From Cryphonectria parasitica EP155 (lineage: Eukaryota; Ascomycota; Sordariomycetes; Diaporthales; Cryphonectriaceae): a stretch of 64,000 nucleotides of DNA. Each line of letters starts with the position of its first letter. Position 1 is the stretch's first letter. The stretch spans positions 2,288,759-2,352,758 of the forward strand of contig NW_024468911.1 of the NCBI RefSeq assembly GCF_011745365.1. Reading direction: 5' to 3'. Below the pieces are notes generated by a model. The model was given only the letters and a program-made list of their open reading frames with translations. It made no database searches and was not told where the DNA came from. The position numbers and the translations under genes are program-made. Positions 1 to 64,000 of the stretch are shown here, piece by piece.

Positions 1-511
1 TTGGGATTCGATTGTTCCACGTACGTTTGCTACGCCCATTTCTTACCCTTGGCCACTTTTCCCGGGCACGCCATGTACACGACTGACCATATGCATCGCA
101 ACGATTCAGTTGGACAAGGTACAGTCCAATTCCCGCCGCATAGCGCCCAGTTTCACACACTCTCTGTTGTGCACCAGCTGCACTGCCTCGTGAGTTTTTC
201 TGCGCAACCTATCATATTGCGAGTGTTGGTGCTAACTTCCGATTCAGTGGGCCCTTCACCATTCCTACTACACCGCCTTGCATCGAGGCAATGGGGGCGA
301 GGACACTGCATTAGGCCACGTCCGACATTGCTTTGACTATCTACGGCAGAGCCTGACATGTGCCGCCGATATGACCTTAGAGCCAATCGACCACACCCTG
401 GGAGGCGTCACGGGGTGGGGAAATCCTCGTCTTTGCAGAGACTACTCCGCAGTGGCGGCCTGGGCAAGGGAGCATCGCGCAAATAACTTGAAAGGTTTCT
501 CACATGAATAA
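1..511 (+). CDS. UstYa/DUF3328-family oxidase, 5'-truncated by window edge
   Basis: C-terminal part of a UstYa-type protein, a family of fungal copper-dependent oxidases that cyclise, oxidise or chlorinate peptides in RiPP and related pathways. Visible exons are 1..189 and 248..511; the intron 190..247 (58 bp, GTGAGT..CAG) joins in phase 0. Both family His/Cys motifs are present: HQLHCL just before the intron and HVRHCFDYLRQ after it, followed by a Cys-Ala-Ala-Asp-Met segment typical of the second motif. The start codon and the N-terminal membrane helix lie left of the window. The first ~109 bases may include another intron (GTACGT donor at 21, CTGAC branch near 83, AG at 108-109), so the N-terminal-most residues are uncertain. 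It shares orientation and region with a putative peptide precursor (1863) and a second UstYa gene (2639). Family call is firm; substrate is inferred only from context. Confidence 0.85.
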
Positions 512-1862
512 CCTTCAAGCGTGCCAGAATATGCGAGCATGACGCGAGGTTGCATCTCTCTACCTATGGTTGGTCTGCGGTGAAACGGTCAGGGAAGGGA
601 TGAGCACCGAGTTTCCCGATGATGCTTGATAGTGCAATCCAATCAGGCTGGCTCGATCCATGATACGGCGGCAGTTTCCAGACATTGTGACCGCTAGAAC
701 TGGCCCCTTCGCACCAGGGTAAGACATTATGTGCTACGCACCTTCCAGGGATTAACTTTCGTACTTTGTCGTCCATATAGTACATACTGAATAGCATAAG
801 AACAGATCTATTCTGGTAAATGAATGCTTGGTTTCAGCAAAACCTGGTTATAATATGGGTAGTGGACACCAGAAGATCAATGGCAGGATGTGTTCAGCCT
901 CGGTGGCGATGTGAGAAAATCCATTCCTGGAAACTGATTGGATGGACCGTTGACGATCTCCAAACACTGCTGCTCCTGTAAGTTCGAAAGCCGAAGACCG
1001 TGATGGAATTCCCAAATTCGACCGGCCCCCATATCTTTCTCCACTATCAAATAATCCCAAGGTGTGACGGGCGGTGAATTCATAAGACGTAACCTTGACG
1101 GTCGTGTTACTGTGGTACATCAGCACCCAGGAATATCTCATCATGGGGTGCTTGGATGCTACCCAAGAGAGAGAGTAAGTTCAACAAGGGCTAATGCACG
1201 AGGCTGACATCAGTTACAATCCCGCCGTAGTACAGATAATACTTGATCCAAGTGATTCGTACAGTCTGACAGCTTGGGCGTGGATCAGCATATCCTTCTA
1301 TGTGTTCTTGTGATTCTGATTACATTGATGGGAAGATGATCCTCTTATGTTGACAGACACTAATGCAGTACAAGGTTACAAGGCTGTCAATAGTACCATG
1401 TGGTGAGCGCGGGTTTTTAGTCCTTGCTACCATCTTCATGGTACTAGATTTCAACCTCGTCCACATGTTTACAGTGTTGGTTGGTTTCTAAGTATTTCCC
1501 AGATCTGCAGATGACGCAGGACGCGTAAGGGTGATTTTTCTTGCGGCGGATGTTGATCTGAGGATTGTCCATTCGGTTGATGTGATGCGGAGAGGTGGGC
1601 TGCATATGCTGCAGTCATCGAAGACACCCTGATTCGACATCAGCATCCGAGAGTCGAGAAGAACAAAAGAGTTTGCATGAAGAGGGATGGGGTCCGAAAA
1701 CTCAAACTAGAGTGTTGAGATGTATTGGTGTAGTTGACTATAAATCTCGACGAGGGGAATTTTGATCTACATTTTCCAGGCACCTAAATTACCTGCCCCT
1801 CTCAAGGCCGCTAGATCAATCCGTCAACTTCTTCCACCACAGACCTCTACTACGTTGCCAAC
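512..1862. other. intergenic region with precursor promoter
   Basis: No gene could be supported. Short minus-strand open frames around 564-797 and 848-1144 match nothing I recognise and are interrupted by stops in neighbouring frames. The right end carries a TATA box and the leader of the small secreted peptide gene at 1863. Confidence 0.5.
1739..1745 (+). promoter_or_regulatory. TATA box of the small peptide gene
   Basis: TATAAAT, 118 bases upstream of the ATG at 1863. It supports active transcription of the 43-residue open frame. Confidence 0.5.
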
Positions 1863-2076
1863 ATGAAGATTACTCTCATTCTTGCCTACCTGATGACTGC
1901 TTTGGGCGTTGTTGCTCGCCCTGGTAAGTACAATATCCCCGAAATCCGAGGTTTCACAAAATGTTGTTTGCCGACGTAAGTTGACAGTACTGACTACGGG
2001 ATTAGTTGAGGACTCTGACGAAGCTGTTGCATATCCAGCTTCGGTTGACCAGTCCTGGATTGATTCCCAGACTTGA
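1863..2076 (+). CDS. putative RiPP precursor peptide (43 aa, secreted)
   Basis: Two exons, 1863..1923 and 2006..2076, joined in phase 1. The 82-bp intron has a GTAAGT donor, an ACTGAC branch site near 1989-1994 and TTAG acceptor. The product has 43 residues: a signal peptide (starting MKITLILAYL, hydrophobic to about V17, likely cleavage after A18) and a short acidic tail ending SVDQSWIDSQT. The tail has one Tyr (Y30) and one Trp (W38), the kind of aromatic side chains UstYa enzymes crosslink. Known dikaritin precursors (ustiloxin, phomopsin, asperipin) carry repeated cores separated by Lys-Arg Kex2 sites. This one has neither, so it would be a single-core type. The gene lies between two UstYa homologues on the same strand. 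The signal peptide, TATA box and consensus intron argue for a real gene. The precursor role is inference; a plain small secreted protein is the alternative. Confidence 0.6.
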
Positions 2077-2638
2077 AACACCATTTGGTATGGATCAACG
2101 GCACATCACACCTTCTTCCTCGTGGGAGTACCGTTATCCAGTGGGCAATTGATTGGGTAAACATCCATGGATGCTTTGAATTATCTCTAGTAGTTTCAAA
2201 TATAGCTCGAAGAATACTTCCAGTCCAGAACGACAAATTGAGCCTTAGTGAACACCTGATGCCGTGAATGCGTGAACAATGAGTGATTTGAGCGTACAGT
2301 GCATCTCAAGGAACTTGGCGATTCTGAATGCTTACGGGATGGTCGTTTGAAATACTTTTCCTATTTTGAGGAGGGACAGGAGGGACAGCTAGAGGCCACC
2401 CTCGGGGGGATTTGGGTGGGGGAGGAGGGGGGGGACGCCAAGACGAAAGCATAATTACTCGAGGGTCAGCTTGAAAATGTAGTGCACCCGTTGAAGAGTG
2501 ACTGGTATCCGTTCTAACGACACTCTCATTTGATAATGAGTGTACACATCGCGATTACATTCACCTTTACATAATTGAACCAGATTACCAACTATTTTCT
2601 CGGATTCTTCCGTTCTTGATGTAATCAAGTTCCAGACC
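2077..2638. other. spacer between peptide gene and second UstYa gene
   Basis: Holds the 3' region of the peptide gene and the promoter of the UstYa gene at 2639. A purine-rich, G-run-rich patch lies at about 2371-2441. No further gene is supported. Confidence 0.5.
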
Positions 2639-3637
2639 ATGACAGCATCTGTTGAAGGCTACGAAGCTCTCCTCCGAGACTCGACTGAGGAGTCTGGCGA
2701 GAGCGGAACCAGTGAGAGAAATATGTACCGCGAACAGCGGTCTTCTTTCTGCAATAAGGTCTCAAAGTACAGTTCAACATTAGCCTTCTTCCTCGGCGTC
2801 TCCCTTCTGGTGAATTTCGTCTTGATCCTCTACACCTTTTCGGCATCCGACCCACAAGACAGCGGCTCAATCTACGGTGAGCATGATACTGTTGAATTCC
2901 AAGGAAAAACTTGAGATGCCCATCACGAGACGCGTCGATGGCTAACGCTTTATACTACACTGAAGCTGGGCTTCGACGCAACCTGCCCATCCAGATTTAT
3001 CCAGAAACGGAGTACACCAACACCAATCTCACCGCCACGGCCGAACTCTGGGAAGCTCTGAGCGGCGATCCGGGGGTAGTAGCTCTGTCGACAGAGTTTG
3101 TGAACAAAAGTCGCCTTCCGCATGCCATGCGATTTCCTTGGGACGATGAAAAGGGCGTCTACCTGCTCCAAGGGTTCCATAATTTGCATTGTCTTGTGAG
3201 TGTACTACTCTGTCCTCAAATTTTGATCCAATATCCCACGACAGAAAAATTTAACTAAATGCTTTCAGCGGACTCTCTTCCGTTACATCAAGTATACGGA
3301 GATGCACCAGCCGCAGCATATCGCACTCAGCCATGCACTGCACTGCCTTGACCAGTTGCGACAAGACGTCATTTGCAATGCCGACGACACCCCGCGCTAC
3401 GCAGGGTTTCAACCTGGTGATACGCCTACGACGGGCTCGGGACAGGTCCGAATGTGCAAAAATTGGAGCGAGCTGGAACGATGGTCCCTCGCCAACACCG
3501 CCTGTTTCAAGCATCACGATGAAGTTCCCGGTCCTATGATTGATCGATTCAAGTCGTGTCCTGATGGCCAGGTGCTCTGGCCGACGAAGAGAGAAGAAAC
3601 GACTGCATCCGAATCAGCAAGAAAGGCAGGATGGTAA
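2639..3637 (+). CDS. UstYa/DUF3328-family oxidase, complete
   Basis: Exons 2639..2876, 2966..3195 and 3269..3637 give 278 residues, the usual family size. Introns are 89 bp (GTGAGC, branch GCTAAC) and 73 bp (GTGAGT, branch near AACTAA). The N-terminus is cytosolic and Ser/Glu-rich. One transmembrane helix lies at about residues 48-67 (core LAFFLGVSLLVNFVLILYTF), and the rest is lumenal. Both catalytic-type motifs are intact: HNLHCL at the end of exon 2 and HALHCLDQLRQD in exon 3, followed by CNADDTP. These His/Cys motifs are the proposed metal-binding sites of UstYa proteins. The intron after the first motif sits in phase 0 directly behind the HxLHCL codons, exactly as in the partial UstYa gene at 1. 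Likely role: oxidative modification of the small peptide encoded at 1863 in the secretory pathway. Family certain, substrate inferred. Confidence 0.92.
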
Positions 3638-5006
3638 TATTCATATATTGAGTTTATAAGTGAAGCCAGCACTCGCAGAACTCGCCGGGGGGGTGCGAGG
3701 GATATGAGCGCTACCAGGAGGGGCGCGAATATCATGAGTATGTATGATGGAAAGGCAACGCCTTCACCGATGCAGTTATCAAGGGATCGTTCGACGAGAG
3801 CCTGCGTACAAGCACATAGCCGTTCAAAAGTCCAAGTTATACAGACAATGTTGAAATAGGTACCATCATATTCATTTTTCCATAATATACTTTTGATCTA
3901 AATAGATGAAAGGCCTCAATTCTGAACATACTGTGCCATTTCAAATAGTCAAGCCTGGAGGGGTTGAGACCTTTCTTTGATGTCCTCTAGTTCGGACTTA
4001 AAAGCAATTAGGCATTTGTTGAGATCCAGATCCACTTTCTTTGCCTCGGGATTTTTCGTATATACCATGAAAAAGCATAGCACTTGCAACGGCTGTCTTC
4101 GAAATGCTCCAGTACGTCGACGCACAAATTGTCCCAGGCAGCACGAAAAGGTGTGATGTCGGAAATAAAATCCCCGTCGATAAGGAAACCGGCATATGGA
4201 GTTGCAAAGTAACTAACCCCATAATGACGGTGGCCTCGCTTCCTGGACTTTTGATGCATGAGTATAAGGAACATCACTTCCACTTAAAGACGAGTCGACG
4301 TGCTCTATTAAGGGTAGCATCCATAACACAATCCGATATGTCTTGCAGTTGAGAAGAGGGGAAGCGTGGAGCACAGTTCCATCGTTTCCTGCATCCACGC
4401 ATGCACTCTTTGGAATCTGGCCCTCGAATCACCTGTTCTGAACATTACCACCTTCTTGCAAAGGTATGCTGATCAGGCCTTCTCTGGGTATCCTTCACTC
4501 TGGGCTCCGGGAGAGATCCCCTCATGCCCCCCTCTCCTCCCCCACCACAACGGGATTACTTTCTTTCAAGTTTATTTGTTACGCGTCAAAAAGGCCGCGA
4601 TTATCGGAGGTCGCCGCATATGCACATCTCTGGCAATATCGGCACATGTGTGATGCATGCCGGATCACGCCGGACATAGGCGGCCTAGAACTCGTCGGTA
4701 TCCACACTTTTGCTTCGTAGATACGACGGTATAGAGAAGAATTTTTAGGGTCGTCGTTTCTGTTGCGCGGGAGGAAAGGATTTTCTTTTGGTTCTTTTAA
4801 GGTGTGATCCATCCTCCGATGCCCACATATTATGATAGCGGTCCGTAGGTTGACTTGAGTATTTGAAATATATATTAAAGACTTGGCTCTGGCACTTGAC
4901 TTGGACCACGCTGAGTATTTTAAAAAGATTCTGACCCACTCTTTCCATATTTCCACCTTATTTTTGGGTTCGTTGGATGTGATACACAAACCATCATCGC
5001 ATCACC
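3638..5006. other. intergenic region with a possible gene relic
   Basis: No intact gene. On the minus strand, about 4390-4010, two overlapping frames shifted by one base near 4217 together read like a decayed antibiotic-biosynthesis-monooxygenase/dabb type domain (segments GFLIDGDFISD and AAWDNLCVDVLEHFEDS). This is a weak impression. The right end contains the leader of the MFS gene at 5007. Confidence 0.3.
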
Positions 5007-5945
5007 ATGGCCGACGCACACCCAACCCAGGCCGAAGACCACGGGGTCGACGTGCTAAATAAGAAGTCTGCAGCCGACGCCGAGAGCGCCTACGGAGCCT
5101 CGACCATCCAAGCGGATGCAGAGAAGCAGAGACCGGCACAGATCGCCTCGGGCAAGAAGCGCCCTGGCAACCTGGTCGGCACGGCTATCGAGACGGAGGC
5201 TAGCAAGGGCGCCGGGCTCGATCCCGTGTACGCGGCCAAGGCACAGCTGCTCAATGAGGCGCTTCTTGACATTGGCATGGGCCGATATCAGTGGCTGTTG
5301 GTGGTTGTGACGGCGGTGGGCTGGTTCCTAGACGAGGTAAATTATAATTCATCTGGCGCAAATCTCTCTCTTTTAGTCCAAAATAGAAGATACTAACACG
5401 GCCCCCCAATCAAGTTCTGGCTCGCCTCCTTCACTATCATCCTTCCAGCCGCCTCCAACGAGGCTCAGTTCTACTACTCCTACCAGAACCCCACAGACCT
5501 CATGATCAGCGCCGCGGCGGGCCTCACCCTCGGCGCCGTCATGTGGCCTGTCATGTCGGACCTCTTTGGCCGCAAGCAGATGTTCACCGCCACCGTCGTG
5601 CTCATGGGCATGGCGGGTCTCGTTGGTGCGGGCATGGCTGCCTTTACAGGCCTGTGCGTCGTTGCCTTTGTCGTGGGTTTTGCTGTAGGCGGCAACCAGG
5701 CTGTTGACGCCATCTATCTCGCCGAGTCACTCCCCGCCAGCCACTCCTGGCTTGTCGCCGCCCAGGGTGCAGCCTGGGGTGTTGGCAGGTTGGTCGCGTA
5801 TGCCGTGGGCTGGGCGTTCATCGAGCAGTTCACCTGCGGCACGGGGCCAGACGGCACTTCGACCGCGTCGTCCTTTAGCTCGCGGGCGGACCACACCGGT
5901 GGAGGAAGCACCTCCACCACCAGCAGCACCACCTCCTCCTCGTCG

Positions 5946-5986
<41 letters not shown>

Positions 5987-6947
5987 GTGCCACTACGTCT
6001 CCAACAAGGGCTGGCGGTACACCTGGTGGTGTTTCGGCTGCATCACCCTCTTCCTCTACCTCCTCCGCTTCTCGGTGCGCATGTACGAGACCCCCAAGTC
6101 CCTCCTCGCCCGCCGCCGCGACGACGAGGCCGTGCAGACGACGCGCGACATGGCCCATGCCAGCGGCCAGATCACCTGGCTGAACGAGGCGGCCTTTGCG
6201 CGCGTCGAGTCGTCCATGATCATCGAGGAAGGAGAAGTCGAGGATGAGGAGGCTGGCACCGCCCAGCGGGCCATCGTCAACAGGCGCAGCGGTGGAGCAG
6301 GAGGAGCTGCCGCTGGCATCAGCGCATCCGTCAGGGCCGTGCTGGGCTCCCTCGGTGGACCCCTGGGCCTCGCCTCCCTCGCCCTGCTCTGGGCCTCTCT
6401 GGGCCTCACGTTCATCCTGCAGGCCCAGTTCGTCCAGCCCTACCTCGCCACAGCCCACGGCGTCACCCAGGTCACCGCCACCACCGTGACCCGCCCCTAC
6501 TGGTTTAGCCGCTACGTCTACATCTCCATCTGCGCCATCCCAGGCCCCCTTGTCGCCGCCGCTCTCTCCGAGGTTCCCTTCCTGGGCCGAAGGCGTGCCG
6601 GTGCGCTTTTCTCTCTGCTCGCGGGCGTCCTCATGCTCGCGTCCACGGCCTTGCCCTCGCGGAGTGCCTGGCTGGCGTTCGCATGTGTGCTGTCGTTTCT
6701 CGAGTATGCGCTGCTGGCTGTTGCTACGGTGTATACTGTGGAGGTATTTGGCGCGCCTGCTCGTGGGGCTGGCGTGGCCGTTGTGGGCTTCTCATGGCGC
6801 TTGTTTGGCCTGGTGGCTTGGATCATTGCGGGATATAGCTCAAGCTCGAGCGGTGCAGCTGTTTGGTTCTCAGGAGCACTGTCTGTGGTCGTCGCTGTGG
6901 TTTGGGTTTTCTTGCCCAGAGAGACGAGGGCCAAGGCTGCTGCTTAA
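5007..6947 (+). CDS. MFS transporter with polyserine loop
   Basis: Exons 5007..5336 and 5415..6947 (78-bp intron, phase 0) give 620 residues. After a hydrophilic N-terminus of about 90 residues, the protein shows the MFS pattern of about 12 helices. Loop 2-3 motif MSDLFGRKQ corresponds to the G-x-x-x-D-R-x-G-R-R/K signature, and the end PRETRAKA corresponds to the PETRG motif of sugar/phosphate-type carriers. A large hydrophilic loop before the WRYTWW helix carries 18 consecutive Ser (residues 284-301), encoded by a TCC/TCG/TCA microsatellite. A second acidic loop precedes the C-terminal half. The overall shape resembles SV2-like fungal transporters, but substrate cannot be read from sequence. 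It converges on the JEN1-type transporter at 7388. Confidence 0.85.
5934..5987 (+). repeat. serine-codon trinucleotide microsatellite in the MFS gene
   Basis: Eighteen in-frame serine codons, mostly TCA. Length change by whole triplets keeps the frame, so the loop may vary between strains. Confidence 0.9.
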
Positions 6948-7387
6948 TCGGCTATAGTGGCTGTAGAGATGCCGCCGAGGGATAGTAATGATGGGTGTGC
7001 TGGAGTTGGAGAGGCTGGAGAGCAGTTGGTTGGGATTGATACCGCGATACCCGAAATGCATGACGATGAATACGGACGCTTAGGTTAGTCTATTATTGTT
7101 ATTATTGTAATTATGAAAAAGGGGGACAGGATGAAAAGAAGGAGGGAGGGGAGGACGAGGAAGAGGCAAGACGCCTGCGAACATGGCCTGGCTATCACGA
7201 GTAATGAGAGTGTTCAATTGAAAGTAATGGTAGTAAGATTGCATGTGCTCTGCCACAAGTGCTCTGACTCCAAAACAGAGGGTGTACCTTATGGCATGTG
7301 CGCTCTCAAGACACAGTATACATCACCCAACATGACAAACAACATCCAATAGATGTCGGCTCAAACGATTCTGCCACCCTGCCCTTC
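6948..7387. other. convergent 3' intergenic region
   Basis: Space between the stop codons of the two convergent MFS genes. It has an AT-rich stretch and purine-rich DNA around 7110-7165. No gene seen. Confidence 0.5.
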
Positions 7388-9454
7388 TTAGACCATGCTT
7401 TGTGCCGTGGGTTTCTCCCTTTGGACCTGCCCCAAGCGCTTGACCTCGGCGGCATCCGCCAGATCCTCGTCGCTGAGTCCCATGCCCATCCTCTCGCGGC
7501 GGTGGATGGCTTGCTCGATAGTCTCCTCGTTGGCAATCTCGCGCACGTCGGCGTCATGTTCAACCTCGAATTTGCGACGGAGGTGCTCCGGGCCGATGAA
7601 CTGCACGAATTTGGGTCAGTAGGGGGAAGAGGTCTATCTAAAAACTAAAAAGAAAAGAGGGGAGATTGGGACGTACCGTGAGCAGGATAACATAGGCATA
7701 GACGCAACCCATAAAGATGCAGATCACCTTGCCATAGTTATACCTCGGAGTCGACTTCCCGTCTTTCACCAGCGGGGAGAGCGGGAACCTCTCGCCGGTG
7801 GTGGCCTCGATGGTCGAGCTCGCCGAGCTGACCAGGTTGCCGAGTTGGTAGGACGTGCCCACGACAAAGGTGCGGAATGCGCCGGGAGACAGTTCCATCA
7901 GGTGGATGGGTATCACGCCCCACGCGCCCTGGACGCAGAACTGTTCGAAGAAGGCTGCGGCTATCACGCGCTCGGTCGTTACAAAGGTGTACGGGTACAG
8001 GAGTGCGCCACCCACGACACAGATGCAGATGATCGAGAGGCGCCGGCCAAAGCTCTGCGAGAGGTAGCCGATCACCGTACCACCAGTCATAGCACCCAAA
8101 TTAGCGACGACCTGCGTGACGGTCACGGCGTTGGCACCAAATACAAATTGGTTCTGGAGCATCGTGGGGTAGAGACTGGGTTGGAGTTTGGTCAGCTGGG
8201 AAAGAAAATTTAAACATCGACATGAGATGAGAACACAAGGACTTACTCTTGGCTACCATGGCTCATAAAGTTGAAGCCGGCCATGAGCAAGACAAGATAG
8301 GTGAGCAGAAGCCAGTGTCTCTTCAACGCGACCTTTCCCTCGAGCAAAAATGTCTTGGAGACACTCGAGCCCTCGGTTCGGGCCGTCCTCCGCACAGACT
8401 CGCGCTGCTGGTGGACTCTCGTCTCGGGGAGTAGCAGCCGGTAGACGATGATGAGGATGGGCGGGCAAGCGCCGAACCAGAAGAGTGGGCGCCACCCATG
8501 AGAGGTAGTGTTCACGAGACCTCGAGAGAAGGCGGTCGCGAGAAGATACCCAAAAGCGTAGCCCTGCTGGAGGATGCCGCTCATCAAGCCTCGGGCTTCC
8601 TCTGGAAGATCCTCCAGAGCGGTGGCAGCAGCGTTGCCATAGAGTCCACCCATGGCAATTCCGAAGAGCGCGCGACAGGCAAGAAATTGCTGGTACGTTT
8701 GACAGAAACCAGTGCCCTTCACAAGGAAGCCACCGTTAGTGAATTATTTTTTTCTCTCTCTCTCTACTATTGCAACAAGGATTGTGTGTCTCCTGACTTA
8801 CCAATTCAAGGACGACAAACAGCAGGTTGTTCACGATAAAAGGCCATTTTCTCCCGTAACGGTCGGCTGCGATACCAAAGAGAATCGAGCCCACAGCTAA
8901 AAAGAGAAGGACAAGCTGTCAGCTCAAAATCGGCACATGCACGTTGGGTAACCACTGAAAGCTTACATCGAAACATAAGCACCAGAGTAATCCCCCAGGT
9001 GATTTCGGCAACAGTCTTTCCAAACGTCTCGGCGAGATCGGTAGCGGTCAGAGAAACGGTGAAGAAGTCAAAGGCATCCCAAGTCTGTATAGTAGGGGGA
9101 AAATCAAAAGATCAGCCTCTAATCAGTCTCTAGCTGGGGCAGAGAGATGCAACAGGGAGGATGTAGTGTGAGAGTGAGAAGGTGGCTCCCAAGAATCTCG
9201 AGACTTACCCAGCCGAGGAATCCGACACCAAAGAAGGCCCAGTGGTGAGCACTGAGCATCAGCAACAGCTTGATTGGGTTTGGCAGCTTGGTCATGGGAG
9301 GCTTCAGGCTGGTGAAGCGAGTGCGGATGTACTCTCCGACAGACATGCCATGGTGTGGCGGCTCATCACCCTGGTGGCCAGCAACAGCACCCTCTCCTTC
9401 GAGGCGGTCATGAGCCAGACCATGGTCTACGGTAGGCTTCTCGTGGTCTGCCAT
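7388..9454 (-). CDS. JEN1-type monocarboxylate/proton symporter (MFS)
   Basis: Six exons on the minus strand: 9209..9454, 8967..9084, 8802..8896, 8247..8716, 7677..8175 and 7388..7600. All frames join, giving 546 residues. Splicing 8247 to 8175 restores NFMSHGSQDLYPTML, which contains the NxxS/THxS/TQD signature of JEN1 lactate/pyruvate/acetate/succinate transporters. Other hallmarks are AADRYGRKWPF in loop 2-3, GIAMGGLYGN in helix 4, and TSYQLGNLVSSASSTIEA in the C-terminal half, as in fungal JEN1 homologues. It is a plasma-membrane carrier that imports monocarboxylates with protons. In yeasts such genes are repressed by glucose and induced on non-fermentable carbon; no regulator site was proven here. 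The cytosolic tail is charged. Family assignment is strong; the exact substrate is not known. Confidence 0.88.
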
Positions 9455-11538
9455 GTTTGGTTGCTCAGGTTCGGTGAGTTGGGTTGCGCTGATGCAAGCA
9501 GCGCGTTAGGGAAGACGGGGAGAGTGAAGAGATGAAAGAGGACTATGTGCCGCTGGTATTTACTGGTAGCAGTAACACCTGTGTGCAGACACGGAACAAG
9601 ACGTAGCAAAGTTTGTCGATGGGAAGGTGAAGTAGAAAATATAAGAAAAAAGAGAAGACCACCAAAAGAGTCTGGTAAACACTAGACTAGAGAGGCTGCA
9701 TGGGGTCAATGGTGCGGGGTTGCACGCCAGTAAACCTAGTGCAGCTTCATGTGCTGGGGAAAGAGCAAAAGGAAGCTGAACTAGGCTTCCCTGGGATTAT
9801 CTCAGGCCATCCATCATCTCTGATCCCTGGCCCCTTCCTTGCCATGTACAGCAGTACTTGAGTACTTGCCTACAGGACCACATCTTCCATACTAGCAGGT
9901 AGACAGACGCCTTCAGCTGGGGTCTTATTCCCTTGGTTCGCATACACATTCCTATCCTCAAGGGTGGGAGACTACAGCCTCGTGAGTTTTCCCCGACTCC
10001 AGCATCAATAGCCTGCATCACCTGGCATCACAGTGATTAAACAGAACAGCCCTCTTCTCGATAGTATTGAGACATCCTCACCTCTCTGTCTTGGTATCAT
10101 TACCACCACCATCATCACAATGTTCTGTCAGTCGAGACCTTTCATCCTCCTTCTGAGCCACACAAACTCTCTCGCCATCGCCAAGGAACAAGAGAAGGGA
10201 GAGGGGAAAGGCTCAGGTGACAGTGGCTGCTTGGCAAGCCGCTGTTGATAGAGTGAGCGTCTTCGGTTATGTATGCGGCTGGTTCCCCATGACTGCTGGT
10301 GGTCTAAAATCATTGAATCCTTTGATAGTCATTGACCAGGCAAAAAGACATGTCGTTTTCCCCAAAAGAAAAGAAGAAGAAAAATCGGGACCACAATATG
10401 CAGAGGACAAGGGTGTTTGGGCTCGGCGATAATGTTCCCCCGCATAATGAACCCCGGGAACTGTGAAGGATCTCTCACGCGGACGATTGCCACCCTCCAA
10501 GCATGGCCAGCATGGTTCCAGTTCGTTGCTGAGTGGCTAGTTAATGTGGGGATGACTGGACAAGGGAAGCATCATCTGGGGATGGATGCGAGGCGGTAGG
10601 GTAGGTACAGTACAATAGGACACTGGCGCCCTTTTCCTCATACAGATCTGCTGGTCATCGACCTGTCCCTCTTGCCATCATCCTTCTCTCTTTTTAATCC
10701 ACCCAGTACTGGTACAATCAACATCCTTCCTTGTTTCCGAGAGGTTGGTAGAGTCTTTTCTTACTACTCGAACCGGCCCCTGAGAGAGCCATGGAATTGG
10801 GACCGCTGTGGATTGGTTGTCTTATCTGGAGGATGGCTACTGTGTGATGTGGAACATGGGTTCTGACTCAAGGCCCCAATCTATCTATCAATGACAAAGG
10901 ACTCGACGTAGTACTATTGCAGGTACATGGCTTTGACAAGGTGCACCATGATACCATAGCATGTAACGGTTCTGTTTAGTTCCTGCCCAGCTCCATATCT
11001 GATGGGTGGCAGGATTTCTGGGGCATGGAGAGAGAGAGCCTAAAGAGACAGGGGGGTAGGAGTGAACTGTGGGGCCCCTAAGTCTGGGGCCTTGTACTTA
11101 GGCGATGCTGGCAGAAAGGGAATTTATCCCCGAAGGGCCTTTGAAGGAATGCCGGCTACCCGGTCAAGGCACAAATATTGTGGTATCGTGCATACTGCCA
11201 TGATAGTTCTGTAAAACCCAGATTAAACCAGGGATTAGCATAGTATGAGTATGGTAGAATGATATTTTGAAAAAGTCTGATACATGTAGCCTAACACAGC
11301 CTCAAGAATGAGCCTGATAGCTAAGCCAGGAAGGCAGGTGACTGGAATATATACTTGGCTGCATGCAGCGGGATTGGTGACGAGAGACTGTAACCTGTGA
11401 ACATGAACTCCTCTCCTATCAAGGCCACGAATTCTGTATATTCTCATCTTCCTTCTATAGAGTATTCCTAGTTAGTCTTCGCACTAGTAAAGTATGTTTA
11501 TCTCGCGTGGGAAGTGTTAGGAACCCTTGCGGTCAAAT
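9455..11538. other. intergenic region upstream of the JEN1-type gene
   Basis: About 2.1 kb with only small overlapping open frames and no recognisable domain. It contains the promoter of the transporter on its left side and the 3' flank of the DUF726 gene on its right. Confidence 0.5.
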
Positions 11539-13812
11539 TCACTGCTCTGCATCATTGCGCAATTGCTTCTCATCATGAATGCCATCGGTCCTTTGTTGAA
11601 CATCTCGTTCCATCTCATCAGCCTCATCCTCCGCAGACCTGCTCTCCCCCTTGCTCTTCTCCCGCGCCGCCTCCTCCTCCTTCTCCTGGCGCTTCAGCTT
11701 CTTCAGCTGCTGCTCGACGGCGGCGGCATCGATGTCCTCGAGATTCAGCTCCTGCAGGATTGAGCCAACCAGGAAGCGGTACTGGGTGTGCCCGAGGACG
11801 AGATCAGACACGTCGACATTCTCAATGCCCCCCACGTCGGGGATCGCCTGCAGGCCGGCGATTCCGTACTGCAGGCTGTTGGCGCGGTACAGGAAGGCGA
11901 GGAGGTAGTCCTTGCTCGAGTACACATTGATCACCCTGCCGGCCACCACAGACCGGATCCGGCGCCAGAGAAGAGGATCAGAGGGGACCGGCCCGCCGAT
12001 CAGGCAGACCGACTCAACCAGGCCAAATGTCCTGCGGTTCGCCAGCTCAGTCAGGCACGAATAGATGACCCTCGCGCCGAGCGAGTACCCCATGAGCGTC
12101 ACAGGCCTCTCGCCCTGCACCTTGTTGATGAGCGCATCGGCTAGGACGACGCCAGCCTTTTCGCTTCGCGACATGGCAACGCTGAACGGGTTGTCGATGA
12201 TGCGAGAGGCCTTAGCCAGGCCGTAGGGCAGGACGAGTGCCGAGGCCAGGGAGGCGAAGATGGTGCGGCTCAGGATCTCCTTCTTGGCGAAGCTCCAGGC
12301 GTAGCTCTTGATGTACGTGTTGATGGCGTGGCCCAGGCGGAGCAGCGCCTTCAGCTCCCAGCGCAGCGCAAAGGCCTCAGTGCTATGTCCGCTGAGGACC
12401 TGCCAGGGGAGGACGGCCTCGTCCTCCTCCGCGAGCCAGCCTGAGATTCCCACGGCCACTCGGAGGTGTCGGGCGTTCCTGTCTTCGTGTTGCTTACCCC
12501 GTTGAAACAGGGAGGGCTTGTTGATGGGCAGAAAGGCGAAGTCCTCCACCTCTTTGGCATATTCGTCCACCATCCTACCCGTCATCCGACCACCATAGGC
12601 GCCGAAGAGCACACCGACGAGCGGCGCCGAGCCTGCCAAGGCTCCGAGGTATCCTGCAGTGGCAGTTGCCCCGAGGCCGAGGCCGCCCATCATGCTGCCA
12701 ACGCCGGCCGCGAGCAACGGTGCTGCCAGACCACCCGTGACACCGATCAGAACCGCTCCAGCCACGGCGCCGAGGCCGACCTTCCACTTCCTTGCTGTCG
12801 AGTTCTCAGCTGCCTTATTTTTGGTCTCTTCGTCGGCGTTCATCTGCTGCTTGGCCACCTCGAGGAGGCCCTTGGCAGTGGACATCTCGTCCTGGGCCAA
12901 CATGTCTACTGAAAGTCCGAGGGAGCTTGTCAGGCGCAGCATCAACACCCGAGACTCTGCCGGATATGACTCCAGCCCCAACAGCAAGAGGAGGATCGAG
13001 TGCATGATGAGGATCCGCCGAGCCTCGCTCAGGGCACCGAGAGGTGTCTCCAGCGGCGGAAAGATCTGCTGAAGGTGCACTTTCCCATCGCTCTTCTCTG
13101 CGACTGGCTGTTCACGACTCGTTGGGCGTGACTTCTGCTCTGGCTTGGCGGCGCCCCCACGATCCTCCTCTCCTCGCTGGTTGACGGCCTCGCCGACTCT
13201 CTGCATGACCTTGTCTCGCCAGCTATCAAAATGACCGAGGGCAGCGTCCTTCAGCTCCATGTTCTCTGGTTTAGAGAGGTCCTTGGTGCGGTTTTCCAGT
13301 GCTTTTCGTTGCTTCTCCTCTCTCTTCCGTTCTGTCTCTGCATCCGTACTAGAGGCTTCAGGCGCCGCCACGTCCTCGTCTGCTGGCACATCCTTCTTCT
13401 CTTCGTCTGCCACAGCTAAACTTCCGAGGCCTATAGCCACCGAGAATGTCTCCTCGTCCGTGTCAATCTTCTTCTTTTCTTCCAGTGGATGTTCATGATC
13501 TTTAGGAGCTCGACTCTCCTCCTTGGCCTGATCTGCTAGCTTTGCCTCGACCTTCACAGCATCGTCCTCCTGTGACTGGTCCGGTGAATGCCCAATCCTC
13601 AGCGGTGTGCCGACCTCAGTTTTACTCGGGTCAAAGGCGTCGAGAATCTGTGCCCGCATGCCCTCCATCAAGTCCGCGACGAGAAGCAGCAGGTTCGTCC
13701 TATCCTCGCGCGTGGGGAGCACGGTGGCGAGGGACTCTTCCTGGCCATGGCTGCCAGGCTTGGAGTCGGTAGCATCGCCCGTCTCCGTTAGGTTCTTGAG
13801 TCTGGACAGCAT
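11539..13812 (-). CDS. DUF726 (TMCO4/Mil1-like) alpha/beta-hydrolase-fold membrane protein
   Basis: Single exon, 757 residues, ATG at 13812. The N-terminal 230 residues are charged and low in complexity. A helical region follows, then a Gly/Ala-rich hydrophobic segment at about residues 345-410 that fits membrane insertion. A hydrolase-like C-terminal half contains GYSLGAR with Ser577 in a nucleophile-elbow position and INVYSSKDYLLAFLYR downstream. This is the layout of DUF726 proteins (human TMCO4, yeast Mil1/YFL034W). Yeast Mil1 binds the AP-1 medium chain at the Golgi/endosome; enzymatic activity is not established. The C-terminus is a charged Glu/Lys/Arg-rich helix. The upstream region at 14041 has a double TTAGGG-type motif. 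Confidence 0.85.
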   Translation of the reverse strand: MLSRLKNLTETGDATDSKPGSHGQEESLATVLPTREDRTNLLLLVADLMEGMRAQILDAFDPSKTEVGTPLRIGHSPDQSQEDDAVKVEAKLADQAKEESRAPKDHEHPLEEKKKIDTDEETFSVAIGLGSLAVADEEKKDVPADEDVAAPEASSTDAETERKREEKQRKALENRTKDLSKPENMELKDAALGHFDSWRDKVMQRVGEAVNQRGEEDRGGAAKPEQKSRPTSREQPVAEKSDGKVHLQQIFPPLETPLGALSEARRILIMHSILLLLLGLESYPAESRVLMLRLTSSLGLSVDMLAQDEMSTAKGLLEVAKQQMNADEETKNKAAENSTARKWKVGLGAVAGAVLIGVTGGLAAPLLAAGVGSMMGGLGLGATATAGYLGALAGSAPLVGVLFGAYGGRMTGRMVDEYAKEVEDFAFLPINKPSLFQRGKQHEDRNARHLRVAVGISGWLAEEDEAVLPWQVLSGHSTEAFALRWELKALLRLGHAINTYIKSYAWSFAKKEILSRTIFASLASALVLPYGLAKASRIIDNPFSVAMSRSEKAGVVLADALINKVQGERPVTLMGYSLGARVIYSCLTELANRRTFGLVESVCLIGGPVPSDPLLWRRIRSVVAGRVINVYSSKDYLLAFLYRANSLQYGIAGLQAIPDVGGIENVDVSDLVLGHTQYRFLVGSILQELNLEDIDAAAVEQQLKKLKRQEKEEEAAREKSKGESRSAEDEADEMERDVQQRTDGIHDEKQLRNDAEQ

Positions 13813-14832
13813 TTGTCAAGATTTCTTTTCTCTCTTCTATCCTCGACAGTCGATGGGAGACAGACAAAGACGGATTTCTGTTATGACTTTCTCACGTTGG
13901 GTGATGTAGAAACTTCGTCCCCCTTTCCTTTAGTTTCTCCCTGCCTCTGCAGAGGCCACCTACTGTGCACATCCGCCCTTCCACACCAAGCAGAGTCAGT
14001 GTGATGTCATGGGCCCCTCGTCATGGGCCCTCTCAAACCTAGGGTTAGGGTTCCTTTTTTGAGATCCTGTTCCGAGCCTGGGGGAGGACTGATCGTTAGG
14101 GAACGATTAATGGATCAAGTACAGGTAAGTGACTTGACAGCTTCGACCGAGGTCACACGAAGCACGCACTATGACGATTGTGGCAGTTCCTCATCAAAGC
14201 AATGGGACGGGAGAATAAGAAGAAAGAAGAAAAACAAGAAATGTACTTCAGACAAAATTACAGCACCACTGTAACGGTTGGTGCAGCCAATGGCCACACC
14301 ATGCAGTTAGGCTGGATTGAAGCGATCCCATCGCAGTCGGAAGTTTATTAACGGGCCTGTAGCGCTGACCTCATTCATCGTCATTTTCCTCCTTGCGTGT
14401 GTTTCCTTCTCCCCCTCCTCGGCCCCTGCATCTCAGAAACAGGCCAAAAGCTGGGGTGATTTACGAGATGTTGCGTCCTCTAATCAAGCTTAACTGTAAC
14501 AGCGGCTCATAATGAGATCATGGTGTCTGGGAATCATCGTACGAGGCTCTCCTTCGGGAACAAGAATATCTATATGCGCTCTGATGTCAGTATTGAGAAC
14601 TAGGAATTGTCTCTAAATATGTTGATTACTTGTGCTGGATTGATTATGTACGTAGTCTAGTGCAGACGATGGATGTGGTTAAAAAGGCGATACTCCCACG
14701 GTCAAGACTCTCCTTCTTTATTCACCACGAGCTTATATCAAAACACTATAATTTACCATCACACCATTGAGAGACTTATCAATCTCGAATCCAAACAAAT
14801 CCCTACACAAAGGTTTTCCAGCAACAAGCAAC
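13813..14832. other. divergent promoter region
   Basis: Shared upstream region of the DUF726 gene (minus) and the Gly/His-rich gene (plus). A 12-base telobox-like motif lies at 14041-14052. No further gene seen. Confidence 0.5.
14041..14052 (+). promoter_or_regulatory. telobox-like motif AGGGTTAGGGTT
   Basis: Two tandem TTAGGG-type units, 229 bases upstream of the DUF726 start. The identical 12-mer occurs 5' of the AlkB-like gene at 28371-28382. Such motifs are bound by Tbf1/TRF-like factors in yeasts; binding here is unproven. Confidence 0.4.
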
Positions 14833-16180
14833 ATGGGTATCGGAACCAAGATCAAGGAGGCGCTTCGCGGCGACGACCACGAACACGGAAATGACGATAA
14901 TACTTCTACACAACACCAATCACAACAGATGCCAGGCAGCTTCCAGAATGATGAGCTCCCTCAGAGGCATGGCGATGGAAAGCCATACACTGCTCCTCAC
15001 GGCAGCATGATTGGCAATGACGGCCACACAGGCACGGCTGGCAATACTTCAGGTATATTCGCACCCCCTCCCCATAGAAAGAACCCTTCACTCTTTCTCT
15101 TACTTCAAGAGCAATGTCCGCCTGTGCAGATGACTGATCATGTCAATAGCCACTTCTGGTGGGAGACACCATGACAACAAGCTGCACAAGAACACCGACC
15201 AGTACAACTCCCCCAGGGATGCATACAACACCTCGTCAACCGACAAACCCAGCCACCATACCGGCGACTCGGGCGTCGGCGTAGGCAGCGCAACGTCCAC
15301 AAGGGACCCTAATCAGAAAGATGCAGCATACTGGGGTAACATCCCCCAGGGCACCCAAGGAGGAGCGACGACGAGGGAGTTGCCCGATCGGTCCACCGGC
15401 CACCATCACCATCACCAACAACACCATCACGACGGCCAGCACGCTGATCAGGCCGTGGGCGGCGGTGTGTACAACTCGGTCACGGGCGCAGGTAGCCAAG
15501 AGCATCCGGGCATGCATGCTACCACTGGCCAGTCCAGCGGCAGAACCGGCGATCCTCTATCGTCCGGCAGCAAGGGCATCCCTTTATCCTCTGCTGGCGG
15601 GAATAGCGGCACTGCTGGAAACAACGACATTTACGACGAAAGAACCAGACGCCATGGTGACGGCGGCGGTGCGCCCACGTCGCGGAATGATCATACCGGA
15701 GCGGGACTGGCCGGCGTGGGTGCTGCCACCGCCGGCGCGGCAGGATATGCGGCGCATGAGCACGGCGGGCACCACCAAGGAGGACGTGACAACACTGGCT
15801 CTACGGGTGGTCATGCGGGTTACAATGATGGCCAGCAATCTGGAACGGCCCCGGGTGTACCTCACAGTAGCATGCTTGACCCTGATCAGGGCTTCAGCGG
15901 TGCGACTGGACACCACAGCAGCAGCGGAGGAGGAGGAGGAGGAGGAGGAGGTGGTGGTGGTGGCCTGGGAACTGGGACCGCTGCCAACTCTTCGGTCGGC
16001 GGCACAGGATTTTCTGGATCAGACCCATCATCAACGTCTGGCGCGGGGAGTACCAATCCCAACCACTTCGGTCCTGGCCATGAAGGATCCAAGGTTCTTC
16101 ACCCGTGTGAGCACTGTGGACGGGATAATGATATCAGCAAGTACTTCAGCAAGGATGTGGCGTATCGTCTGGGCCAGTAA
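14833..16180 (+). CDS. Gly/His/Asn/Ser-rich disordered protein with C-terminal Cys pair
   Basis: Exons 14833..15052 and 15150..16180 (97-bp intron, phase 1) give 416 residues. The start MGIGTKIKEAL is chosen because the frame upstream has no conserved character and the leader ACAACATGG fits a fungal start context. The protein is almost wholly hydrophilic and low in complexity. It contains HHHHQQHHH-type His clusters, many Gly-Asn-Asp-Thr stretches and a glycine run encoded by a GGA/GGT microsatellite (about 15926-15962). The last ~30 residues are different: CEHCGRDNDISKYFSKDVAY, a possible small metal-binding or redox motif. I do not recognise a named family. Composition and the amphipathic N-terminus suggest a hydrophilin or stress-type protein, which is inference. 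Confidence 0.7.
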
Positions 16181-16437
16181 ATTGGTTATCATGTCTAGCA
16201 ACGTATGATTGTACTTGATTATGAATCATTCATTTAATTTTGTGAATTTGGGGTATTTTTTGAATGGACTTTTGTCTCCTGCGCAGCATAGTAGAAAACG
16301 TGTATCCAAGGAGAAACTTTCAAAGCTCAGGGTTAGGTAACCCTGGCCATCTTTCCGCTTCCTGACTTTCCTCACAGAGGGCAGTCAGAATTTGATGCGA
16401 CACTCATCTCAACGACAACCCATTCCACAACGACAAA

Positions 16438-17019
16438 ATGCCATCAACAGACCCAGTGGGCCAAGAAGCCCTCCCCATCGATAATGACGCACCGTCGAAA
16501 TCAACCTCACAACCCCCTACTCTACCCCCTAATGTTTCCATATTCTCCCCCCAGGACAAGCTAGCCTCAAAGACCCTCCTAGAAGCCCGTATCTTCACCC
16601 GCCTTACCGTCAGCGAACAGACAGACCCTTCCCAGCTCGCCAAGGCCCTCGCGGCAAGCCGAGACGTCAATCAGGGCTTTTGCTTAAGTCACGGCAACGT
16701 GGCGCTGGTCTTTGATGCCGAGCAGCAGCAGCAGCAGCAGCAGCAGGAGGAGGAGGAGGAGGAGAAGGTGAAGGATGCGCATCACGAGCACGTTAGGGCG
16801 GTGTGCCTTGCCCTCAAGGACCGGGACATAGGCCTGGACATTGCTGGGTGTGTGTTTGATGCCTCGGGTGCGTTGCAGGCTGGCTTCCAGTTTGACAGGT
16901 TGAGCGATGGGGCGGTGCTGGTGATTGACCTGATGGGCAATGGAGACGATGATGACGACTCCTCGGACGAAGAGGCTAATTTGGGGGCTCTTTTGGCCGG
17001 AGGGGAGGTAGTACAGTAG
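16438..17019 (+). CDS. hypothetical protein with polyQ/polyE tract
   Basis: Single exon, 193 residues, no recognised family. A Pro/Ser-rich N-terminus is followed by a compact region (residues ~38-95) with alternating hydrophobic pattern. Eight Gln codons (CAG, 16723-16746) and six Glu codons (GAG, to 16764) follow. A second ordered-looking region (VRAVCLALKDRDIGLDIAG) precedes an acidic C-terminus with DDDDDSSDEE. The acidic tail suggests a soluble nuclear or cytosolic protein, but no function can be assigned. Codon use is like its neighbours. Confidence 0.6.
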   Translation: MPSTDPVGQEALPIDNDAPSKSTSQPPTLPPNVSIFSPQDKLASKTLLEARIFTRLTVSEQTDPSQLAKALAASRDVNQGFCLSHGNVALVFDAEQQQQQQQQEEEEEEKVKDAHHEHVRAVCLALKDRDIGLDIAGCVFDASGALQAGFQFDRLSDGAVLVIDLMGNGDDDDDSSDEEANLGALLAGGEVVQ

Positions 17020-17454
17020 AGAGGGATAATTGGCTAAGAGAGAGACCATTCAGAACGATGTCTTGTTTTTATTATTATTATTATTATTATTTCGGGAAGG
17101 GGGGGGGGGGGGCAGGTGTCCTCAAAACGCCGGCCGTCCACAATCAAAAGATCCACGAGATATTTCAGCATCAAAGTCACAGAAGAACGGTCTTGAAGGT
17201 TGGCAAATCTTGCAGGATCTGTTTTCAAATGAGACATATGAGGGTGCAGCTGAAGAAGTCAACACACAAGCCACCGCGAAGATCCAGCGTGAAAGCCAAC
17301 AACATATGGCGCCATGATCTCGTGTTTGACCATCCACCGCGGCTCTCCCAAACATCTGCGACACCAGTCACACAAGAAGGACAGTGGAGCGCACTCCCCC
17401 CACACCCCGGGGCAGCAGAAGGCTGCTCAGCCAATACCATCCTCCCACTCATCT
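17020..17454. other. convergent 3' region with simple repeats
   Basis: Lies between convergent genes. It holds an ATT trinucleotide run at about 17071-17091 and a 14-base G run at 17099-17112. No gene seen. Confidence 0.6.
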
Positions 17455-17772
17455 CTAGATCTTCGACGCGAGGACCCCACCCTTGATAATGATGGGCTGC
17501 TCGCTGGAGAAGTTCTTGATGTCCCCCATGACCTCGGCGCCGTGCGCCTGACCACCCTTGGCGAAACCCTCAAGGTCGTCCCAGATCAGGGTGGCCTGCA
17601 CCGAGTAAGGCTGCGCCTCGTTCCGCAGGTCGGTCACATAGTACTGCTTGAGGCCGAAGGAGGTCCACTTGCTGGTCACCAGGGGCATGTGTGTCTTGAG
17701 GTAATAGTCCATGTCGAAGGTATAGCCCTCCTTGGCGGGGTAGAGGACGGTGACGGTTGCGGAGGAAGACAT
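17455..17772 (-). CDS. EthD-domain protein
   Basis: Single exon, 105 residues, the normal size of stand-alone EthD-family proteins (ferredoxin-like dabb fold, usually dimeric). Family features are the early beta strand VTVLYPAKEGYTFDMDYYLKTHMPLV, here with Tyr-Tyr and His, the middle strand SVQATLIWDDLEGF and the C-terminal HGAEVMGDIKNFSSEQP. EthD was named for ethyl-tert-butyl-ether degradation in Rhodococcus; fungal members include decarboxylases and cyclases of secondary metabolism as well as uncharacterised proteins. No biosynthetic genes sit beside it, so its substrate is unknown. A GGT microsatellite lies just upstream at about 17782-17812. Confidence 0.85.
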   Translation of the reverse strand: MSSSATVTVLYPAKEGYTFDMDYYLKTHMPLVTSKWTSFGLKQYYVTDLRNEAQPYSVQATLIWDDLEGFAKGGQAHGAEVMGDIKNFSSEQPIIIKGGVLASKI

Positions 17773-19144
17773 TTTGTATAGTTGGTGGTGGTGGTGGTGG
17801 TGGTGGTGGGTGGTGATATTGAGTGGATGATATTCTTGTTGAATTTTGCAGTGTTGTTGTTCCGATATCTTTCAAAAGGTCGAACTCGTTCCAAGAGAAT
17901 AGAAAACGTTGGCAGGGCCTGTGGAGATTGTTTTATATCTCTCCCTTCGAGTGCTATACTAGTGCGTCCCGAGGTTGCTTTTCCCGCAACCCCGCTCTGG
18001 TGGAGTTCAATTTGTCAGGATGCAGAGTGTGATGGCATGTTGGAGCCAAAAATTGGGGCCCTGGAGCTGCAACGCAGCAGGGCAAACAGTGATGATAAGT
18101 AAAGAACCTATCGATATGTTGGGATGTTCCAGACGCCATACACTGCCGAGAAGCTTGGACAGGGGTTCAAATGTCTAGAGACAACCTCGTGACTGTAAAA
18201 AGTAGGGACAATGTGCATGAAGAACTCAACGGAATTTTATAAGTGGACAGATTAGACAATGATAAAAAGCAAAGGAAGGTAAAAAGAAAGAAATAAAACA
18301 GACACCTTTTCTCCTCTCGACGATTATCAGTGAAGGGAAGTAACGAAATAGAGATGACCAATGACTTTGGCATGAAGGGTGAGATTCAGACAGTGACAGA
18401 TCTCGCCCAAAGAAGTTTAATGGAAACCCTTTCTCAAAGTCCCATAATGAAACCTTCCATAGTCTCCTTGAAAACTATCCAATGACATGTCTATGTACTT
18501 ATCGTAGCTCACACATCGCTCAACAACCCAAGACTTGAAGGTATGCTTGTGATGCTGCAGACAGGACATGGGCCAGGGCAATCATCTCTCATCTTGCAAT
18601 TCTGCAGACAGGACATGGGCCAGGGCAATCATCTCTCATCTTGCAATTCCTTACTGTGATATTTCGATCAGTTTTTCATTGGTCAATGTGAGAAGATCGG
18701 ACCCATGCCTTGGATGTAGGTAAGCATGTGGTTTTTTCTACCGCCAGCTGTTAGTGACGTTTACACGTGCTGTATGTGCGAAACTGCTGCAGCATCTACC
18801 TCTGTCAACCACAAGAAGCATAAGCGCTGTAACATCTGCACAACATTAGGTCACTGTTTGCTTGAATAATTTCTGAGTGTTGAATCGGACTTCAGGCATG
18901 GACATTTTGAAATATTTCATACATGCAGCAACAGGATATCTTCTTGCTCCAGTGCTCTCGGCCCGCCTGTGAAAGCCCCCTGTACAGCGCCTATTCCGCA
19001 TAAGCCAATCAGCAACTGGCGAGGCAGACCACATCACTAGGGAACACCATCCTGGACAAACTACAAGCTCAAATTTCCCCCGATGGTTTTTTCTTCTTCT
19101 CAAAACAACATCATCTTATACTTCCCCTACTCAAGTAATTCATA
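17773..19144. other. intergenic region with 47-bp tandem duplication
   Basis: Divergent promoter region of the EthD gene and the EXPERA gene. It contains a GGT run next to the EthD start and a perfect tandem duplication at 18555-18648. No gene seen. Confidence 0.55.
18555..18648. repeat. perfect 47-bp tandem duplication
   Basis: Copies 18555-18601 and 18602-18648 are identical and both start CTGCAGACAGG. Perfect identity in noncoding DNA suggests a recent duplication. Confidence 0.95.
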
Positions 19145-20060
19145 ATGACTACCGCTCCAAAGAACTGGCGAGACAAGGTCTGGCTTGTGTGGTTTGTCCT
19201 GCAAGTCTTCATCATCCTCTGTAAGCAGTCCCACCTCAATTCTATCTCCCCGAGGCGGCCTCTCCCAGGCAGCGCAGCCTCACTCTTGCTGCGTTTCTGA
19301 GGCCCATGACGCGCAACACATACTTCAGTAACTAAGACTTACTCTCTCTCATATCACAAGTCATCGATGGCGTACCCTACTTCTACCCAACATGGCTGTA
19401 CCAACCCAAGGGAAGCCCACTGCACTTCCTCCAGCAACTCAGAGACCATGACATCTCTACATACAATGACCCTCTTATCCAGGACCATAGTAAGTGGCAT
19501 GGCAGCACACCAACAGAAACACACACATTTAGCTCAATGGGACTGACTCTTTCTCCCCTCCGCCCTCACAGTGGCCCCCAACTTCATGCCCTTCCTTTTC
19601 TCCATCGAGCTCGGCTTTCAGCTCCCCGTCACCCTGTACTCCGCCTACCGCCTCAACAAAGGCACGACGACCGGCGCTCACGAGCTCCTCCTCCTCGTGT
19701 ATGCGGTGGAGACAGCCTTTAGTACCATGTTGTGCATGAACCACGCGCTGTATCTCGACCCGAGCGACTTCACTCCTGAGCAGAAGGATGCCTTCCTCTA
19801 CCAGCTGATGGGGCCGTGGGTTGCGTTTCGTGAGTAGCTCTTGATTTTTTTCTCTTGCTCTTCTTTCTTTTTGATGACAATGATGTTGCGCCCCCCCCCC
19901 TTTTTCCCCCCCCCTCTGCCCTAGTCTATGCTTGGGGAGGCCCCTATGTGCAAGGGCTGATTTTCTGAGAATTATAGCCTTGTTGATGTTTGTGGATATG
20001 TACTGGCGATTGTATACACGTGTTTCGGCGGCGAACTCAACCATAAAGAAGAATCAGTAG
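19145..20060 (+). CDS. EXPERA/TMEM97-like ER membrane protein
   Basis: Four exons: 19145..19220, 19361..19489, 19572..19829 and 19978..20060; introns 140, 82 and 148 bp, all phase 1. The 181-residue product has four predicted membrane helices: around VWLVWFVLQVFIILF; around FMPFLFSIELGFQLPV; around ELLLLVYAVETAFST; and GPWVAFPLLMFVDMYWRLY. This matches the EXPERA domain (EBP sterol isomerase, TM6SF, TMEM97/sigma-2 receptor). The acceptor at 19977 was chosen over one at 19924 because it restores the conserved helix-4 sequence; the earlier acceptor would add a short divergent end and a stop. The C-terminus KKNQ fits a KKxx ER-retrieval signal. Likely role is sterol or lipid homeostasis in the ER; catalytic residues of true sterol isomerases were not established here. 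Confidence 0.8.
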
Positions 20061-20305
20061 GGTGGGCGGACGAATGGATAGAGGCGTGGACGAGTCGATT
20101 CAAAAGGCGTTGCGAAATACAATTCTGAATTTGGAGTACTCATAGTAGAAACCATTAAGCGCCTGGAGTATCAATCTAACCGTTGCCCATAGATAGATAG
20201 GCTCAGTATATATATGTAAATGTATACATGAACCCTCTGCTTGTAAATATCATTACACCACCCAAGATCCTTTCCTCCTAAACCAGAGCTTTCCGTTCAA
20301 GCTTC

Positions 20306-21382
20306 TCAGTCTACGTTTCGCTTCGCCATTGGTATCCCCCACCCGTTGCCCACCCCGTTGAGTCCATATCCCAACGGCGTTGCACCGCCCAGCGCGCGGC
20401 CTCTAACCCGACTGGGCAGTACGATACCGAAGAAATACACGCCCGTGATACACGCGCCGGCCAGGAATGACACGAGGCTGTAGAAGACGGTGCTCGTGTA
20501 GATATGGCCGCCGATGCCCTGCCACTCGATCTTGCCCTCCGTCTTGGGCAGCGACGGCGTGGGGAACCAGCGCACGCTGAAGCTCAGGGGCAAAGGGTCG
20601 CCGATGATCAGCTTGCGGGTCCAGCTGCCGGCCATGTGGCTCAGAGGGCTTGTGCTGTACGCGATTCCCGAGTCCAGCACGCCGCTGTCGTGGGGGTGGA
20701 TGTGGTGCTTCGGGGTGCTGTGCAGCAGCACGTTCAGGTGCGTGCTGATGTGCATGTGGCTCGCCTGCAGCGTCCCTGCGAGCGCGAACACCAGCGGTAT
20801 GTACTCCTGCTCGGCGGGCTGCTCGCCGACATACTCAATGTGCGGGGCCGGTCGGGCGGGGAGGCGGCAGGACAGAGGGGCGTCGGAGTGGATGTAGAAC
20901 TCAAGGAGGTGGAAGAAGGGGTCTGAGACCATGGGGATGGTGCAATTGACCTCGCCCTCGATGCCGTAGTGGAACTCGAGGGGTTTCCCAGTCTCTTCAC
21001 ACACGGGGAAAGGGATCCATTGGATCTCGTGGTTCTCGGGGTTCTCGATGTGTTCGCCAGTCTCTCTGTTGGTGTTGAGGAACCAAGGGGAGTCAGTACG
21101 CAGTCGTCCCAGGGAGAGTAGAGATGAGAAGGCCCAAGGCGCAAGAGCGATCGCGCAAACCTTATATGGCTCGTCCACTTCCAGTGTCTCCTTGTCTCTC
21201 AGAGGGTGTGCGGCTTATCGCCAGGGTGTGGAGGGAACTTACGAGCTCCTGTTCATGCACTCAACACTAATAGCAGCGCCATAGTGATATGAAGGAAGCG
21301 AGAGCTGGCTGGCCGGCGACGAGCTCGCTTGCACCACTGCGCTAAAGAGCAGCGCGAGGAGGAGGCCCAGCAATGTCTGCAT
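20306..21382 (-). CDS. conserved fungal type-I membrane protein, secretory pathway
   Basis: Exons 21243..21382 and 20306..21065 on the minus strand (177-bp intron, phase 2) give 299 residues. The N-terminus is a signal peptide (MQTLLGLLLALLFSAVVQA). The lumenal part has CMNRSSETGEHIENP, paired Cys residues and FFHLLEFYIHSDAPLSCRLP. One membrane helix near residues 245-267 (around FYSLVSFLAGACITGVYFFG) is followed by a short basic tail. The long intron has a CTGAC branch near its end and gives the family-like joint NRSSETGEH. A shorter alternative (acceptor at 21198, 45-bp intron) keeps frame but adds 44 residues and lacks a branch site. I recognise the pattern as a widespread uncharacterised fungal protein, not a named one. 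Confidence 0.7.
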
Positions 21383-22185
21383 GGTCAGTCGCGATCTTGC
21401 TCCGGAGCTGGTGACCAAGTGAACTAGGGCTTCCTCCGGTTCATGTTGTGGCAATCTGGGCGGGCGATGGGACGCAAGCAAAAGGGGAGTAGGGCGCAAA
21501 GGAAGAAGAAGAAGAAAAAGAAAGGAAGCACTGAAAGGTCGAAGGATGGATGAACCGAACGAATTGGGAAACGTGGCAATCGGCGCCGGTGCGGCAAGAA
21601 AATAGAACCCACAGCGGGTTTTCAGGGCCGCAGCGCCCAAAGCTCATCACTGTAGTTTACCCTTTGTGGGAAGAGAAGGAAGCTATGGCCTCCGTAATTT
21701 ATAATCTAACACCTTTGGGGAAAGTAAGCTATTCTCTAAAGAAATTTGACAGCTCTTTACAGAAGATTTATCCGCTTCATTCCGCATTTGAGCTTCATAG
21801 CTGTGACCTACATGTATGCTCAAGCCATCCCATCAATATAAAATCAATAAGTCTGTCAGGCTCAACGAGGTTGTAAATATCTTGTGCTTATGGAAGTTAA
21901 TGAGCTCGGTGTAAAATACTTCAGAATTAGGTGCTGCATATCTGCAGCCCAAAGTCCCCAGCACCCCCAGCTCGGTAGGGGTGGACCCCTGTAATTAAGG
22001 GCCCAAGCAACCCCCCACCAACCGCCGATAGGTGTTGGCTACGGGGAGCATGACGCGGTATCAGGCGCGTAGATTGATTTTCAGAACAACGACATCCACT
22101 TTCCAAGTTGCACCACAGCGCTTCGCCGCGACAAAACAACAACGATCCGGTGGCTCATCGCAGGGGCGCCGGCCCAGCGGTGGTC
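21383..22185. other. divergent promoter region
   Basis: Upstream region of the membrane-protein gene (minus) and the Rad26/UvsD gene (plus). Purine-rich tract at about 21475-21535. No gene seen. Confidence 0.5.
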
Positions 22186-24786
22186 ATGGACGACTTCTCA
22201 GACGATGGGTTCGACGAACTCAACGATACGACGCTACAGGAACTTGAGAATCATGCTATCCAGTTTACCCAGGCGCAGAGGTTCGATCAGTCGCAGTCGC
22301 AGGCTCTCAAGGACATTGACGACTACGGTTTGGAGGAGGACGACGACCTGGACGACGCGCTCGTTTTAGACGAGTCTGCGAATGCGCCGGTGCGTCCAGT
22401 TGTCGAGAGACAGACAGGCTCCACAGCCGCGCCCTTTGCCCAAGATGCGCGCCAGCTCCCGAGCCGGAGCTTCCAACAGCCACGATGGCAGCAGCAGCCC
22501 GTTACTGGTGCAAAGCCTCCCACACAGTATTCGACAATACGGAACTCTGGTCCTACCTCCAGCCGATATGCTGCTCCCGGACCCCATATGCCCCTACGAA
22601 TGGGTCCTCCCCCACTTCCCGGCCCAGACCGATACGGTGCTCCTCAGTCGACCTCCTCGTCCTCCTCCTTTCGCCCGGGACACCAGCATCCCCAAGGCCC
22701 GCAACAGCAGGGCGGGGGCGGCGCCATACCGCAGAGCCAGAACAACTTGGTCGAAGCCCTTCAAGCACGTTTGCGGGCCCTCGAAAATGACCTTAACTCG
22801 GCCAGAGGAGAGGTCTCCATCGTCCGATCCAAGTACGAAAAGTCCATTTCAACCCACGAGGCTGAGCTCTCGAGGCTGAAGAAACAGAATGCTGAAGCAC
22901 TCGCAAAGCAACAGCGTCTTGTGGACGCTGCCATCCAGAACGAGAAGACTGCCGCGACCGAGCTGCAGTTCACACGCCAGGATCTGAGGGAGGAGCTGCA
23001 GCGGTCCAAGAAGCAGCGTTCAGAGTCTGGGCAGGCCGGCACGTCAACCCCCAAGAAGAACAAGGCGAATGTGCGCAACAACGTTGCGGACGGTTTCGAC
23101 GATGTAGAGATCCTGCCAAGCCCATCCAAGGCCCAAGGCGGTGCCAAGGGCAAAGGAAAGTCAGCCTCTTTCCCAGGGCCTGGAGAGAGGACACCCAGTA
23201 GGGCCAAGAGGAAACGACCGGCAATAGAGAGCCCCGTGACAGCGTTGGAGGTGGAAGACGATGTGGCCATGGTAGATCCAGCACCTCCTGGTGGCGGTGC
23301 GCAGCCGCCTGGATCAAATCTCCGGTCGACTGCCCTGCCCTATGATCTTCTACGTCTGGTTCTCGATCACGGGGCCATCTACGGCCAGCCCTTGACTTTT
23401 GATCTGCTTGCTCGATACACCTTCCCGTCAGATCCGGACCAGTCCTTTGCGGGCATCATTTTCCAGAAACTACCTTCTCTGGGCGATCCCCAAGACCCTC
23501 TGCGCTTGCTTATCGACTTTTGCAACATGATCATTGACCTCTGGGATCAATGCTTGAAAGAAAAATACTATGAGCCCATCTTTGACCTTGCATCGCTTGT
23601 CACCTTCATCTTACAACTCAACACAATACCAGTGGCGCCCTACATCACCTCGACGTTGATACCTGTGGCGCAGACTACCATCCTGCTTCTCGCGGTCCCT
23701 CGATTCGAAAGTGTGAACGGCGACCTCTCCACAAGCCTGGACGAGAAGATTCCGCACCTCATCCTCAATATCGATACCGAAGGCACCCTCCAGCTCATGT
23801 ACCTTACGGCTCTTGGCTGTGTCGACTCCTATTTGCTCAACCCCGAGTACCCTTTGGACCTCGGCCCCGATCGTGACTCGCCACAGAGACTCTATTGGAA
23901 GATGGTGGAGATAGACTTCGTGCTTGCCATGATCTCACATAAACAACCGCACGACGAGTTCCTCAGGATTCTCAGGCTACTATGCACATCCTGTCTTCCC
24001 GACTCCATCGGTCCCATCACAGGCAAAGAGGCTCGTGATCCGGTCTTCGTGGCACAGGCCCTCATTGAGCGCGTGAGCAAGGTCATGCACATGCCTCACC
24101 TGTGGGTGACGCCCGCCGATTCGGCTGGGGCCTATGGACATCGGCAGTGCCTTGTTCGGCTGGAGGCCTTGAGGACGCTGATGGCCTTTGCGCAGTCGCC
24201 CTTCGGTGCAAAACAGATGGTATTCAGCGACGTCGCCATACCAAGGCTGGTGAATGTATTGTGCGGCGCTATTGATGCGCTGTATAATATGGACGTACCA
24301 GTCAAGCTTTTCCAGCCAACAGATGATGATTCCGAGGGTGAGGCGGCAGAAGCCTCCAATGAAATGGCAGCAGATGTAGACATGATTTACAAAGTCCCCA
24401 AGGAGACGACCAGACCACCAGCTGAAGACACCAACACCAACCCATTCTCAGCCACCAGTGAAGAGACCCTTGATCCCAATCCCACACCGCTTCTATACAC
24501 GCTCATCTCCTCCATCGTCCTCCTGCTGCACGCGCTGGTGACAGACCCGTCGACCTCGGCACACATCGACATGCGCGCCAAGCTGTCAACATCGCATGGC
24601 GCGTCCCAGAAGTACCTGCTGGCGTTGTCGCGTCTCAATTACGTTGAAGAGGACCTGATTCTGGAGGCGGGAATCGACCCGGTCACCTGTGACCGAGCAG
24701 CTGATCTCTTGGAAGTAGCCATCACCCCGGTTGAGGCGGAAGGGGTCGAGGAGGTATTCCAGCCGGCAGAGGAGGCATTTGGTTAA
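22186..24786 (+). CDS. uvsD: DNA-damage checkpoint protein, ATRIP homologue (Rad26/UvsD)
   Basis: Single exon, 866 residues from ATG 22186. An in-frame upstream ATG at 22108 exists, but MDDFSDDGFDEL is the conserved start of this family. The acidic N-terminus with LQELENHAIQFTQAQ is the expected RPA-interaction region. A Pro/Gln-rich linker follows, then a coiled coil at about residues 184-290 (LVEALQARLRALENDLNSA) for dimerisation. Next come a basic segment (PSRAKRKRPA) and a long helical C-terminal half of the HEAT-like type that binds the ATR kinase. Fungal UvsD/Rad26/Ddc2/Lcd1 brings the ATR kinase (UvsB/Mec1) to RPA-coated single-stranded DNA in the replication and damage checkpoint. Nothing is broken. 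Confidence 0.88.
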   Translation: MDDFSDDGFDELNDTTLQELENHAIQFTQAQRFDQSQSQALKDIDDYGLEEDDDLDDALVLDESANAPVRPVVERQTGSTAAPFAQDARQLPSRSFQQPRWQQQPVTGAKPPTQYSTIRNSGPTSSRYAAPGPHMPLRMGPPPLPGPDRYGAPQSTSSSSSFRPGHQHPQGPQQQGGGGAIPQSQNNLVEALQARLRALENDLNSARGEVSIVRSKYEKSISTHEAELSRLKKQNAEALAKQQRLVDAAIQNEKTAATELQFTRQDLREELQRSKKQRSESGQAGTSTPKKNKANVRNNVADGFDDVEILPSPSKAQGGAKGKGKSASFPGPGERTPSRAKRKRPAIESPVTALEVEDDVAMVDPAPPGGGAQPPGSNLRSTALPYDLLRLVLDHGAIYGQPLTFDLLARYTFPSDPDQSFAGIIFQKLPSLGDPQDPLRLLIDFCNMIIDLWDQCLKEKYYEPIFDLASLVTFILQLNTIPVAPYITSTLIPVAQTTILLLAVPRFESVNGDLSTSLDEKIPHLILNIDTEGTLQLMYLTALGCVDSYLLNPEYPLDLGPDRDSPQRLYWKMVEIDFVLAMISHKQPHDEFLRILRLLCTSCLPDSIGPITGKEARDPVFVAQALIERVSKVMHMPHLWVTPADSAGAYGHRQCLVRLEALRTLMAFAQSPFGAKQMVFSDVAIPRLVNVLCGAIDALYNMDVPVKLFQPTDDDSEGEAAEASNEMAADVDMIYKVPKETTRPPAEDTNTNPFSATSEETLDPNPTPLLYTLISSIVLLLHALVTDPSTSAHIDMRAKLSTSHGASQKYLLALSRLNYVEEDLILEAGIDPVTCDRAADLLEVAITPVEAEGVEEVFQPAEEAFG

Positions 24787-25240
24787 CGGCCCCAAGGCCA
24801 GCCGTTGCGGCACGGTTCTTGATTAATCTGGCGCGCCGATGGTAGTAGGAAAGAAGTATGCTTGATGTGTTTTATGAGGTATGACGGCATGCGAATGTGG
24901 TATCACTGTCTCCTTCTGGTTTGGCTACGTGAGACGTATAGCTGGACACATCTCTTGTTCTTCCTATCAATGTTGCATATCAGAGACAGCAATTCACAAG
25001 AAGCTCAACGTGGATTATTCATGGTTGGGAATATAATTCGTTTCAATTCATTAGAGGGCAACAAGAGGAGATATGTCTAATGGGGCGCCTAGAAGCCACA
25101 TCTTCTATAGACAACATATTCTTCCATCCGCCATCCTGTCATCTCGATCTGACGCATCACACGGAAATACAAGAACACGCACAGTAGTTACAGGTCCCTC
25201 ACGTTCGTCTTCCGCTCACGATCTTATTTTTAGCTCTCTA
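24787..25240. other. convergent 3' region
   Basis: Between the UvsD stop and the HsbA stop. AT-rich, no gene seen. Confidence 0.5.
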
Positions 25241-26005
25241 TCAGCGCGTCTTGCGACGAGTCACGCTGCTTCCACTAGCAGTAGCAGAGGCATCCGACGA
25301 CGCAGCAACAGCCGCAGCGGTCGCCGGTGTAGTAGTCGCCGCAGAACCGCATGCCGCAATTGCCTATATCATGATTTTTAGTAACCAAGGCGAGAGAGGG
25401 GAGAAGAGAACAAGAATCACAAAAGAAGCACTAAAACAAAAACAAAAAAAAGGAAGAAAAAAAAGGGGCCTACTTACGTCAGCCATGTTCTTCATGTTCT
25501 GCATTATTCCCCCCGAAAAGTCCGACTGCAACACAGTGACACGCTGCATGTTACCCTCGACATCATCCACGCCGGTCATGGTCAGGTTGCCCGCGAGGCT
25601 CAGCTCGGCCATCTGCGCATTCGCGATGACCCCCAGCCCCGGCGTGGCGGCGTTCCCGGCGGGCATGATGGCCTGGTTCGTCTTGCGGATGCTGACGCCG
25701 TTGTTGAGGACCTGCAGCATTGCGGTGCGTGCCTGGCCCCAGGCAGCCTGGTCGACAGGCGGGGTGGCGGTGAGGATGAGCGTCATCTTGTTGGCTATGG
25801 AGACCTGCGCCTGCTGGTTGGCTATGTTCAGGGCGATGCCCTGGGCTAGGATGGAGGCCTGGGCACAAGTCGTTTCTTGGGCGGTGGTGTTCGACGATTG
25901 TCTGGCTGCTAGGCGGACGGCGGCGAAGTGGTCGTCCCGGCCGGCCGCATAGGCATAGGCCGAGACGGCGGCCAGGAGGACTTGGAGGAGCTTGGAGAAA
26001 TGCAT
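25241..26005 (-). CDS. HsbA-type secreted hydrophobic-surface-binding/cell-wall protein
   Basis: Exons 25478..26005 and 25241..25363 on the minus strand (114-bp intron, phase 0) give 216 residues. A signal peptide (MHFSKLLQVLLAAVSAYAYA) is followed by an alpha-helical Ala/Gln/Asn-rich domain at about residues 30-175, with IQ/AN repeats and the LTATPPVD segment of the HsbA (PF12296) family. A Ser/Thr/Ala-rich tail encoded mostly by exon 2 contains one Cys and ends in RRKTR; it is likely O-glycosylated. HsbA of Aspergillus oryzae adsorbs to hydrophobic polymer surfaces and recruits cutinase-type enzymes; related galactomannoproteins sit in the wall. No GPI signal is evident. Family call is good. 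Confidence 0.82.
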
Positions 26006-27492
26006 TATGAAAATAAAGAAAGAAAGAAAAAAAATAGGAGGATGTTGATGCTGAATATGAATTAGGGTATCTTGAAAAGGGGTCGAGTGGCTTTTGTTGC
26101 TGATGGGATGCCGAATGAGTAACAGCAAATGGACAGGAATGGCAATAATAAAGACAATATTGTCCAGACGAGCCTGCTCGCTGGGAGGTAAGGGAGCCAG
26201 ACACACAAGGATAAGAAAGACGCGATGAAATACAGATGTATTCAAGTCTGGCACATCATCTGATTGCGACTGAAGTCTGCTGCGAGCACTTCACATATAT
26301 ATACACATCATTCGGTCTCGACGTCAGTTGAACGCAATGACCATTCTTCTCAAGTTGCGCCTCCTCCTCCTCCTCCTCCTCCTCCTTCCCCTCCCCACGA
26401 ATTAAGCTATCGGATCCCAAAGAGCCTGTGTTACTGATGAGCTTCGCAACCAGACTTGGCATCTTCCAAGATTGAAGGTTGAGTAGTATTTGCCATAGAG
26501 TTCAGTCCTCTGTGTAGTGTGGTATTGCAACAGCTTGAAAAGGTGAGACAAAAGTATCGAGGGCGTCCTGTGCGGTCGCTCGCAGATAATTACAGGATCA
26601 GTTCATATTCATCTTCCAACTTCCACGCTGCCTTGTTTTGGGTTCAATTTGCTCGCAAATGTTTCCCACCATAATGCTCCGAATGACGGCGGCTGGATGA
26701 CATCCATCAATGATCATGATCAGACCAGATTTTATTGTTCCGCGTTGCTCTAGTCTGAATTGCGTAGATCAATGGAAGCCCAAGGTGCAGTTGTCCCAAC
26801 ATCTCGTCTGTGCGCAAACATGTGTAGGTAAGAGGTCGGTTTGAACCTTAAAAATAAATCAGGCCGGGGTTCCAGCCAAGGCAGGCTTTTCCATGCGATC
26901 ACTTGCCGCATTCTGAGAACCCTAAATGTTCGCAAGGCTAGTCCGTGTTTGTTGGTTTGGTCCTGCGCCATTCAAAGTTTCGTAGTTTCGCCAAGCTGCG
27001 TGCGTGCTCGACAGCTGTTTCGCATCGCTGAGCAAGACCCCGGGGTTCATGGACACCACTCTCATTGGTTGAGTTGTATCAACCCCAACGGAGGTATTGA
27101 TCTCACGGACATGAGGACGGGCGAATGTGTCAATGTCAGGTGTGGCAGACGAGGGGAATTGCCCCTTTGTCCATTTACAGAGTTTAAGTCTCTGGCGGTT
27201 CGCAGCCGAGTCAATCACCTCTTCGATTGCAGCGCAGCTTCCAATTTCCGCTCAGCCCGTGGAAGCGATGAGTACCGGCCCTCGGATTCCGAACTGTTCA
27301 GCGCACATCTCAGCGTCGGTCTTGGCTCGAGTTGAAGACAGCAACGGATGCAGCCAGTGTTTCGTTCGGTAGCCCAGCCGCCCCGCATCATTGTGGTGGT
27401 GCTGAGGTTGTCCAGTTTCTTCAACGTTACTATAGTAATGCAGAACTTTGGTTGAGGTTCCGTCACGAAGGATAAGTGTTTCCAAACAAGGT
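26006..27492. other. intergenic region
   Basis: Promoter of the HsbA gene at the left with a TATATATA-like stretch near 26297, and a CTC trinucleotide run at 26361-26386. Overlapping open frames at 26840-27540 on both strands have no recognised domain. No gene is supported. Confidence 0.45.
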
Positions 27493-28218
27493 TCAACGCA
27501 CGGTTGGGGCCCTGTTTTCAAGGGTGCTGTCGCCAGTCGCATCTCCTATCGGCGGTGCACCATTGGCATCTCCTTCCTCGTACGTCTTCCATCGATACTC
27601 CCTCTCGATGCCGCCGCGTCGCTGAGCAGTGTCGCAGAGCTCGGGATTCCCACACTCGCACTCACCACTAGCTCTCAGCCACCGGTATGTGATGCTCCAC
27701 CTATCCTCACGCGTCCGTACCGTACCATCAGGGAGGGTGTCCGTCTTGCGCTTCTTGATGCCATGCGTCCAGTGCAGCCTTGAGTCGCCCGACATCTTCA
27801 TCAAACTGCGCGGCTTGAGGTCCACGTCGACGCGGCGGTCGCCCCTGCGAAACTGCATCAAGACAGGTGAGCCCAGAGACAGCGAGTAGAGCTGGTCATA
27901 GGCAGAGTGGGTGTCGACGTGAGGCGGGATGCCCGCGCCTGGTGGGTAGTACTGCAGGCAGACCTGCTCTGGAGGGCGGCCCTCGTATGTTGGGATGAGT
28001 GGTTTCAGCCAGTTTGGGAACTCCTTGTAAGGGATGTCTGGGTCGACGCCAAAGGTCTTATAATCGAAGGTATAGCCATAGTGCAAGGAGATTCGCCCTG
28101 TGCGGTCAGGCCATTCGAGCTCGTTGTGGAAAATTTGCACGAGTTTTTCCTCATGCTGCGGCGAGACAAAGTCTTCCTGCCAGAGAATTCCGTGCGGCTC
28201 CAAAGGTAGTTCTTCCAT
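27493..28218 (-). CDS. AlkB-like 2-oxoglutarate/Fe(II) dioxygenase
   Basis: Single exon, 241 residues from ATG 28218. The AlkB core is complete. The iron ligands are HVD (H100, D102) and a distal His in LHWTHGI; the 2-oxoglutarate-binding part of the motif is RWSITYR (R173, R179). The substrate-side strand EQVCLQYYPPGAGIPPHVDTH resembles ALKBH8-type tRNA dioxygenases, but the RRM and methyltransferase parts of animal ALKBH8 are absent. Fungal stand-alone members are of uncertain substrate: tRNA wobble uridine or alkylated nucleic acid are possibilities. A small Cys-rich patch near the C-terminus (CECGNPELC) could bind a metal. A double telobox motif lies 150 bases upstream. Confidence 0.87.
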   Translation of the reverse strand: MEELPLEPHGILWQEDFVSPQHEEKLVQIFHNELEWPDRTGRISLHYGYTFDYKTFGVDPDIPYKEFPNWLKPLIPTYEGRPPEQVCLQYYPPGAGIPPHVDTHSAYDQLYSLSLGSPVLMQFRRGDRRVDVDLKPRSLMKMSGDSRLHWTHGIKKRKTDTLPDGTVRTREDRWSITYRWLRASGECECGNPELCDTAQRRGGIEREYRWKTYEEGDANGAPPIGDATGDSTLENRAPTVR

Positions 28219-29390
28219 CACAACGAGAGCAAGAGCTTTCTTTACTTAGACAATGTGTTGGAGAACCTGGTAGGACTTTTATCACAGGGGGGAAACTTCT
28301 TGGTTGTACATGGCAAGTGAATTCATTGGACGCCACTTCTGCTTCAGAATTAAACCTCAGCCGACCCATCAACCCTAACCCTCTTCATAGGGAAAATGTC
28401 AGACGCCCAAATGTTCCGAGCAACAACAGCCTGCTGAGAATGTTCGATTATTGATATAAGAATAGACGTAGTGGAGAATTCGGCTATGCCTGTCGTTTCT
28501 TACCAGTAAGGACTACAGTCTGTCATGCGAGCCTCAGCCTGTGTTATCTTAGCGGCCAGCATCACTCATCCATCTCAGTTCCCTCTCAGAAGGTAATGAA
28601 CATCAGAGGGCAAGTTTTTCAGATTATCCGGGCAAGCCCCTATACAACCAATCATCTAAAGCCCGAGACTTCTATTTGTCGAGGTCCTCAACACGAGATC
28701 AATGCTGTCCACCTTGCGGATTTCATCAGAATGCCAACTTTCAGCTGAGGTATCTCATATTTTGTCGGCCCTTCACGCCCTGACAGCATGTATTAAATTG
28801 CTCTTTGGACACTTGTCCAGCTGGGCTACACCTGCTGCTGAGCCGTGTTATGTCACTCGGGCTGACCGATGAGACTGGTCACTCCAACATCTCTCCTGTA
28901 ATATTAATTGTAGACTATGAGTTTCTACGTGTCGCCCTGGCAGGAATTGAGTACAGTAGCTTTAGTGAACACCATCCACCATCACTTGATATTGTACCTC
29001 TTTATCTCTGAGCATTGTGCTACAGCGTCCACGAATTTGATTGGCTGTCACGCAAGGCGGTCGTACTGAATTGCTTCTGTTACCTTTGTGCTCTTGACAC
29101 AATGTCTTACAGCCTCGCGTGGAACGGCCCTTGGGTTTCCGATAGGGCTTCGTGGAAAGCGATGCCTCAGATATTGTTCCGGTTGTCACAATGTCCCTGT
29201 TCGTATTGACAAGATATCAAAAACGTTCAATATGGGCACGAACATAAATCATTGCTTCTTCCTCTCTTTTCATTTGCACTGAGTTCATCAATCTTTCAAA
29301 CTCAGTCTCTTTTGTATCATAGCCAGGAAAATCCTCTTTTCTCAATTATCCGAACCCTCGGCACGTCCCTCGATTGAATAGGTGCTCATC
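28219..29390. other. divergent promoter region
   Basis: Upstream of the AlkB-like gene (minus) and of the aspartic protease gene (plus). Contains the telobox motif at 28371-28382. No gene seen. Confidence 0.5.
28371..28382 (-). promoter_or_regulatory. telobox-like motif AGGGTTAGGGTT
   Basis: On the minus strand, the same 12 bases as at 14041-14052, 150 bases upstream of the AlkB-like start. Confidence 0.4.
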
Positions 29391-30729
29391 ATGAGACGCC
29401 TCATCTTCGCCATCATGTCCTTGGCCGTGTCTTCTACCTCTCAGGCCTCCTACATCAATGCGCCCTTGACGGACTGGATCAAGAATGGGCACACCGATCT
29501 CCAGTGGTATACAACCATCTCGGTCGGCACGCCTCCACGAAATTTGTAAGTTGAAAAAAAAAATTGTGGCAATAGTTGCTGCCAGTCATGTTGGAGACTA
29601 ACGCCTGTGATACACTCTGTCTCCTAGTACGGTCCTCATCGATACCGGCTCACACAACCTGATTCTCCCAGAGATTAACTGCACCACCTGCCCTTCTAGC
29701 CAGAGGCAGTTCGACCCTACGGCATCCTCTACCTTCTCCTGGTCGGCTCTTGGTGAATCGAATCCCAGGTTCAGCACAGGCGGCGACACAGTTCCCCTCG
29801 CAGAACCCCAAGGCGCACAGTGCCGCTGGGCCGTCGACGATGTGTCCATGCAGGGGCTGACCGCCCCATCCTTCACATTCCTCCTGTGCCATGAAGAAGA
29901 CGAAGCCATGACGACGCAGCCTGGGATCGACGGAATACTCGGCCTCGGCCTCAACGGTACGCAGCCGGAGTCGTTCCAGTACGCCTTGTACAATGCAGCG
30001 CTGCTGAGTAGTGGAGTCTTCATCCTGTACATGCCATCAGGCAAGTTCAAGGGCGGACAGCTTGTCATGGGAACTAAGGATACGTCCAAGCTCGAGGTGG
30101 AAACGGTCTGGCTCTCTCTGAATCGGGAGCTATCTGCTACTCACTCGCAGTGGACCATGAATATGCAGACCATCTTCATCAACGGGCAGCAGCTGGTAGT
30201 CCACAGCCCCAATACCACCTCGTCGTCGAGTGCGAAGACCCCATATCCGCAAAGTCTAGTCCAGGCCTTGGACACGGGTACGTCCTTCATCATGGCCCCT
30301 GACAACGCGACGGCTGCCGCCTTGTACGCCCAGATCTCCCCAAAGATCTACCAGATTGATCCTGTCGGTACATGGGGGTGCTCCTGTAAGGACATGGAGG
30401 CAATTGTCAAGTCTGGTGCGGAACTTACGTTCCTGCTTGGATATGACAGCGACGAGACGCAGATGAACGTCACCATCCCGAGCAGCGTGTTCAATCTCGG
30501 CCCGTACCCTGGAACGGATGACATTTGTCAGGCTGTGGTCAACAACTGGCAAGACGGGGTCTTTTATAATGGCATCGGCTTGTGGGAGCTTGGATCGCCG
30601 ATGTTGAAGAACTATGTGACGGCGTGGGACGGCCTTGGCTTACGGGTCGGCTTCGCTCCGCTGCACGTGTCGGCGTCAGTACACTCGTCGACTGGCTCGG
30701 TGGCGGCTCCCACAGCACGCAGATCATGA
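29391..30729 (+). CDS. secreted pepsin-type aspartic protease (A1 family)
   Basis: Exons 29391..29545 and 29628..30729 (82-bp intron, phase 2) give 418 residues. The N-terminus MRRLIFAIMSLAVSSTSQA is a signal peptide. Both catalytic Asp motifs are present: FTVLIDTGS (Asp57) and ALDTGTS (Asp267). YTTISVGTPP precedes the first motif and GIDGILGLG marks the middle of the N-lobe. The first Asp lies unusually close to the signal peptide, so the usual long propeptide is very short or missing. Several Asn-X-Ser/Thr sites fit secretion. The C-terminal ~25 residues are Ser/Ala/Thr-rich, with no clear GPI signal. Likely an extracellular peptidase. Confidence 0.88.
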
Positions 30730-31098
30730 ACCACCCTCATGCTAAACCTTCATTGGAGAGTGGTACTCTGAGGGGCAGAAAGGGCTCAGAGGTAGTATTC
30801 AATGAATTTGCGATGGCGAGACAGGCATAGATGATTAGGGGCGTAATTAATTAATTGGTGATGGCATGGAGGTGATCCAATGAGGGAGCAAGAAAAATGA
30901 GCGTGTGTAAAGTACATGTAAAAGTAATGCGATTTAATTTCCTATCGTGTATTGATACATGATTGATACTCATGAGAAACCTTCCAGAGACAGACATGAC
31001 GCCCATACGCCAGGAATTCACACCATTTTCCACTTAATATTTTGACTCGTGCATACCGGTACACCATCCGGACAGGTCTCATTTTCCACAGCATCATC
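30730..31098. other. convergent 3' region
   Basis: AT-rich spacer between the protease and the SDR stop codons. No gene seen. Confidence 0.5.
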
Positions 31099-31998
31099 TC
31101 AGCGACCAGACACAACATTCAGCACGCCACCATCGATCGCAATGATCTCCCCATTGACATAGCTGTTCTTGGCCAGGAACAAGACCAACATGCCCATCTC
31201 CTCATCCCGACCGCCTCTCATGGCCGGCACATGGCCCTTCTCGGCCACCTTCTCGGGCGGCAGGTGGCTCTTCTGCTTCTCATCCGAGCTCTTGGCCGTC
31301 ATCTCAGAAGGGAAGTACCCAGGCGCAATCGAGTTGACCCTCACGCCCGTCTGCTGAAACTCTGCGCTCATTAGCTTCGACAGGTGCACCGTGGCGCCCT
31401 TGGCCGCATTGTACGAGAAGTGGCCCTGGGCATGCCTCATCAGGCCCGACATGCTCGAGATGGTGATCACGCTCGGCACGTACTTCTCCAGCGGGCCCTC
31501 GGGCTGGATGCCCGCCTGCAGCAGCGGGAGGAACGCCACCGTCGTGAAGTACACGCTCGTGACGTCCGTCTCGAATGTGTCCTGCCACTCCTCCACGCTC
31601 TCCTTCTCCCACAGCTTCTTCTTCAGGTCCTCGGCGTCCTCCTCGTCCGGCTCGGCCTTGGGGCCTGCGATGCCCGCGTTGCAGACCAGCAGGTGGATGT
31701 GTGTCTCTCCGTGGGTGGTGCGCAGCTCCGTCACAATCTTCTCGAGGTCCTCCTTCTTGCGCACGTCACAGGGGCCTAGGGGGATGATCTTGCCGCCTGA
31801 CGAGAGAGTAGGGTTGTGGTGCTTCGCGGCTGTCTCGAGGGCCTCCATGCGTCGGCCTGTGATGTAGACCTTGGCGCCGTTGGCTGCGAGGGCCTGCGCT
31901 GCCATCAGGCCGATCCCGCTGCCGCCACCTGTGATGACACATACCCAGTCCTTGACAGTGAAGAGTTTCGAAACGTCAAAGTGGTGTGTTTCCGCCAT
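31099..31998 (-). CDS. short-chain dehydrogenase/reductase (SDR)
   Basis: Single exon, 299 residues, standard classical-SDR size plus short N- and C-terminal additions. The cofactor motif is TGGGSGIG (residues 23-30), with GRR after beta 2 (48-50) favouring NADP(H). CNAGIAG (106-112) is the NAG motif. The catalytic set is Ser in SSMSG (about 181-184), Tyr196 and Lys200 (YNAAK). The end NGEIIAIDGGVLNV is the usual final strand. It resembles fungal rhamnolipid- or gluconate-dehydrogenase-like SDRs, but the substrate is not predictable. The start MAETHHFDVSKLF places the Rossmann fold at the expected distance. Confidence 0.88.
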   Translation of the reverse strand: MAETHHFDVSKLFTVKDWVCVITGGGSGIGLMAAQALAANGAKVYITGRRMEALETAAKHHNPTLSSGGKIIPLGPCDVRKKEDLEKIVTELRTTHGETHIHLLVCNAGIAGPKAEPDEEDAEDLKKKLWEKESVEEWQDTFETDVTSVYFTTVAFLPLLQAGIQPEGPLEKYVPSVITISSMSGLMRHAQGHFSYNAAKGATVHLSKLMSAEFQQTGVRVNSIAPGYFPSEMTAKSSDEKQKSHLPPEKVAEKGHVPAMRGGRDEEMGMLVLFLAKNSYVNGEIIAIDGGVLNVVSGR

Positions 31999-32803
31999 GG
32001 TGTTCTTGTTCTGTCAGGTTGAGCCGCCGGTGAAGGTGTGGCCAAGGTTTGCGTGTGCCGTCTGGGTCAGAATGCCCACAGAATTGGAGCATAGGTAGTA
32101 CGAACTGAATTTTGGAGTCGATGAACGAACGGATCTTTGAGGATTATCAGTGTTGTTGGTCGAGTGGAATTTATATGTCGTCGTGGGGAAGCGGATCTTG
32201 TCCACCCCCAGTGCAGTCTGGGATGACGTAGTGACGTCGAGATGACACCTACGGCTTGGTCGAGGCACAGTGTCGTCACAAGCGGCTTAGGACAGGTGTT
32301 GACTAGTGAGACAAATTATTGATATTCCATTGATTGATCTGATCGGAGGACTTGTAAATTATTCCGTGATTAATGTCTGTCTTGAGTGTCTTCGAAAAGG
32401 ACACCAGGTCAACGATGGAAAATAGCCACAAGGCAGCTACTTGATCATCCGGAGACGTCATACAAAAACCCCCACGGACGAATTGTGTGTCGAGGCATCT
32501 CAGATATTTCTCAACAGGAAAATGATTAATAAACTTGGAGCAACAGTCTCAATCGCTCAAATGAAATTGTCAAGTTAGCATCAGCGCCTTTGCAACTCCA
32601 GACGCGACCCAGCACCCACAGGAAAGAGTGAAGATGCACAGAGACCATAGTACAACTCCATACTGGGCTCAACGCGGTCAAGTCGACCTAAATTGAACTC
32701 CATCACTGCGCTGACTCATCAAGGTACGCTATCTACTGCTGCTCCCCAGGCTTGACACTGGGTAGTATGTGGACCCAAGAACCATTGAATGCATCACCTG
32801 TCA
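31999..32803. other. intergenic region upstream of the SDR
   Basis: Promoter of the SDR on the left. No gene, RNA or repeat recognised. Confidence 0.5.
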
Positions 32804-33937
32804 TCATCCCTGGGGATTATCTTGCCTAGCCGCTCTGTCAATCGGTTGGGAATTTGAGTCCATCTCCTTTTGCTTGCTAAAATGCCACTGCAGCATGAAC
32901 AAAACTTCGGTAATGAAGCGGTCGCCCTCTTCCGTCTGCCGATCCAGCATGTCTGGCAGCAATTTGATGCGAGCTGTCAAGTCCATGCCTCCTGGACCAT
33001 GAAGGAGCAGCTTGCGGAAGTCAGGGTCCTCGTCAAATCGCTTCGTGACCATTCGAATGCCCTGGATTCTTCTCTGCTTCCGCTTATCGACGGAAGCTCG
33101 CAGAACCTCAGCATCATTCGAGTTCCCGGCCATGATAATCAACTCGATAACTTCTTTTGGTGGCGTCTGTAAGAAGAGGACTTTGTTCTCCTCGACGATA
33201 GCCCTGAACTCACCGTTCTTCGCCAAGTGATTCCTCACTTGCTTCATAACAACTTGCCATGCGTCGTTCCGCAGGGCCCAAATCTCATCCATGGTCTCTT
33301 GTACGTGGGTTTCTAGCTCATGAAGCATCGAGAGGTTGATGTTAGAATCGGGCAATACAGCGAGATGCTTCACGAGCTGATCGATTCGTCTGTCCAGAGC
33401 GGCCAAGTAGATGTCTGCCCGTGAAGTTGACTTGGGCTCTGGAAGCAACTTGCCCTGCCCATGGCTGCCTCCACAAGGAAGCATAGCGAGGTTTTGAGCC
33501 ATCTCTTCAAGAATCAACTGCGTCATCTCGATCACGGACTGACTGAGTTCTTCAAGCTCTGGTATGGCCCGAAATTGGTCGTGCGCCCTGTGCATGATGT
33601 CTCCTGCAGCATCCCGACAGGGACTATCGCGTAATTTCAGGTATCCTGCAAAAACTTCCAGAAGATGCACATGGCCACCGGGGAGGCTGTCACAGAATGT
33701 ACTGCAGAAGCGAAAAAGGAGATCAGCCGTGTTATCGATATCGACCGGGCATTCTGTCTCCAGTATCGCCTTTGCCTCGACTCGGTACCGCCCAGGCGTA
33801 TCGAGAAGACGAGCTTTCAGGGTTTTCCCATTCTCTCCTGACGTCTCTCTGCTAGAAGGCCGGACGAAATGGAGGGCTTCGCATATTTTGTGACGAAACA
33901 TCCAGATGCTAGCCAGAGTGGAAACTGCAAACAACAT
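32804..33937 (-). CDS. hypothetical protein, probable lineage-restricted
   Basis: Single exon, 377 residues from ATG 33937 (the longer open frame starts at a GTG). I recognise no family. The N-terminus has one hydrophobic stretch, MLFAVSTLASIWMF, that may be a signal anchor. The rest is mainly alpha-helical by composition, with segments such as LEELSQSVIEMTQLILEEMA and RKQRRIQGIRMVTKRFDEDP. Many charged residues and few Gly suggest a helical bundle. No catalytic motif was found. The intact frame of 1.1 kb without introns supports a real gene. Confidence 0.6.
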   Translation of the reverse strand: MLFAVSTLASIWMFRHKICEALHFVRPSSRETSGENGKTLKARLLDTPGRYRVEAKAILETECPVDIDNTADLLFRFCSTFCDSLPGGHVHLLEVFAGYLKLRDSPCRDAAGDIMHRAHDQFRAIPELEELSQSVIEMTQLILEEMAQNLAMLPCGGSHGQGKLLPEPKSTSRADIYLAALDRRIDQLVKHLAVLPDSNINLSMLHELETHVQETMDEIWALRNDAWQVVMKQVRNHLAKNGEFRAIVEENKVLFLQTPPKEVIELIIMAGNSNDAEVLRASVDKRKQRRIQGIRMVTKRFDEDPDFRKLLLHGPGGMDLTARIKLLPDMLDRQTEEGDRFITEVLFMLQWHFSKQKEMDSNSQPIDRAARQDNPQG

Positions 33938-35230
33938 GCTGAGCACATCGACCGTGGGCGTGAGGTGCTGCCGCAGCCGACTCTGCTAGAAATAGCGACT
34001 AGAGCACCCGTTATGGACCGGCCAAGCGGCTCTGAGAATAGAGCGAATATGCCTTGTTAAAAGCATGTTATATAAGAGTTCATTAATATGTAGACAACGG
34101 CTAGAATTTGTTTGTGATAATTGATAGCCTGGGAGTGCAGGCAGTGAGGACTTCCAAGGTGATAAGAACAGAAATGAAGTTATGCGAAAGGAGTAAATGC
34201 AAGTGGTTCGTCAACAACAACGACAGGCCTTCTTAACTTGAGATAAGAGCGAGTGTGTCATCGGCTTGTGGCTAGTACCTGCCTTCTTCCTGTTCCATAC
34301 GCTGTCCATCACGTTCAAGTAGGCAAGCAGACAGTCAGTACTTACCTCAATACTTGCGAGCAGATGGATGGCTTTCACCTGTCCACGGCGGTGACCACAA
34401 AATTCGAGATTATAGACAAGTCTTTATCCAATCATTTTATGTACAAGGGTTCCCTCCCTCTCGGCTCTGATTCTCGAGTCATTGCTAGAACCTGAAAACA
34501 AAATGAATCGAGACCGCCGCGGCATCAATTCAAAGGAGAGAAAAACTATCCCGGCGTACTTACATGGTCATTTCAATTCTTTGCATCTTGGATAGAATGG
34601 TTCAGCATTGATTACCAAGTATCTGAGGGTGTGGTCGCTGCGTTGCTAGGGCAGGCCCAGACCAGTTGACAGGGCCGTAAGACCAAGTGTGGGAATTGGA
34701 TGGCAAAACTTTAGTTGGCCATGTCAGGGGATGATTGAAACAAAGGGCTTATTACCCATCAGGTGACCCAGAAAGCGACCATTTCAGCAGTGAAAGTTTG
34801 TGCCACGAATTTCTGACCAAGGGGGCCGAAAGTCAGACGGGTGGTACTTTATTCGTCTATTGCAGCCCCCAGACATTTGCTACTTCTGGCCACCTTGAGG
34901 CCGCTTCGGCCGGGTGAGAACTGTTCAACCACATGGTTGGTTTCAGAACCACTTCATGGCCGGACACCACACAGTAGTCTTTGGAAACCTTGAGTTCCTC
35001 TGCGATGAGGTCGACTTTTGGGCTCATGGTCCAGCAGTGTAGTTTCAGAGTACTCGGTGTTGGTCGAAAACCAACCTCAGTATAAATACTGCCTGACGAA
35101 CTTGACAATTGGCAATGATTCAGTCCAACAATGCAGACTTGTTCTTCACCAGCAATTGAAATCTTCGCCCCCTTACTCATAGCTCTTACAGACCGACGGT
35201 GAATTTTTTTTTTTTTCTTTTCAGCCCATC
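33938..35230. other. intergenic region
   Basis: Promoter of the secreted protein gene at 35231 on the right. No other gene recognised. Confidence 0.5.
35081..35087 (+). promoter_or_regulatory. TATA box of the secreted DPBB-like gene
   Basis: TATAAAT, 144 bases before the ATG at 35231, followed by a long T run just before the start codon. Confidence 0.45.
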
Positions 35231-36019
35231 ATGTTTGCAGAGCTCACAACGATGCTGGCCCTTGTGGCAGGGAGCCAGGCGCTCGGCCCTCGCGGCACTT
35301 CGAGCGGTTCTGGTACAGAAAGTATGACACCTCATGATGCATACTCGTCGTCTATCGGTGTCCTGGGTTGCAAGGTCAACGTCGACCGGATAGCCTACTG
35401 GCCTATGCCACCGGACTGCAACAGCATGTGCATCAAACTTACCGGCAACAACGGCAATACTTTGAATGTCCTCCATGTCGACGAGTCTGGCGGTGCTTAT
35501 GACATCTCCTACGACGCCTGGAGCCAGCTCAACTGCGGTGTACCCGCCACCGACGGAACATGCCAGGGCGGTGGTGTCTCGATGCAGTGTACGTACAAGC
35601 TGATTGTGCCTTGCAAAGATTCCACCTTATCTTTCACAATATTTTCCCCTTCTCCCTCTTCCTTTCTTCTTTTCCGATGCAGACACGCTGACAGATCAAA
35701 CAATTGTCTAGACGAGTGGGTCGACAACTCAGAGTGCAGCGATCTCCTGACAGACGGCTCAGGCAAGCTCGCCTTCGCCGCCGCTAACAGCATGAACTTC
35801 ATCTCGTCCTGTCCCTCGGGCACTTGGGTTGGCGACAATTACGCCCTCTACAACATCGCCAACCCCACGTGCACCTACGGCTATGACGAGGTGTGCACCC
35901 TTGACGCAGGCGCGAACCAGCCGACGTGCCCTCATCAGCTCGGAGCGCAGCCTGCCTTGACCTCGGCCCCTGTGTACAACATCGAGTACCCTTCGGGCCA
36001 GAAGCAGCTCGCTACCTAG
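35231..36019 (+). CDS. secreted Cys-rich protein, probable double-psi beta-barrel (expansin/barwin-like)
   Basis: Exons 35231..35588 and 35712..36019 (123-bp intron, phase 1) give 221 residues. The intron has a GTACGT donor, CTGACA branch, pyrimidine-rich interior and TAG acceptor, and its removal gives VSMQYEWVDNSEC. Retaining it keeps the frame open. The N-terminus is a signal peptide (MFAELTTMLALVAGSQALG). The core has CKVNVDRIAYWPMPPDC, a Cys pair around MCIKL, and HVDESGGAYDISYDAW; the Gly-Ala-Tyr-Asp pattern resembles double-psi beta-barrel secreted proteins of plant-associated fungi. Four or more disulphides are likely. Possible roles are wall or apoplast interaction; function is inferred only. 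Confidence 0.72.
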   Translation: MFAELTTMLALVAGSQALGPRGTSSGSGTESMTPHDAYSSSIGVLGCKVNVDRIAYWPMPPDCNSMCIKLTGNNGNTLNVLHVDESGGAYDISYDAWSQLNCGVPATDGTCQGGGVSMQCTYKLIVPCKDSTLSFTIFSPSPSSFLLFRCRHADRSNNCLDEWVDNSECSDLLTDGSGKLAFAAANSMNFISSCPSGTWVGDNYALYNIANPTCTYGYDEVCTLDAGANQPTCPHQLGAQPALTSAPVYNIEYPSGQKQLAT

Positions 36020-36972
36020 AAGGGGAAGATTCGATGGCGTTCATTGTCTTGCCAGCTACGCCTGTCTTCTATGTGTTACAGTGATGATGTTTTCCGGAAA
36101 TGACATGGCAATGGAGTTGGGGGCGGATAGATCTATATGGCGCAGATGGAGGAGTCTTTGTATTGTTGTTTTCGTTTTTTTTTGAGGTTTGGCGTTGCGA
36201 GTATCAGGGCAAGGAATACTCGAACCTTCTATTCATTTTCTCAAATTCCATATTACACTTGAGCAATCTAAAGAGTCTTGAACCTGTGCGACATGAACAT
36301 TATTCAACGAGCTCCTTGTCATCTTACACTGCTGATTTCATCTCATTCGCACTGTTTTACCAATTGATCAATTCTCAGATGATCGAGGCCCTGTGGATGA
36401 CCAACAAATTACTTAGTAATTATAGCTAGATGCATGACATTAACTGTCCAACATCAACATTAAATCCAACAGGATGTCTCAATCTGAACAGCTAATTAAA
36501 TCCATGTCGGCCAGAACAGGAAAGTAAACATCAATTTGCAATGTTATCTGCAACAAATAGCGGTGAGATTATTCCAAATTCAACATTGGAGTTCAAACAC
36601 GGGTGCCAAGGTGGATTGATGACAGTGGCTTCAAACTTACTGCATCCTGCCTGCCCCAACTTGTGCGTCATGAACCAGCTTCTAGGCGTTTATTACGGAG
36701 AGTGCTACGTTCGAGGTAACACAGGCGGATTGTTCTTACGGATTTGATTTGAAATCGTCGTGCCTGCGCCTCTGACAAATAGGAACTTTTGTCAAAATCT
36801 GACTAATCATATCTCCCGAGTTGCACATTCCTTGGGTGATATCATATAAAAGACCTCCTCCACACTGACATTGGCCCTTCCGAGTGAAGTAGTTAGGGCA
36901 CTTGCCAGATCGTCATCAGCAACCTTTTGACTACTGCACACTCAAGAACATTCGGTCGTTAATTGAATCAAC
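36020..36972. other. intergenic region
   Basis: 3' flank of the secreted protein and promoter of the dehydrogenase. No gene seen. Confidence 0.5.
36845..36851 (+). promoter_or_regulatory. TATA box of the medium-chain dehydrogenase gene
   Basis: TATAAAA, 122 bases upstream of ATG 36973. Confidence 0.5.
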
Positions 36973-38142
36973 ATGACGAAAATGAAGGCTCTCGTTACAC
37001 AAGGAGAAGGCAAAGTCTCAGTGCAGGAGATTGACGTGCCCAAGCCTGCTGAGGGGGAGATTCTGGTCCAGGTCACCTATGTCGCTCAGAACCCTACAGA
37101 CTGGTAAGTAGAAACCCAATCCTTCGTCCTTTTGGCCGGCGCCCTCTCTCTCTCTCTTCCTCAATCTCATATGCGAAAATTGACTTGCAAAAATAGGAAA
37201 GCTGCCGGCTTTGCGAAGCCCGGCATGATCAGCGGCTGCGACTTCGCTGGCAAAGTCGCTGAGCCCAACGGCTCGTCCTGGAAAAAGGGACAGCGCGTCG
37301 CAGGCTTCGTACAAGGTTCCAGCAAGAACGGTCTCGGCGAGGATCCCCTCCGCGGCGTATTTGCTGAGTACTGCGTCATCGAGAGCAGCTTGGTCTACAG
37401 CATTCCCGACGACATCAGCGACCAGCAGGCAGCGGTGATCCCGCTCGCGTTCGCGACAGCTGTGCAGGGCTTGTTCCAGCGCCTGGCGCTCCCTGAGCCC
37501 AGCAAGCCGGCCACGTCCGCTTTCCCGCTGCTGGTCAGCGGTGGCGCGACCTCGGTGGGCAAGTACGCCATCCAGCTGGGCAAGCTGGCAGGTCTGTTTG
37601 TCGTTGCCACCGGGTCGAAGCGCAATCACGAGCTGCTCAAGTCCCTCGGCGCGGACGAGACGGTCGACTACAACGACAAGGACTGGCCGGAGCAGGTCCA
37701 CAAGATCACCCACGACGGGCTCGAGCACGCGTTCGACTGCATTGCAGAGAAGGGCACATACGAAGGCTGCGCGGCCGCCATGTCCTCCACCAAGGGCGGA
37801 CATGTCGTGGGTCTGCTGCCCCCTGGAAAGAGCCGTGACGAGGTTGCCAAGATCCACAGCAAGGTCAAGCTAGAAAGCACCATCGTGTACACGGTCTTCG
37901 CGCGCGCCCTGAACTATCCTATGGACAACTGTGGCGGGGAGACGCCACAGGACAAAGCAATTTGGGAGAAGTATCTGGGACTGCTCCCTGAGCTTCTGAG
38001 CAGCGGGAAGGTCAAGCCGAACCGCATCAGGGAGGTTGGCGGGCTGGATGATATTCCGACAGGCTTCCAGGAGCAGAAGGAGGGTAAGGTCAGTGCTGAG
38101 AAGCTGGTGTACAAAATCTCGGGGGCCTCGGGTAAGCTGTGA
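36973..38142 (+). CDS. medium-chain dehydrogenase/reductase, trans-enoyl-reductase-like
   Basis: Exons 36973..37103 and 37197..38142 (93-bp intron, phase 2) give 358 residues. The N-terminal GroES-like fold reads KALVTQGEGKVSVQEIDVPKP and ends with VAQNPTDWK. GMISGCDFAGKV matches the family GCDFAG motif. The NADP-binding site is LLVSGGATSVGKYAIQLGKLAG, followed by VVATGSKRNHELLKSLGAD. The zinc-binding Cys/His set of alcohol dehydrogenases is absent, which is normal for the zinc-independent LovC/ToxD enoyl-reductase group. It has no polyketide synthase beside it in the window, so it is likely a stand-alone oxidoreductase. Confidence 0.87.
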
Positions 38143-38772
38143 TTCTGGTCTGGTTTGGAAATATTGTTGGCGGAGGAAAGACTTGAGATTCTCATTTATA
38201 CATACGACATTGCCTGCAGCCTCCATAAAAGATATTCTTTTTAAATAAATAAAAATGCAGAAATTAATTCTCACAACAACCACCACGAAAAGCAGAAGAA
38301 GAGACCCCTTTTCTTTCCTAATATTCAAGAAGAAAGAAACACAACTTGTCACTGTGCTTGGAGGTCAGTAGTGCAGAAGTCTTCTCGTCTTTGATATCTA
38401 CCATAGTATTTACCCAAGTACCACATAGTGAGCCGGCCTATCCATGGATGACGTAACTGAAGGGGCCCCTCTAACCAATGACGACAAGTGGTACCCATAG
38501 CTGAGTCACCCCCCACCAAAGGGCCCTGACTCTCTGGGGCCAAGTGAGGGGTGGTGGTGCTAAAGACTGCAACCACTCCTGTCGAAGGGACCAGTGTTTG
38601 GAAGCATAGAAGGGTACTCTAAGTAGATTACTTAACTACACCACGCCACAGGGACTGTACCACACCTAATCCACTTCCTCCTGAGACGACACCCTCTGAC
38701 GCTTTTCACAAGCCAACACATACTCTACTCATGCTGCTCTCAGCCATCATCAGTTCCTGACCACCGAGCATC
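38143..38772. other. intergenic region
   Basis: Between two plus-strand genes; promoter of the Atg33-like gene. No gene seen. Confidence 0.5.
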
Positions 38773-39665
38773 ATGGCTTCGCGAGGAGTTTCCGTCCTCA
38801 AGTTTGTCGGCACCGTCTCGCTCGGCCTGCTGACGGTAAGTTCTGCACGCATCTGATGCGACGATCCTCCTCGGCACATCCCCGCACTGCCACGTCGTTG
38901 GGTGGTTTCTTCGGGCGGTGAGGTCATCGTGAACAGTCGACGACCCTTCACTCCCAAATCCAAGTGCCCTAGCATCATCGTATCAACTAGCATCTGCTAT
39001 GGAAACGTCAAGACGCTGACCATCACATGTTGCTCTGACAGGGCCTGTCCTACTCCCTCTCGACCCTCACCGTCCCTACCCTCCTCGACCTTCCCTCCGC
39101 ATCTAGCGCTTCGCGCGCCTTCAAGACTCTTGCCACCGCCGCCAAGGCCCAGCTGCGCACTCTCGCCGCAGTCTCGGGCACTTCCTTCTTCCTCGCCTTC
39201 GCCTTGTCTCCGCGCGCCTTCCGCCACCCGTACCTGCTCTACACCTCGGTCCTGGTGCTGGCCTCGCGGTTCGCCCTCCCCGGCGCCGTTGCGCCATACC
39301 TGATCAACTTCCCCCAGCACAAGTCGTCGAGTGCCTCGGCACCCCCAAGACAACAGTCCCGCAAGGACCGCTCTGCTGCCCGCCACATGGAGATGAGCTA
39401 CGACATGATCGGCTCCGATGTCCACAGCGAGGCCACCCTCGACTCGGCCAGCGAGAAGAGCATCGAGGACGATAACGTCGCCACCCCCACATCTGATAAT
39501 GTCAACGGCGAGGAGGTCCGCAGCGAGGTCGAGGACTTCCTCAAGAAGCAGATCGTGTCTACTGCCGTGGCTGGGCTTGGCTTTGTGATGGCCGTCATTG
39601 GCATCTGGGGCGATGGCGTTGCTGGTTATGTGTCTGAGGCTTATGTGAATGTCATTGAGATTTGA
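38773..39665 (+). CDS. Atg33-like mitochondrial membrane protein
   Basis: Exons 38773..38835 and 39042..39665 (206-bp intron, phase 0) give 228 residues. Helix 1 spans the exon junction (VGTVSLGLLTGLSYSLSTLT). A helix pair follows around LRTLAAVSGTSFFLAFALSP and YLLYTSVLVLASRF. After an acidic Ser-rich cytosolic loop, the last helix is STAVAGLGFVMAVIGIWG. The four-helix layout and the opening pattern agree with fungal Atg33-like proteins. In yeast, Atg33 is an outer-membrane protein that promotes mitophagy in stationary phase. Sequence similarity across fungi is weak, so this is a family-level guess with moderate support. Confidence 0.6.
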
Positions 39666-41875
39666 GACGTAATGTTGGTGTGGGATGAGCAACACTGTAC
39701 ATTACGGGAGGGAGCGTTCCATCTTCCATACAGACTGAGACCGGGCATGGGAGGGATATCCAAGTTTATTGATTATCCACTGTCGGCTCTGGGCCTTGGA
39801 TTGGCGGGGATGTTTGAGAACCAAGGCTCGAGGTCAGGTCATGCTCCTCCTCATGCTCCTCCTCTACTCCTCTCCATCCAGCTGTAAAGAGACTCCTGTT
39901 TCATACAAAATGAATGGCATTATTCTGACAAATGTGTGCATTTGCTTATATTTTCTGATTATCATGATTATGAATTCCTTGCCAGGATCACTTGGTCCCC
40001 TCCTCTTCATTTCCTCATCAAGATGCTGCTGCTGATCGTGATGCAGACCCGGAAGTTCTGGGGTAACTAGTGTTTAGGAGACTAACTTGTGGAATCGAGT
40101 CGCCCATTATTAATAGATATAAGCTTAGATAGACCCACCTCATCTAGATCTAGGTTGTCTGGACGTTTAAGAGGCACTGGTCTGAGGAGTGGATGTGAGT
40201 TCTTGAAGAGCTGTATTGAGGATGGTAAATATGGTCATCAGTAGTCACAGTCACAGGTGGTGAAGATTGTGGGACATTCAAAGTTATGCTCTGTCTTAAC
40301 ATGGGTGCCTATACTGGATGAAGGGGACATTTGCAAGAGTGTGCAAATGAGCCGCTCAGTTTGTAACACCTTCCCTCAAGGAATGTCTCTAGTGTTTGTA
40401 TGGAGCTATTCAAGCTGGTGTTCTGGCATCATCCTCTGTCTTGAAAGGCGCGTAATTATCAATAACGGATGATGGTTGAGTGTCGTTTGTCTCAGTGTCA
40501 AATGTATTTTTGACGGCGAGATGAGATCAAGGCCTGATTGAGGTACAAGAGAAGAAGAGGGAGGGAGGGAATTTAAAAGGGTTGACGACAAAAAAAGAAG
40601 CAAAAAAGTGCAGAGTACGGGATTTGCACCCGTGTCTCCTGATAGCCAAGGGACAGTGCCTATGGGGATCAGACAAGTTAACTACTACTCCAACCCTGCG
40701 CTATACCACTACGCCACAGTCATTTTTTGTTGAAAGCTGTTGCTTGAAATCGTATTGAAGTCTATTGAAAGTATCAGGTCAGACGAAAGTTGCTGCTGCC
40801 TGTGCTGCTGCTGGTGCTGCTGGTGCAGTTAGTGGCTGGCTGCTGAAAAGCAAGGTGAACACGCCATGGTGGAACCCCAGGCATGATTTCTTCGGCTGGC
40901 GGAAGGCAGCATGCTTCTTTGACAGCTCCCCTTGAACAGCTGACTTTGACCTGCTGGCTCCCTATAGCTGCTTAGAAAAAGAATGATGAGGAGTGGATGG
41001 AAGTTTCCTGCTCTTGCTCTAGAGGCCGTGCAGGTGAGCTATACCTGCATCAAATAAGTTGTACCAGCAAAGGAATTCTGATGATATGATGTTTCACAAC
41101 ATATGCTAATGCCTGGTTTTCTTCAGCTTGATCAAAAGCACTCAGGAGTTCTTCTCTTTGCAGCTCTGACCGCTCTTTATCATATCGGCTGAACTGGAGC
41201 CACAACGTTGCAACGGCTGATGCTCTTCATTACAGCACTCAGAATGGATGTCTGTGTAGCCAGTAGGCCTGGAGTTTATGACTTTGTATCACTCATGGGA
41301 AAACAGCAACAATATAAGAGGTCAAGGACAAAACTTTCCAAGCGAGCAAATGTGATTATAGCATAATTTTGTGTCGGTATACATATAACGCTCTGCATAT
41401 ATAATCTTGTTACTGATAGCTAATTTGTCACTTGAAATGTAGTTATCCCTCTTTCTTTGAGAAATGCTCCGCCAAATATCATGCACCTACCCAGGCCTAT
41501 ACCAACAGCCATTGAAACTTGGTATATGCCACAAGTTTCAAAGAGATCTTCCTTCCCAATTCTTAGTATTCTGAATGTCCACGCCCTGGTTTGGCACTCC
41601 ACTCTTACCCCTAACAGTTATGAGTCCACTATGTAGGTGCGCATGGTAAGAAAGTGCCATCAGAGGTAAGAATGTTGGTGGCCTCCTCTGGACTTATATC
41701 GAAACTCCATTTAGGACGAGGTTGGGGAAGAGCCGCTCAATAGCCCATGCACACTAGTAACAGGGTCGAGGACGGGCCGTCCCACAGCAGCCGAAGGTAC
41801 TTACTTTTATGCAACATATGAGACAACTCCTTCGACACTAAGATGCTGTTCCTCAATTGACTTTCACCATTCACC
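39666..41875. other. intergenic region with tRNA-like element
   Basis: About 2.2 kb without a protein gene. Contains the tRNA-like element at 40602-40723, a CTG-rich patch at about 40787-40833 and AT-rich DNA. Confidence 0.5.
40602..40723 (-). other. tRNA-like element with Pol III A and B boxes
   Basis: On the minus strand, TGGCGTAGTGG (40706-40716) matches the A box and forms a D-arm-like hairpin with GCGC. GGTGCAAATCC (40620-40630) matches the B box except for one base and sits in a 5-bp T stem (ACGGG/CCCGT). A T6 terminator lies just downstream (40602-40607). The gap would hold an intron of about 35 bases. The expected 5' acceptor strand does not pair with ACTCTGC at the 3' end, and no anticodon loop is convincing. 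It may be a tRNA relic or a tRNA-derived Pol III transcript. Confidence 0.35.
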
Positions 41876-42616
41876 ATGCTCTCCTTTCTCGCCAAACATC
41901 CACCAAGGACCAAGATCAGCCATCTAGACAAATTCAGTCTTGACGGCGGACGCTCTCTAGTCGAGTTCAAGCGGCCCGCCAGCCGCTATCTTGTGATCAA
42001 CAGACTTCCCCCAGCCGCCTCAGACGCTGAAGCTCGACGCGAGGGGCTCAGCCATAATGGCGCCAACTCGTCGCTCGCCCCGCCTCTGCACAAACACTTT
42101 TGGCAGGAAGAGACTTTCCACGTCATGAGCGGGACCGCAAGGTTCACACTCGGGACTAACAGGGCGGAGCGGCTGGCGGCAGCGGGCGAGGTGGTTGTCG
42201 TGCCCAGGCGCGAGATCCATACGTTCTGCAACGCAAGCGAGGAGACAGGCTTGGTGGTTGAGTTTGTACTGGATCCTGTCTCGAGGGGTACGGATGAAGC
42301 TTACTTTCGTGAGTCATTCCTCTCTACTGCGTTCGCACGAGGTGACATGATGATTACGGCCCAGCTAACTTCTTACTTCTGAGGTAATGTTTGGGGCTAT
42401 CGTGATGACTGCAGGAAAGCCGGCATACGCAGAAGCTTCTTCCAAGCCCTGCTCTTTATGCATCATGGAGGCATCGTCATGGCTCTGCCTGGGCCTGAGA
42501 TGGTGTTCAGGTATTTGGGTCTCCTCTTGAATTATGTTGGTGGTGTGATGATAGGGCAGGTATTGCTTGGCTATCATAGCTCGTACCCAGAATACTATCA
42601 CAACGCGGCGTTGTGA
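41876..42616 (+). CDS. cupin-domain protein with C-terminal membrane helix
   Basis: Exons 41876..42308 and 42384..42616 (75-bp intron, phase 1) give 221 residues. Without splicing the frame stops at 42382; the intron has GTGAGT, branch GCTAAC and a GAG acceptor. The cupin motifs lie around PPLHKHFWQEETFHVMSG (His and Glu metal ligands) and VVPRREIHTFCN. Exon 2 adds RNVWGYRDDCRKAGIRRSFF and a hydrophobic C-terminal segment (VFRYLGLLLNYVGGVMIGQV) likely inserted in a membrane. This layout is common in uncharacterised fungal cupins, some encoded near secondary-metabolite genes. Substrate unknown. Confidence 0.82.
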
Positions 42617-43581
42617 CGACAGGAGCCAGTGCTAGTGGGTGTGTCCTTATGACCCTTCGGATTTTCGGATCATGAGATGTTCTGGGTACTTACTGAGGGG
42701 AGTATACAAAGCTAAATTAAAACCCTACACATCGAAGAGGGACCTATGTATGAACAGTTGTTGGGTAAGTAGCTACATTGGATTCTCGCACGCCTTGCCC
42801 CAATCTGATCACACCCGTACTAGATACTGGGGTTTTACTCTTTCACGCTTGTTTTCACATATTGACATCGATATATTGTACAGTGTGCATTGGATCCTTT
42901 GTGCTTGACTCTTGGGGACTCTTCAATTTGACCAGTTCCGAAAGGAAATGACATCAACTTTAACTTTCCGGTCAGGATTCTTGGACATTCCACATTTCCG
43001 AAATCACGATTATCATTTTCTAGATTTTCCTCCTCATCTCAACAAGAGCTTTAGGTGGAAGTCCGCGTCGCCAATAGATTCAAAGTTCGGACAGTTTGAT
43101 ATGCCGACTAATGAACCCTTACATGCGTCACAATCGGATTCCAAATCCGCTGGCCCTACACATGCAGGGATGTACACCACCTCGCCTCTAGCCTGAAAGT
43201 TCTCTTTGATTACGTTGATGACTTGACGTCTTGCCAGGGTGAGGAGTTGATATTGAAACTTACCGACATGAACTATTATATGTCGGGTAGAGTGATCTGT
43301 GAATTTAGCGGTAGACCTGCACTCATCAGCTACAAGCCAAACACGTAATCGAAAGCAAGATGCGTACATCCTGCTAAGGACACTGATTTCTCCGAATGGA
43401 TAACGGAGCTTTATTGAGAATCCCCTCGGAGACTGTAAGCAACAAGCCCAAGATGATATAAGATAGCAGCCTCTAAACACCTATTCACCCGTTTAGAGAG
43501 TTCTCGAAAACTCACTCCAACAGTTTTTTTTGGGTTCCTTTCAGACATTTAATCTCCCCCCCCCCCCCTTAACTGTCCACC
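42617..43581. other. intergenic region
   Basis: A 148-codon minus-strand open frame at 43034-43480 shows no domain and is not called. A 13-base C run lies at 43556-43568, just before the lipase start. Confidence 0.45.
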
Positions 43582-44898
43582 ATGGCTAAATCTCTTCATA
43601 TTCTAGGCTACTGCATTGCCCTGCTCATAGCCTCGTCTGGCCAAACCACAGCTCAATCCATCATCACCTCAAAACCTCTACCACCAAGTCAAGACCCGTG
43701 GTACATAGCCCCAGAAAACTACACGGCCGCCGTACCAGGCGACATCTTGCGCCTCCGCGAGGCCCCAGGCGACTTGTGCTCCATCGTCGCCAACTGCTCA
43801 GCGGCATGGAACATCCTCTACCGCACAACAGACAACGACCAAAGCGCCACCTGGGCAGTGACCACACTCCTCGCCCCGCCCATCGAATACAGCAGCACAT
43901 CCTCCAAGAAGGCCCTCAACAAGGCCCTCCTGTCCTATCAGCTCGCCATCGACTCCCCAGCCGTAGACCAACAGCCGAGCTACCTGCTCTACACCCCCAA
44001 CGCCACCGACCAATGGGTTGACTTCACCGCCGCCCTGGGCCGCGGCTGGTTCGTCAGCGTGCCAGACTACGAGTCCACCAAGGCCGCCTTCGGCGCCCCG
44101 TTTCTCGAGGGCCAGGCGACGCTCGACAACATCCGCGCCGTGCTCAACCTGGCCCGCGCCCGCCCCGACATCGGGCTGGCAGGCGGAGAGGACGTGCGCT
44201 GCGCGGTGTGGGGGTACTCGGGCGGCTCCATCGCCAGCGAGTGGGCGGTGGAGCTGCAAGGGCTGTACGCGCCGGAGCTGCCACTGGCGGGTGCCGTGCT
44301 GGGCGGGCTCGTGCCCAACTTCACGACTGTCTTCTACGAGATCGACGGCACCGTGTGGGCAGGCGACATCCCCGCCGGCGTCGTCGGCGTGACGGTCGAG
44401 GACGCAGCGGCGCGGGCGTTTGTGCTGTCTAGGCTCAAGACAACCGGGCCCTACAACGCGACCACGTTCCTGTCTGTGCTCAACAACTCCGTGACCGAGA
44501 ACTTTGCCGTCTTTGCGGGCCAGAACATCTCGGACTACTTTGTCGGAGGGGTGGCGGACATGTTCGCACCGATCCTGCTGGACCTGTACAATGCCGGCCA
44601 GATGGGCCTTCACGGAAGACCCGGCGTGCCTCTGTTCCTGTACAAGGCGATTGCGGACGAGTTCACCCCCATCTACCAGACGGATGAGCTGGTGGCGCAG
44701 TTTTGTGCCGAGGGGGTGGATGTTTTGTACGAGAGGAATACGGTGGGCGAGCATGTGAGCGAGCTTGCCAATGGGCATACAAGGGCCCTGGACTATCTAA
44801 GCATGGTGTTCGAGGCCACAATTGGGGATCTGTATAGGAACCAGTCGTGTATCGTGCGCAATGTCTCGGTAGTGGACAGCACTGGAGCAGTGCTCTGA
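43582..44898 (+). CDS. secretory lipase (LIP family)
   Basis: Single exon, 438 residues, normal for the Candida-type secretory lipase family (PF03583). Signal peptide at residues 1-24, then the DPWY...PGDILRLRE opening typical of the family. The nucleophile elbow is WGYSGGS with Ser213. The acid is Asp359 in YKAIADEFTP and the base His391 in NTVGEHVSE. Numerous Asn-X-Ser/Thr sites fit glycosylation. The enzyme is secreted and hydrolyses triacylglycerols or related esters. The alternating hydrophobic pattern and intact triad indicate a functional gene. Confidence 0.9.
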   Translation: MAKSLHILGYCIALLIASSGQTTAQSIITSKPLPPSQDPWYIAPENYTAAVPGDILRLREAPGDLCSIVANCSAAWNILYRTTDNDQSATWAVTTLLAPPIEYSSTSSKKALNKALLSYQLAIDSPAVDQQPSYLLYTPNATDQWVDFTAALGRGWFVSVPDYESTKAAFGAPFLEGQATLDNIRAVLNLARARPDIGLAGGEDVRCAVWGYSGGSIASEWAVELQGLYAPELPLAGAVLGGLVPNFTTVFYEIDGTVWAGDIPAGVVGVTVEDAAARAFVLSRLKTTGPYNATTFLSVLNNSVTENFAVFAGQNISDYFVGGVADMFAPILLDLYNAGQMGLHGRPGVPLFLYKAIADEFTPIYQTDELVAQFCAEGVDVLYERNTVGEHVSELANGHTRALDYLSMVFEATIGDLYRNQSCIVRNVSVVDSTGAVL

Positions 44899-46385
44899 GA
44901 GCTTGACAACGAGTTGTTCATTTTGATGGTTGATTGAATTGATTACTGTATCGATCTAGATCCTTCTGTAATGAGTCCAACTTGTCATGAGTGTTCGACA
45001 CAGCGAACACGCACAAATAGTCTCGCCATGGGACAAGAATAGACAAGAAGTTCAAGTTGCAAAGACAGGTCATGGAAGGAATTGGTGTTGAGGCTTGCTC
45101 TGAACATGCAATTGTTGGATACTTGTTTTGGTGTTATCACCGAGATCCTTTTTGGACCACTGTATTTAAAGTAATTCATCATATTTCCACAATTTTCCTT
45201 CCAGAGAGAAGCAGCATCCTACCATTCATTGGCACACAATTAGGGATACTCTGAACAACCATACCTGGGCAGCAGACAACCAGCTGACACGGTTGACCGC
45301 CAACGTATTGAGAAACAGGGTAGGTCTTCCTTTGGACAAGGAATTTAAGATGAACCCTCTGCTGTGCCGCCGACGGTAAGACTGACCAGTGCGCCGCCTG
45401 ATGGTATCGGTAGATAACCGGCTAACTATGCCGGTCTGCCGCCCTGGATTCATGGACCAGGCGGGCGGCCAGCCGCCATAGCGCCGGCCCTCTCGCGAGA
45501 AGAGTTGTGATGACTGTTCTAGTGCTGACTGCGGTGGATGGCCGGCTGGGTAAAATCTCTGCGAGCTGGATGTCCCAAAACGGACACGCGCGCACACCTA
45601 CACAATCATTGAACACTCACTCACAGGTAGCCTGTCTGCCTGGCTGCCTGGCTGCCTGTCTGTCTAAGGAAGGGCCTGCAGAGATGTCTTGCATGCCTAC
45701 AGGATGAGGAGAATGACGAGGCTTTTGGGGGCTAGATTCAACAATGTACATTGACCTTTCAAGATGGCCGCAAAACATATAGTTTTTCGGAGTCTTCTTT
45801 ATGTGCAGAGTCTTCGTGGGGCTGGGTAATCACACTGCTCTGGCACCGGCATACCATGCCCGAATAAAGCAGCTGCCACTTGGAAGTATAGTTTTGCAAC
45901 GTGCTCTAGACGATGTAGGGTGTCATTCTCCCCAACGAGCCGTATTGATCAGAGGAACGAGTTAGCAGGGGCTAGGGTTATAAAAAGTGCATTCAGCTGA
46001 GTGCTTAGCGCTCCTTGGATTGAGTTACGCCTGCATAATAAACGTTGCTGACCAACGGAGAAGCTTCTGTGGCATCCGCTTCCTTCGGTCTGGTGCAAGG
46101 AGGACCCTTTGAAATGAGAGTCCTGTCAATCTGAACCTATCAGCCTCTGAAGAAATTCAGAGCCAGATTGTGGTATGCACACTTGGCAATATTTAAAGAG
46201 GGACCCTCGCCAGCTGCGCCATGTCTATTTCCTCGGGGTCAGCGGTACCATCGGTCTCGGAGGACCAGAAGAGAACAAGAAAGAAGACAGAAAGCAAAAG
46301 AAAACACACAGAACAAGGCCAACGAAAAGCACAGTTCTCCCCTACCTATCGTCTTTTCTACAACCCATAGTTTATAACCCCCGAT
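44899..46385. other. intergenic region
   Basis: About 1.5 kb without a recognised gene. A degenerate CTGG/CTGT repeat lies at about 45629-45665. Confidence 0.5.
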
Positions 46386-47411
46386 ATGGCGCCTAAACTC
46401 CGCTTCGTAACTGACAACCGTGTCGTGAAAACCGACGCAGGTGCCCGGAGCATTCAAGTCATCTGTGCTGGCCTCCCACGATGCGCGACCTCTTCAATGC
46501 AGGCCGCGCTCGAGGGGCCAGTGTTGGGCTATGAGCCCTGTATGCACAGTACGTATGAGTGCAGGTTTAAGAGTATGACTACGAAAAAAGGAATGAAGCT
46601 GATGATCTGATCGATGACAGTGGCCCACGTCGCACCGCATGCAGACAGACTGCAGCTTGCAATCGAGGCTATGCAAGAGCTGGACCCGAAGAAACGGCAG
46701 AAAATGATCCGGCCATTGTTCACCGGGTATGCGGCAACGGCGGACTTCCCTGGCATCTTGTTCGCGGATGATCTGATGGATATGTATCCCGACGCCGTTG
46801 TGATCCTGAATCTGCGTGACGACCCGGCGGCCTGGGTCAGATCGTTTGACGAGACGCTGTCCTTCTTCGTGAGTACTTTTTCAGCATAGTCCACTCAGGG
46901 ATCACACAGCTCAAGAGAGTTCCAATCGCACACAAGCTGACCCCGGGGGTTTCATCACAAGTACACCAACACATATCGCGCCTCCACCTTCCTCTGGAGT
47001 GCCGACCGCGCCCACTACAACGTCCATCACATGGCGAGACAGGTCTTCGCCACGCGGCTCGGCTTCGACGCACCGCTTCCCTCGGTAGAGTTCTACCACG
47101 CTTATAACGACTGGGTGCGGCGCGAGGCCACGAAGCGAGGGCGCGTGGTATTGGAGTGGCAGGTTGTCGATGGGTACGAGCCGATCTGTAGATTCCTGGG
47201 CAAAGACGTGCCGAAGGACGCGGAGGGCAAGGTGCTGGAGTTCCCGAAGGTGAATGATGCAAAGACCGTGAAGTTTGTGCAAAAGTTCTTGCTCTTTAGG
47301 GGCCTGGCGAGTTGGATCTTGGTTGGAGCGGCCATCTGGGGTGCGTGGACGTATGGTGGAAAGGTATTGCCAAGTTTCGTAAAGGGAGGACTTGACTTGG
47401 CATCAAGGTAG
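46386..47411 (+). CDS. Sulfotransfer_4-family P-loop protein
   Basis: Exons 46386..46548, 46621..46868 and 46962..47411 (introns 72 and 93 bp, phases 1 and 0) give 286 residues. The PAPS-type P-loop is ICAGLPRCATSSMQAALE (residues ~26-43). The spliced MAHVAPHADRLQL and DYPDAVVILNLRDDPAAW-like region (here MYPDAVVILNLRDDPAAWVRS) match the fungal Sulfotransfer_4 group. A C-terminal hydrophobic segment (GLASWILVGAAIWGAWTYGG) probably anchors it in a membrane. Fungal members are often called NAD-dependent epimerase-like in databases, but the P-loop argues for sulfotransferase fold. Substrate unknown. Confidence 0.8.
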
Positions 47412-49253
47412 TCAAGACATTGCCCAGGACTGAATAGACAGACAAGAGAACTACTTCTGTCACCCTGAATACAAATCGGGCACTGCCCTTGGCGAGTCAA
47501 CGGTACGGTCATAGAATTTTGTGAACGAGCCTCGGTTACTTCTCTCAGATTCTTACCTCCTTTGCGCAGGATACGACAAGAGGACAATTCAAGAGAAAAT
47601 GGGAAAACTCCAGGAGGACTTAGTGACCATCGGCCGCACGATACTAACGCCCAGTATATCCGCTAAGACGACAGGCGTCTGACCCATGGAGCCATGATCG
47701 CGTGTATCTCATGGCATCTCGTGGCCATGCCTTAGTTTCCTGCAGGCAACACAGCGTTACGACGGCTGCTGTGGGGGGTTGCATCGGCTGCAAGCGTCAA
47801 GGTACGGCATAGCTATCATAGCAAAGTGTTAGGCCCCTGCGGAGCAACTTGCGCGCCCGAGATATTCTGGACGCGTTCATCAGGCCGTCAGGCCGACCAT
47901 GTACTCTCGCCTACGCGACGTCTGATTACTCAAGTGATACCTTGTAGGTTGCAATCTTCCGAGGTGATGGCACCAACAGTGCCTTGCAAATTTGCTCCGC
48001 CCGAGACATGAAGATCTTGGGAAAAAGAAGAAGAAAAAGGGAAAAGATAAGAAGAAGAAAAGAAGAAGAAAGGTTCGATACCAGGTTGTGTGCGATGCTG
48101 GTGCGAGGCTGCCAGGCTGAAACGTTGATTGTCAGGCGACAGCAACAACAACGCAAGAGTGCTTTCCTCTAAGGCGCAAGACCATACAGCGGATATCGCG
48201 CGTGAGTTTTCATCAATGCCCAGCCCCCTTCTCTCATCTTCCTCCCCCACCCACCTCCTGCTCCTCCCGAATTGAAAGACAATACCGATGTCGCCGTCGA
48301 CGGGGCAGCGCGGCAGTGCACGACCCAACGAGAACAGCGGTGGAGAGGTCGGCAGGCGGCCTCGTAGTCGCCCTGATCCTTGTCGAGAGCCGGAAGAACT
48401 TGGCACCTGGCCACGCGCAGGGCTCCACACCTACCGGGGCATATTCGGTGTGTGGGCGGGGGAGGAAAGAGACTCTAATGGGACGGTCCCTTATTTTCTC
48501 CCTCTCACATCATGACACTTCCATATCCTGAAGAAGGTGGCGGGGGGGTTCAGGCATGTAACTGGCTGCCATGCATCCATGGAGGATTTTCTTGACGGTT
48601 CATAAAGTTGGCGGGCCAGTGACTGGGTCAGCTGGCTTGCAAGGAAAGGAAGGGGAGGGGGGGGGGGCAAGCCACGTCTGCGTCTCGTGTAGTCTCGTGT
48701 AGTCCCGTGCCGGAAGGGGAAGCTAGCGGGCCGGACTGTACCCCCGGGTGTCGTCAGAAACCTTTGCTGTTCAAGAGTTCCCTCGGCCTGTGGATCAAGC
48801 ACGAAAACAAAATGAAAACGAAGACCTCAGACAGGCGCTTTCGTGCGCATTCAGGGTCAGTGTTGGCTGGCCGCTTTTCTTCTCTTCGTTTGTCGTTCCT
48901 TCTTTCCATTTTTTTGGTCCTTTCATGGAGAGATTGTCCATGTGAACGTAACGGTGTGCCGTGTAGCCTTGAATAGCCCTGGATGATCTGCAGAGAAGAA
49001 TTAAGAAAAGAGAAGGAAAAAAACAGGGAATGTCGGGTCCTGATTCGGAACGACACCCCATCTTCTGGCTGGGCGTCTCTTTTTTTTTACAGGCTTTGGT
49101 CCGAGCCGCAGCCGAGCGACGATTGTTGATCGCCTCTTGTCTGTATCCTTTCTTGGTCCCTTTAGCCTCCTAGCCACGGAATCCACGGTGACCCCCGCGA
49201 CTTGTGGTTAGAACTGAAGAAAGGGGTCCCATGGCATGGTGCAGGGACCTGTG

Positions 49254-49291
49254 GTGTGTGTGTGTGTGTGCGCGCACACGCGTGTGTGTGT
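49254..49291. repeat. alternating purine-pyrimidine tract (TG/CG/CA)
   Basis: Thirty-eight bases of uninterrupted purine-pyrimidine alternation, with a GCGCGC core. Such tracts can adopt Z-DNA. Confidence 0.85.
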
Positions 49292-50919
49292 CACAGAGAA
49301 CGGAGGTGGGCGGCAGGATGCGTGGATGAGACAGTCGAAACAGATTTGCGGTAGAGCCGGAACGGTACGAATGCCCCGAGGCAAAGCAGGGCGATCGATC
49401 GCAGTGCTGCTGGCCGATGTCCTATGCCACGGATTTACGGCAGTGCACAGAAGGGTGCAACAGGCCAGAAGGGGTCGTCGGTCATGCGTGTTGGGGTGTG
49501 GGGCGTGTGCTTGTGCCCCCGAGTTCTGGCAAGCCCTCCCCAAGATTTGCCTGAAATGAAGGTGCCGGGGCTTGTATCCGTCTCACGGCTGAGCCCAGTT
49601 CGACTCACGCCACCCGACGTTTTATTCCTCAAGGTTTGGGCGGCTGGTCGGGTTATAAAGCATCAGCTCAGCAGCCTCACTTTCCTTTTCTTTTTCCTTC
49701 TCCCCTTCTCCTCTTGACCGCCCAAAATATGGTGGCGTGAAAGAAATCCAGGCGGACGCGAGCTGAATAAAGACAGAGCCAGGAGGGACCCAGGTGTGGG
49801 TGGAAGTCCGAGGCTATGAGGATTTTGGCGCCGGGACCGCCGGCATGCCGCGTGCATCTCTCTCTTTTCTTTCTCTTCTGCACTACGAGGCAAAGTGGGA
49901 CCGACACCAACCAGTGCGGTTACCCCGTGTTGCCATCATACCCGAATCAAGCTGAGGAGGAGGGTGATGTGGGCTGCATGTCCTAGCCAGGGCCTTTCTT
50001 GTTTCGATTGTATTTTTATACGCTTTTTGGGTCTTTCATGTCCTAAGTGTTTCTTCGATTCAGGAATGGCTGGCGATGCAGGCAACATGAGGCGTAAGGC
50101 AGTTCTCCGGTTCTAAAAATACAAGTCGCCCCCGACATGACGGCGCAAGTTGTACAAGGTCAGCTCTCTTTCCGCTCCTCTGGCCTGTTGTGCACACCTG
50201 GAAGTTGTCCTCTGGTTTTTTTCCTCCTTTTTTTCCTTCCTCTCTTGTCTTTTTCTACAAAACAAGGTTAGGTCGGAGCCGAGAGGGAGATTTGAATTTG
50301 AGATGGTTGTTTTGCCCTTGTGAAAAGAGTTTGGGGGGGGGGGGCTGGGACGGCACGTGTTCCGTGGAGCCGGAGGGGAACAGAGAGGAGGGAGAGAAAA
50401 AGAGATAGGGAGAGCTGTGGGTGGGAAATGGTGACAACGACCTTGGACCATTTCCTCTTCTCCTCTGTCCCGGTCTCCTTCCTTCTTCTTTCCCAAACGC
50501 CCTCCCCCCTCCTTCCTTCCCCTACTACTACTATTACTACTGCTACTGTACTATGGTAGGTGCTACCAGTCGTAATTGGTATCAGTACTTTGGTACCACT
50601 ACAAGACTTTTGCAAGGCAGGTAATAAGGAAAGCACTTCAGACCACCGATCACCCGGGCCACTCATCCCAGGTTCTCGTCCCCTTCGCCCCTCCAGCCCG
50701 CGCCGTAACTGCTCCGGGACCTCCTGTCCAGCCAGGTTTTCCTGGGATGACCCAGGTGACGCAGGTGGCCCAGATCGCCCACCGGCCTTTCACCCCCCCC
50801 CCCCACCCCTTCCCGTCGTCCTCGCCAATTCTAACCCATCTTCGACTTGGCCAACTCAACTCACACCCCCCCCCCCAAACCCATCCCTTTCCATCCCAAC
50901 CCGACCACAGACATTAATC

Positions 50920-50947
50920 ATGACATGACATTACATGACATGACATG
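50920..50947. repeat. short ATGAC/ATG repeat
   Basis: Five ATGAC or near-ATGAC units in tandem, one with an altered base. Low-copy simple repeat. Confidence 0.7.
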
Positions 50948-52450
50948 TACTATGTGTCATTGTGTCACAACCGATACATTTGCTTGGTCCTGGCGCACGT
51001 GGAGGGTTACGAGGGGTCAAGGACAGTGATGAGATTTGAGTTCTCGATGGAGATATGACGATCAGAAAGAAAAGAAAAAATAGTACTGAATTAGCTGTGA
51101 TATGCCGAAATAAGAAGGAACGCTTTGGCTGCATCAGTAGACAGAGAGGCGGGAGAAAGAGGATCCTTGTAGCAAAAGGCGAAAGAGTCAGGGAGAAAAG
51201 GGAGGGTGGGTGGCGAGGCAAATCCTGTCGGCGCTCCGGCCGGGGTTTTGGTGCCTCAGGCGTCGATTGATCGGGGCCAACGGACACCGTAGCGTGGCCC
51301 CCCTTGTGCTGTGCTGCCACGGCTGCCACTGAAAAAAGTCACAAAATCACGGCAGCAGGTCAGCCCCATTCTCGGGTACAGTGGAGCTAAGGGTGTACGG
51401 CAGGGTCACGGCAGGGCCAGGTACCTTCTGCCGCGTACCCAACAGAGGCCCCGAGCCTGCTGCCACCCTCTCTGCTCTGCTCACTGGCCTCGCTACCCTC
51501 GCTACCCTCAGCATCCCACCTCCGGCCCCGTCTTCCTCCCTCTTTCTCTCTCCCCTCCTCTTTTCCCCCTTCCCTCTCTTACTCCCTCCCCCCCCCCCCT
51601 CTCTTCTTCCGCTCTTCTCCCGTCTCCTTCCATCCAAATTCATCTTCCCTTGCATGACTCCGTCAATTTCTCTTCTTTTTCCTTTCTCCACCCCCCTCTC
51701 CTCTTGCAGAACATCAATCACATTAGATTCATTCATCTCCCCTGCCTTTCATCTTGCTGCCCTTTTCCTACACCAACGAATTTTCAGACGCCTGTTCTAC
51801 GCCGTCTCGGAGCAAAAAGAAGGGGTGCCTTTTGACACCTTTGGACAACAACCCTTTCCAGACTTGCCTCTGGTCTGTCTTGTTTGTCTATTTGTCTGTC
51901 TGTCTGTCTGCCTTTTGGAAAGAATTTAGATGAAGAGAGGGGTGGAAAATCTAAAACCAAGACCAAGACCAAAACCAACCCATCCATCCTAGATCGAGCC
52001 GCTGGTGTCACCCGCAGTGGCCCGCGACCAGTGGTGTCAGCCCATTCGGACCCCAGGCCCCGGACCTTTTCGCATTTCGACCCCCGGGTCTCCGAACGCT
52101 GAACCACGCACGCGCTCGCCCTCACACCTACTTTCTCATTTCCTCTCTCCCACACACAAGCGAACACCCACCGGCCCGCACACACACGCCTCTCTCTCCT
52201 CATCTCTCCTCCCCGTCCGACTCTCTTTTCCTCCTTGTCTTCTTCTCTTTTCTCTCTTCTTCCCTTCTCTGCCTTGCACTCCTTCATTTACTTGCACATC
52301 TACACACATCCACTGAACCACACACGACGACAACGTCGGCAACCGCATCGTCAACAGCAGCAACATCGTCATCACCGACAACCTTCCTCTCGCGGGCCAA
52401 GCAAAAACTCCCTCACGAAGGCTTCTTCTCCCTTCTCATCCACGTCCAAC

Positions 52451-55400
52451 ATGTCAGCCGTCCGCGCCACGGCCCTCAGGGCTGGCGGCGCCTGTGTACG
52501 CTGCCGCAAGGGCAAGACAAAGTGCGTCTACGAGAACGGGCGCGCGCCCTGCAAGAACTGCGCAAAGGGCATGCACGAATGCTATCTGCCCTCCGAGTCG
52601 ATGAGCCACGGCGGACACGGCGTCTCTCCGGCCAGAACCACCCAGAGATCACGAGAGGCGCTGCCTACCGAGAGGTCTAACGCCTCCGGCACGCACACCG
52701 AACGCAACGCCCAGTCTCACTCGGGGCCCTCGGCCGCGCGCAACACTGCGCCTGCCAACGAGAAGTATGTTCATGTTCCTTTCTGTTCATCTGTATCTGT
52801 CTGTCTGTCTGTTTGTCTGTTTTGCCTGGTCACATAAGAGATCTTTCTCAACCTCAAGACGGAGAGAGAAGACAATTATCGGTCTTTTCTTGGTCTGTTT
52901 CTTTCTTTTTGTTGAGGAGATTCGAGTTGGATCCGACCGCATCACACAAACACCCCAGATGGAGGCAGCCCTACCCTCCTCAATCTCATTTCTCCCTCTG
53001 GAATTTCAGGGGAGGCACTCGGCGCGGCGTTTAGTTCCGGTTTTACCACCCCAAGAAAAAGAGGTCCCACCCCCCCAAAGACCACCCTGGACCCAACCCT
53101 CCCCATTCCCCCTCCCCCCCCAAGGCTCCGACGCTTGTCGCTCCGGGCTTGTGGCCGTCCATCCCAGCACCAAACGGGACCTGCGTTCCTTCCGTGCATC
53201 TCCCTGTGCCCCACTGTTCTTCGCTCTCATTTTCAATTCCACTGCCGGTTATCCCGTCGGCTTTCCGGCTCCAGCCCTATCTTTGTCTCTTTGGCCTCAC
53301 TTTCTCGCCCTCCGCATCCGGGAGAATAATCACCAACAAAACTCTATTCACACACACTCACACACAAGATCCACCTTGTCGTTATCATTGCAGTTCCCTT
53401 CCTTGAAATGAGCTGATTTTATCTACTGAAATCCCTCAAGACGTCGTCATGGCTAACAACCTACTTCCTTATAAAGGCTCGGTCCAGAGATGCTGGAGCA
53501 GTGCGAGCGTGTCATCAACAAGGTCATGCCCGCCTGTGTCGCCTTCCACAAGCCGTCCTTTATCCAGCAGCTCAGAAACAACGGTGTTGATAGTGTCATG
53601 GTCAACGCCCTCTTGTGCACTGCCGCAAGGTGAGTCTCTCATTCACATACAGGTCCTTCCTTACACCTGCTCGCTCATGCCTGGACCTTGTATGCTGACC
53701 TGGCCTGTCCTTCTTCTCTCAGACACTCCCCAATGATCATCCAGCGCTATGGACGTAACTCGGGGTCTCCCCAGGCCGCCGAGCACTTCGGTCTCAAGGC
53801 CAGCAACTACATCTGGCTGTCTCTAGATCACCCGACTCTTGCCGACATTCAGGCCCTCTGCCTGATGGTGATTCACGAGTGGGGTTCTCGGAGCGCCGTT
53901 CGTGCCTACATCTACCTCGGCCAGGCTGCGCGCATGGCCCAGATGTACCGTGTCGTCCATGTCAGTCGTCACCACAATGACCCAGACCACTTCCTGCAGG
54001 AAGAGTCTTTCCGCCGCACCCTCTGGCTCATCTATATCCTGGACTGCTTCCTTACCAGCAGCCCGGGCCGCTACCCGGCCCTGTCAAAGCTGGACGTCAA
54101 GGATGTGGCTCTTCCCTGTGAGGATATGAACTTCAACTTTGGAAACCCCGTCTCTGTCCGCACCCTCGATGGGAACCCGCCGCCCGGCTGCCCCAGCCTG
54201 AGCATGACCGCCCCTATCGGCGAGTTTGGCCACATCGTCCTCGCTACTGAGGCCTGGCGCATGGTCGTCGAGATGATGACCACCACCACGCTCGACACCT
54301 TCAGAGAGGAGCAGTGCCAGATCCTCGAGGCCAAGGTCTCGCAGGTCCGCGCCAACCTTCCACACCACTTTGCCGAGCGTCAGGGCCAGATGGACCTGCA
54401 CATCACCATGGGCAGCGGCCTGACCTTTGCCATGATCCACATGTTGCTCCACTGTGCCACCATCTTCATCAACAGGCGCCGCATCCTGCAGGTCGTGACC
54501 GCTGAGAACTTCAGCATGGAGGCCTGGCGCATGTCCGCCCAGAGCCAGATGCAGACCGTCGAGCGCATCCTCGAGTCCTCCCACAGCATCATCACCATGC
54601 TGATCGCCCTCCAGCGGTCAACCGAGCCCTCCATGGTCTGCTGCCTGCCCATCTTTATGCTGTTCTCTGGTTTCACCGCCGGCTCTACCGTCGCTTACCT
54701 CGCCCTGAAGGGCCTCTCGCCGCCCCACACCCATGACACCATCCACACCATGGTTGACAAGTGTCTCCGCCTCATGAAGGAGGGCGCCGATTCCTGGCAC
54801 CTGGTTGTTCCCTGGCACCGCCATCTCAGCGTCATGAGCCGCGTCCTGCAGGACAGCAGCATTACCGAGGACGGCGAGCAGACCAGCGAGGATGCCCGCA
54901 TGCAGATCCAGCGGTCGCCTTCGGCCAAGGACGAGCGGATGAGCCAGGCCGACACCCAGAATGACTCAATGGACTACGAGCAGCACGGGGCCCAGCAGGG
55001 TGCGCCTCAGCCCGAGGGCCAGCCCCAGTCGGCTTCGCAGCCATCCGCGGAGGGCGCTCGGCAGGGCACCCCTCAGGCTGTCCCTGCTGCTCCCATGGAC
55101 AGTCGCAGCAGTGAGCCCCCTCTGCCTCGCCGGACTGGCGTGACCACGATCAATGGCGGCTCAGCTGGTCACTCTACTCCAGCCAACGGTTCACCTCCCG
55201 CAGCAGGTCCGCAGGACGTTAAGGCCGAGTCTCCGGCGCCTGCATCTAACGGGTCCAACGCTGGCGGTGTATCCGGCTCGGTGCCGCCCAAGGACGGCGG
55301 TAACTCGGTGGACATGACACCGACCGAGCTGTGCGCGGCCTTTGAGCGTCAGCTGCTCGAGCTTGATGACCTGGCCGCTTTCATGGGAGGTGGCGTGTGA
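52451..55400 (+). CDS. Zn2Cys6 transcription factor
   Basis: Exons 52451..52764, 53477..53629 and 53723..55400 (introns 712 and 93 bp, both phase 2) give 714 residues. The DNA-binding domain is at residues 15-44: Cys15, 18, 25, 34, 37, 44 with spacing C-x2-C-x6-C-x8-C-x2-C-x6-C. A Ser/Thr/His-rich linker follows. Exon 2 starts the fungal transcription-factor middle domain with CVAFHKPSF, and exon 3 continues with RRTLWLIYILDCFLTSSPGR, a PF04082 hallmark. Beyond about residue 530 the protein is Gln/Pro/Ser-rich, with a helical end (LCAAFERQLLELDDLAAFMG) that may be an activation domain. An alternative last intron (55397..55473) would replace the final residue-stop with VAPTPG and stop at 55492. 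Target genes are unknown. Confidence 0.85.
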
Positions 55401-56824
55401 GTCTCGCCCCCTTTCGCCTTCCGCTTGCGGCCTAGTCTCAAAGCTTCCTCTTTGTCGTTGATGGCCCTCGCAGCGCGCCTACTCCCGGGTAAGGCCACAG
55501 CGATATCATGCTCAAGGCCTTATTTGTATCATTTGTCTCAGGCCGAGAACATGAACCATCTTTCTGGTGCATACAGATGATGGTGTTTAATGGTTGCGCG
55601 TCGGCTTTCAGCCTGGGTCGACACCTTTTACATCGTTTTGTTTTCTTCTTTTTTTTTCTTGTCTTTCTCTTTTTCATTCTTGTCCTTGCTTAAATGTGGA
55701 GAGAGATAAAACTCGACGGCTTGTCCTCCCTTGAAATCTTGTTGCGCTGGTACACGCTGTGCCTCATCTACGCCTTGATCTGACGGCGTTTCCTGGGCGT
55801 GCGGTGGGCGCCCTGACACCGCGAACAGTGGTTTTCCATCGTCTTGTTTTTTTTTCTTTGTTGTTTTTTTTTTTTGGTGGGGGTTGTTTATTTGCTGTTG
55901 AAGACAGACCGTGGACGGCTTTGGTGTCTGGTGTTTCTTTGATCATCCCGCTACCCAGACCCCTCAAGGCTGGAGTGGAGAGGATGGTTCTGCACAATAT
56001 GTGCTTGTACTTTTCGGAGGTCGGCCGTTGTCACTTACTGCTTGTACATTACTTCCAGCTTATGGTGGGTTCTGGGGTTTGATATTACCAGACCTCTCAT
56101 ACAGCCATTTTACCCAAGAGGGGAAGATAGGGGACAACGTTTTTGGGGCCTTTCACCAAGAGGACTCTTCTGATGGAGAGACGTAATAAATCTAACACAG
56201 TGTGGCCTGTTTGATGGTCTTGCTTTCTTAATTGAGATGCTTCGTTCCACTTGTCGTCTTGATGAGTTTTGTGTCTGTGCTGCCTATCTGTCAAAGGATC
56301 AGTGAAATATTTGAGTCGCACGCACTTGGCGGCGTATTCGATCGAGACAGACTTCAGAGTGCTGTCAGATAGGGGGGGCGGGAAGCATCTTGTATGAGAA
56401 AACGTCTTGATACAATGCATCACGTCAAAAGTTGTGGAGAGGATAAGGATGTTGACAACGAACATGTGTAGTAAGTAAAGTGATTCAATTCGATGCCGTT
56501 ATGTAGGTTATATGTGTGAGAGACCCACGAGACCTCACGCCTCGGGGTTCGTTTGTTGACATGAGATGGATGACCCGAATGCCAGACCAAATCAAACGCC
56601 ATAATTCCAAATCAAGCAAAATGAGTGCCAGCAGACCATCGAGGGAGGGTCTCAAGTGAGTCAAGACCTTCACTCACTCAGAACCATCCATTGTCTCCAA
56701 TCCCTTGCCCTCCACAAACAAATGAGAGACTACAACCACCCAAGCAAAACCATCCTATACATTCTCTCTCTCTGCGTGTCCCTTTCCCATTTCGTAATGT
56801 AGACTCACAACCCCCTTTCTTCCC
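55401..56824. other. convergent 3' region
   Basis: T-rich runs at 55645-55680 and 55850-55877 likely belong to the 3' end of the transcription-factor transcript. No gene seen. Confidence 0.5.
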
Positions 56825-57412
56825 TTACGACCTCTTAGGCCAGGATGACCCAGCGGCGCCGACACGGTCAATGCCCTTCTTGATGCGCCTGTCGACGCCG
56901 CGGGCAACGCGCTCGAGGGGCAGCTTATCGTCGATGCGCTTGACGTTGCGCTCGACGGTGGGGGCGATGAACTGGGTGCCTCGCTCGACGGGGTTGGTGA
57001 AGTAGTTGATGTTGCGTTCCCTGTAAGTTTAGAAAGAATATAATTAGCTTCTGTATCTTGTTAGAAAGGAAGGGGAATGAGGACGCCAGAGGGGGATGAT
57101 GGAAGTCGGCAGGTGAATTGTTACAAGGAGAATATAATACGGGGTTGGTAGTTGGTTAGGTAGGTAATTGGTATAGTTAGGAAATTCGATGTGGTCTTTG
57201 GGGGGAAAACGAGACGAAGATGTAGAATTGTTGACTGATGCACATGTCGTTGTGGCATCGACTTACCATCTTGGTGCCCATCTGGCCGTCTGAGATGCGA
57301 CCCTCTCACTGGCGCCGGGCAGCATCATGTAGAAGGGAGCAAAGGCGGCGAGACCACCGACGCCAAAGGTGAGGAGCTCAGAGGAGCGGGCCTTGGGAAT
57401 TCTGACGGGCAT
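56825..57412 (-). CDS. small conserved basic membrane protein, possibly mitochondrial
   Basis: Exons 57267..57412 and 56825..57020 on the minus strand (246-bp intron, phase 2) give 113 residues, too small per exon to appear as long open frames. The start MPVRIPKARSSELLTFG is followed by one hydrophobic helix (GVGGLAAFAPFYMMLPG). The rest is basic and helical, with repeated V/I-ER-N or R-R/K patterns (PTVERNVKRIDDKLPLERV) and the end GSSWPKRS. A short N-terminal basic segment plus one helix fits an inner mitochondrial membrane protein. I cannot name the family. Confidence 0.65.
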
Positions 57413-60242
57413 GTTGTTGGATTGTAAATTGAAGAAGATTGAGATTGAGACTTTGGTGGTGGATGTTCTCTTGGAACTAGTTAAGAAGTGTTTGTTAGAA
57501 TCGAGTGAGGAGTCTGTTGATTGGAGAGGTGGTATATGTGTGTGTGTGCTATGGAAGGACAGGGGAGGAGTAAGGGGAGAGACGAGAGGGAGGGGAACAG
57601 TCTTACCACGTATGTGGGAAGGGGGGGGGGGGGGGCGAGGAAGCAGGCTGCGTATGAGGGACGGTGGTACTCATGGTTTGATTGACTTACCTGGTAACGT
57701 TGAGAGGATTTGGTATGTGAGCAGTAAGAGTAAGAAAGAGGTACAGTAATGAAATCTATCTCTTTTTACTCTCCCTGTCTGATCCTATTCTTTCTCTTTC
57801 CTTCTAGAGTCTATGATCACAGAGGGAATAATGTGTAGGAAGAAACGAATTGGTTTGGAAAGGAAATCTTGACAAAGAAAAGGACGAGGAGGGGTGCCCG
57901 TCCTGCTTCTTATTGCGGAGGACTGATGAAACCCCCAATGAAGTGCTATATACCATGAACTGTACTTTGTAATAGTCTATTGGTACTTACTTCTCAGCCC
58001 ATTCCATCCAGGCAATGGAGGTATCTTCCCCTCACTGCTCCAGTGTCCCTCTCGTTCCCCTCTACCCCCTGGCGCTGTCCCTCCAACCCTTCCACCCAAT
58101 GCCTGTCGTTTCCCCAGACGGCACCTGGACAGCAGGAGCAAGAAGCGGGGGAGCTGGGCTCCTGGCTCCTTTTGTCGCCCAATCACACACTGAGACATTA
58201 CGACGTCAGAACCCAGCCGGGGTTGGATGATGCGCTGCGCCGTCAGACCATGCCAGCCGCGTTTATGGTGCGTTGCTTGATCCGGATGGCCTGACTGATT
58301 GATGATGCCTGAGCGATGATGTGTACCCATAGTAGTATTAATGCATGCCAATGCAGGAAAAAGGAGGGGCGAGGAAAGAGGGGGAGGGTGCTAGGGGAGC
58401 ACTGACCGTGTCGCATTTCAAGTGGTTGACTGATCCTGTCTGCACCTTCTTTTCCTTTTTCTTTCCAGTCTTTTCGTCTTCTGCCCCTCTCCCAACCTCC
58501 AATCTCCAACCTCGTCGCCGTCGTTGTAGATGTCGTTCAACGACAATCAACATTATTATATCCACATCGCCCAACTCCACTTCTGTCGGCAAATGGAACC
58601 AAGAACCCTTGTGCTCTGATCATCAATTTCACGACGGTGGCAAAAATTGGCCTCCCCCTTTGCCTTTTCCGGCTGACAAGCAAACAAGTTAACCCATAGT
58701 AAAGCATAGTACGAGCAGTGGATCGGGTCCCTTTCCCCGCTTCCCCAGACCGCGGGAGTCGGATGCGATGGGGCCCAGCCAGCGCCATCGTCGGCTAGGC
58801 TTCCCACGATCCACTCTTCTCACCCACACTCGAAACAACTGCAGTAAGTTGTCGAAGACAGGCCACCAGCAGAACAAGAGCCAAGAAGCTACTGAAGGGG
58901 CGAACCCACTGAAACACGTCCGACCAACGAATTACAAGAATGCTCCAGAGAGACGTGCTCTTTAAGATTTCGAATGCCGCCGGGCCAAACAACATTTGAA
59001 TCTGGGTAAATGAGAAAATGAGCTGAATTCATTGTGCCAATCTGGATGGAGAACGCAGTGGGAGAGGGATACAAAAGGTCACGTCCTTTTGTGTGGTCTT
59101 TAGTCGGTCCACTGGAACATGGAAATCGGAAAGAGTGCGCGCTGCAGCAAGAGTCAAGAGGCGGAGATTTCATACAGAAGAGGAAGCTCGAGCGGCTGGT
59201 TTCTCCTGCGATCCTTTCTTCTTCAGGCTCGGCGGCGCTGTCACTGCCAGGACAGGCTCTCCTTGTCGCCTGAGGCCACTCTTCGGTCTGCCAAGGGGCA
59301 TGCTATGGATCACTCGGCAGCCTGGAGCAGTGTGTCACATGGCTTCTTGCTTGTTTTCTGTTCTATTCTCCGTCTGTCATTTTGAGGAGAAGGACGCAGT
59401 ACGCCTACATGGTCAGGTCAGGTTCCACCCACTGCGCCATCTTTTCAGGTAAGTACATACATTGTCGCTCAGCACTGGGTTCGTATTCGTACCGCTGTTC
59501 ATCGTCCTTGCCACTATGAATTAATGGTATTATGAGAGGCTTCGAGGTCAGTAATACAGCTCCATTGATTAACATTCCTTGTTTGCAATGATTATTATTG
59601 AACCCCGTTATTTCTTTTCTTGTTTGGGGCGCGTTGTCTTCGGTGATTTAGGAGGCGGACATTGAATCAATTCAGTATGTATCGAAGCTCAATACTGCCC
59701 ATGTTTGGCGTGGTGCACATTGCTACAATGACAGTGGATGATCCAATACAACTCTTGAGGTCTTCAATCCCCTCAACTCACCATTTTCACGTAGACTGTT
59801 TGCATAGCATACAAATGCAAACCTGATACGCTCACTAGGCTACCCGTTATGACTATTTTTTGCGTGATGTTATGAGTGTGTAGAGTGGTACCTATCCACC
59901 ACGGCTGTGGTCTGGCTGATGGGCTGAATGCTCGTGAGTCTGGTTCCTTGCCGGGAAAGTCATAGCTTATGCATAACACCAAAGAAAGTAGGTGAGATCT
60001 TGAAAGGAGAAAGATGAAGGTGGCTGGATCTGGATCATGTTTACGTGATCAAATAAAGTAAGAAACTGAATTATAATATACATATATATTGTGTTTAGTT
60101 TGGTCAATTACGATCGCTTCAAGTAGCCAGGCAGAATGGATGACGAAAATGGAAATTCGAGAGAACTCCCGCCTTCCCTCCAAAACTCATTCAATTCACA
60201 AATCAGGCACATTGTAGCTGTGCTATTTCAAGCTGCTAAGCC
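57413..60242. other. intergenic region
   Basis: Nearly 2.8 kb with no gene I can support. Contains a 15-base G run at 57621-57635 and purine-rich DNA near 57540-57670. Small open frames at 58000-59450 overlap on both strands without domains. Confidence 0.5.
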
Positions 60243-60472
60243 TTAGAGTTTGGTTATCCTTATTGCTGCCGTCTTTGCCTTGTATAGCTTGACAAGTTGT
60301 CGGATTGCGAGATCCAGGAGAACATCCTCCGAGCCACCAGGGATCCTGATGCCCGGAACCTCTCTCCAGAGCACTGTTCATAGAGTGTTACGGTCAGCAA
60401 AAGGTATGAACACCCAGACGAGAAGGTAATTAGAAAAATGTAGAAAAATGACAACAACAACAACAACAGCAA

Positions 60473-60503
<31 letters not shown>

Positions 60504-61841
60504 ACTCACTTTCTATCAGCTCTCCCTGTCCACTCGTCGTGAATCCATTTCCACCAAACAGCAAAACCGCCGTATCCGCACATTCTTTCAAGACCATACC
60601 CGAGTTGGCCTTCAGAAGACCCGTCAGCCCGCCCAGGGCAATATCGCTGTCTTCTTTCTTCATCTGCGTGAGCTGGTAGGCAAATTGCTCGACCCACGCC
60701 CACTGGGACTCGAGCAGTGCCCCTGCCTTTGCCAACCTGTGCCGGACAACAGGCTGGTCCATGAGCGGACGGCCAAAGGCTTCACGCTTCAGCACATACT
60801 CGAAGGCCGAGGACAGGGCCACTCGGGCCTGGCGGGTAGCACCGACGGCGATGGTGAGCCTTTCGTGGTTGAAGTTTGTCATGATGTACTTCATGCCCTG
60901 TGTGATTATTCGTTTCGTCAGTGAATGCTTGCAATGCTCTGATGGGTTTTAGAAACAATGAGCGCAAAAAGTAGAAGAGAAGAAGGAGGAAGAAGCAAAT
61001 TGGAGGGAACAACCACTTTCTTACTTACCATGCCCTCTTCGCCGATGAGGTTACCGGCAGGAACCTCTACATTGTCAAGCTCGATATACGTCGTCCCAGC
61101 CGAGACCTGCCCCCCAACCTTTAACCTCCTCATCCGCACGCCAGGGTAGTTCTTGAGCGGCACCACGAGCAGCGAAAGGCCCTTTGGCCCGGACCCTTCC
61201 TCGCCCGTCCGCACAGCCATGGTAGCATAATCCGTCCAGATCCCATTCGTGATCCACTTCTTGGTCCCATTCACGACAAACGATTCCCCCCCCTCCGTCT
61301 TGGTCGCCGTCGTCGTGATCCCCGCGACATCAGACCCCGCATCCGGCTCCGTGATGGCGATACAGCTGCGCTTCTTCCCCGTGAGCAGCTCGGGGAGAAA
61401 CCGCTCCTGCAGCTGCGGGCTGCCAAACTTGATGAGGGGCGGGACGCCAAACGCCATGCCAGTCGTCAGGCTTGCGCCCGGCCCGACGAGCCCGCACCGG
61501 TTCATCTCGTCGCAGAAGATGAGGCCGTGCAGGTAGTCGTAGTCCTCGACCTTGAGCCCGCCTGGGAGCTCGTGGATGCCGAGCCTGTGCAGCCAGTCGG
61601 CGGGGAGAGGCGGCGCGAGGGCCGGGAGGAGCATGTTGGCGCGCGCAAAGGTCTCGAAGACGTGGTCCGGGACGAGGCCGGCCTTGTCCCATTCTATGGC
61701 GTGCGGGGTGAGGTGCTCGTCGATGAAGGCGCGGATGGTGCGCTGCCAGTGGACGTGGGTTGGCTTGAAGATCGGGCTGGGTAGGCCCATGAGCCAGGGC
61801 GGTTCTGAGAAGGGGACTGGGGCGCTGGTGTTGTCTGCCAT
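60243..61841 (-). CDS. acyl-CoA dehydrogenase
   Basis: Exons 61029..61841, 60510..60897 and 60243..60373 on the minus strand (introns 131 and 136 bp, phases 0 and 1) give 443 residues, a typical length. The N-terminal alpha domain includes FKPTHVHWQRTIRAFIDEHL. FAD-binding and substrate signatures are CIAITEPDAGSDVAGI and KKWITNGIWTDYATMAVRTG. The C-terminal helical domain has RQARVALSSAFEYVLKREAF, LLFGGNGFTTSGQGE and the end REVPGIRIPGGSEDVLLDLA. The last intron carries ACA and AAG repeats next to its donor. No clear N-terminal mitochondrial presequence is seen, so a peroxisomal or cytosolic location is possible. It resembles fungal ACADs of branched-chain or short-chain type; substrate unknown. 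Confidence 0.9.
60474..60503. repeat. AAG trinucleotide run inside intron 2 of the acyl-CoA dehydrogenase
   Basis: Ten AAG-type units directly beside the splice donor (60509-60504 on the minus strand). An ACA run sits at 60451-60469. Confidence 0.9.
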
Positions 61842-62610
61842 GGCGTTGTGGTGCGTGGGTGCGTGTCTGTGTAAAAATCAATGTTTCTGAGTTATGTTAT
61901 GTTCTCTGCAATCAGAGCAAGGCTAGAAAACAGCTGTTGTGGGCGCGTAGTAGGAGAATGATGATGAAGTGTGTGAAAAGGGTCTAAAGGGTGCTTCTGG
62001 ATACTGTGTGTATAACATAACGTAAGGAGGCGTTCAAAGGCGTCGGACGGGATACTTGCGGGGCAATTGTGCCGAGGTCTTACGGGTCGATCAATCATCT
62101 CGGCTGAGCAGTTGACTACATCTTGAAATAAAAAGGGCACTTGAAATACAAAGGGCATTGAGTATCATTATTGGAATATTGTGTAAACTCAATAAACCTT
62201 TAACATTTGAGTGCGAATTGTTGTACATGGTGTCCAAGCTTGTCACAAATTCAGACAATAGGAAGCGCAATTGGGTTTGTAGGGGCAGAAACACACCGTT
62301 GTATGAGTTTTTCCCGAGGCTCTGCGCAGGCAGACGGTGCCTTCATGGATGATCATACTTTTCATGTCCTTCATCTAAAAGCATACGATTTGTGCTATCA
62401 ATGCTCCGCAGTCTTTCAAGAAATCCGTCATCTATTCCGATCCAGATTTGTATGACTTCATTCTGGGCTGCATTCCCCCTTATTACTTATGTCTAGTGCT
62501 AAGGGTCTAAGAACAGTCATAAATGCAGGAAGCGCTTACACTAGTATTGAATCCCTGATGACCTTATGAATATGTTCATAAGAATCCCCATTGTTATTAA
62601 GGAGACCACT
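61842..62610. other. intergenic region
   Basis: Promoter of the acyl-CoA dehydrogenase on the left and 3' flank of the oxysterol-binding protein gene on the right. No gene seen. Confidence 0.5.
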
Positions 62611-64000
62611 CTACCTCTTCTGAGCTCCACTCCAAGCCTGAGAGCCGACATCAGAACGAGCAGAACTGCTGCTGCGTTTCGATAGACCCGACGACAATGA
62701 GGATCGCACTTTGCGAATAGACTCTTTGACTCGTTCCCGTTTCCCACGGTGCTTAGCAAAAGAGGAGGAGGATGGATCTGACACACTCTCTGACGTCTGT
62801 GGCTTTCTGCTGGCAGGATCGGTGCTCCGCCTGGTGGGTGTCGTAGCTTGTGCCGGCGTCGTTGTCGCAGCCGGACTTGTAAGCTGCTTGGAGCCATTAA
62901 CCGCGCTGTTCGGTGCAAGGTACTCATGCGCCGTCTCAAATGACGCCGGAGATGCAGGCACACCGGCATCATCTACTGATGTTCCCGTGTAGCCTCCAAC
63001 GATAAGATGTTTGTTTCGAATATTTGGCCCTCCGCTTTCCGTTCCGGTCTGGTTGTCGGGCGTCAAGGTCCCATGAAAGGGCCTCTTCACACCCTGGGCC
63101 CACAGCTCCTGGTCAAACTTCCAGATCCCAACTGTGTCATCGGGGTTCAGGTCCTTGGATATGCTCTTGTACAGCCGCGCCGCCACCTCGTCCCCCTCGT
63201 CCTGCTTAAAGAAGAAGAGAGGCTTCCACGTCTTGCCCGCCCGCTCCTCGTCCTTGCGCATATCCCGTTGCCCTTGTTCAACAGCTGATTTAGCCTTGGC
63301 CGTTCCCAACATGTCGCCGTTTTCCAAGGCCTGGCGCACCCCCTTCCAAGCGCGACGTGTTTCCCATGGATCCTGCGCGTCGAGATCCTCCTCCAGGAGC
63401 GTCAGTGGTACTGTAGGTAGGTCTTTGAGAACTAGAGTCTCAAACGCCGCATCTTGTGAGGTCTCAGCACCTTTGTAAATCGTAAAGGAGTCGGTCCATT
63501 GGCCTGTGAGGGTATAAAGTGGTTCCGCGTTGTTATTGTCGTTAGAAGATGATTTGCCCGGCCCGTAGAGCTTGGCAGTGAATTCATTCCTCTGGCCGCC
63601 ACGGCTCAACAGAGACTTGCCACTGAACTCGATGGTTGAGTAGTATCCCGACGTGCTTGGGATGGTATACGTTCCCTCCAGCTCAGGATACGCCCCAGAG
63701 AGACCCGAGAGAATGCCTTTCACCTTCACATCCGGCAACGGGATGAGATATGTCTCGTCACCGTGGTTCTTGAGCGTCAGCAGCGCATGGCCCATCTGCT
63801 TAATTGTTACAGTTCCCAGGCTCAACGTGACCTCCTGCCGGGTGAAGCCCTCAGCGTAGACGCCATGCTTCTCATTCCAGACACGGCAGGCCGTCACAGG
63901 AGGATGGTGCGATACCTGTTCCGACACAAGCAGCGTCTCCCCACCACTGCTGTCATCGTTGTTGTCGTCATCGTTTTCTGTCCACTTCGCAAGGAAACAC
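62611..64000 (-). CDS. oxysterol-binding protein, Osh4/Kes1-like, 5' part beyond window edge
   Basis: The minus-strand frame is open from the window edge (64000) to the stop at 62611; the start lies outside. The lipid-binding domain includes the EQVSHHPP signature (near 63927-63904). It continues with KHGVYAEGF, a GYYSTIEFSGKSLLSR strand and the NEFTAKLYGPG segment, in the order of yeast Osh4. Then PWETRRAWKGVRQALENGDM and KTWKPLFFFKQ form the C-terminal helix and strand. After the core, a Pro/Thr/Ser-rich disordered tail ends in a basic Ser-rich stretch. The family moves sterols and phosphoinositide PI4P between membranes. Confidence 0.9.
   Translation of the reverse strand, partial: CFLAKWTENDDDNNDDSSGGETLLVSEQVSHHPPVTACRVWNEKHGVYAEGFTRQEVTLSLGTVTIKQMGHALLTLKNHGDETYLIPLPDVKVKGILSGLSGAYPELEGTYTIPSTSGYYSTIEFSGKSLLSRGGQRNEFTAKLYGPGKSSSNDNNNAEPLYTLTGQWTDSFTIYKGAETSQDAAFETLVLKDLPTVPLTLLEEDLDAQDPWETRRAWKGVRQALENGDMLGTAKAKSAVEQGQRDMRKDEERAGKTWKPLFFFKQDEGDEVAARLYKSISKDLNPDDTVGIWKFDQELWAQGVKRPFHGTLTPDNQTGTESGGPNIRNKHLIVGGYTGTSVDDAGVPASPASFETAHEYLAPNSAVNGSKQLTSPAATTTPAQATTPTRRSTDPASRKPQTSESVSDPSSSSFAKHRGKRERVKESIRKVRSSLSSGLSKRSSSSARSDVGSQAWSGAQKR

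Follow-up and report, generated by a model that had tools for sequence, protein, structure and literature searches.

A spliced, repeat-free peptide gene between UstYa-type oxidase genes of Cryphonectria parasitica: a candidate single-core RiPP precursor

The locus

The window (the whole stretch of 64,000 nucleotides of C. parasitica EP155 DNA that was analyzed) opens inside one UstYa (DUF3328) gene and runs, across a 2.1-kb gap that holds a small peptide gene, into a second (Table 1). The start of the left UstYa lies 308 bases before the window opens, and positions 1-511 are consequently only its 3' part. An earlier note on this DNA had placed the peptide gene between two same-strand DUF3328 genes with HxxHC motifs: both neighbors do match Pfam, with the qualification that the left one lies only partly in the window. 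The 43-codon spliced gene with its signal-peptide-like start was rebuilt independently as the same model (ATG at 1863, stop ending at 2076, product MKITLILAYLMTALGVVARPVEDSDEAVAYPASVDQSWIDSQT).

Table 1. Coordinates in the window of the peptide gene and the flanking UstYa genes
Feature	Position	Strand	Remarks
Left UstYa exon 1, end	1..20	+	gene start outside window, C3:2288451 (= L009 8452); spliced model
Left UstYa exon 2	110..189	+	first HxxHC = HQLHC
Left UstYa exon 3	248..511	+	second HxxHC = HVRHC, stop; PF11807 6.1e-22 on spliced protein
TATA-like box TATAAATC	1739..1746	+	about 120 bases 5' of peptide ATG; consensus only
Peptide gene exon 1	1863..1923	+	signal-peptide-like start, residues 1-20 and first base of codon 21
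Peptide gene intron	1924..2005	+	phase-1, 82 nt, GTAAGT...TACTGAC...TTAG
Peptide gene exon 2	2006..2076	+	acidic stretch, putative single core (EDSDEAVAYPASVDQSWIDSQT) and stop
Right UstYa exon 1	2639..2876	+	N-terminal hydrophobic helix
Right UstYa exon 2	2966..3195	+	first HxxHC = HNLHC
Right UstYa exon 3	3269..3637	+	second HxxHC = HALHC; PF11807 2.7e-21 on spliced protein

The splice sites of the peptide gene match consensus. Its product begins with a positively charged start, a hydrophobic stretch and small residues at a cleavage-like site, as judged by a simple home-made rule; that rule cuts after residue 15, and reading by eye after residue 18 (VVA-RP). Downstream of the signal peptide the sequence contains no KR, RR or KK, and the 43 residues hold one putative core, with no repeat of it.

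The left flank of the window adds a third UstYa gene, an O-methyltransferase (393 aa as a spliced model, PF00891 at 2.4e-23; the frame of its exon 4 alone has no Pfam match), a rhodopsin-domain membrane gene and an MFS transporter (MFS_1 match at L009 1272-2746). The "minimal" three-gene cluster of the earlier note is thereby ruled out, and the alternative that it also offered, a cluster continuing leftward, is borne out; its statement that there is no methyltransferase is right for the window and wrong for the cluster. The three UstYa proteins score 76.9, 79 and 155.1 bits against PF11807 (cut-off 25), and each carries two HxxHC motifs, in the family's HxxHC(x)nHxxHC order, together with a membrane helix (the helix by reading of the sequence only). 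In CctR, a copper-dependent DUF3328 protein, the double HxxHC has been described as a binuclear copper site (PMC12435403). The right UstYa has no match in NCBIfam and no related solved structure at E up to 1.

What is the small gene for? Two UstYa genes flank it, and a third lies nearby together with an O-methyltransferase. This setting favors reading the 43-residue protein as a precursor from which the surrounding cluster (MFS transporter, O-methyltransferase, three UstYa) makes a modified peptide, and we incline, by a modest margin over doubt, to that reading.

Coding signal and expectation by chance

The peptide coding sequence has a codon log-odds of 0.139. Among 214 stop-free windows from nearby intergenic DNA, whose median is -0.174, none reaches this value; these windows overlap each other and also trained the background. 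The right UstYa averages 0.10 and the left 0.05. Both strands of window positions 1-4000 were scanned for ORFs of 32-110 aa with a signal peptide and no more than one intron; the four models returned all begin at the peptide ATG, and in the scans this ORF is the only credible small secreted one of the cluster. Coding-like codon usage, consensus splice sites and this singularity all favor the precursor reading.

Might it instead be an ordinary small secreted peptide, of the signal or effector type, which has come to lie between UstYa genes by chance and is left unmodified by them? Its want of Kex2 sites and repeats and of any paralogue in the genome would fit, and unspliced signal-peptide-like ORFs are not rare: they arise in 155 of 600 first-order Markov resamples of positions 1-3700, and real sequence taken as a control (89.7 kb, from window 4001-64000 and L010-L012) gave them at 19 starts. 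Spliced candidates, however, are rarer. They occur in 11 of the 600 resamples, in 5 with a hydrophobic stretch no weaker than that of the peptide, and at 2 starts in the control, both of which appear by eye to be first exons of longer genes and not to stand alone. (A smaller resampling run gave 11/60 unspliced and 0/60 spliced, the latter under a cut-off placed slightly below the observed value.) Across 22 UstYa-region loci spliced candidates have 4 starts, and precursors recur beside other UstYa genes of this same genome. An ordinary secreted peptide is, on this showing, an unlikely explanation, albeit the least unlikely of the three alternatives considered here.

UstYa loci and precursors elsewhere in the genome

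Of the 17 other UstYa loci, 4 have a clear multi-core secreted precursor next to them; the remaining 13 showed none that was clear, and additional flanking sequence at the C4, C6 and C7 loci yielded no clear precursor. All four clear precursors are repeated. Three have KR sites, and the C7 precursor has single Arg residues instead. The absence of repeats and Kex2 sites from the present peptide weakens the precursor reading when set against these four, as do the 13 loci that showed no clear precursor.

The right UstYa has its nearest paralogue (blastp, 35.7% identity over 272 aa, E 1.4e-45) at L032, where the gene of that paralogue and the gene of a secreted multi-core Kex2 precursor end about 0.5 kb apart, and this adjacency favors the precursor reading. 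Like the peptide, the L032 precursor (C3:4.48 Mb; L032 4682-5088) has a signal peptide, a phase-1 GTAAGT intron shortly downstream of it, and acidic spacers; it differs in having some three imperfect cores cut by KR, and the two do not align significantly. Two of the four clear precursors (C6 and L032) have such an intron close behind the signal peptide, a point in favor of the precursor reading; against it, a phase-1 intron after a signal peptide is common among secreted proteins.

Direct comparison is less encouraging. The peptide has no paralogue in its own genome (the search returns only the gene itself), no Pfam match at E up to 1, one weak NCBIfam match that is attributed to chance (15.4 bits, the cut-off being 327), and core strings that were not found in the literature. 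Homology to the precursors of its own genome can be set aside, since no BLOSUM62 score is significant in shuffling tests, and the precursor reading is weakened further by this lack of likeness. Shuffling the peptide gave 1113 and 1114/5000, and also 656/4000, against the C8 unit; 2756 (C7), 1018 (C6), 2007 (C1) and 326 (C4), each of 4000; and 2432-2621/4000 against the L032 units. Shuffling the C8 unit instead gave 1273 and 1603/5000. An identity-only score for C8 (61/20000) is suggestive at most and is not counted as evidence because it was chosen after the alignment had been seen.

The resemblance of the start and intron of the gene to those of the C6 and L032 precursors could also be that of a degraded remnant: a multi-core Kex2 precursor stripped of its repeats, within a cluster that is silent or dying. 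Against this, the peptide gene is intact in its frame, its splice sites and its codon usage, no relic repeat was found 3' of it, and all three UstYa genes and the methyltransferase have open spliced models. Decay of this kind is the most improbable of the explanations weighed here.

Other backbones, other precursors

The three UstYa and the methyltransferase might tailor something else, either a precursor whose gene lies elsewhere or the small-molecule product of an undetected synthase, the peptide being incidental. DUF3328 enzymes do act on non-ribosomal peptides and polyketides as well, cyclochlorotine being an example (PMC12435403), with atpenin and astins as further ones (as cited in PMC12048977). 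Searches for NRPS condensation and PKS ketosynthase domains nevertheless found no match within 2 Mb of the cluster (C3, 0.21-4.5 Mb), which, with the clear precursors at 4 of the 17 other loci, strengthens the case for a ribosomal precursor. (The search for AMP-binding domains scored only 14 of 68 candidates and is weak as a negative, and a small NRPS-like gene is thus excluded only by eye-reading of the longer ORFs in C3:2250300-2289900.) A different backbone appears improbable, a shade more so than a chance-placed secreted peptide.

A repeat precursor hidden in the cluster was also sought, and three repeat scans found none: 1) the first covered L009-L011 and window positions 1-20000; 2) the second covered L009, L010 and the whole window, with a filter that missed the imperfect L032 precursor, so that weakly repeated precursors could escape it; 3) the third, allowing at most one intron, covered L009, L010 and window positions 1-12000 and did recover the L032 precursor. 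That none was found favors the precursor reading of the peptide. Tyrosinase has no match in the cluster (on C3 the nearest, at 2382797, is some 92 kb away from the peptide gene), and neither the kexin P-domain nor S9 peptidase has one in or near it; the lack of all three weakens the precursor reading.

A possible pathway

If the peptide is a precursor, it would enter the ER by way of its signal peptide and be cut, probably after Ala18, to leave 25 residues, with the acidic stretch VEDSDEAVA as leader. The three UstYa copper oxidases are membrane-anchored, presumably with their catalytic parts on the lumenal side of the secretory pathway, and at least one of them would oxidize or crosslink the core around Tyr30-Pro-Ala-Ser-Val-Asp, perhaps also at Trp38. 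Glu-Ala and Val-Ala pairs precede Tyr30, and trimming of the leader may be the work of general aminopeptidases and not of Kex2. Capping of a phenol or carboxylate may fall to the O-methyltransferase, and the MFS transporter would export the product.

Known systems and implications

The closest comparison is with the dikaritins (ustiloxins, phomopsins and asperipin-2a, with KEP precursors and UstYa/DUF3328 proteins). Shared are a secreted precursor (here a candidate) beside several double-HxxHC DUF3328 genes, a methyltransferase and an MFS transporter in the cluster, and Tyr in the (here putative) core. Where dikaritins have repeated cores and Kex2 sites, this 43-residue peptide has one core and no Kex2 site, in a cluster without tyrosinase; lacking two defining features, it is not filed as a dikaritin. 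The earlier note's reading, a RiPP precursor beside UstYa genes, is the best supported, shorn of "minimal"; it does not extend to a place in the ustiloxin/phomopsin class, since the peptide has neither a repeated core nor a Kex2 site. In its best form it is a dikaritin-like RiPP whose precursor has a single core and is free of Kex2 sites. As cited in PMC12048977, at least one DUF3328 protein with two HxxHC motifs defines the class (Montalban-Lopez 2021), and a gene list includes methyltransferase, tyrosinase, transporter or peptidase (Ding 2015). The present cluster has three such DUF3328 genes with both motifs each and, from the list as cited there, the methyltransferase and MFS transporter but not the tyrosinase; functional clusters without one or more listed genes, the peptidase for example, have since been reported (PMC12048977).

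Two other systems bear comparison. The cyclochlorotine cluster likewise has three DUF3328 proteins (CctO, CctP2 and CctR), but its backbone is non-ribosomal, and no condensation match lies near the present cluster. The lichen RiPP clans R1 and R2 (PMC12048977) are likewise DUF3328 clusters without a repeated precursor; some signal-peptide genes there have putative Kex2 sites, and the precursor is unsettled, a single core being named as one possibility. Here, in contrast, there is a specific 43-residue spliced candidate without Kex2 sites.

A wider proposition, that a three-oxidase DUF3328 cluster can be served by a kexin-independent, single-core, spliced precursor (one 43-codon transcript, one core copy) as a RiPP architecture of the Ascomycota, is more tentative, and we hold it at somewhat less than an even chance. 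Two fungal RiPP surveys (PMC7329392 and PMC9632046) required a signal peptide and tandem repeats with Kex2/kexin sites, and a single-core form would escape such repeat-based searches. If the peptide is a precursor, a tiny spliced repeat-free ORF adjoining a UstYa gene becomes a searchable signature, and would supply the "missing" type of precursor for DUF3328 clusters in which repeat-based mining finds none. It would also give a DUF3328 enzyme a natural substrate of 25 residues: a short linear peptide and three candidate copper oxidases with which the action of DUF3328 proteins, and the peptide features that they need, could be tested.

Likely extent of the cluster

Is a small secreted-peptide gene set between two UstYa-type (DUF3328, PF11807) oxidase genes a cluster in itself? 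The earlier note took it to be either "minimal" or continuing to the left. Sequence to the left of the window (C3:2288759-2352758) bears out the second proposal and disposes of the first: a third UstYa gene, an O-methyltransferase, a rhodopsin-domain gene and an MFS transporter all lie there, in the stretch L009 (C3:2280000-2289900). The placement of two DUF3328 genes with HxxHC motifs around the small gene, on the same strand, also stands: both match PF11807, and each of the three UstYa proteins keeps its two HxxHC motifs intact. Because of this gene content to the left, together with the neighbours through window position 3637, the cluster likely spans about 11 kb, C3:2281271 to 2292395. Farther left (stretches L010-L012) the longer ORFs look, by eye, housekeeping or unrelated. 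Pfam places two MFS-type frames to the right of position 3637, the second of them below the MFS_1 cut-off and barely above that for Sugar_tr. It is unlikely that the cluster is built around a non-ribosomal or polyketide backbone: from 0.21 to 4.5 Mb, contig C3 shows neither a condensation nor a ketosynthase match; the AMP-binding search covered only part of its candidates.

(Repeats: a run of TCA-type codons at window 5934-5986 specifies a poly-Ser loop within an MFS transporter frame; window 18546-18639 is a 47-nt tandem pair with 94% identity between copies; L010 2658-3168 holds long Gln/Asn codon-repeat tracts, close to where a long open frame (2658-3851) begins.)

Genes of the likely cluster and precursors at other UstYa loci (L018, L020, L024 and L032 are stretches from elsewhere in the genome)
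Feature	Location	Strand	Description
MFS transporter	L009 1272-2746		
Fungal-rhodopsin-domain membrane protein	within L009 3796-4326	-	domain match
O-methyltransferase	L009 5357-6822		five exons, 393 aa; PF00891 2.4e-23
Third UstYa	L009 6964-8070	-	five exons, 275 aa; PF11807 3.2e-45 (Pfam)
Left UstYa, 3' part	window 1-511	+	PF11807 6.1e-22 (Pfam)
Peptide gene	window 1863-2076	+	43 codons, spliced; between left and right UstYa
Right UstYa	window 2639-3637	+	PF11807 2.7e-21 (Pfam)
C8 precursor	L020 4677-5460 = G000:C8:2090677-2091460		12 cores APAYVWASVN between KR sites
C7 precursor	L018 6503-6973		8 units like DTDTTEGVVTWADVAAR, single-Arg spacing instead of KR
C6 precursor	L024 5818-6431		6 units resembling RDENWNAAAWSNFVKSYVDGAEEAK; signal peptide MKFSTVIAVLAQAFAVSAAAIP
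L032 precursor	L032 4682-5088, C3:4.48 Mb		three imperfect cores: AAVLPALEVKNKR, AAGVRALNFKR, APGVVPALEFKDKR

The peptide gene

The spliced gene with its signal-peptide-like start, as first noticed, is confirmed by ORF scan, chance controls, codon usage and splice signals. Its start is the only one that the scan of window 1-4000, on both strands, found to open a signal-peptide-like small ORF. First-order Markov resampling of window 1-3700 produced a spliced signal-peptide ORF in 11 of 600 resamples (five of the 11 with a hydrophobic stretch matching the observed strength) and an unspliced one in 155 of 600. (A technical note: a first run gave 0/60 spliced with the cut-off placed slightly below the observed value; the recount leaves our estimate for the precursor reading unchanged.) In 89.7 kb of real control sequence there were 19 unspliced candidates and two spliced starts, each of which looks by eye like the opening exon of a longer gene, one for a transporter, the other for an aspartyl protease. 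The codon log-odds, 0.139, lies within the range of both flanking UstYa genes and exceeds all 214 stop-free 43-codon windows of neighbouring intergenic DNA, a result that is supportive and carries no p-value, because these windows overlap one another and also served to train the background. The intron has GTAAGT, a branch-like TACTGAC and TTAG. The genome (43.8 Mb, 17 contigs) has no paralogue of the gene. UstYa and spliced genes, together with the fungal rhodopsin domain, suggest that it belongs to a filamentous ascomycete.

Precursors at other UstYa loci

At least 36 exon-level PF11807 matches in the genome were grouped by eye into 18 loci, and the flanks of all 17 others were examined. Clear multi-core secreted precursors are found at four (C8, C7, C6 and C3:4.48 Mb). 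The C8 precursor is of the textbook Kex2 repeat type, with a UstYa cluster some 4.5 kb away; several UstYa genes lie near that of C7; the UstYa adjoining the C6 precursor has one TAG in its six-frame match, possibly an intron; and at L032 (3071-5088) UstYa gene and precursor are convergent, about 0.5 kb apart. Repeat ORFs at L021, L028 and L029 are doubtful, and the remaining loci, scanned over roughly 7.5-18 kb each, yielded no precursor. Thus some UstYa genes of this fungus accompany secreted precursors, while at most loci none was seen.

Three of these regions have further features: 1) L029 6767-7683 (G000:C4:773 kb) holds a signal-peptide ORF and a Tyr/Gly-rich repeat with KR sites, UstYa on one side and an NRPS on the other. 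2) L015 (G000:C4:107-114 kb) packs five UstYa-type genes into about 7 kb; the scans turned up no secreted precursor there, and a PKS ketosynthase is matched at C4:129 kb. 3) Frames with H..HC pairs beside the C7 UstYa genes, at G000:C7:2273873-2274049 (YHYVHC / KHTNHCEM) and around C7:2280004 (YHYQVIHC / HHTSHCEM), are absent from the PF11807 match list and are possibly a divergent subfamily.

Among the loci searched, the right UstYa is most closely related to the L032 UstYa, its best tblastn match: the spliced proteins share 35.7% identity over 272 aa (E 1.4e-45), and the first introns of the two genes agree in position and phase; nearest to the left UstYa are one UstYa on C4 and one on C8, and to the third, L033. 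The peptide gene and the C6 and L032 precursors share a phase-1 GTAAGT intron shortly after the signal-peptide region, directly after x-Pro in the peptide gene and the C6 precursor; the intron of the C8 precursor is of phase 2 and sits elsewhere, and the C7 precursor was read without one. With BLOSUM62 the peptide's likeness to the precursor units is not significant. EAVAYP-ASV in the peptide resembles EAPAYVWASV of the C8 core, a likeness that 61 of 20000 shuffles equalled when scored by identity, a measure picked post hoc; it is offered as a lead only.

Proposed processing and relation to the dikaritins

In published descriptions UstYa/DUF3328 proteins are binuclear copper enzymes, anchored in the membrane and facing the lumen, with HxxHC(x)nHxxHC as copper site; one of them, CctR, forms homodimers (PMC12435403). 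The peptide would encounter these enzymes inside the secretory pathway; cleavage after Ala18 would leave 25 mature residues, RPVEDSDEAVAYPASVDQSWIDSQT, with an acidic start, one Tyr and one Trp. UstYa/DUF3328 enzymes are required to cyclise the cores of ustiloxin, asperipin-2a and phomopsin, a reaction that proceeds via Tyr; among repeat sequences close to DUF3328 genes 65.6% include a Tyr, vs 38.2% elsewhere (PMC7329392). The predicted 25-residue peptide has no Kex2 site; aminopeptidases probably trim it. A single kexin-type P-domain match occurs in the genome, on C5, and no S9 peptidase match lies near the cluster.

Of the dikaritin features that PMC12048977 gives, a secreted leader, DUF3328, a methyltransferase and a transporter are present here, whereas repeated cores, Kex2 sites and a tyrosinase (nearest match about 92 kb from the peptide gene) are missing; because of this division we call the system dikaritin-like in its mechanism and do not class it among the dikaritins.

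Are single-core precursors known? None beside UstYa is described in the titles and abstract openings that searches of an open-licence library listed, outside which most subscription-journal papers fall. A single core is considered possible for lichen clusters (PMC12048977); a Venturia survey required a signal peptide plus tandem repeats with kexin sites (PMC9632046); and for Trichoderma reesei a precursor of 109 aa with a single KK site has been proposed, in a cluster whose printed gene list is without UstYa (PMC7099791). The reading of peptide and UstYa genes as a RiPP system, shorn of "minimal", is plausible, and is strengthened by the precursors at 4/17 other loci and by the lack of condensation and ketosynthase matches around the cluster: we lean, by a little, towards the peptide gene being a RiPP precursor.
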